A stretch of DNA of 32,895 nt from contig PKTL01000080.1 of NCBI GenBank assembly GCA_002867475.1, positions 1 through 32,895 of the forward strand, read 5' to 3'. The notes beneath the pieces are model-generated. The model had not been told where the DNA came from, searched no databases, and saw only the letters and a program-made list of their open reading frames with translations. Positions 1 to 32,895 of this stretch are shown here, one piece after another (the first letter of the stretch is position 1; each line of letters begins with the position of its first letter). The DNA is from Candidatus Woesearchaeota archaeon. GTDB lineage: Archaea > Nanobdellota > Nanobdellia > Woesearchaeales > BM511. The position numbers and the translations under genes are program-made.

Positions 1-117
1 ACTTTCTTCTTCTTGGAATATAAAAAGATATGTTAATGAAATAAACAATATGAGACTAATAATAGAAATTAGAATTGTTTTCAAAGATTTATTTTTTTTA
101 TTGATATTTTTATTCAT
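1..117 (-). CDS. N-terminus of membrane protein (partial, runs off left edge)
   Basis: On the minus strand an ATG at 117-115 opens a frame of 39 codons with no stop before the window edge. It begins with a Lys/Asn-rich stretch (MNKNINKKNKSLK) followed by one hydrophobic segment of about 20 residues (residues 14-34) and then FQEEES. This is the pattern of an uncleaved signal anchor or a signal peptide of a surface or membrane protein. A TTATAA box on the minus strand lies about 30 bp upstream, inside an 18-bp palindrome shared with the divergent carbamoyltransferase gene. The family cannot be recognised from so short a piece. Confidence 0.55.
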   Translation of the reverse strand, partial: MNKNINKKNKSLKTILISIISLILFISLTYLFIFQEEES

Positions 118-145
118 CTTTATTCAGTTTATATCTATTTTTAGA

Positions 146-163
146 TTATAAAGATCTTTATAA
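146..163. promoter_or_regulatory. 18-bp perfect palindrome with TATA on both strands
   Basis: TTATAAAGATCTTTATAA is a perfect 18-bp palindrome centred between two divergently transcribed genes (start codons at 117 minus and 217 plus). Each arm contains TTATAA, so it could act as a bidirectional TATA element, an operator, or both. The minus-strand box lies about 30 bp from its start codon, which suits a leaderless or nearly leaderless transcript. Confidence 0.45.
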
Positions 164-187
164 AAGCTTTCAAAACTTAAGAAAAGA

Positions 188-195
188 ATATATAC
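188..195 (+). promoter_or_regulatory. TATA-like box for the carbamoyltransferase gene
   Basis: The A/T stretch ATATATAC is centred about 26 bp upstream of the ATG at 217, the spacing expected for archaeal leaderless transcription. Confidence 0.4.
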
Positions 196-216
196 TAATA
201 TGTTCTTTGGAAAAAC

Positions 217-1911
217 ATGATAGTTTTGGGTATATGGGATGGACATGATTCTGGAGCTGCATTGATCATTAAAGGAAAAATTGTTGCTGCGGCTAACGAA
301 GAAAGATTCACTAGAAGAAAAACAGAAATAAGGTTTCCAACACATTCAATTAGGTTTTGCTTAGAAAAAGCTAAACTAAAACCAAAAGACATAAACCAGG
401 TAGCTATTCCATCAAGCGATTTTAGCAATTCCATTACCAGACTTTTCCCTTCAATAAAAGAAGATTACTATTTTGTACGAAGAAAACTAAAGAAAGGAAG
501 CAAATTATCAAGCATGAACCGTCCTTTGATGAATATGTTGGGTAGATTAAGATCTAATAAGTTATTCAAAAAAATAGCGATTGAAACAACAAAAAAGAAC
601 CTGAAAAGATTAGGGTTCTCAGATGATATAGAAATAAGCATTGTGGATCATCATTTAGCTCATGCTGCATCAGCTTATTTCTGTAGCGGGTATGATAAAG
701 CGATATGCATAACTATGGATGGTCTAGGAGATGGTATATCCACAACAATCAATATATGTAAAGGAAATGAGATTGAAAGGATTCATGAATCTGGAACCAA
801 AGATTCTTTAGGCTTATTATTTCAAGATGCAACACAAACTTTAGGATTTAGAATACTCGAAGACGAAGGAAAAGTAATGGCCTTATCAGATTATTCAAAA
901 ACTGATAAAAAAAATCCTTTGATAAGTATGTATTCAATCAATGAAGGAAAAACTATCTTAAACATAACAATGACTAAAAGATGGGAAAAACTTCAAAGAT
1001 TAAACAAGAAATTCAGTAAAGAAGATATTTCTTTCTTTATTCAAGAAACATTAGAGGAAAAAATAAAAGAACTTATTGAATTTTGCATAAACACCTATAA
1101 AATTCCTAATTTCTGTTTTGCAGGAGGGGTATTTTCTAATGTCAAGGCAAATAAAAGAATAAGAGAGATAAAAGGGGTTAATGATTGGTTCATATTTCCT
1201 AATATGGGCGATGGGGGATTAGCAAGCGGTGCAGCATTACATGTTTCATCAATACTTTTCAACACAAAACCTTATAGGCTCAATAATGCTTATCTTGGTC
1301 CTGATTTTGCAGATTCACAGATCCAAAAAGAATTATTGAATGATTCGAAAAAAATAGAATTTGAAAAAATTGATGATAAAAACAAATATGCTGCTGAATT
1401 ACTTGAAGATAATAATATCCTTTTTTGGTTTGATAATCGGATGGAGATGGGTCCAAGAGCTCTTGGTGCAAGAAGCATATTAGCAAGACCTGATATATAT
1501 GAGAACAAAAAAAGATTGAATTTAATAATAAAAAAAAGAGACCCTTTTCAACCTTTTTGTCCAAGCATTCTTGAATCTCATGCAAAAAGATATCTTAAAG
1601 ATTTTAAGATTCCAGAGCCTTTCATGACAATGGCTTATGATACAAAAGAAGAAGTTAAAGATAATTTTATCGCAGCGTCAAGCGTAGACGGAACTACAAG
1701 ACCACAAACAGTAAATGAAACAAACAATAATTATCATCAAACAATAAAACATTTCAATAGATTAACAGGAATTGGAGGCATTCTAAACACGAGTTTTAAC
1801 ACACATGGTGAACCTATAGTATGCACTCCTAAAGATGCTATAAAAGTAGCTATAAGAAACAAGCAGGATTATCTTATAATAGGAAATTATGTTGTTAAAA
1901 GAAAAAAATAA
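217..1911 (+). CDS. NodU/CmcH-family O-carbamoyltransferase
   Basis: 564 residues, full length for the carbamoyltransferase family that uses carbamoyl phosphate and ATP to form carbamoyl-adenylate and then O-carbamoylates a sugar or antibiotic. The N-terminal Kae1/YrdC-associated ASKHA-type domain opens with IWDGHDSGAAL and NEERFTRRK (residues 6-35). It carries the metal-binding DHHLAHA motif (144-150) and the nucleotide loop TMDGLGDG (166-173). The C-terminal carbamoyltransferase domain shows NRMEMGPRALGARSIL (about 406-421), SVDGTTRPQTV and the terminal LNTSFNTHGEPIVCTP signature. The start is favoured by a TATA-like box 26 bp upstream and by family N-terminal alignment. It is followed after 72 bp by a GT-C glycosyltransferase and sits beside a large sugar-modification cluster, so a glycan hydroxyl is the likely acceptor. 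The acceptor itself cannot be read from the sequence. Confidence 0.92.
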   Translation: MIVLGIWDGHDSGAALIIKGKIVAAANEERFTRRKTEIRFPTHSIRFCLEKAKLKPKDINQVAIPSSDFSNSITRLFPSIKEDYYFVRRKLKKGSKLSSMNRPLMNMLGRLRSNKLFKKIAIETTKKNLKRLGFSDDIEISIVDHHLAHAASAYFCSGYDKAICITMDGLGDGISTTINICKGNEIERIHESGTKDSLGLLFQDATQTLGFRILEDEGKVMALSDYSKTDKKNPLISMYSINEGKTILNITMTKRWEKLQRLNKKFSKEDISFFIQETLEEKIKELIEFCINTYKIPNFCFAGGVFSNVKANKRIREIKGVNDWFIFPNMGDGGLASGAALHVSSILFNTKPYRLNNAYLGPDFADSQIQKELLNDSKKIEFEKIDDKNKYAAELLEDNNILFWFDNRMEMGPRALGARSILARPDIYENKKRLNLIIKKRDPFQPFCPSILESHAKRYLKDFKIPEPFMTMAYDTKEEVKDNFIAASSVDGTTRPQTVNETNNNYHQTIKHFNRLTGIGGILNTSFNTHGEPIVCTPKDAIKVAIRNKQDYLIIGNYVVKRKK

Positions 1912-1983
1912 ATATTTCTATAATAATGGTACTTTATTTTATTCTTTGAAAAAATTTATTAATATAACTGATTATCATTATTT

Positions 1984-3744
1984 ATGAACATTTTATCTGG
2001 TGCAATTCTTTTCATATTTTCATATATCCTAACTTCTTTGTATATATATTTGATAACTAGAGATATAAAAAAAGGATTGATATGTTTTTCATCTTTATTT
2101 TTTTTAACTCCTATAATCTCTTTTGCAATAGCTTGGATAACTAATAAAACTTTAGATCTCTTCTTATTTACAAGTATTGTTCTTTTCATATTTTCAACAC
2201 AGTTATTTATGGTTTTATTAAACAAATCCAAAAAGGATAACAATCTGAAAATTAGTGTAAAATATGTTTTGATAATCGCATTTTTAGTATTTGTAATCTT
2301 TTTTTTTAATTTCAAAGGACTTGGTTATGGCTATTGGGACACCTATATAATTCTTCCATCAGCACTTATGGTCGGAGATCAAATAGAATTGACCGATATA
2401 AACGGAGGAACCCTATATGATATTGGTTCCACAGGATCCATAAAGACAAATCTAATAGATAAGGAAACCTATGGGATATCAACAAAAGACCAAAGGATAG
2501 GTTCAGCAATCTTTTATTCAATACCTTACTTGTTATTTGGAAAAATAGGATTTAGAATATTTTACTCGCTTTTAGGAGGATTACTATTTATATTAACATA
2601 TTTCATAACAGAAAAAGTTCTTGAAAACAAAAATATAAGCATTATTTCAGGTCTAATATTAGCTTTAAACCCTTATATATTAAATGTCAATCGACTAAAT
2701 CCTAATCTGTTAGCATTAACACTTATAACTTTTATGATGTTTCTTCTAGTAGAAAAAGACAAAAATGATTGGATTTTATTAGGGATGCTTTTAGGTGTTT
2801 TAGGAGGTATAAGAAATGTTTCATTATTATTTATACCTTCTTTTATATTTTTCATGGTTTTTGGTAGCAAACTATTAGAAATAAAAAATAAAAATAATAA
2901 AATTCTGTTGAAAAACTTTTCATTATTTGTATTCGGAGCTTTATTATTCATAATTCCTATACTTTTATGGAACAATTATGTTTTTGGAGGAATATTAGAA
3001 CATCCCACTCAATCTGAATATCTCCAAGGATATAGACCAACATTTGAACATAGCTTATTAGGAGTAACTTTCAAATTCAATGGACTCTTCAATTACCCCT
3101 TAATAGATAAAGTGATAAGAACCCCTCATAACGCTTATCCCACATTTTTGACCTTGCCCTTGCTATTGTTAAAATCTTTTGGACTTCTTTTTTTACCTTT
3201 AATATTATTTGGTATAAAAAAGTTATATTCAAAAGATAAAAAGCTTTTATTTTTCCTATTGATATTTACAATTCCTTATTTTTTATTTTTATCTGTACAA
3301 GAAAACTGGGAAGATGTAAAATCTACCTTTATTCTATTAATATACACTCCTTTAATAATCCTTATGACAGCAGGCATATATGAACTAAAAAAATTAGATA
3401 AGAAAAAAATAATTACTTTTTCTGTCATACTCATCTTTTCTTTGATTTTTTTACAGATAATTTCTAATATCAATTTTGAAAAAGATGATAGGTGGTATGA
3501 GAGATTCCCTAAAGCTGGGAGTATAGAAGAATTTAATTATGAGGATCCTTTGATGCGTGATGAATGGCAATATTTTCATACAGATGAATCAATACAAGAG
3601 ATAGAAACTCAAAAAAATATACTTACATATCCTAATTTTTTACCTCAATATAATATTTTATCATTACCAAATCTAAATAACATCTATAATGAGCTTAATA
3701 ATGAAAAATTAGTGCTAAACGAAGTATGGGATCACATATATTAA
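1984..3744 (+). CDS. GT-C (ArnT/PMT-like) multi-pass membrane glycosyltransferase
   Basis: 586 residues with about ten to twelve hydrophobic helices spread from residue 4 to about 495 and a hydrophilic C-terminal tail of roughly 90 residues. The arrangement (N-terminal helices, then a loop with GLGYGYWDTY including D119, then many helices with short loops such as GGIRNVS) resembles the GT39/PMT_2 group of the GT-C superfamily. Those enzymes move a sugar from a polyprenyl-phosphate donor to a lipid or protein on the outer face of the membrane. An A/T-rich TATA-like stretch at about 1955-1965 lies about 25 bp before the ATG. The gene ends 6 bp from the stop of the convergent aminotransferase-radical SAM gene, with no room for a separate terminator. 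The superfamily call is fairly firm; donor and acceptor are unknown. Confidence 0.7.
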   Translation: MNILSGAILFIFSYILTSLYIYLITRDIKKGLICFSSLFFLTPIISFAIAWITNKTLDLFLFTSIVLFIFSTQLFMVLLNKSKKDNNLKISVKYVLIIAFLVFVIFFFNFKGLGYGYWDTYIILPSALMVGDQIELTDINGGTLYDIGSTGSIKTNLIDKETYGISTKDQRIGSAIFYSIPYLLFGKIGFRIFYSLLGGLLFILTYFITEKVLENKNISIISGLILALNPYILNVNRLNPNLLALTLITFMMFLLVEKDKNDWILLGMLLGVLGGIRNVSLLFIPSFIFFMVFGSKLLEIKNKNNKILLKNFSLFVFGALLFIIPILLWNNYVFGGILEHPTQSEYLQGYRPTFEHSLLGVTFKFNGLFNYPLIDKVIRTPHNAYPTFLTLPLLLLKSFGLLFLPLILFGIKKLYSKDKKLLFFLLIFTIPYFLFLSVQENWEDVKSTFILLIYTPLIILMTAGIYELKKLDKKKIITFSVILIFSLIFLQIISNINFEKDDRWYERFPKAGSIEEFNYEDPLMRDEWQYFHTDESIQEIETQKNILTYPNFLPQYNILSLPNLNNIYNELNNEKLVLNEVWDHIY

Positions 3745-3750
3745 TCAATA

Positions 3751-5907
3751 TTATTGTTTAAGAATAAAATGAGCGCACCTTTTACATATTGGATAAGCTC
3801 TATTTTCTAAATAATCATTTATGAAATTATTCAATACTTTTGAATGTAAAACATCATTTTTATTGCAAACTTTTTTAGTTAGGTCTTCTCTAATAATCCT
3901 ACAGATTTTGAAATTTCCATAAGGATCAACACGTAAACTATTAGTAAGGATATTTTTACAAAATCCTTTAGCAGGAGCAACTTCATAAAAATCTTCAACT
4001 GAAATATTAAGATGTTCTGGGAGAAAAGAAATTTCAGTTAAATCTTCAATATTTTTCTTGATATCCATTAAATTTTTTTGTGCAGGTATTTTTTCTGATC
4101 CATTAATATTTTTTGAGATAGCTATAATTTCAATATCTTTTTGATCTTTTTTTAATATCTTTGACAATCTTTTTTTAGTAATATCCAATTCTTCTTTTGA
4201 ATAAAATTCATTAGGTAAAATCATAGTGGTAAACCTATTTTTATCAGAATAGGCTATTATTTTTTTCAAATCTGAAAGATTATCCTCATATACTACGCTT
4301 CCAATCCCTATAATAAACTCCTTTTTTAAGGTATCAATCAAACCCATGATATTTTTTGAAGATTTATAATCTTTTTTTGGAAGATTATCATCATTAAAGT
4401 AATCAAATGAAAAATTTAATATTCCTCCACCCCCATATTTTTTGATCTTTTGAACAAAATCCAGATCAAAAGACCTCCCATTAGTCAAAAGCGTAAAAAA
4501 AATATTCTTCTTTTTCAAAACATCTAAAAAGTCAAAAAAATCTTTTCGAATCGTTGCTTCTCCCCCGCTAAGAACAACTTTTTTAGGATTAAACTCATCC
4601 AATATTTCTTCAAATCTTTTCACACTGATTAAATCCTTACCCTCAAATCTTTTCTTTATACTACTTCGATAATCCTTTTGATAACATTCTTTGCAATCCA
4701 TGTTGCAGTCAAGAGTAAGCTCAAAAGTTATTTGATCAACTTTTCTTGAAACAACTTCTTTAATCGATGAAAAAATATTATCAATCAATTCTTTATTAGG
4801 TCTAGATGGAAGCTGAATGTCAATAAGGGAATCATAAATCTTCTCACTTTTTTCAAGATCAAAATTAACTGAACTTAATTTTTTATCAAGATATGGGTTA
4901 TATCTAAAAATTTCATGTTTATGAAGTAAACCATAACGTTCATTTGATGCTTTAACACCTTTTTTATTAAGTCTTAATATGAAAAGTTCTTTTTTTAACC
5001 CAATCTTATCCCCATCATATCTAATCTTAAAACCATAAAAGCTTCTTGAATCACAATAATCAGGGGTTTTAATAATATCTAGGCCTTTTATAGGTTGATT
5101 TTTGAATTTTTCTTCAAGATATATGCTATTTTGATTTTTCAATCTTATAAGATCATTAATTTTATCCAATTGAGAGTAACCTAATGAAACATTAAGCAAG
5201 CTTGGTCTATATTTGAATCCAAAACCTGTGTCCTTAAATTTTTTTAATTTTGAAATTGTTATCTTATTCAATCTTCCAAAATGACCTAGAAGCAATGCTT
5301 TTTCATAATATTCTCTATTATCCGTACAAAAAAAACCACCTTCTCCAGAAGATAAGGTTTTGCTGTTTTGAGTACTAAAACAAGATATGTCTCCAAAACA
5401 ACCTACTTGCTTTCCTTTAAACTTAGTTCCATATGCATGAGAACAATCTTCAATAATTTTCAAATCATATTTTTTTGCAATTTTTAAAATATTATCAAGG
5501 TTTGCTGCAACACCATATAAATGACATACCAAAACAGCTTTAGTCTTTGAGCTTATCAATTTTTCAATAGAATCTGGATCTATATTCAAGGTTTCATCAA
5601 TATCACAAAATACGGGTCTTGCGCCAAGATCTAATAAAGGAGTCACAGAACTATGCCAAGTCAAACAAGGAACAATAACTTCATCATCTTTTTTTATACC
5701 AATAGCAAAATATGCTGAGTGTAAAGAAGCAGTACCATTAGTAACATTCAATACATATTTTCTATTAACAAATTCACCAAATTTATTCTCATACTGCTCT
5801 ATAAGACTGTCTTTTCCATTTTGAATAGATAACTCTTCATTTTTTAATGAATTTAATACTTGTTCAATATCTTTCCTGTTGATTATAGGCCAATCCCTTA
5901 TTCCCAT
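3751..5907 (-). CDS. DegT/DnrJ/EryC1 aminotransferase fused to radical SAM/SPASM domain
   Basis: 718 residues in two catalytic halves. Residues 1 to about 385 are a PLP-dependent sugar aminotransferase: NVTNGTASLHSAYFA (54-68), the PLP-contacting EDCSHAYG (153-160), and the Schiff-base lysine K183 in NSKTLSSGEGG. Residues from about 390 on are a radical SAM domain with the cluster motif C401-x3-C405-x2-C408 (CNMDCKEC) and the SAM-binding LSGGEAT (446-452). A Cys-rich SPASM-like tail holds C650, C669, C681, C708 and C711. DegT enzymes aminate keto sugars. Radical SAM enzymes are known to pair with them, for example DesII with DesI and BtrN with BtrS, so the fusion suggests oxidation or elimination followed by amination of one sugar nucleotide; this coupling is inference. 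A minus-strand TATA-like box at 5931-5938 is about 27 bp upstream of the ATG. The gene is divergent from asnB. Confidence 0.88.
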   Translation of the reverse strand: MGIRDWPIINRKDIEQVLNSLKNEELSIQNGKDSLIEQYENKFGEFVNRKYVLNVTNGTASLHSAYFAIGIKKDDEVIVPCLTWHSSVTPLLDLGARPVFCDIDETLNIDPDSIEKLISSKTKAVLVCHLYGVAANLDNILKIAKKYDLKIIEDCSHAYGTKFKGKQVGCFGDISCFSTQNSKTLSSGEGGFFCTDNREYYEKALLLGHFGRLNKITISKLKKFKDTGFGFKYRPSLLNVSLGYSQLDKINDLIRLKNQNSIYLEEKFKNQPIKGLDIIKTPDYCDSRSFYGFKIRYDGDKIGLKKELFILRLNKKGVKASNERYGLLHKHEIFRYNPYLDKKLSSVNFDLEKSEKIYDSLIDIQLPSRPNKELIDNIFSSIKEVVSRKVDQITFELTLDCNMDCKECYQKDYRSSIKKRFEGKDLISVKRFEEILDEFNPKKVVLSGGEATIRKDFFDFLDVLKKKNIFFTLLTNGRSFDLDFVQKIKKYGGGGILNFSFDYFNDDNLPKKDYKSSKNIMGLIDTLKKEFIIGIGSVVYEDNLSDLKKIIAYSDKNRFTTMILPNEFYSKEELDITKKRLSKILKKDQKDIEIIAISKNINGSEKIPAQKNLMDIKKNIEDLTEISFLPEHLNISVEDFYEVAPAKGFCKNILTNSLRVDPYGNFKICRIIREDLTKKVCNKNDVLHSKVLNNFINDYLENRAYPICKRCAHFILKQ

Positions 5908-5930
5908 ATAATACTATAATGAACAGGATT

Positions 5931-5938
5931 TTATAAAT
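5931..5938 (-). promoter_or_regulatory. TATA-like box for the DegT-radical SAM gene
   Basis: Read on the minus strand this is ATTTATAA, centred about 27 bp upstream of the ATG at 5907, consistent with a leaderless archaeal transcript. Confidence 0.4.
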
Positions 5939-5961
5939 ATATAACAAATCATTGAGTAAAG

Positions 5962-5970
5962 ATTATAAAT
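5962..5970 (+). promoter_or_regulatory. TATA-like box for asnB
   Basis: ATTATAAAT is centred about 26 bp upstream of the ATG at 5992. That ATG must be the true start because Cys2 is the glutaminase nucleophile, so the transcript is probably leaderless. Confidence 0.45.
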
Positions 5971-5991
5971 TAAGAAGAAATAAAATAAAAT

Positions 5992-7656
5992 ATGTGTGGG
6001 ATCTTAGGGATTTTGAGTTTAAATGATAAGATTAGTGTAACTAAAAAAGAATTTAAACAGATCTTAAATGAATTTATATATAGAGGTCCTGATGCACAAT
6101 CAATTTATGAAGAAGACAACCTACTTTTTGGGCACAATAGATTAGAGATTCAAGGAAATTCAAATCAACCATTATTTAATGAGGATAAATCCTTAGTATT
6201 AATATGTAATGGTGAAATATATAATTATGATGAATTAAGAAAAGAACTTGAAGGTAAAGGACATAAATTTAATTCTAATTCAGATAATGAAGTATTAGTG
6301 CATCTATATGAAGAAGAAAAATTAAATTTTTTCAATAAGGTAAATGGTTTTTTTTCTTTTGCAATATATGATTTCAATGAAAAAAAATTGGTATTAGCAA
6401 AAGATAATATGGGGAAAAAACCTCTTTTTTATTATTTTGATAAAGAAAAAATAATATTTTCCTCTTTTTTGAGATCTATAAATAAAATTTTAGATAAAAA
6501 AGGAATCATAAATGAATTAGTACTTAGAAGATATTTTGAATTTGGAAACATTCCTTCTCCTTTTACAATCTTTAAAAATATATATAAAGTGCGACCCGGG
6601 CAACACATAATTTTTGATCTAGATAAAAAAATGAAAGTATCAACAAAAAATCATTTCAAATTATCCTTTGAAAATAAGAAAATATCTCTAACTGAAGCAA
6701 AAGAAGAATTAGATCAAATATTTGAGAAAAGTATCAATTCAAGAATTAACACCGATAAAAATCTGGGACTTTTAGCATCAGGTGGTTTAGATTCAACAGG
6801 TATATTATATTACATCCAAAAGAAGATAGAAAAAGTAAACACATATTCAGTATCTTTTGAAAATGAAGATCAGAAGTATTTAGATATACTAAATAAAAAT
6901 TTCAATATAAACAGTAAAATTCTTGATTTTAATGAAGAAGCCTTTCATAAAAACCTAGATTCCATAAAATTTATGGCAGAACCTGTAACAGATGACGAGT
7001 ATATCCCCTTATTTCTGTTATCTAAAAAATATATGAAAGATATAAGAATCTTATTAACTGGAGATGGAGCGGATGAAATTTTTGCAGGATATAAATATTA
7101 TGCAAATTTTTTAGGCAGAAAATTTTTTGATTTTAAAGAATTCAAAAATAAAGGTGTTCTTATGAATAAATTAAATGAATATGGTCCAGATTCCATATTT
7201 AAATATTATAATATTAATACAACCCCTTTAAGACAAGCAATGTTTTATGATATGAAACTCTATTTATCTGATTTCACACTTCCTGTTGTAGATAATGCAA
7301 CTATGGCAAATAGTATAGAAACAAGATCTCCTTTCTTAGATAGAAGATTGATAGAATATTCTTCCAAACTAGATGAGAACTTTTTGATATCTCACAATTA
7401 AACAAAAAAATTATTGAGAGAATTATTTAAAAACAAGATTCCAAAAGAAATATTAGAAAGAAAAAAGAAAGGATTTTCTATAAAATTAGATAATTATAAT
7501 ATACCTATTTCTTATGAGGATATTTCAGATTTTTTCAAAGAAAACAATTTAAGTAAAAAAACTATTGATATAATCCTTCCATATCTAAAATATAATTATG
7601 GAAGATATAAATTTTTCATATTGTTAAAATGGTTAAAATATCATAATACCTTCTAA
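5992..7656 (+). CDS. asnB: AsnB-type glutamine amidotransferase, interrupted by in-frame TAA at 7399-7401
   Basis: 554 codon positions if the internal stop is bridged; the uninterrupted part is 469 residues. The class II glutaminase domain starts MCGILGI with nucleophile C2, followed by RGPDAQ (31-36) and NGEIYNY (73-79). The synthetase domain has the PP-loop SGGLDST (263-269) and TGDGADEIFAGY (356-367). Codon 470 is TAA, and the same frame continues with TKKLLRELFKNKIP and the conserved basic RKKKGF (490-495). In the AsnB family the stop position aligns with a Lys in the (G)KTK motif, so AAA to TAA is the simplest change. Loss of the tail would remove family-conserved residues needed by the synthetase site. 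In glycan loci such enzymes often amidate uronic acids, so this need not make free asparagine. It is a pseudogene, an assembly error or a readthrough gene. Confidence 0.85.
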
Positions 7657-7735
7657 TTTTTTGAAAATAATATATTTATTGTAAATATTTTTTAGTTCAC
7701 CTATATGAGGCAGGTTTTGTATCAATAAGTTACAT

Positions 7736-7743
7736 ATTTAAAT
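7736..7743 (+). promoter_or_regulatory. TATA-like box for the radical SAM gene at 7765
   Basis: ATTTAAAT is centred about 26 bp upstream of the ATG at 7765. The 108-bp interval after asnB also has a short T run at 7659-7664 that could end asnB transcription. Confidence 0.35.
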
Positions 7744-7764
7744 AATTCATCCATTTCATAATAT

Positions 7765-9327
7765 ATGCGAAGGTTAAACACATTATTTCTTATCGGTGAT
7801 TTATCAAATTCTAATCATCTATTTCAAGAACTTGACCAAATAGGTACAACCACAAATTTTTTCTCATTAAAAAAAACAAAGAATCCAGAAAACTCGTCTT
7901 TTTATAGCTCATCATTTGAAATATTATATGATTCAGCATACCCTAAACTTTTGAAAAAAAATGAAAAAATCTATAAAAAAATGATGGATCAAATTGAAAA
8001 TCTATCAAAAAATTTTGATTTTATCTCATTCTTAAATATAGCTGATGTATTGTTTTATGCAAAAAGATTGAAAGAAAAAATGCCTTTAGTTGGTTTTTTT
8101 AATAAAAAAGAATTTGATAATTTGATAAGTAATGAGGATAAAATAAACAATTTTATATTTAAAACATTAGATCTAGTCATTGTTGATTCTGAACAAATAT
8201 ATTTACCCAATCATAAATTTTCTAACAATTCCACCTCGGAATATCTAGAAAAGATATTTTTTACAAAGTTTGAAGATAAAAAAGGATTATATTTTCCAAT
8301 ATATGAAATTCTATTCAAGAATAATTTTATAGATCATGTAAGCATTAAACTATTATCTAAATGTAATGCTCAATGTGTGATGTGTGATATTGGAAACAAG
8401 ATTGGCGGTGAGTATTTTCTTGAAAAATATATAATTCTAAAAATATTAGATGAATTAAAAGAGATAGGTGTGGAATTTATCACCTTTACCGGAGGAGAAC
8501 CAACACTTCGAAATGATCTAATTGAATTGGTTGAATATGCAAAAAAATTAGGATTTAAAGTTTTTTTAAGCACTAATGCCCATCTTCTTTCTAAAGAAAA
8601 AATTTCAAGATTAAAAAAAGCAGGTCTTTTTGGATTTAAGTTTTCTTTAGATTCTATAGATAAGGAAAAACATGATAACATCCGTAGGTTGAAAGATAAT
8701 TTTGATCAAGTGATATTTGCAATAAAAGAAAGTGTTAAAGAAGGTATGGAAGTGTATGTAAACTCTGTAATAATGAATCATACCTATAAAGAATCTTTAG
8801 ATTTTTTACGATATCTATCAAGTTTAAATGTTAAAAATATTTCATTTTCTATGTTAGAAGAAGAAAATGAATCTTTGAAATATGTTTTAAGTAAAGAGCA
8901 AGTAAAAGAATTCTATATTGAAATAATGCCAAATTTGTATTATTTAGCAAAAGAGCAAGGAATCTTCTTAAAGATAAACCCTCAATTAGAACAAATAGCA
9001 AATTCAAAAAAAGAAAATATGGAACAGGATATAACAAAAAATCTTGATAAATTTAATGATGAAATCATTAATTTTTCAGAATTAAAATATGGGAAAACTT
9101 TTTTTAAAAAAAATCCTTGCAAAACCATTACAAGTTCTTTTATGATACGGGAGAATGGAAATATATATCCTTGTTGCATGGCATCAGGAAACAAGATGAG
9201 TATGGGAGATATCAAAACCCAATCAATAAGAAACATACTCGAATCAAAAAAATATCATTTATTTAAAGAAGATATTGCTAAAAGTAAAAATTCTATCTGT
9301 GAATATTGCAAAGACGGAATTCTTTGA
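7765..9327 (+). CDS. Radical SAM/SPASM protein with half-glycosyltransferase-like N-terminal domain
   Basis: 520 residues. Residues 190 to about 420 form a radical SAM domain with the cluster motif C200-x3-C204-x2-C207 (CNAQCVMC) and FTGGEPTLR (241-249). The C-terminal SPASM-like segment has C452, the pair C470-C471, and C512-x2-C515. The first 180 residues form an alpha/beta unit: FDFISFLNIADVLF, then PLVGFF, then LDLVIVDSEQIY. This follows the same order as the first Rossmann half of the GT4 protein at 13983-15968 (DLINIHVFSDADLLP, then KVLTLHEY, then IDLLLCFSKYQKK). That suggests a decayed or repurposed GT-B N-terminal domain; it is a visual comparison only. The stop lies 35 bp from the convergent operon. 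The substrate is unknown, with a sugar or lipid-linked sugar plausible from context. Confidence 0.82.
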   Translation: MRRLNTLFLIGDLSNSNHLFQELDQIGTTTNFFSLKKTKNPENSSFYSSSFEILYDSAYPKLLKKNEKIYKKMMDQIENLSKNFDFISFLNIADVLFYAKRLKEKMPLVGFFNKKEFDNLISNEDKINNFIFKTLDLVIVDSEQIYLPNHKFSNNSTSEYLEKIFFTKFEDKKGLYFPIYEILFKNNFIDHVSIKLLSKCNAQCVMCDIGNKIGGEYFLEKYIILKILDELKEIGVEFITFTGGEPTLRNDLIELVEYAKKLGFKVFLSTNAHLLSKEKISRLKKAGLFGFKFSLDSIDKEKHDNIRRLKDNFDQVIFAIKESVKEGMEVYVNSVIMNHTYKESLDFLRYLSSLNVKNISFSMLEEENESLKYVLSKEQVKEFYIEIMPNLYYLAKEQGIFLKINPQLEQIANSKKENMEQDITKNLDKFNDEIINFSELKYGKTFFKKNPCKTITSSFMIRENGNIYPCCMASGNKMSMGDIKTQSIRNILESKKYHLFKEDIAKSKNSICEYCKDGIL

Positions 9328-9362
9328 AAATATCTATATTAATGCATCAAGGTTATAGGATA

Positions 9363-11561
9363 TCATATCAAGTCTTCATAGATGTCTTCAAGAAGAGTAT
9401 TTTGAATGTCTATATTGAAATCTTTTTTTACTTTTTCTCTAGCAGAAAAACCAATCTTTTCCCAAACATCCTTATTTTTGTAAAGATATTCCATTCTTTC
9501 AAATAAACCTTCAGCATGTTTTTCCTTGACTAAATACCCAGACTTTTCTTGTTCTATAAGTTCGCTTATGCCTTTATGAAATGTTGAAATCACGGGCATT
9601 CCTGTACTCATTGCTTCCATCAACACAACAGGGATGCCTTCAGAATCATTATTCTTCCCGGTGACAGAATGGAGTATAAATATGTGGTTTTCATATAATC
9701 TATCAAGGATTTTATTATTTGGCACTTTATCTTTTAATATAACCTTATTTTCCAAGTTATTTTCATGTATAAAATTTAACAGATCTTTTTTTTCTTCTCC
9801 TTCACCAATAATAGTCAAAGAAGAATCAGGATATTTTTTATTGAATAAGTTAAATGCTTTTAGAGTATATATCATCCCTTTTTTAGGGATCAATCTACCG
9901 ATACTAATAAATCTAATCTCTTTATTTTTAGGTAAATCTCTTTTCTTGTATGAAAAAAAAGCAGTATCTACGCCGCTATGATGGATCTTAATCTTATCCT
10001 TAGGACAACCTTTTTTTATCATATCAGATTTCATTATCTCAGATCTTACTAGAAATAGGTCTCCTTTTTCAAAAACTTTAGAATAATCAAGATCTTTAGA
10101 ATAAAAATCATAACCTCTAACAGAAGAAATAAGTCTTGTATCTGTTATGGTTTTTAATTTCAAAAAGAAAAAAGCATCAGTTAGATAGCTAGCATGCAAT
10201 ATCCTTATTTTTTTATCTTTTATTATCTTAGTGCACTTATTAATAAATTCATCATACACTCCTTTAGATCTTCTCATTATTAGAGGATATGAAGGTTTCC
10301 ATAAACTACTATATTTGTCATCAAAAAAAATGTTTTTGCTTTCATAATCTTTTTTCTTATTCAAACAGAAAATATAAGGAACAAATCTTTTCATATTTCT
10401 TATTTCATCAAAAATAAATTTTTCACTAATATCCAACCACTCCCCTTTAACAACAGCTATATTATCTTCTTTCCCATATTCTTTTTTTAGAAATTTCAAT
10501 ATCTTTTTTGCACCTTCAATATTTCCTTGCTTTAATCCAGGAAAACATTTTTGCATCTCTTTCAATCTATCTTTTCTTATGATTTCTTCCAACTTTTTAA
10601 AAATCTCCTTTTCTCCAGAAATAACACACCCTTTTTCTTCTAATCTTGAAACCCTTAAAAACTGGTCATCTTCTTTTCTATCAAGAGGGATTATTATAGA
10701 AGGAGTCTTAGCAAGCACGACCTCATTGACAAGATTATACCCTCCTGGAATAATACAAATATCTGAATCTTTAATATCATTGAACAAATCATAGCTAAAT
10801 CTTTTCGATTCAAATCCTTCTAAAGAATATTTTTTATCATTAAAAAAAGGACCTGTAATAATATTAACATCAATATTTTTACCATTAATTACTAATTTAT
10901 TTTTTTTCAATTCTTTCAAAAAAGATGAAATATTATCAAATAAAGGTTCATTATTTTTTACATCAGACCCACCTGCAAAGCATATAAGAATATTCAAATC
11001 ATTACTATTTTTTTTGGATATCTTTCTTTCAGAAAATTTTATTATAGGTCCAATAAAAAAAATATTGCTCAATTTTTCTAAAATTTTCAATTGATCAGGC
11101 TTCACTTCTTTTTTTAGATGGGGAACTAAAACAATATCAAATTTCTTGATAATTTCCTCTTTAATTAAATCATTAAAATATGAATTTTTTTTATTTCGTA
11201 GTATAAAACCTATTTTTATATCATTGTCAATACAAAAATCAATAAGTTTAAGGTTTATTTCTGAATCAAACAAAATCATATCAGGTTTCTCTTTTAATAG
11301 AATATCTTTAATAGCTACAAAATTATATTCTAAATATTTTTCATAAGAAATCTCATTATTAAGAACATTTTTAGTATTCATATCTAATCTTGTGAAGGTA
11401 AAACCTTGTTTAGCAATAAGATCTGTAAATTCTGAATTTGTTACAAAAGAGATATCCAGAGACGAATCAAGGCTTCTAATATTTTTAGCAATCTCTAAAG
11501 TTCTGACCAGATGACCAAGACCAACACCATTAATTGCATGTATCAATAATCTCATATTCAA
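9363..11561 (-). CDS. Tandem GT-B glycosyltransferase: MurG/GT28-like plus GT4-like
   Basis: 732 residues holding two complete GT-B enzymes. Residues 1 to about 365 are MurG/GT28-like: GVGLGHLVR (12-20) is the Gly-rich acceptor loop, ICFAGGSD (193-200) starts the second Rossmann domain, and GGYNLVNEVVLAKTPSI (273-289) is the donor-binding region. Residues from about 370 on are GT4-like, with ISIGRLIPKKG (552-562), LTIIGEGEE and the EX7E-type SEGIPVVLMEAMSTGMPV (640-657). Two consecutive sugar transfers by one chain are implied. The gene is last in the minus-strand operon and its ATG lies 32 bp inside the preceding deacetylase gene, so translation is probably coupled. A second in-frame ATG at 11555 (MRLLIHAI) is an equally plausible start. 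Donor sugars are unknown. Confidence 0.88.
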   Translation of the reverse strand: MNMRLLIHAINGVGLGHLVRTLEIAKNIRSLDSSLDISFVTNSEFTDLIAKQGFTFTRLDMNTKNVLNNEISYEKYLEYNFVAIKDILLKEKPDMILFDSEINLKLIDFCIDNDIKIGFILRNKKNSYFNDLIKEEIIKKFDIVLVPHLKKEVKPDQLKILEKLSNIFFIGPIIKFSERKISKKNSNDLNILICFAGGSDVKNNEPLFDNISSFLKELKKNKLVINGKNIDVNIITGPFFNDKKYSLEGFESKRFSYDLFNDIKDSDICIIPGGYNLVNEVVLAKTPSIIIPLDRKEDDQFLRVSRLEEKGCVISGEKEIFKKLEEIIRKDRLKEMQKCFPGLKQGNIEGAKKILKFLKKEYGKEDNIAVVKGEWLDISEKFIFDEIRNMKRFVPYIFCLNKKKDYESKNIFFDDKYSSLWKPSYPLIMRRSKGVYDEFINKCTKIIKDKKIRILHASYLTDAFFFLKLKTITDTRLISSVRGYDFYSKDLDYSKVFEKGDLFLVRSEIMKSDMIKKGCPKDKIKIHHSGVDTAFFSYKKRDLPKNKEIRFISIGRLIPKKGMIYTLKAFNLFNKKYPDSSLTIIGEGEEKKDLLNFIHENNLENKVILKDKVPNNKILDRLYENHIFILHSVTGKNNDSEGIPVVLMEAMSTGMPVISTFHKGISELIEQEKSGYLVKEKHAEGLFERMEYLYKNKDVWEKIGFSAREKVKKDFNIDIQNTLLEDIYEDLI

Positions 11562-12684
11562 TTAAGCTTAACCTCATCTTTTTTGATAAAATAAATTCAA
11601 TAATCTTTTCTAAAAGTTTTTTACCTTGTTTTGAAAAAAAGTTAGGATGCAATAAAACACCCATATATTGTTTGTTATTATAAGTATCTTCTAAAAGATT
11701 ATTCATTTCTTCAATTGTAAAATATTCATTTGTATCATAATTTTTTACAATATCAAGATTCATATTGAATATATGCAATCTTTCATTTTTTATATTATGA
11801 CCTTCAAATAAAGAAACCATTTTAAATCCTTTCCCTTCAAGAATCTTAATTGTGTCATCATTATAACCATGATATGGGGGTGTGAAAACATAATTGAACT
11901 CTTTACCAAACAAATTTCTCATAATATCCAAACCATCCAAAATATCATTATTTTGTTCCTGATAAGTTCTTTTAGTTCCAAATTCATATTTCTTGTAAGA
12001 ACTTTTCTCTCCAGAATGATTCATATGAGAATATCCATGCATATTGAAAGAAATCAATCTTGGAAACTTTTTTTTCAATTCTTTTAGATAAAAAACCGTT
12101 TCTTTATCTATCCTATTTGGCACAACTTGTAGGTTAACAGGAATCTTTTTAGATAAAAGCAGATCCATTATATCAACCAATTCATCACATTTAGAATAAA
12201 CATCATCAATCCTAAAAAAGGATCTAAATATGCCTTCATTAAATACCAATTTTTGTTCATTTTTAGATTTTATTTCAATCAATTCTGAATTTTTTCTGAT
12301 AGATAAAGGAACATTATCAAATCTTTCAAAACAATAATATTTCAACTCTTCAGTTTCATATTTATCATATAATTGTATCAATGATTTGATCAATGATGAG
12401 AATTTATTTCGGTCAATCATTTTTTTATCAGAACTGTTATATGCTAAGCATTTTTTAGATAGAAAAACAGAGTATTTTTTTGATATCCTATAACCTAATT
12501 CAATATCTTCTGCCCCCCACATCAAAAAATCTTCATCAAACATAAAATCCATAAAAACCTCTTTCTTTATCGAAAAATTTCCAGAAGCAAAAAATTTCCA
12601 TAAACTCTTTGAATATTCTTTTTGGTCAATAAATATGTTTTCTCTAAATTCAGGCAAAATAGTTTTTATCTCTTTTTTTTGCAT
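11530..12684 (-). CDS. GT2 C-terminal half plus polysaccharide deacetylase-like (CE4) domain; downstream part of a split gene
   Basis: 384 residues. Residues 1 to about 110 are not an independent domain. FFASGNFSIKKEVF and MWGAEDIELGYR (55-66) match the C-terminal part of GT2/GT27-type glycosyltransferases (Glyco_transf_7C), whose N-terminal half lies at the end of the gene at 12718-13986. The two frames are the same, separated only by a TGA and 11 codons. Residues from about 148 on are a NodB/CE4-like domain: FRIDDV with D160-D161, HGYSH with H216 and H220, FTPPYH (267-272) and VLLHPNFF (343-350). This domain would deacetylate an N-acetylated sugar or a related substrate. No Shine-Dalgarno site precedes the ATG at 12684, and its stop overlaps the next gene by 32 bp. 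Confidence 0.82.
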   Translation of the reverse strand: MQKKEIKTILPEFRENIFIDQKEYSKSLWKFFASGNFSIKKEVFMDFMFDEDFLMWGAEDIELGYRISKKYSVFLSKKCLAYNSSDKKMIDRNKFSSLIKSLIQLYDKYETEELKYYCFERFDNVPLSIRKNSELIEIKSKNEQKLVFNEGIFRSFFRIDDVYSKCDELVDIMDLLLSKKIPVNLQVVPNRIDKETVFYLKELKKKFPRLISFNMHGYSHMNHSGEKSSYKKYEFGTKRTYQEQNNDILDGLDIMRNLFGKEFNYVFTPPYHGYNDDTIKILEGKGFKMVSLFEGHNIKNERLHIFNMNLDIVKNYDTNEYFTIEEMNNLLEDTYNNKQYMGVLLHPNFFSKQGKKLLEKIIEFILSKKMRLSLIEYEIIDTCN

Positions 12685-12717
12685 TATTTTTTCGTATAAT
12701 TTTTCAAATGAATAATG

Positions 12718-13986
12718 TCATTTTTTACTTCCATATCCTGCAAAATATCCAAGAATAATGTCTTTAGCTTTTTGCTCATCCACGTGATTTTTAATAAGAT
12801 CCTTATGAGCAACACAATCCTGATCTAAAAATATCAATATTCTCCCCTTAGCTTTTTTTGCACCATAATTTCTTGCAATACTTGCACCAAAAACCTTTGC
12901 ATTTTGAAGATAGTAATAGGATATCCAATCATTATCTAAATTTTCAACAATCTTCTTATTTTCCAATCTTTCTTTTTCATTGCTTCCATCATCAACAATT
13001 ATGACCTCAAAATCACTAAAGCTTTGTTCTTTCAAGCTTTCAACCAAAAGACTTAATCTTTTAGAATCATTAAAAGCAGGAACAATAATACTTATTAAAG
13101 GAATAATATTTTTCCTATCAACAAGATAATCTGTTTTACCAAGACCCCCTTTACATTTTTCAAGGTAAAAACAAGAAAAACATTCTTTTTTCAAATTTTC
13201 ATACCTTCTAATAGGTTCAGTTTTTCCCCAAATATCCAAAACTTTTTTTGTTTCTACATCCCCTATATCTTTAGAGAAATAATCAGTCCTATATTTACCT
13301 GAGCTATCAATATATAATCTACTATGCCCTGAATCAAAAACGCCTCCTTTACAATATCTTGAAATATCTTTTTCTATGGAACAAAATGGAACACTATTTG
13401 CAATCATTATATTCATATCAAATTTTTCATTCAATCTTTTTATCTCTTTAAAAAGAAATAACAGATCCTTATCTTTAATAGGGAATTTATATTTTGGATT
13501 AGGGACTGGTCTAAGCAAAAACCATTCTTTGAAAAAAGGAGAATTTATCTTGGAAATACATTCATAATATTTATCAAGATTTAAAATATTATCTTCTGTC
13601 ATAATAGTGCATAACATGACATCTTTATTGATAATTTTTAGTTTTTCTTTTATGATATCAAATTTAGAAATGTCATGAAATGATATCAAAGTAAGATCAA
13701 TAAAATCAAAAATATTGGGGGTTTTTATCAATAATCCGTTAGTATTGATAATATTATAGATTCCTTTAGATTTAGAGTAAGAAAGAATATCCTTTAGATC
13801 ATCTCTAAGAAAAACTTCACCACCCGTATACCTTATAGCCTTTATACTTGAGCTAGACACATCATCAATGATCTTTTTGATCTTATTAATTTCCATATTT
13901 TTCTTTTTTGGAGGATTAAAACAAAAAGCACAATTCATATTGCATTCGCTTGTTAATTCAAGAACAATTTCATTAGGAATATTCAT
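12718..13986 (-). CDS. Radical SAM enzyme fused to GT2 glycosyltransferase N-terminal half
   Basis: 422 residues. Residues 1 to about 200 form a radical SAM domain with C15-x3-C19-x2-C22 (CNMNCAFC) and YTGGEVFLR (53-61). A twitch/SPASM-like Cys set follows (C202, C212, C269, C272, C278). Residues 296 to the end begin a GT-A family 2 transferase: PLISIIVPAFN (296-306), VIIVDDGSN (328-336), ASIARNYGAKKAKG (368-381) and the metal-binding FLDQD with D388 and D390. The sequence stops at GYGSKK with TGA, exactly where GT2/GT27 proteins would continue, and the missing C-terminal part follows in frame in the next gene. Bridged, the product would be about 818 residues: radical SAM-GT2-CE4. It overlaps the upstream gene by ATGA (13983-13986), which implies tight translational coupling. 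Confidence 0.85.
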   Translation of the reverse strand: MNIPNEIVLELTSECNMNCAFCFNPPKKKNMEINKIKKIIDDVSSSSIKAIRYTGGEVFLRDDLKDILSYSKSKGIYNIINTNGLLIKTPNIFDFIDLTLISFHDISKFDIIKEKLKIINKDVMLCTIMTEDNILNLDKYYECISKINSPFFKEWFLLRPVPNPKYKFPIKDKDLLFLFKEIKRLNEKFDMNIMIANSVPFCSIEKDISRYCKGGVFDSGHSRLYIDSSGKYRTDYFSKDIGDVETKKVLDIWGKTEPIRRYENLKKECFSCFYLEKCKGGLGKTDYLVDRKNIIPLISIIVPAFNDSKRLSLLVESLKEQSFSDFEVIIVDDGSNEKERLENKKIVENLDNDWISYYYLQNAKVFGASIARNYGAKKAKGRILIFLDQDCVAHKDLIKNHVDEQKAKDIILGYFAGYGSKK

Positions 13987-15968
13987 TTTATAATCGGTTT
14001 AAATTCTTCATCTCCATAATTTTTTATATACTCTTCATAGATTCCTTCACAAACACTATTAAGGTTGCAAATTTTACATTTATTTATTTTTACTTTATAT
14101 GTTTGTCTTCCTTCATTGATAAAATAATCATCCTCTTTATTTTTAGGATAAACTCCTTTATAATTTTCATTCTTATTTTTATGAAAATATTCTAAGCTTT
14201 TCTTGTATGAATCCTTAATTAAACAAAAAGGAACCCCTTCAAAAACATATTCTACATTTTTTGAATCAAGATATTCTATAAGTTCATTGAAATAAGGCAG
14301 TGAATCTTCATATTTAGATATCAATTCATCAAATCTTTTTTTAGCACCCCCAACAGGAGTCATAAAAGCGATAAATAATGTATCAACATTTTTTTTTATA
14401 AAAAAATCTGCTAATTCTTTCAATTCCTTATAGTTTTGCTTATGAATAAGAATTCTTCCTGTAACATCTGCTTTGATAGAAACAAGATTCATCAACCCTT
14501 TTGTTGTTTTATCAAAATTTCCCTTTTTCCCAGTAAGTTCATCATGCAATCTTGCTTTGTGGCTTGTCAATGAAATAACATAGCTTAATTCATATTTTTT
14601 AATCTTATCAAAAAATCTTTTTCCTGAAATAAGCTTAGCATTAGTAAAAAGAATCATTTTATAACCTAATAATTGTCCGCTTTTTAAGATCTGGAAAAAA
14701 TCAGGATGAAAAGTTGCGTCTCCTGAATTAGAAAAAACAATCTCTCCATATTCTTTTCTTTTTTCAATCAATACTTTTTTGATATCCTTAAAAGAAATAA
14801 ATCTATTTGGCTTATTATCTTCAACACTACAAAAACAGCAATTATTATTACAAACATATCCTGTTTTTAACATTAGACTTTTAGCAGGAGGGATAGTTTC
14901 ATATAATTTATTGATTTCTTCATTATATTCATTAAAATCTTTAACAATCGGAAATGAATATCTGTTTTTTTTTCTTGATAATTCTTGAACTAATAAGATA
15001 AGTTCATCAAAATCTGCATATGTGTGGGCATAATTCTTATCAACTTTTTCAATCATGCTTGGAATATTTTTAATTATCAAAGGAGTTTTAAAATAAACAC
15101 TTTCATATAATGTTAATGGGCCTGTTTCATTCCAATTTGAAGGAATTATAATATAATCAATAGATGAATAAAATTCATCCATCATATCATATTTTAAATC
15201 ATAAGTTATATCTATTTTTTTAATTTTTTCAATAGTTTCTTTATCTAATGGTTGCTCTTTTGACAAAGCAATCTTAAAATGAATATCTTTTCCTTTAAAC
15301 CTTTCAACAATTTTTACAAATTCTTGAAACCCCTTTATTTTGGAAGTGGTTCCAATAAAACCCAAAGTTGTGTTTGTAGTTTTTTTTGTTTTAGGTTTTC
15401 CAAAATTAGGGTATATGCCATGATATACAACTTTAGTTTTTTTACTAAAAACATTGTTAGTGATCCTATCTAAAACTTTTTTTTGATATTTAGAAAAACA
15501 TAATAAGAGATCTATTTGGCTTAAAATTAAGTCTAACTTAAACTGTCTTTTTTTGTTCTCTTTTGGTGTGGCTTTTTCACAATTGCAATCAGATAATTTT
15601 TCTATATCGCAATTATTTCCTTTGTTTTGTAAGGTTCCTTTTTTACATATAAGAGAATATTCATGCAATGTTAAAACTTTTTTAATACCTAATGAGGATG
15701 CAGCGTTAAGTATTGGTAGAAGATCTGCATCTGAAAAAACATGAATATTTATAAGATCTAAATCCAAGCTTGATAATAATTTTCTTGTGGATAAAACATC
15801 TTTATTGTATTTTCCTGATAAAAAAAGATCTTGTATATTTTTATTTTCCGTTGGGGTTTCGTTATCATATGAAACCTTGATGAATTCTTCATTTTCTTTT
15901 AAGTTTCTTATAATAAATATGTCCATGTAAGGGTGGGTTATGTTGGTAGAAATATGAACTATTCTCAT
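13983..15968 (-). CDS. GT4-like glycosyltransferase fused to radical SAM/SPASM domain
   Basis: 661 residues, first gene of the minus-strand operon. Residues 1 to about 355 are a GT-B fold GT4-type transferase: MRIVHIST, LTLHEYSLICK (99-109), LLLCFSKYQKKV (154-165), VVYHGI (180-185), LGFIGTTSKIKGFQEF (202-217) and the donor site NWNETGPLTLYES (278-290). Residues from about 362 on are a radical SAM domain with C373-x3-C377-x2-C380 (CNNNCCFC), SNSGDATFHPDF in place of GGEP, and a C-terminal Cys group C631, C634, C640. A GGTGA site on the minus strand (15976-15980) lies 7 bp before the ATG, and a minus-strand TATA-like box lies at 15986-15994. The order is the reverse of the next gene (radical SAM then GT2). 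The joining of a transferase to a radical enzyme suggests modification of the sugar it transfers; this is inference. Confidence 0.86.
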   Translation of the reverse strand: MRIVHISTNITHPYMDIFIIRNLKENEEFIKVSYDNETPTENKNIQDLFLSGKYNKDVLSTRKLLSSLDLDLINIHVFSDADLLPILNAASSLGIKKVLTLHEYSLICKKGTLQNKGNNCDIEKLSDCNCEKATPKENKKRQFKLDLILSQIDLLLCFSKYQKKVLDRITNNVFSKKTKVVYHGIYPNFGKPKTKKTTNTTLGFIGTTSKIKGFQEFVKIVERFKGKDIHFKIALSKEQPLDKETIEKIKKIDITYDLKYDMMDEFYSSIDYIIIPSNWNETGPLTLYESVYFKTPLIIKNIPSMIEKVDKNYAHTYADFDELILLVQELSRKKNRYSFPIVKDFNEYNEEINKLYETIPPAKSLMLKTGYVCNNNCCFCSVEDNKPNRFISFKDIKKVLIEKRKEYGEIVFSNSGDATFHPDFFQILKSGQLLGYKMILFTNAKLISGKRFFDKIKKYELSYVISLTSHKARLHDELTGKKGNFDKTTKGLMNLVSIKADVTGRILIHKQNYKELKELADFFIKKNVDTLFIAFMTPVGGAKKRFDELISKYEDSLPYFNELIEYLDSKNVEYVFEGVPFCLIKDSYKKSLEYFHKNKNENYKGVYPKNKEDDYFINEGRQTYKVKINKCKICNLNSVCEGIYEEYIKNYGDEEFKPIIK

Positions 15969-15985
15969 AATTTTTTCACCATTTT

Positions 15986-15994
15986 AAATTTATA
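15986..15994 (-). promoter_or_regulatory. TATA-like box for the minus-strand glycan operon
   Basis: Read on the minus strand the sequence is TATAAATTT, about 20-25 bp upstream of the ATG at 15968. A GGTGA Shine-Dalgarno-like site lies between the two. A second A/T-rich element near 16007 is an alternative that would leave a short leader retaining that site. Confidence 0.35.
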
Positions 15995-16101
15995 GATCTT
16001 ACATAAAAATATTATTTTAATACAAACCCTTTTTCCCATATTTTTTATTTTTCAATCTATGTATAAAAATCTATCTTTTAATGAAGGTAAATAGAGAAAG
16101 A

Positions 16102-16109
16102 TTTATAAA
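16102..16109 (+). promoter_or_regulatory. TATA-like box supporting a start at 16132
   Basis: TTTATAAA is centred about 26 bp before the ATG at 16132, the spacing seen at other genes here. The other nearby box (TATAAAAAT at 16062-16070) is too close to the ATG at 16081 to serve it. Confidence 0.3.
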
Positions 16110-16131
16110 GAAATTTATGTATGGAAAATTT

Positions 16132-18813
16132 ATGAAGATTTTAAAAGGAGGCGTGGTTATATATATTTTAATTCTTATACTATTTCTTTCAATGTCTCAA
16201 GCAGCTAGAACCACTGATAAAGAAACATATGAAAATGAAGTGGTATGTGATATTTTTGTACGTCAATCAGATGGATCTGTTGTATATTCCGATTTAGGTA
16301 ATGCTAAATCAAATGATAATATTTGTTCATTTGACAAATCAGAGTGTGGTGTTGGTGAAAATTATCAATGTTTGATAGAAGGAGAGTATTTTATGAAATT
16401 CACAGCCAATGATACAGATGATAGTATAGCTTCAGAAGGTGTTCCTTCAACTCAGATCCCTACGCTAACAACCTATTGTTCTGCATGGGTATCTGATCTC
16501 TGTGTTGGCGTTGCAAATACTTTAACTCTTGTTTCTCCTACAATATTTACAATTAATTTGGATCTTAATTCTTATGCTTGCATGTATTCAGATTATGCAG
16601 GGGCATATTTTAACACAACAGTGACAGGTCTTGATATATTACCCACCTCTCCCTCACCTTCACAAAACTATTGTTGTGGTGATGATGCAACAGAAGATAT
16701 ATTCGATGTTAGTGAAGAATATATCTTTCTTTGTACAAATCGAACTTTGAATGAAGGAGAAATCAGTGGTGTTTGGGAATGGGAAAATTCAGTATCAAAC
16801 GATAAGTATCAAATAATAAACAGTCCAGAAACAAAAGAGTCAGTGATTGCTGGGCAAGACGCAGGATGGTTTTTATGTGATGCATCAGTAGATTCAGATG
16901 GACAAGATAATCCTTATGTTCAAGAAGGACCAAATGTCGATTTTTATTCTCCTGATAATCTTTTACATCTTCATAATACTCTTGAGTTATCAGATGAAGT
17001 AGTAAGTATGCTCAATGAACCAGATTGTTGGAATAATGTAAAAGGATTGATTGACGATGGAGCTGGGGCAAGTATTCCTGGTGATTGTTGTTTTTATGGT
17101 CCTGATGGTAGTTATAGGATTGTTGATGGATATCCTTGTTGGACTGCATCTCCTGATTTAGTAGGTTATAACCCTGATGGAACTTCTGATGATGGTGATT
17201 CAGATGGTGTCACTTCTGGCATAACATATGGGAATGTCGGTGTTGAAGAAGCAATGGGATCAATTTTTGATGATACATTAGTCTTACCCGAAAATGTTGA
17301 AAGTTGTACAGATCTCAATTCTTATAATCTAGAAGATTTTTCATATACTTATACTTCCTGTGATCTTTATCAAGCATGTAATGGATTAACTGTTACAGTT
17401 ATAGATGCTGATGATCCTGATGAAACGCCGATAAGCAATTGTTGTATTGCAGAAAATCCTGCTTGTGAAAGTGCAGAATCTTGCGAATCACAAGGTCTTT
17501 TTGATTGTGGTGGAAGTCCAGACTTATTCTATTGCCTTTCAGGCCAAGGAACATTATTATATGATATTTATGGAAATGCAACGTCAACATGTTGCTTAAG
17601 CAGTAATGATTGTAGGATAAACTCAGGTGCTTTTGATATATTTATTTCATCTTCAGCGTCAAAATTCTTATGTTCAGCATATGGGGATTCAAGTTATATG
17701 ATGGAATGCTGCAATGATGATTCAACATGCTATAATAGAGATCTAAATTTAGCAGATAATGGGAAATATCATGATAGAAATATTGTATCGATGGGAGGGG
17801 TTACAAATCAGATAAGAAGTTTTGATGAAGTTGATGGCACAAGATATTTGATGGGTATAGATTCTTATTCTTATTCAATTCCTTCCGAAGCAGTTTGGCT
17901 TTTTTCTCCATCCACAAATTATGTAGATAGTTCAATGTATGATACTTTAGAGTTTTATCTACGGATAGATGATATAAGAACAGCAAATAATAGAGAATAC
18001 ACATTAAACAATGTCGATATATCTTTAATAGGTACAGGTTCTGTAGAAGTTTTGAGGTATCCTCTTCCTTCAATCACAAATAGACTTTTTGTAGAAGGAA
18101 ATTGGGTAAAAATAGTAGTTCCTTTAGAAGGATTATCTCCTTTTTACTTAAACGAAATAAGAATAAATTTTGGTGATGGTCCTGCAGTGATGTCTTGGCT
18201 TATAGATCAAGTATCATTAAATTCCAATGACGAATTTTTAGAGAATTGGTATTGTACACCTCTAAATTCATGGACAAATGATATTGCTCTTGATGGTTCT
18301 TTTGATAATATGGATCTTGATGAATGGAGAGATTGGAAAGCAGATGCTTCAGATAATTATGAAAACTTAAAAGAATATGTTGAGAACAAATGGACATGTG
18401 ATTATAATTTTGGATATAGTTGGACAGGAACAAACTGTTGTGGAATGAATCAAGTAGCACAAGAAGGTGTGTATGATCAAGACCTTGAAGGAGGTTGCTG
18501 GGGCGGTTATGGAATTTTTGAAAAACCTGTAGAAAAAACAATCTTTGGAGATAGAACTGGAAGATACATATACGATGTTGAAGAAAGAGAATTCAAAGAA
18601 TGTGGGTATATTTTTGATGGCAAAACTATAAATCTTCAAGAAGATGTAATAGCTAATGATCCTGATTCTTTCTGTAGCAACTATGGAGATTATTTCTGTG
18701 ATTATGATGGAACAAACTATAATGAAGGAAAAGTAGATTCAAAACTAAGAAACAATTCAAAAACATTGATAGTGGTGAATCAGTTATTTGATGGTGATTT
18801 CAATGATATATAA
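16132..18813 (+). CDS. Large secreted Cys-rich surface protein
   Basis: 893 residues from the ATG at 16132 (910 if translation starts at 16081). The later start gives a standard signal peptide, MKILKGGVVIYILILILFLSMSQA, with likely cleavage near SQA, and fits the TATA spacing. The mature protein is acidic, rich in Asn, Ser, Asp and Cys, and has six Cys-Cys doublets, each usually followed by a single Cys (for example YCCGDD, DCCFYG, NCCIAENPAC, TCCLSSNDC, ECCNDDSTC, NCCGMN). The region encoded by roughly 17830-18230 looks like a beta-sandwich of the carbohydrate-binding type (ending SWLIDQVSLNSND). The protein is presumably disulphide-stabilised and extracellular. It overlaps the start of the next giant gene and precedes a pilus assembly locus, which suggests a surface or pilus-associated adhesin. 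No family was recognised. Confidence 0.7.
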   Translation: MKILKGGVVIYILILILFLSMSQAARTTDKETYENEVVCDIFVRQSDGSVVYSDLGNAKSNDNICSFDKSECGVGENYQCLIEGEYFMKFTANDTDDSIASEGVPSTQIPTLTTYCSAWVSDLCVGVANTLTLVSPTIFTINLDLNSYACMYSDYAGAYFNTTVTGLDILPTSPSPSQNYCCGDDATEDIFDVSEEYIFLCTNRTLNEGEISGVWEWENSVSNDKYQIINSPETKESVIAGQDAGWFLCDASVDSDGQDNPYVQEGPNVDFYSPDNLLHLHNTLELSDEVVSMLNEPDCWNNVKGLIDDGAGASIPGDCCFYGPDGSYRIVDGYPCWTASPDLVGYNPDGTSDDGDSDGVTSGITYGNVGVEEAMGSIFDDTLVLPENVESCTDLNSYNLEDFSYTYTSCDLYQACNGLTVTVIDADDPDETPISNCCIAENPACESAESCESQGLFDCGGSPDLFYCLSGQGTLLYDIYGNATSTCCLSSNDCRINSGAFDIFISSSASKFLCSAYGDSSYMMECCNDDSTCYNRDLNLADNGKYHDRNIVSMGGVTNQIRSFDEVDGTRYLMGIDSYSYSIPSEAVWLFSPSTNYVDSSMYDTLEFYLRIDDIRTANNREYTLNNVDISLIGTGSVEVLRYPLPSITNRLFVEGNWVKIVVPLEGLSPFYLNEIRINFGDGPAVMSWLIDQVSLNSNDEFLENWYCTPLNSWTNDIALDGSFDNMDLDEWRDWKADASDNYENLKEYVENKWTCDYNFGYSWTGTNCCGMNQVAQEGVYDQDLEGGCWGGYGIFEKPVEKTIFGDRTGRYIYDVEEREFKECGYIFDGKTINLQEDVIANDPDSFCSNYGDYFCDYDGTNYNEGKVDSKLRNNSKTLIVVNQLFDGDFNDI
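18793..18798 (+). promoter_or_regulatory. Ribosome binding site deciding the start at 18803
   Basis: GGTGAT lies 4 bp before the ATG at 18803. It favours that codon over the upstream TTG (18788) and ATG (18791), and the resulting N terminus MIYNNKKLIMVLILS is a compact signal peptide. Confidence 0.45.
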
Positions 18814-21800
18814 CAATAAAAAACTTATTATGGTATTAATCTTATCATTACTTATTTCTATCAATGCATATTCTTTTACTTTAACATGTAATCCTGGTGA
18901 ATATAATGCTTATATTGATATTGATAATGATATGGTCGGTAATGCTACTGAAGAATGTGTTGATCTAACAACCTTGAATGGGGGAGGATATGCTTACATG
19001 ACTGGTGATTGCGATGACACAAATCCAGATATTTCTCCTATATCATTTGATACTTCCACGACAAGCTATGATTGTATAGGTGGAATACAGCTAGTAAATA
19101 ATGCTGCTACCTGCAATGGTGCAAGAACTCTTACTCTATATGAGTCAGACGGGTCATACGAAAGTTATGATTCAATATTTATCTATGATGATCCTGATGA
19201 AGATGGTTACGCAGAAAGTGGTGCAAGTGGTTTTTGTAATTATCTAGATGAGCCATTAGATAACTATGAGACTACACTTACTGGTGATTGTGAACCGGAT
19301 ATTTCCTCAATATATCCTGGAGCTCCAGAACTATGTGATGGAGTGGATAATCAATGTCCTCAAAGTTCATCATCTGTAGATGAAGGTTGTATTTCTGGGC
19401 AATCTTGCATAGACACAGATGGAGGGCAACTTCTTAATTTTAGAGGATTAGTAAATATAACAGATCTTGCATCTGGTGTAGTGATAAACACATATATTGA
19501 TACCTGTGATAGTACAACGTTAGTTAAGGAATATTATTGTTCAGGAGACGAGATGGCTCTAGCAACAATAAATTGTCCATCAGGAGAAAGATGTGTAGAT
19601 GGTGAATGTATTTTAGAAGAAGAGCAAGTTTCTAATCCTATATCTAATCCTATAAATTTTCAAATATGTGATTCTAATTGTGGCACTTGTTCAGAATTAT
19701 CAAATGCTAATTGTGTTATCAGGATAAGCGATTCAGATAATGCGCATATTGAAAAATGTTCAGAAACTAATTATCCTAAAGTTTTATGTGCAGATGTTGG
19801 TGTATTAGATGATTCTTCAAAACCAATAATAGGTCTTTATTCAGACACAAATTCTCACGCAGCATCACCAATAAGTTCAGCAACATCTTATGTGAGTTTA
19901 GATATATCAGATTCATATTATTCATGTAAATTGCTTACTTCATGCGATGCATTAACATATACAGGGCTAAGTTTTGAAACAGCTGAAAACTCTCATGTCT
20001 CAACTAATGGACTCTATAACTTGAAGCTTTGCTGTGGCTATTCAGTAAGTGTGGGGACAATAATAGATGAAGATGATGATGGTTTTTTTGCCGGAAGCCA
20101 GAATGGAGATATTGAAGATTGCAATGATAATGACCAATTCATAAATCCTCTCGCAAAAGAAAGATTCAATGGTAAAGATGATGATTGTGATGGAGAAATA
20201 GATGAAGGTATGAATTGGAAACAGATCTTAAGTGGACCTGCCATAAGTTCAACATGTGGACAAGTTGGTAGTGGAGAAAATAAGTATCTGTCTTGTAATA
20301 TAATAAATCCTAATCAGATTATAGTATACCAAGATATGTTCCATATTCCCGGATATAATCTTCCAGAAGGCAAATATGTATTCAGATTTAAGGTAAACAA
20401 TCTTGAAACACCTTATTTTTATAATGAAGAATTTACTGATGATTGGGAAGTTACACAGGGTGCTGAAAATTCAAATGATCCATGTTATGAATTCACTTCA
20501 GATGATGGTAAGATAAAACTTCTTTCAACAAAAAATGAATCGGCTTTCTGCAGGTTAGAAGGAAAAGAAAATAATCTTATTAATCTTAATGGTTCTCAAG
20601 GTATTTCATATGCTTATAAAATCACACTTTTAACTGAAAATGGAGGCACTTTAAAATTTGGTGCTGTATGTGATGGGGTTCCTTATGTTGATGAGATTAA
20701 TTTAACTAGTGATAATAAAGATGTTAATATCTTTCTTCAAGATTTTATAAATATACAAAATGGGGTTTGTAAACCTTTCATTGAATTGAACAGCGGTAAT
20801 AATTTGCTTGAAAAAGTTTTGGTTCATAGTGCGACAGTGATAGATTATAGCACAATTCCTGTAGCAAAAGTTGATGGGGATATATTAGATCTTGAAAGCG
20901 ATATAGATTCAGATGATGGGTGGACAACATTTTCAAGTGAATATACTCTTAGCGGATTGGATGAAGAGGATGTTGTAAAAGTTGAATTAAATTTTAGACA
21001 TTCTGTTGATGTTGATGATGTGCGATTCTATAGGGTTGATGATGTTCAAGGTGATTATCAAGGTTTTAATAGTGTCGAAGATTTCTTTGCAAACACTCCT
21101 GCAAGCTGTTGCCCAATAGATTATTGTTGGAATGGAACAACATGTATTGATTCAGAAATATATATGACAAACAACAGTATTCCTCCAATCTTTTTAGATC
21201 TTGAATATGATGGTTATAGATGTATAAAAGACAGGGATAGTGAAGTTAACGAATCAGACTGGGTATTTTCAGAAGTTAAATATGATCCTTTTAACATGGA
21301 TTTTGGTCATTGCCCTTATCCTGAGATGTGTTTTGTAACATCACCAGAAAACGAGATGCACATAGACGATCCATTATACTATGGTTGTGCATTAAACAGA
21401 TCCTTTGTTGCTGATTTCACAGGAGCAATAAGTTCAGAGTTTTACACAAGACAAAATTATCCTAATTCCATGTATGAGAGCGATTTTTATTGTGATGATG
21501 GTGCATGGTCAAGCAGAACAAAATTCCTTGCTATGAAACTTTTAGAAATAGTGAATGATACAGATGATGATTTCGTCCTTTTCTGTGATAATCCAAGAAG
21601 CTATAATGATTATTTTTCAGATTTCGACGGATCATTGAATTATTATAATCAGAAGGATTTATTTTTAAATCTCGAAATTGATAATGAAGAATTATTTAAT
21701 AATCTTCAAGAAAACCATTTTTTCAATAATTTTTGTATATTGACAATAGATGATCATGAAGATGATTTTTTAGGTGAAACTTTTGATAGGGGAGATACAG

Positions 21801-22537
21801 TAATTTTAGCATCTTCTTTAAATCGTAATCTTACTAGGTCATGGAACCTTTCAGGATCCACAACAACAGTTGGTGATGTTCTAGAAGAAATTTTTGGAAG
21901 TGATTGTGCAAGTGCAGATTCTTCAGCAAATAGCTATGAAAAATGTTCAAACGCAGAATTATATTATGATAGTGATCTTTTATCTTTTATCTATTCAAAA
22001 AGCAGTCTAAATGGTTATGGCATAACAGATAATGATAATATTTTTAGTTTGTTATCTTCCTTTTTTTCAAATCTATATGAGAATCTTAAAGATCTATTTG
22101 GTTTAAGCACCTCGTTAAGTATAAATCTAGATGAATCAGTAATATCCGAAGTGGATGTATTTAATCGGTTATATTATGCAAGGATATTTGATGATTCAAC
22201 TAGTGAAGCTAAAATAATTGAAGGAGTTAACCATAAGAAATATGATAGGGTTGATCTAGAGCTTAAAGATTATGCATATTTTAAATTCAAAGGATATGAT
22301 GTCTGTAAACCTTTCAATGATACTTATGCTCTTGATTTTTCAGCATTCTCTCTGGATTATTTAGCAAATTATTCAGCTGTGTCAACTTGTGATGTGGATA
22401 TTGATACAAACACTGCAAAAATTATTTTCAGTGCAACAACCAATATGGATAATGGTTATGGTGATAATCTATATAATAATTATAATGAGCTAAAACCTGT
22501 ATGGTATGATCTTACAGCAAAATTGAGGCCAAGGTAA
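18803..22537 (+). CDS. Giant secreted protein with MopE-like metal-binding repeats
   Basis: 1244 residues from the preferred ATG at 18803, which overlaps the preceding gene by 11 bp. A signal peptide ends near ISINAYS. Residues about 37-80, 128-197 and 420-470 resemble the putative metal-binding MopE repeat. They carry D-rich D-x-D-x-DG elements, GDCDDTNPDISP in the first, YPGAPELCDGVDNQC with SVDEGC in the second, and DEDDDGF with GKDDDCDGEIDEG in the third. The repeats are divergent: the first lacks the PGA-CDGIDN tail and the third lacks the PGA-E core. Cys doublets (LCCGYS and SCCPIDYCWNGTTC) match those of the preceding protein. The C-terminal 400 residues are acidic and unrecognised, with no C-terminal anchor seen. 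Calcium or other metal binding outside the cell is the likely role of the repeats. Confidence 0.75.
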   Translation: MIYNNKKLIMVLILSLLISINAYSFTLTCNPGEYNAYIDIDNDMVGNATEECVDLTTLNGGGYAYMTGDCDDTNPDISPISFDTSTTSYDCIGGIQLVNNAATCNGARTLTLYESDGSYESYDSIFIYDDPDEDGYAESGASGFCNYLDEPLDNYETTLTGDCEPDISSIYPGAPELCDGVDNQCPQSSSSVDEGCISGQSCIDTDGGQLLNFRGLVNITDLASGVVINTYIDTCDSTTLVKEYYCSGDEMALATINCPSGERCVDGECILEEEQVSNPISNPINFQICDSNCGTCSELSNANCVIRISDSDNAHIEKCSETNYPKVLCADVGVLDDSSKPIIGLYSDTNSHAASPISSATSYVSLDISDSYYSCKLLTSCDALTYTGLSFETAENSHVSTNGLYNLKLCCGYSVSVGTIIDEDDDGFFAGSQNGDIEDCNDNDQFINPLAKERFNGKDDDCDGEIDEGMNWKQILSGPAISSTCGQVGSGENKYLSCNIINPNQIIVYQDMFHIPGYNLPEGKYVFRFKVNNLETPYFYNEEFTDDWEVTQGAENSNDPCYEFTSDDGKIKLLSTKNESAFCRLEGKENNLINLNGSQGISYAYKITLLTENGGTLKFGAVCDGVPYVDEINLTSDNKDVNIFLQDFINIQNGVCKPFIELNSGNNLLEKVLVHSATVIDYSTIPVAKVDGDILDLESDIDSDDGWTTFSSEYTLSGLDEEDVVKVELNFRHSVDVDDVRFYRVDDVQGDYQGFNSVEDFFANTPASCCPIDYCWNGTTCIDSEIYMTNNSIPPIFLDLEYDGYRCIKDRDSEVNESDWVFSEVKYDPFNMDFGHCPYPEMCFVTSPENEMHIDDPLYYGCALNRSFVADFTGAISSEFYTRQNYPNSMYESDFYCDDGAWSSRTKFLAMKLLEIVNDTDDDFVLFCDNPRSYNDYFSDFDGSLNYYNQKDLFLNLEIDNEELFNNLQENHFFNNFCILTIDDHEDDFLGETFDRGDTVILASSLNRNLTRSWNLSGSTTTVGDVLEEIFGSDCASADSSANSYEKCSNAELYYDSDLLSFIYSKSSLNGYGITDNDNIFSLLSSFFSNLYENLKDLFGLSTSLSINLDESVISEVDVFNRLYYARIFDDSTSEAKIIEGVNHKKYDRVDLELKDYAYFKFKGYDVCKPFNDTYALDFSAFSLDYLANYSAVSTCDVDIDTNTAKIIFSATTNMDNGYGDNLYNNYNELKPVWYDLTAKLRPR

Positions 22538-22553
22538 AGAGATTAAGCAAAAT

Positions 22554-22565
22554 TATATAAATAAA
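22554..22565 (+). promoter_or_regulatory. TATA-like box upstream of the pilus-assembly operon
   Basis: TATATAAATAAA lies about 27 bp upstream of the ATG at 22588, in a 50-bp gap after the giant secreted protein. It could start a transcript covering the winged-helix, ATPase and platform genes. Confidence 0.4.
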
Positions 22566-22587
22566 AATCTTTATTTTTTAAACTAAA

Positions 22588-23736
22588 ATGGTAAATATAG
22601 AAACTGGCGTAGACAAATTGGTTGAACTTGTCAAGCAAAAACATAAGGTTAGTGTTGTCGATGCAGCAAAAATACTTGGAGTAAGCAAGACTCTTATACA
22701 GTAATGGGCATCATTTCTTGAAGAGGAAAAACTTATTGATATAAATTATTCATTAACTAATACTATTCTTGTAGAACGTAAAGTGACAGAAGAAGATCTC
22801 TCTAAGAAAAAAGTAGAATTTAAAAACTTAAAAGAGATGTTTGCAAGAAAGATTGATACATTTCTCCAATCAATAGATAAGGATTCTGATGGTCTTGATT
22901 TTTTGAAACGAGATTTTGATAAGCTCAAAAAAGAACTTTCAGTAGAAGTATCTAAAGTAAAAGATGAGCTTAAGGAATTAGAAACATATGAATCTTTAAA
23001 ACAAGACATAGATGCTCAGATTCTTGAACAGCAAGCTGCATATAAGAAAAAGATTGAAGAAGCACACTCTCAGATCCTTTCTGAAGAAAAGAGATATAAT
23101 GATATAATAAAATCTATTGATGCTGAAAAGGAAACTTTGACTCAGGAGACAAAACAAGTGAATACTTTAGAATCTCAAGAGCAAAAACTTATAAAAAAAG
23201 TAGATGAGATAAACAAGCTCATTTATCAGATTGACAGTAATGTTAGTAATGAAAATGAGAAGATTGAAGATACTAAAGGAAGAATAAAAGATCTCGAAAA
23301 GTCTGCGAACGAAATCATTGATGAACTGAAGAAGAAAAAATCTGTTTTCAATCCTTTACTCGAAGAAGGGACAAGGCATGAGGCAAAAATAAAAGAGATG
23401 CAAGACGAGTTATTGAAAAAAGTTGGTGCTAAAAAGAAAGTGATAACCGAAGCTGCAGATGAAGGTGAAAAGGTTCTTGAAAATTTCTCTAAATTTTTCA
23501 ATAAGAAAAAAGAGATAGAAGAACTTTTCAATAAAATCGAAAAGGATCAATCAGATTTAAAAGATGAATTAAACATATTGCTTAAAAAGTCTAAAATTCT
23601 AGAGATAACAGCTGATGGACATAATGCTAAAGAAGCTATTGATGAACTTAAGGTTAATATGAAAAAAGTCGATCAGAAAAAGAATTTATTCCAAGATGAG
23701 CTTCAAAGGCTTAAAAGTCTAGTGAAATTCAAATAA
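22588..23736 (+). CDS. Winged-helix/coiled-coil protein of the pilus locus, interrupted by in-frame TAA at 22702-22704
   Basis: 382 codon positions if the stop is bridged. Residues 1-38 (VDKLVELVKQKHKVSVVDAA, then KILGVSKTLIQ) form the first helices of a helix-turn-helix unit. Codon 39 is TAA, and the same frame continues WASFLEEEKLIDINYSL, the recognition helix and wing of the same fold. GAA or CAA to TAA is the simplest explanation. From about residue 65 to the end the protein is a long Lys/Glu-rich coiled coil with heptad-like spacing and no membrane segment. After the stop there is no convincing start until a GTG at 22783, so the uninterrupted 317-residue part would lack the DNA- or protein-binding domain. 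It ends 1 bp before the ATPase start, so it belongs to the same operon. A role in organising or regulating the assembly machine is inferred from position only. Confidence 0.75.
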
Positions 23737-23737
23737 A

Positions 23738-25297
23738 ATGACTACAAAAAAAGAGGTGAAGAAAAAAGACCTCCCTGAAATAAAAGAAGAGAAATCTTCT
23801 GAAACTAAAAAAGAGGTTCTTATAGATTCTTATTCTTTCAATTCTAAAAAAATCCCTATAAACATAACTATAAAACAGGTTCCTGGCGAATTCGTACCTA
23901 TCTACGAAGTATCTATCTCTAAAATAAGTAAGACCACAGAAGTTATACTTGAAAAGATAAGAAAAGAGCTTATCAAAGAAGTGAATCTTGGGATGGTTGA
24001 TATTACTGACGCTAAAAGAAATGATGTTATCGAAGAAAGATTTAAAGAAACAATTAATTTCTTGGTCGATAAATATTTTCCAGACACAGATCAAGCAACG
24101 ATGGAATTTCTAACTTCTTATCTTATCATGAAAAGCCTGGGTATGGGAAGTATGGAGATACTGATGGATGATGTTCTTCTAGAAGAAGTAGTTGTAAATA
24201 GTGCAAATGAACCAGTATGGATATTTCATAAGAAACACAATTGGTTAAAGACAAACATAACTCTTGCCGATGAAGATCAGGTTAGGCATTATGCTACAAT
24301 GATTGGAAGAAAGGTCGGTAGGCAGATCACAAACATAGAACCTTTACTTGACGCACATTTGAATGAAGGAGATAGGGTTAACGCAACGCTTATGCCTATA
24401 TCATCAAGCGGAAATACTATCACTCTTAGGAAATTCAGCAGAAATCCTATGACTATAACACATTTCTTAAGATTCAACACTCTTAGTGCTAGTGCTGCAA
24501 GCCTTATTTGGCAAGCAATGCATTATGAGCTTTCAGCAATAATTGCAGGGGGAACAGCAAGTGGGAAAACAAGTGCATTGAATGTATTCGCAAGTTTTTT
24601 CCCGCCAAACCAAAGGATAATAAGTATTGAAGATACAAGAGAGATCCGTCTTCCAAAATTCCTTCATTGGGTACCTATGAGTACAAGGCAAGCGAACGCA
24701 GAAGGAAAAGGAGAAGTCAGCATGGAAGATCTGCTTGTAAACGCACTTAGACAGCGTCCAGACAGGATTCTCGTAGGAGAGGTTAGGCGTCAAAGAGAAG
24801 CAGAAACCCTTTTTGAAGCTATCCACACAGGTCACTCTTGTTATGCTACTTTTCACGCAAATAATTATGAAGAAACCATTAGAAGGCTTACAAACCCTCC
24901 AATAAATGTTCCTGAAACCATGCTTCCAGCGATAAGTATGATATTGATGCAGTTTCGTAACAGAAGAACAGGTTATAGGAGAACTTTTCAGATAGCGGAG
25001 ATAACCGATGACTCAAAAGGAAACCTACTGATGCAGTACGACCCAAAAAAAGATGTTTTACAGAAAAAGCATGAGTCTAAAAGCTTGATGGGAACTCTTG
25101 AACTTTACACTGGAAGTACTAAGCTTGAATTGAAAAAAGAGCTTTTGGAAAAGGAGAAAGTCTTAAATTATTTAGTGAAACAATCTATTGATACTGTTGA
25201 TAATGTTGGTCGTATAATGGCCGAATATTACACGAATAAGGCTGAACTCTTGAAATATGTAAATAAGGGTAAATCATTTAATTTTGAAGCAAAATGA
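23738..25297 (+). CDS. Type II/IV secretion-family assembly ATPase (ArlI/FlaI- or TadA-like)
   Basis: 519 residues. A variable Lys/Glu-rich N terminus (1-35) is followed by the N-terminal domain (LEEVVVNSANEPVWIFHK, 148-165) and the RecA-like C-terminal domain. It shows Walker A GGTASGKT (271-278), the Asp box SIEDTREIRLP (296-306), a Walker B-type segment RPDRILVGEVR (340-350) and the His box AIHTGHSCYATFHANN (361-376). It would hydrolyse ATP in the cytoplasm to drive pilin polymerisation or secretion. It is followed by two platform proteins, starting with an ATGA overlap at 25294-25297, and downstream by a class III-signal pilin. No archaellum accessory genes are visible in the window, so a type IV pilus or related machine is more likely than a complete archaellum operon. 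Confidence 0.93.
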   Translation: MTTKKEVKKKDLPEIKEEKSSETKKEVLIDSYSFNSKKIPINITIKQVPGEFVPIYEVSISKISKTTEVILEKIRKELIKEVNLGMVDITDAKRNDVIEERFKETINFLVDKYFPDTDQATMEFLTSYLIMKSLGMGSMEILMDDVLLEEVVVNSANEPVWIFHKKHNWLKTNITLADEDQVRHYATMIGRKVGRQITNIEPLLDAHLNEGDRVNATLMPISSSGNTITLRKFSRNPMTITHFLRFNTLSASAASLIWQAMHYELSAIIAGGTASGKTSALNVFASFFPPNQRIISIEDTREIRLPKFLHWVPMSTRQANAEGKGEVSMEDLLVNALRQRPDRILVGEVRRQREAETLFEAIHTGHSCYATFHANNYEETIRRLTNPPINVPETMLPAISMILMQFRNRRTGYRRTFQIAEITDDSKGNLLMQYDPKKDVLQKKHESKSLMGTLELYTGSTKLELKKELLEKEKVLNYLVKQSIDTVDNVGRIMAEYYTNKAELLKYVNKGKSFNFEAK

Positions 25298-26115
25298 ATT
25301 CAAACATCTTCAATGTTTTAGCTGAAAGACAAAAAGACTTGAAGCTAAGACTCTCTCAAGCAAGAATTGCAGATTCTCCAACAGAATTTATCAGAAAAAC
25401 TTTTTTTATATCAGGATACGCAACTTTTGGAATGCTTATAGTGTTTTTTCTTTTTTTTAGTTTTCTAGATTTAAAGACAAAAATTCTTATAATTTTATTT
25501 GGATTGCCTCTTCTTGGCGTATTCATATTCAATTATTTTATGAAATATCCTGATGTCATGATAAAAAAGGTTGAACGTGAAATAAACAAGGAGATAATTT
25601 TTGCAGGAAGATTCATGATTATTGAGCTTGATAGTGGGATCAGCTTATATAATACTTTGATAAATGTAGGTAATAATTATGTTGTTGTAGGAAGATACTT
25701 TAGAGAGATAATCGAAAAAGTAAAGATGGGAACAAGTCTTGAAGAAGCTATAAATGAAGGTGTTGAGACTGTACCAAGTGCAAATCTTAGAAAGATCCTT
25801 TGGCAGATACTAAATAGTTTAAAGACGGGATCAAATATTGGCAATTCTTTGAATTCAGTAATAGAGCAGATAATAAGAGAGCAAACCATAGAAGTCAAGG
25901 AATATGGGCGAAAACTTAATCCTCTTGCAATGTTCTATATGATGATAGCAGTAATAGTTCCAAGTCTTGGAATGACAATGCTTGTGGTGTTATCAACATT
26001 TTTAGGATTGCAATTATCTTTACCTGTGCTTTTATCCATATCTTTATTTTTAGGATTCATGCAATTCATGTTTATTGCAATGGTAAAATCTTCAAGACCT
26101 GCGGTGGACTTATAA
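25294..26115 (+). CDS. TadC/FlaJ-like pilus platform protein (GspF domain), first of a pair
   Basis: 273 residues. Two N-terminal membrane segments (about 35-58 and 63-82) are followed by a GspF/T2SSF-type cytoplasmic helical domain. Its features include AGRFMIIELDSGISLYNTL, MGTSLEEAINEGVETVPS and LNSLKTGSNIGNSLNSVIEQ. Two more hydrophobic segments close the protein (PLAMFYMMIAVIVPSLGMTM, and LPVLLSISLFLGFMQFMFIA near the C terminus). Platform proteins sit in the membrane beneath the growing pilus and couple to the ATPase. The start overlaps the ATPase stop by ATGA. A near-paralogue follows directly, as in Tad and some archaeal pilus systems that use two half-size platforms. Confidence 0.87.
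   Translation: MNSNIFNVLAERQKDLKLRLSQARIADSPTEFIRKTFFISGYATFGMLIVFFLFFSFLDLKTKILIILFGLPLLGVFIFNYFMKYPDVMIKKVEREINKEIIFAGRFMIIELDSGISLYNTLINVGNNYVVVGRYFREIIEKVKMGTSLEEAINEGVETVPSANLRKILWQILNSLKTGSNIGNSLNSVIEQIIREQTIEVKEYGRKLNPLAMFYMMIAVIVPSLGMTMLVVLSTFLGLQLSLPVLLSISLFLGFMQFMFIAMVKSSRPAVDL
26103..26107 (+). promoter_or_regulatory. Shine-Dalgarno-like GGTGG before an ATA codon
   Basis: GGTGG lies 9 bp before ATA at 26117, which is where the Lys-rich coding frame of the second platform protein appears to begin. The placement supports a start there even though ATA is not a standard start codon. Confidence 0.3.
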
Positions 26116-26116
26116 G

Positions 26117-27283
26117 ATAGTAAAAGAAAAAAAAGCAGCAAAAAATATTTCAAAGAAATCAGTTCCATCTAAAAAGCATACTTCCACAAAAAAGACTGCT
26201 GATGCTATTCCTGAATTTAAGACAAACACGTTTAATAAGATAAAAAAGGATTACGAGATAAAAAATCCTTTTGTCAAAAAAAAAGACAAGAAAAAAATAA
26301 AGATTTCCAAATATCATAGATTGAAAAATCTGAAGAACTATCTTGAAAAAGCAGGATACAGTATTGATGACGAAACAAAAGTATCCAAAATGATAGTCCG
26401 TGCAGGAATATTTGTTAATATATTGATAACTATTTATTTGTTCTATACAGGCTATTATAGGGGTGATAGTTTTTTAGAATTATTGCCTACCTTGATCGGT
26501 GTGTGGACTGTGCTTTTATTTGCAATAATTCTTGGATTATGGATACTTTTCTATTTCTTTGTTGATTTGAGGATATTTAAAAGGCGTCTTGATATAGAAG
26601 AGGTACTTCCTGATTTCTTGATGCTTACAAGTTCAAATATAAATGCGGGTATGCCTATAGATCAAGCATTATGTTATGCGGTTAGACCAAGATTCGGAAT
26701 TCTTGCAAAAGAAATAGAAGAAGTTGCTAAAAGAACTCTTGTAGGTGATGAATTGAAAGAGGCTTTACTTGAATTCACAAAAAAATATGATTCTCTTGTA
26801 CTTCAAAGATCCATCAACCTCTTGTTAGAAGGTGTCGATAGTGGTGGGAAGATAGCAGATATAATTAATAAGATAGCGCTAGATATTCAAAACACTAGAA
26901 CTTTTAAAAAAGAGATGGCGGCAAATGTGACAACTTATGTTATCTTCATAAGCTTTGCAACAGTTGCTGCAGCACCATTTCTTTTCGCTCTTTCAAAACA
27001 GCTTCTTATCATAATAAAAAGTATTATGGGTGGGATCAATTTTGAAGGTACAGGTGCAGGTTTTAGTTTTGATGCAAGCGCAATCTCTGTTGCAGATTAT
27101 AATGTTTTTGCAATATTTACATTATCTATGACTAGTGTTTTCAGTGCTATGATAATCAGTATAATCAAGAAAGGAAACATCAAGGAAGGTTTGAATTATA
27201 TTCCTGCTTTCGTTGTAACTAATATAGTCATATATTTGATAGCGACTAAGTTACTCGATATAATGCTTGGTGGATTATTTTAA
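26117..27283 (+). CDS. TadC/FlaJ-like pilus platform protein, second of a pair; start codon unclear
   Basis: From a TTG at 26321 the product would be 320 residues. However, the same frame is open upstream to beyond the previous gene's stop and reads as a Lys/Ser/Thr-rich tail (VKEKKAAKNISKKSVPSKK onward), typical of DPANN protein ends. No ATG, GTG or TTG occurs in that extension, and the best-placed codon is ATA at 26117 behind GGTGG, giving 388 residues. The conserved part has membrane segments (about 95-120 and 130-155 from 26117) and a GspF-type domain (LPDFLMLTSSNINAGMPIDQ, LLLEGVDSGGKIADII). It ends with three hydrophobic stretches, the last being FVVTNIVIYLIATKLLDIML. It pairs with the preceding protein as the membrane base for pilus assembly. 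The family is firm; the start is not. Confidence 0.85.
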   Translation: MVKEKKAAKNISKKSVPSKKHTSTKKTADAIPEFKTNTFNKIKKDYEIKNPFVKKKDKKKIKISKYHRLKNLKNYLEKAGYSIDDETKVSKMIVRAGIFVNILITIYLFYTGYYRGDSFLELLPTLIGVWTVLLFAIILGLWILFYFFVDLRIFKRRLDIEEVLPDFLMLTSSNINAGMPIDQALCYAVRPRFGILAKEIEEVAKRTLVGDELKEALLEFTKKYDSLVLQRSINLLLEGVDSGGKIADIINKIALDIQNTRTFKKEMAANVTTYVIFISFATVAAAPFLFALSKQLLIIIKSIMGGINFEGTGAGFSFDASAISVADYNVFAIFTLSMTSVFSAMIISIIKKGNIKEGLNYIPAFVVTNIVIYLIATKLLDIMLGGLF

Positions 27284-27324
27284 TAAATATACAAAAAAAC
27301 CAACCAGTATACAAAATAGTAACA

Positions 27325-27332
27325 TTTATATA
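27325..27332 (+). promoter_or_regulatory. Pilin promoter TATA box
   Basis: TTTATATA is a near-consensus archaeal TATA box. Transcription would start near 27355, leaving an unusually long leader of about 59 bases. The leader opens with a small hairpin (TACTC at 27360-27364 pairing with GAGTA at 27369-27373), and a strong Shine-Dalgarno site precedes the ATG. Confidence 0.5.
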
Positions 27333-27399
27333 GTATCTGAACGAGTAAATAAAACATACTACTCATAAGAGTACTAAAAAATAATAAAAAATTAAACAT

Positions 27400-27405
27400 G
27401 AGGTG
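27400..27405 (+). promoter_or_regulatory. Strong Shine-Dalgarno site of the pilin
   Basis: GAGGTG lies 8 bp before the ATG at 27414. It is the strongest such site in the window and contrasts with the mostly leaderless genes around it, which suits a highly expressed structural subunit. Confidence 0.6.
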
Positions 27406-27413
27406 TCAAAAAA

Positions 27414-27902
27414 ATGTTTAGAAGAAAAGGTCAAGCAGCTATGGAATTCCTAATGACTTATGGTTGGGCAATTCTAGTAGTTCTAGCAGCAATAGGTGCG
27501 TTAGCATATTTTGGAGTATTAAGTCCAGATAAGTTAGTGCCAGAGAAAACAACGTTTTCAGCTCCATTCCCATCATCGGAATCAGCAGCAATAACTGCAA
27601 CAGACGGAATTGTTCAAGTAGCATTATCAAATAACTTGGGAAAAACAGTAGTTATAGATGAAAGTGTTTATGATGGAACTGGTCCATGTGATACACCTAC
27701 AGGTTTTGAACTTTATTTAGTTGAGGGTGCAGATCCTTCAGGTGATATGAATGTTAGTAATGGTGAATCATTTATTTTGCAATGGACTTGCGGAGATTTA
27801 ACTGCTAATGAAAGATTTGAATCTGATTTAAGCTTTGGGTATACTACTCCTTCAGGTTTAGCTAAAACTCATAGTGGTTCAGTAAGTGGAATACCTAAAT
27901 AA
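27414..27902 (+). CDS. Pilin-like protein with class III signal peptide
   Basis: 162 residues. The N terminus MFRRKGQAAMEFLMTYGWAI is a textbook class III signal: basic RRKG, a prepilin-peptidase cleavage site after Gly6, and Glu at +5 of the mature chain within QAAME. It is followed by a hydrophobic helix to about residue 34. The mature globular part is Ser/Thr-rich with two cysteines, C92 and C126, that could form one disulphide. It would be assembled by the ATPase and platform proteins encoded just upstream and exposed on the cell surface. Its own promoter, strong Shine-Dalgarno site and tandem 3' hairpins indicate separate high-level expression, so it is the best candidate for the major subunit. 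Head sequence beyond the first 35 residues was not matched to a family. Confidence 0.88.
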   Translation: MFRRKGQAAMEFLMTYGWAILVVLAAIGALAYFGVLSPDKLVPEKTTFSAPFPSSESAAITATDGIVQVALSNNLGKTVVIDESVYDGTGPCDTPTGFELYLVEGADPSGDMNVSNGESFILQWTCGDLTANERFESDLSFGYTTPSGLAKTHSGSVSGIPK

Positions 27903-27913
27903 TTAGGCATTTC

Positions 27914-27922
27914 TTTTTTTTT
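27914..27922 (+). terminator. Poly-T terminator after the pilin
   Basis: A run of nine T follows the pilin stop by about a dozen bases, the usual archaeal intrinsic termination signal. Confidence 0.45.
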
Positions 27923-27926
27923 CCTT

Positions 27927-27972
27927 AAAAGAGTCCTACTCTTTTGAGGCACAAAAGTACAAATGTACTTTT
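27927..27972 (+). terminator. Two tandem perfect 8-bp hairpins 3' of the pilin
   Basis: AAAAGAGT (27927-27934) pairs with ACTCTTTT (27938-27945) around a 3-base loop. AAAAGTAC (27953-27960) pairs with GTACTTTT (27965-27972) around a 4-base loop, followed by a T-rich stretch. Both stems are perfect and share the AAAAG/CTTTT base. They could back up termination, protect the pilin mRNA 3' end, or act as DNA operators for the downstream MEMO gene. Confidence 0.5.
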
Positions 27973-28029
27973 AGTGTTTTTATTTCAATATTTTTATCAT
28001 AATTCTTAATCATAACTTATTTTTAACAA

Positions 28030-28039
28030 ACAATTATAA
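28030..28039 (+). promoter_or_regulatory. TATA-like box for the MEMO gene
   Basis: ACAATTATAA is centred about 30 bp upstream of the ATG at 28066. The rest of 27973-28065 is A/T-rich with no further feature seen. Confidence 0.35.
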
Positions 28040-28065
28040 ACAACCAATTCTTTAATAATTATAAG

Positions 28066-28920
28066 ATGGCAAGACAACCAATACAAGCAGGCAGATTCTA
28101 CAAGGAAGACTTCGCAAAACTAGAAACAGAACTAAAAGAATGTTTTACAGGAAAGCTAGGTCCAGGAGACCTGCCAGCAAATCGAGATGAAAGTAAGAAA
28201 ATAAGAGCGATTATTGCTCCACACGCAGGATACGTTTACAGTGGTCAATGCGCAGCGTGGGCATATCAAGCTATAGCAGAATCACACTTTCCAAAAACAT
28301 ACATACTTCTCGGTCCAAACCATCAAGGAACCGGATCCTCACTATCTTTAGAAGACTGGAAAACACCCTTTGGAATCATAAAAAACAATAAAGATTTAAC
28401 AAGAAAAATACATGAAACAACAGGATTAAAGATTGATGAATCCTGCCATAATAATGAGCATTCAATCGAAGTTCAGCTACCTTTTTTGCAATTTATCTCG
28501 AAAGATAAGATGAAAGAATTGCAGATAGTGCCAATAACTATAAGCGAAGACTTAAAGATAACAGAATTTGCAAATAATCTTAAAAAAATATTAGAAGATG
28601 AAGATGCAGTGATAATAGTATCAAGTGACTTCACACATTACGGACGAGCATATGGTTATATTCCTTTTGAAGGCGAACCACAAAAAAGGATAAAAGAGAT
28701 GGATAAAAAATCCATAGAATACATAAAAAACAATCAATTAAAAGAATTATTAGACCACATCGACGAAACACAAAGCACAATCTGTGGAATTATACCAATC
28801 ATAATCCTTATGCAAACACTAAAAGAATACAAAGCAACGCTTGAAATGTTCTATACAAGTGCAGAAATAAGTGGAGACGTAAAAAATTCTGTAAGCTACG
28901 CATCCATAATATTTAAATAA
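28066..28920 (+). CDS. amrB: MEMO1-family protein (AmmeMemoRadiSam system protein B)
   Basis: 284 residues, the usual length. Family signatures are in order: QPIQAGRFYKED (4-15), IIAPHAGYVYSGQCAAWAY (49-67), LLGPNHQGTG (81-90), NEHSIEVQLPFLQ (130-142), SSDFTHYG (186-193) and CGIIPI (240-245). H53, H86 and C240 correspond to the metal-binding His/His/Cys of human MEMO1 (H49, H81, C244), so iron or copper binding is expected. The family is related to extradiol dioxygenases, and its archaeal role is unsettled. In many archaea it is encoded near an AMMECR1-domain protein and a dedicated radical SAM protein; neither is adjacent here. It is followed after 21 bp by a giant surface protein and probably shares a transcript with it. 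Confidence 0.93.
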   Translation: MARQPIQAGRFYKEDFAKLETELKECFTGKLGPGDLPANRDESKKIRAIIAPHAGYVYSGQCAAWAYQAIAESHFPKTYILLGPNHQGTGSSLSLEDWKTPFGIIKNNKDLTRKIHETTGLKIDESCHNNEHSIEVQLPFLQFISKDKMKELQIVPITISEDLKITEFANNLKKILEDEDAVIIVSSDFTHYGRAYGYIPFEGEPQKRIKEMDKKSIEYIKNNQLKELLDHIDETQSTICGIIPIIILMQTLKEYKATLEMFYTSAEISGDVKNSVSYASIIFK

Positions 28921-28941
28921 GAACAAACCAAATCAAATCCT

Positions 28942-31900
28942 ATGAAAAAAAAGGGACAGGTGACATTCTTCATAATTATTGGAATGATGGTGATGCTATT
29001 TTTTATCCTATTATCAGCTAATAATTCAAAAAAAGAAGAATTGTTATCAAACCTAGAAAGTCAGATAGTAACAAATTTTGAGCAGGAAAACATAAAAAAT
29101 TACATGAATTTTTGTATGGAAGACATAGCTAATGACGCGTTTCTCTATATTGGTGAACAAGGAGGATACATCTATGATTATCAAGGGGGTCGCACGCGAT
29201 TGATGTATGATAATTTTGCAAACAAGAATATGTATGAGCTTGTGAAAGGAGCAAATCTTACTTATTCAATATATTATAACATAACAAAAAATAATACTTA
29301 TATCTCACCTCCACCTCCCATATATCCAACAAATCCTGAAGCAGGTAACCTTTCAGAATTCAGATACTATTCAGATTCATATCATATAATGGGTGCAAAT
29401 GGAAAAGATGCATATATCTTTTATTTAGGTGATGTGAATATGCCAAAATTATGCTATTATGATGGAAGAAACTATAATAATAGCAAAGATAATATTATTT
29501 TAGGTTGTAAGGTTTATGCAAACAGAAGTCTTGGAGAAGAATCAATCCAAGAACAATTAGAATACTATATGAATAATAAATTAAAGGAATGTACTGAAAA
29601 AGGGATAGAAGCTCTTGGTGGCCTTGATGGGTTTGAAATAGATAACGCTGTAAAAACAGATATTCTTTTTGGAGATAATAATGTCGATATAGATATAAAA
29701 TTTAATATAAATATTGGTCTTAAAGGCAAATCAAGATTAGTGATGAATGAATTCTCAATAAAGCTCCCCATAAGAATAAAAAAGATTTGGAACCACTTAT
29801 ATTCTGTACTTCGAGATGATTCTATCAAGTTTTCATTTGATAAGACTAATAGGACCAATATTGAAAGATTTTCAATGGGGTGGGATCCATCATTTTCTTC
29901 ATATTTATATAATTTAGGTCTTGAAAAAGATCTATATGAACTTACTGATTCTAAATCTTTAATAGGTGAGGGTAATTTCACTTTTAGAACACTTATACAA
30001 AATAGGAGACCTGCATTAGAATATATTGAAAATGAATATTTATCAAGGGTAGATATGGCTTGCTATGATATAGTAACATTTCCAGGAATCGGAAATGAGA
30101 TTTGGTTTACACCTAAAGGATATGATCCTGATGAAGATAACCTAACATATTATTATAGAGGTTGGAGAGAAGATTATGCAACAAATTTTGACATAAATTG
30201 TTTTTTTCAAGCAGGAGGAGCAACATGTTCAAATGGTCATATTGAAGAATTGCTCGATTGTGAACGAATGATTCCTAATAGCAATCCTCAAGATTGGACA
30301 AAATCAAACCAATATCAATTATCTTATCAAAATGCTAGTTATTCGCCCACAGATGCAGATGTTGGGTTGCATAAAGTAACAATAGAAGTGTTTGATGGAG
30401 CATTAAGCGATTGGCAAGATGTATATATATTAGTTTTGGATGTTCCAACAGTAGTTGCTGAATTAGATAATCTTTATGAGGATATAAACAATACATATGC
30501 TTCAATTGAAGATTTTTTTACAATAAACACTTCGCAATCAAGCGCTTACATGGCGTCATTGAATGATTTTTGGTTTAAGGATGTAAATGAATCTTGGAAC
30601 TATACTACTGATGATGTTTATTTTAGGCTTCCTATGTTGTTAGAAGAAACATACCCTGACATAAAGACTATAGGAGATTTAACTTCTGACGATTATAGAT
30701 TATTTATACTTGGAATCCATGAATTTTTGATAGAAGCAAGCAATGGTGTTGCTGCAGGAAAAGATAATTTCACTTTCGAAGTTAAAGAATGCTTGCCTCA
30801 CAGAAACCCTTCTGCAGACCCGTTCCCTTATCACAACATAACAACATATATAGATGATCCTTTCCAAGCAGATCATACTTGTTGTCTAGTGAATGATACA
30901 GATCCTAAAAATGCTAGTTTTTGGGAAATAGCTGAAGATGATTATGTATGTTTTAATAAGGTTCAATCAGGAGCATATGTGGCTTTTACAGATGAAGAAT
31001 TAAGGGAGTTTTATGTGGAAACAACTGAAACAGCTCCAACACATTATGTGCCTGGCGGAGGACAAGATAATGATGTTTTTATTAGAACATTCAATAGGTC
31101 TTGCACGGGGGATCGAGGCAATACTTGCACAGGTGATATTTATGATGAATTTATAGTAGAACCTTGTGATGATGATTTGGGTGTTGGAGAGACTGCTAGG
31201 TGTAGTGGGCCTCCAATGGATATTTTTGATAGCCCTTCTTATGGGTCTTTATCTTGTGTTTTTTATAATGGTGTAACTTTTGAGCAACTAGAAGCGAATG
31301 CAAACGGCGATTCTTATTCGGATAGTAATCTGTGTAATTTAAATTTTAAATGTACTGAATCAGGCAATGGTGGGGATTATAGTGTTTCTGGTGATAAATT
31401 TTCTTGTATGGCTACATGTGGAAGTTTTGGATGCAAAGTAAACACCCAATGTGATCCATGCTATGATGTAAATAGTTGCACTGACAATGAAGGTAGTAAC
31501 CCTCCAACATCTTTTGTGCAAAAAGATTATATTACTGGAGGGTATGTTACTGGAGAGATTACACGAGCTTGTAGTGGGGGTACATGTCAAGGTTTTGATT
31601 CTTATATCCAATATGATTATTGTGATTCATCAACAGGAAAATTGATGGAAGCGGCATGTGTGTATCCGGCTAATTCATTAAAACAACCTTACAATTTTGC
31701 ACCTTATGATTGTTCTACAACTTATTCTGCTGGGTGCTTTGGTTCTGGAACTGATTATTTTCAAAGAAATGGAGGGAAATGTAACGAATCTTTTTCAACA
31801 CCTGATGATGGTTCTGGTGCAGCATGTATAGAAGATACTAGAATTGAATGCGATACAGCTAATGGATACGCATGTAAAGATTCTACTCAATGCACAAAAA

Positions 31901-32163
31901 CTGTTACAGGAATATTTCTTGGATGTGTTGATGATGGTGACTGCATAACTGGTTATTATTGTTCTCAAACTGAATGCCATAATGGGGAGAATGGTGATAG
32001 ATGTGATTCTAACTCTGATTGCATATCTGAAAGATGTGATTTTTCAGGTTCAGTAAATTTATGTTATGCCAAATTAAATGATGGTTTTGGAATTTGTGAT
32101 GAAGCAAGTGATTGTCTTTCAAATTTATGCAATATTTCAGGAAACCAAAAATGTTATTCTTAG
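28942..32163 (+). CDS. Giant exported Cys-rich protein with KGQVTFF-type N-terminal anchor
   Basis: 1073 residues. The N terminus MKKKGQVTFFIIIGMMVMLF resembles a class III signal (basic residues, Gly, hydrophobic helix) but has Phe rather than Glu at +5, a type often seen in DPANN surface proteins. Residues about 395-505 look like an Ig/cadherin-like beta domain (DPDEDNLTYYYRGW then SYSPTDADVGLHKVTIEVFD). The last 370 residues are Cys-rich. They include TCCLVND with a following Cys, and two related repeats at the very end (SDCISERCDFSGSVNLC and SDCLSNLCNISGNQKC) that resemble small disulphide modules. There is no C-terminal anchor. The protein is probably held in the membrane by its N terminus or processed by the prepilin peptidase and displayed at the surface with the pilus. 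No named family was recognised. Confidence 0.75.
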   Translation: MKKKGQVTFFIIIGMMVMLFFILLSANNSKKEELLSNLESQIVTNFEQENIKNYMNFCMEDIANDAFLYIGEQGGYIYDYQGGRTRLMYDNFANKNMYELVKGANLTYSIYYNITKNNTYISPPPPIYPTNPEAGNLSEFRYYSDSYHIMGANGKDAYIFYLGDVNMPKLCYYDGRNYNNSKDNIILGCKVYANRSLGEESIQEQLEYYMNNKLKECTEKGIEALGGLDGFEIDNAVKTDILFGDNNVDIDIKFNINIGLKGKSRLVMNEFSIKLPIRIKKIWNHLYSVLRDDSIKFSFDKTNRTNIERFSMGWDPSFSSYLYNLGLEKDLYELTDSKSLIGEGNFTFRTLIQNRRPALEYIENEYLSRVDMACYDIVTFPGIGNEIWFTPKGYDPDEDNLTYYYRGWREDYATNFDINCFFQAGGATCSNGHIEELLDCERMIPNSNPQDWTKSNQYQLSYQNASYSPTDADVGLHKVTIEVFDGALSDWQDVYILVLDVPTVVAELDNLYEDINNTYASIEDFFTINTSQSSAYMASLNDFWFKDVNESWNYTTDDVYFRLPMLLEETYPDIKTIGDLTSDDYRLFILGIHEFLIEASNGVAAGKDNFTFEVKECLPHRNPSADPFPYHNITTYIDDPFQADHTCCLVNDTDPKNASFWEIAEDDYVCFNKVQSGAYVAFTDEELREFYVETTETAPTHYVPGGGQDNDVFIRTFNRSCTGDRGNTCTGDIYDEFIVEPCDDDLGVGETARCSGPPMDIFDSPSYGSLSCVFYNGVTFEQLEANANGDSYSDSNLCNLNFKCTESGNGGDYSVSGDKFSCMATCGSFGCKVNTQCDPCYDVNSCTDNEGSNPPTSFVQKDYITGGYVTGEITRACSGGTCQGFDSYIQYDYCDSSTGKLMEAACVYPANSLKQPYNFAPYDCSTTYSAGCFGSGTDYFQRNGGKCNESFSTPDDGSGAACIEDTRIECDTANGYACKDSTQCTKTVTGIFLGCVDDGDCITGYYCSQTECHNGENGDRCDSNSDCISERCDFSGSVNLCYAKLNDGFGICDEASDCLSNLCNISGNQKCYS

Positions 32164-32180
32164 ATTTTTTTAATTCTTTT
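32163..32180 (+). terminator. T-rich terminator after the giant surface protein
   Basis: Two T runs (32166-32171 and 32177-32180) directly follow the TAG stop. A weak hairpin AACAC/GTGTT (32188-32192 with 32204-32208) follows. This resembles an archaeal intrinsic terminator. Confidence 0.35.
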
Positions 32181-32263
32181 ATAAAAAAACACTAATAATT
32201 TGGGTGTTAAAAAACATAGTTTTCGGTGTATATATTGGTTTAATACATTATGCAAAATAACAA

Positions 32264-32273
32264 TATATATAAA
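32264..32273 (+). promoter_or_regulatory. TATA box of nrdR
   Basis: TATATATAAA lies 150 bp upstream of the nrdR ATG. The predicted start of transcription is near 32294-32300, at the beginning of the first leader hairpin, so nrdR would carry an unusually long structured leader of about 125 bases. Confidence 0.45.
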
Positions 32274-32277
32274 GCAT

Positions 32278-32290
32278 CATTTTCAAAATG
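32278..32290. promoter_or_regulatory. Short palindrome CATTTT-C-AAAATG next to the nrdR TATA box
   Basis: Perfect 6-bp arms around one base, immediately downstream of the TATA box and just before the predicted transcription start. This is the classical position for an archaeal repressor operator. It does not resemble the bacterial NrdR-box consensus. Confidence 0.3.
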
Positions 32291-32301
32291 GATACTAGAT
32301 A

Positions 32302-32349
32302 TTGTGGTTCGATTTCTAAATTGACCACAACAGATTGTGTTTTACACAA
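32302..32349 (+). promoter_or_regulatory. Two consecutive hairpins in the nrdR leader
   Basis: Hairpin A: TTGTGGT (32302-32308) pairs with ACCACAA (32324-32330), and the inner CGATTT pairs with AAATTG (one bulged T, one G-T pair). Hairpin B: TTGTGT (32335-32340) pairs with ACACAA (32344-32349) around TTT. The TTGTG/CACAA arms of A and B are alike, so alternative pairing between them is possible, as in attenuation-type leaders. Confidence 0.45.
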
Positions 32350-32365
32350 AAAACGGTGAATTAAT

Positions 32366-32425
32366 ATGAAACAAAAAAATTCTTTCCAAGAATTTAGGCT
32401 TCATCTTTGGGTGATACAAAGATGA
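32366..32425 (+). CDS. Candidate 19-residue leader peptide overlapping nrdR
   Basis: ATG at 32366 is preceded by GGTGA (32355-32359) with 6-bp spacing and reads MKQKNSFQEFRLHLWVIQR before TGA at 32423-32425. The stop overlaps the nrdR ATG as ATGA, the arrangement used for translational coupling. Ribosomes completing it would open the hairpin that holds the nrdR start. No family is expected for so short a peptide, and function as a leader peptide is inference. Confidence 0.4.
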   Translation: MKQKNSFQEFRLHLWVIQR

Positions 32426-32426
32426 A
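32400..32426 (+). promoter_or_regulatory. 9-bp perfect hairpin enclosing the nrdR start codon
   Basis: TTCATCTTT (32400-32408) is perfectly complementary to AAAGATGAA (32418-32426) with a 9-base loop. The loop contains GGTGAT, the likely nrdR Shine-Dalgarno site, and the nrdR ATG (32422-32424) lies within the stem. Folded, this would hinder initiation unless the leader ORF is being translated. Confidence 0.5.
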
Positions 32427-32895
32427 ATGCCCATTCTGTACCTCAACAGAGACAAAAGTTATAGATAAAAGAGAGACTGAAAACGAGGAGCAAACAAGGA
32501 GAAGAAGAGAATGCCTTTCATGTCAAAAAAGATTCACAACATACGAAAAAGTTGAACTGACAAACCTTATAGTTGTAAAAAAAGACGGCTTAAGACAACA
32601 ATTCAACAAAGACAAGATCCTAAATGGTGTTATAAAATCATGCGAAAAAAGACCAGTGTCTCTTGATGAGATTCATGCGTTAGCAGATGAGATCGAAACT
32701 GATTTTAGAAACGAAGGAAAGCATGAGATAACAACAACAGAAATAGGCGAAAAGATTATAGATAAGCTAAAAGACCTGGATGAGATTGCATACGTAAGAT
32801 TTGCATCAGTATACAGGGAATTTACTGATCTTACAAGCTTTGAAAAAGAGTTGAGAAATCTATTGAAAAATAAAAAAACCAAAAAAATCGAAACG
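32422..32895 (+). CDS. nrdR: NrdR transcriptional repressor of ribonucleotide reductase genes (C-terminus cut by window edge)
   Basis: 158 codons are visible with no stop before the edge, about the normal full family length. A zinc ribbon with C3, C6, C31 and C34 (MKCPFC and ECLSCQKRFTTYE) and the RRRRE element (26-30) is followed by an ATP-cone (about 49-139: LIVVKKDGLRQQFNKDKI, CEKRPVS, AYVRFASVYREF). NrdR senses ATP/dATP through the ATP-cone and represses ribonucleotide reductase genes. It is near-universal in bacteria and patchy in archaea. The Lys-rich tail after residue 145 may be a DPANN-specific extension. The start is chosen because MKCPFC matches the family N terminus; a TTG at 32407 is in frame but would put four extra residues (LGDTK region) before the zinc ribbon. 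Its regulation appears complex (leader peptide, hairpins, palindrome). Confidence 0.93.
   Translation, partial: MKCPFCTSTETKVIDKRETENEEQTRRRRECLSCQKRFTTYEKVELTNLIVVKKDGLRQQFNKDKILNGVIKSCEKRPVSLDEIHALADEIETDFRNEGKHEITTTEIGEKIIDKLKDLDEIAYVRFASVYREFTDLTSFEKELRNLLKNKKTKKIET

Follow-up and report, generated by a model that had tools for sequence, protein, structure and literature searches.

Radical SAM-glycan enzyme fusions in a Woesearchaeota archaeon suggest a putative glycosylating arm of a His-Xaa-Ser peptide system

In desosamine biosynthesis, DesI and DesII carry out a 4-amination that is followed by a radical deamination; a twitch-like auxiliary-cluster pattern, of the kind described below, also occurs in the radical SAM (rSAM) enzymes BtrN and AprD4. 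Among peptide products, mycofactocin is a RiPP made by radical SAM chemistry and glycosylated by the GT2 enzyme MftF (PMC7491314). The literature that we searched, including PMC9062424, named no product of any His-Xaa-Ser (HXS) system, whose curated NCBIfam models include TIGR03978, TIGR03977, NF038313 (HxsA4) and NF038332 (HxsC4). Here we describe a gene cluster in a 32,895-nucleotide stretch (the window) of contig C71 of a Candidatus Woesearchaeota archaeon (Table 1). We consider it reasonably likely that this cluster is the putative glycosylation-and-radical arm of an HXS-type RiPP system, and that it probably yields a surface peptide bearing both radical modifications and sugars, not an ordinary cell-surface sugar.

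Table 1. Features of the window, with coordinates, strand and the matches on which each assignment rests.
Feature	Coordinates	Strand	Basis
NodU/TobZ-type carbamoyltransferase	217..1911	+	Pfam Carbam_trans_N, Carbam_trans_C
GT-C (PMT_2-like) membrane glycosyltransferase	1984..3744	+	Pfam PMT_2 1e-7
DegT sugar aminotransferase-radical SAM (twitch-type) fusion	3751..5907	-	Pfam DegT 10-382, Radical_SAM 397-551
AsnB-type glutamine amidotransferase, interrupted	5992..7656	+	Pfam/NCBIfam, translation
Radical SAM/twitch-SPASM protein	7765..9327	+	Radical_SAM 9e-28, SPASM 2e-12
GT28-GT4 double glycosyltransferase	9363..11561	-	Pfam GT28_C + GT4/GT1
GT2 C-terminal part + CE4/DUF2334 polysaccharide deacetylase	11530..12684	-	DUF2334, Polysacc_deac_1, GT7C
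In-frame TGA splitting rSAM-GT2-CE4	12718..12720	-	
Radical SAM + GT2 N-terminal part	12718..13986	-	Pfam Radical_SAM 10-91, Glycos_transf_2 299-413
GT4-radical SAM (HxsC/HxsC4-like) fusion	13983..15968	-	Pfam Glycos_transf_1 193-313, Radical_SAM 369-522

A first-pass annotation had described four radical SAM proteins, each joined to a glycan-active module. Pfam confirmed the pairing in DegT-rSAM, GT4-rSAM and rSAM-GT2, and CxxxCxxC is kept in all four radical SAM domains. The half-GT-B domain that had been placed at the start of the 7765-9327 protein found no support: its N-terminal 190 amino acids matched no Pfam family, and hhalign gave GT4 a probability of 2.5%, the sole hint being a weak collinear match (E 0.004) to a GT4 domain from the relative G235, within the N-terminal half of that domain. 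What had been read as a single rSAM-GT2-CE4 protein is two ORFs. The flanking AsnB, carbamoyltransferase, GT-C and GT28-GT4 genes were all recovered by Pfam, the carbamoyltransferase and GT-C genes lying just beyond the interval (3751-15968) that the annotation covered. The cluster is AT-rich, at 23-29% GC compared with 29-39% in the rest of the contig.

Two genes have interrupted reading frames. The rSAM-GT2-CE4 ORFs (13986-12718 and 12684-11530) share a frame and are separated by a TGA; the rSAM-GT2 orthologue in G042 continues uninterrupted across this site, and the TGA is also absent from the G235 orthologue. The AsnB frame is closed early by a TAA at 7399-7401, and the C-terminal part follows in that frame at 7414-7656. 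Recoded stops were considered and rejected: both TGA and TAA terminate other genes in the window, so an altered code is unlikely. The interruptions may reflect pseudogenisation, consensus error or read-through.

Other families of the order carry these fusions too: DegT-rSAM in one other genome (a full-length counterpart in G042, 46% identical), rSAM-GT2 in three (G042, G235 and G123) and GT28-GT4 in two (41% identical in G042). Because the same fusions are found across families at 41-53% identity, they are not assembly joins. G235 carries a GT28-GT4-rSAM protein of 1523 amino acids, and other multi-domain fusions in the order include the larger rSAM-GT2-GT2-CE4-B12-rSAM (G123) and GT28-rSAM-rSAM-GT2. 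On a FastTree phylogeny of 265 radical SAM domains, the state 'fused to a glycan enzyme' changed at least 14 times. These profile and relatives searches agree with the earlier suggestion that both fusion orders occur and arose repeatedly. No full-length rSAM-GT2 was found outside the order in a 371-genome sample of the phylum (same-order genomes included), and the GT28-GT4 protein retrieved two weak GT4 matches only from the contigs of the named genomes. The order is rich in radical SAM genes and in other large fusions, which involve methyltransferase, APH kinase, B12-binding and GT9 domains.

Both glycosyltransferase-fused radical SAM proteins point towards the HXS system. The two best matches of the GT4-fused protein (13983-15968) were HxsC4 (1.4e-30) and HxsC (2.8e-30), at scores far below the curated cut-offs (106.7 bits versus 500, and 105.2 versus 267.9, respectively). 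Its relatives lie 7-21 bp from HxsB genes, and in G143, G140, G097, G096 and G006 stand-alone members of the rSAM-GT2 family are separated by 37-238 bp from HxsA genes. Foldseek placed the radical SAM part of the modelled rSAM-GT2 nearest to the peptide maturases SuiB, CteB, SkfB and PqqE, and the window GT2 matched the MftF model at 5e-12. The monomer models (mean pLDDT 73-74, pTM 0.50-0.61) leave inter-domain placement too uncertain to judge leader binding or whether the active sites face each other.

The same genome encodes, outside the window on contig C78, an HxsB that scores 415.7 bits against a curated cut-off of 370. Directly after hxsB lies the gene for an HxsA3-like peptide (C78:10921-11148), which scores below its cut-off (36.6 bits versus 65) and has the leader and a 'THSHHVSHSSY' tail. 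The HxsA-like layout consists of a basic leader 'PKxKKKIxxFLxxEDGKISK', a hydrophobic stretch and a His/Ser-rich tail ending in SHxSY/W; one relative has an HxsA4 that exceeds the cut-off for that family (65.8 versus 55). C78 also holds a CE4 gene beside hxsA, together with GT-C, DegT, GT2, a methyltransferase and two B12-rSAMs. Eleven of the genome's 25 Radical_SAM matches fall on C71 and C78, which make up 61 kb of 1.67 Mb, an excess over chance. No shared end sequence joining the two contigs was found, and no RiPP precursor was found in the window, where gaps among the cluster genes are at most 112 bp. The genome yielded no second strong match to rSAM-GT2 or to the GT4-fused radical SAM, which makes the fused versions the obvious HxsC-like partners of HxsB.

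In the relatives G235, G143, G123, G140 and G136, genes of this set co-localise with hxsA/hxsB. A 21-kb locus in G235 contains rSAM-GT2, GT28-GT4-rSAM, rSAM, GT28-rSAM, AsnB-like, rSAM-rSAM, DegT, hxsA and hxsB; in G123, hxsA is followed by the giant fusion named above; and in G136 a relative of the window carbamoyltransferase adjoins AsnB, GT2, GT4, hxsB and hxsA within 10 kb. GT-C relatives occur on contig C82 of G042 and on C78. Among 353 genomes of the order, HxsA or HxsB was present in 21 of the 26 with the rSAM-GT2 profile and in 47 of the 327 without it (Fisher p = 2e-12, a value that overstates the evidence because the genomes are related to each other). In the three other genomes of the archaeon's own family, rSAM-GT2, HxsB and HxsA are jointly absent. 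Glycan genes are missing from many HXS loci, which places glycosylation outside the core system. The first-pass annotation had proposed a glycan-tailoring system and had named RiPP-maturase families with nearby precursors as grounds for abandoning it. Such features largely emerged, in the HxsC-like GT4-rSAM, the G235 locus and the HxsB and HxsA-like peptide of the genome itself. Sugar-modifying genes do surround conserved fusions, but the hxsA/hxsB context in relatives moves the interpretation from a free surface glycan or glycolipid to a peptide system.

One could instead suppose that a genomic island houses an ordinary surface-glycan cluster and an expanded radical SAM family whose functions have nothing to do with each other, with the fusions reflecting frequent gene joining in compact genomes. 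The AT-richness of the cluster, as expected of an island, and the abundance of radical SAM genes and large fusions in the order would fit such an arrangement, but particular fusions are kept at full length in different families and are repeatedly placed with hxsA/hxsB, which makes it unlikely.

The DegT-rSAM and 7765-9327 proteins have affinities of another kind, and may perform sugar-directed chemistry. The former matches the DegT family (DegT/DnrJ/EryC1/StrS sugar aminotransferases) at 3.9e-73 and has an SxxxK...GEGG motif that is kept in G042; the PLP lysine is near-invariant across the DegT alignment. Foldseek likened this half to sugar transaminases. In G175 the radical SAM half is a stand-alone gene near a separate DegT. 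No solved structure close in sequence to this radical SAM domain was found. The nearest PDB match of the 7765-9327 protein is the sugar-acting cytosylglucuronate decarboxylase, and its nearest relative is the stand-alone rSAM inside the G235 HXS locus. Were these features representative of the whole cluster, its radical SAM domains would modify sugars (by deoxygenation, epimerisation or amine elimination) that the attached domains transfer or aminate, yielding an unusual surface glycan or glycolipid, with DegT-rSAM a fused analogue of DesI/DesII. The full set of sugar-tailoring genes agrees with that proposal. It is nonetheless improbable: both glycosyltransferase-fused radical SAMs belong to families adjoining hxsA/hxsB, the modelled rSAM-GT2 is structurally nearest to peptide maturases, no DesII, BtrN or AprD4 family appeared among the best 25 families listed for each window protein, and Pfam/NCBIfam annotation of the window showed no obvious sugar-nucleotide biosynthesis gene other than DegT.

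A sub-case of the HXS explanation accommodates both sets of affinities: the peptide would be the target of rSAM-GT2 and GT4-rSAM, and DegT-rSAM, perhaps together with the 7765-9327 protein, would supply a radical-modified amino sugar for attachment to it. The two proteins that resemble sugar enzymes share the twitch cysteine pattern (C-X17/18-C ... CX2C; C650-X18-C669 and C708-X2-C711 in DegT-rSAM), whereas the two HXS-type domains have C ... CX2CX5C, although such patterns predict substrates unreliably. The two types also differ in their neighbours in relatives. No orthologue of DegT-rSAM or 7765-9327 immediately adjoins hxsA or hxsB. We regard this division of labour as possible, but short of probable.

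Together, the domains, the conservation of the fusions, the co-localisation with hxsA/hxsB in relatives and the presence of both genes in the same genome form the observed basis of the HXS explanation, from which we infer that the HxsA-like peptide is the substrate of these particular enzymes, that it receives sugars and that the cell surface is where the product resides. The HxsA-like precursor encoded beside hxsB would be modified by HxsB and by the HxsC-like and rSAM-GT2 radical SAM domains; GT2, GT4, GT28-GT4 and GT-C would transfer sugars onto it; and DegT, AsnB, CE4 and the carbamoyltransferase would respectively aminate, amidate, deacetylate and carbamoylate those sugars. Fusion would hold radical modification and sugar transfer on one substrate. 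Quite possibly, though we advance it tentatively, this represents a hybrid natural-product class in which one modular protein performs both chemistries on a genome-encoded surface peptide, the combinatorial fusions (rSAM-GT2-GT2-CE4-B12-rSAM, GT28-rSAM-rSAM-GT2, GT28-GT4-rSAM and DegT-rSAM) serving as a small assembly line whose composition varies from one member of the order to another.

The fusions offer a concrete hint at the role of a modified HXS peptide, namely a sugar-decorated, radical-modified surface peptide, and because peptide-type radical SAM domains and glycosyltransferases are tethered in single proteins, the question becomes testable. The host lineage has small genomes and is likely dependent on cell-cell contact, and such a peptide would be a candidate for surface recognition.

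Compared with the described HXS system, the genome has an HxsB above cut-off, an HxsA-like peptide, an HxsC-like radical SAM in the window and families that neighbour hxsA/hxsB in relatives; it differs in that GT4 is joined to the HxsC-like domain and GT2-CE4 to another radical SAM, glycan genes are many, and its precursor has a short His/Ser tail, not a long repeat. With DesI/DesII, BtrN and AprD4 it shares an aminotransferase paired with a radical SAM, but here they form one protein in an HXS-type context, with none of those families among the 25 best listed for each protein. SuiB, CteB, SkfB and PqqE have the folds most similar to that of the rSAM domain in rSAM-GT2, but are maturases without a glycosyltransferase fusion. 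Mycofactocin combines the radical SAM MftC with the GT2 enzyme MftF, whose model the window GT2 matches; its genes, however, are separate, its MftA precursor is absent here, and it is a redox cofactor, in contrast to the membrane-anchored peptide proposed for this cluster.

Fusion of radical SAM (rSAM) domains to sugar enzymes was borne out by Pfam for three window proteins, DegT-rSAM, GT4-rSAM and rSAM-GT2 (GT, glycosyltransferase), as the first-pass annotation had proposed for four; its GT28-GT4 gene likewise matched both domains, and all four rSAM domains retain CxxxCxxC. The supposed "half-GT-B" start of the fourth, an rSAM/SPASM protein, was not upheld: this extension matched no Pfam family and has only weak, collinear similarity to the N-terminal half of a GT4 in another genome of the order (G235). 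The single rSAM-GT2-CE4 protein (CE4, polysaccharide deacetylase) survives in part, since the CE4 portion continues in the same frame but is cut off by an in-frame TGA. A TAA similarly breaks AsnB. Frames around both stops are otherwise intact, and either may be real or a consensus error; the rSAM-GT2 structure model was built with the TGA translated as tryptophan.

Coordinates and architectures of window features and of related loci in the order
Feature	Source	Position	Strand	Basis
DegT-rSAM	window	3751-5907	-	Pfam
In-frame TAA (AsnB)	window	7399-7401		
rSAM/SPASM with 190-aa N-terminal extension	window	7765-9327	+	Pfam
GT28-GT4	window	9363-11561	-	Pfam
CE4 part	window	11530-12684		
In-frame TGA	window	12718-12720		
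rSAM-GT2	window	12718-13986	-	Pfam
GT4-rSAM	window	13983-15968	-	Pfam
Two large secreted-looking proteins directly downstream of the cluster (910 aa; 1249 aa with MopE-type Cu-binding motifs)	window	16081-22537		
ATPase of an archaeal type IV pilus/secretion system (T2SSE, PilB3-like), with two T2SSF membrane proteins	window	23738-27283		
Memo-like protein, after the T2SSE/T2SSF genes	window	28066-28920		
GT28-rSAM-rSAM-GT2	G140			
GT28-GT4-rSAM, 1523 aa	G235			
GT28-rSAM	G235			
GT2-rSAM	G129, G026			
rSAM-GT2-rSAM, different clade	G006, G097			
1367-aa protein: three rSAM, B12-binding and methyltransferase domains	L050	2462-6562		
DNA polymerase D and Orc1/Cdc6 locus close to rSAM/HXS array	G235 (L133)	6686-13056		
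HXS leader/tail at N-terminus of larger protein	L246	2401-3345		
Same	L225	8274-9662		
Same	L233	1008-1577		

The view that fusion happened repeatedly is supported. Consecutive genes in G042, from another family of the order, encode rSAM-GT2-rSAM (918 aa), GT28-GT4 (743 aa) and DegT-rSAM (718 aa), spaced by at most 20 bp or overlapping; identity to the window is 53% over the shared rSAM-GT2 part, 41% for GT28-GT4 and 46% for DegT-rSAM. In a set of 353 genomes from the order, G042 alone shares the full DegT-rSAM fusion, while G175 encodes the corresponding rSAM as its own gene with a separate DegT nearby. The rSAM-GT2 fusion is also present in G235 and, in G123, is embedded in a giant polypeptide (at least 1999 aa; rSAM-GT2-GT2-CE4-B12-rSAM; B12, B12-binding domain). 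On a FastTree of 265 rSAM domains, whose deep branches are uncertain, the state "fused to a glycan enzyme" changes at least 14 times. The large rSAM proteins of these loci (n = 69) include GT2 in 8, GT1 and GT28 in 3 each, GT9 in 2 and B12-binding domains in 15; others carry methyltransferase or APH domains. Assembly joins, the artefact against which the first-pass annotation had cautioned, are excluded by conservation of the same fusions in G042, G235 and G123. The literature searched yielded no rSAM-GT fusions of this kind.

Relatives of the GT4-fused rSAM domain are stand-alone genes in arrays, with HxsC4 of the His-Xaa-Ser (HXS) peptide system as best family. Adjoining these arrays are small His-Xaa-Ser repeat peptide genes with a common leader, one of the longest peptides exceeding the HxsA4 cut-off; the 450-470-aa rSAM beside them is HxsB. 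Across the 353 genomes, HxsB occurs in 59, an HxsA-like peptide in 55 and both in 46. The window's own genome encodes HxsB on a second contig, C78 (415.7 bits; cut-off 370), directly followed by an HxsA-like peptide, MKIPKLKKKITNFLIKEDGKITKEHLIKTGIILTTLSLATQSSDADGTTHQNSMQIHNDGDGATGTHSHHVSHSSY; this peptide and the window's HxsC-like domain score below curated cut-offs. Adjoining the gene for this peptide, C78 has a CE4 deacetylase; it further carries a membrane protein resembling LPG synthase, rSAMs, B12-rSAMs, methyltransferase, GT-C, DegT and GT2, gene classes much the same as those of the window. Seven of its rSAM genes, two with B12-binding domains, fall within about 15 kb (L053, L054). 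Among the larger proteins that begin with HXS leader/tail, sequence reading alone assigns one a Hint/intein-like segment (CFVAGTKVLLENG) and one a peptidase S74/chaperone-like segment.

HxsA genes lie 37-238 bp from stand-alone rSAMs of the rSAM-GT2 family in G143, G140 (where the member is half of a double rSAM protein), G097, G096 and G006, and HxsB lies 7-21 bp from relatives of the GT4-fused rSAM. A 21-kb stretch of G235 comprises rSAM, rSAM-GT2, GT28-GT4-rSAM, rSAM, GT28-rSAM, an AsnB-like gene, rSAM-rSAM, rSAM, DegT, hxsA and hxsB; G136 has hxsB and hxsA within 10 kb of AsnB, GT2, GT4 and carbamoyltransferase, and the giant G123 fusion follows an HxsA-like gene by 1 kb. HxsA or HxsB is found in 21 of 26 genomes with the rSAM-GT2 profile versus 47 of 327 others (p = 2e-12, uncorrected for kinship). 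The window's family includes three further genomes, in which the rSAM-GT2 profile, HxsB and HxsA are absent together, and the cluster is AT-rich against the remainder of its contig, as expected of a unit that is gained or lost whole. The first-pass annotation had set peptide maturation against its surface glycan or glycolipid: the rSAM relatives do adjoin hxsA/hxsB, but the precursor gene of this genome is on another contig, and no shared end sequence joining the two was found. The window's genome holds no second strong match to either GT-fused rSAM type, and the fused rSAMs therefore seem to act as HxsC-like partners. Close to the G235 array are genes for DNA polymerase D and Orc1/Cdc6, which may mark a favoured insertion site by the origin; trios of genes matching G235's in size adjoin arrays in G052 and G017 (L045, L052). 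PolD and Cdc6 genes at a related locus also identify the organism as an archaeon, and genome sizes suggest DPANN.

DegT-rSAM and the rSAM/SPASM protein share a twitch cysteine pattern, and the latter's nearest PDB relative is a sugar decarboxylase; radical chemistry on a sugar is therefore possible for these two.

As the most likely mode of action, we propose that the cell produces a His/Ser-rich precursor anchored in the membrane and that HxsB acts with it, both genes being present in the genome. This peptide would then be a substrate for the HxsC-like and rSAM-GT2 rSAM domains; in the rSAM-GT2 model, the rSAM portion is similar to SuiB, CteB, SkfB and PqqE. GT2, GT4 and GT28-GT4 would add sugars, which DegT, CE4, AsnB, carbamoyltransferase and GT-C could tailor or extend, and the product would be displayed at the surface. 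The structure models reach pLDDT 73-74, a confidence that does not settle whether active sites face each other. Mycofactocin, an rSAM-derived RiPP glycosylated by a GT2 enzyme, provides a precedent (PMC7491314).
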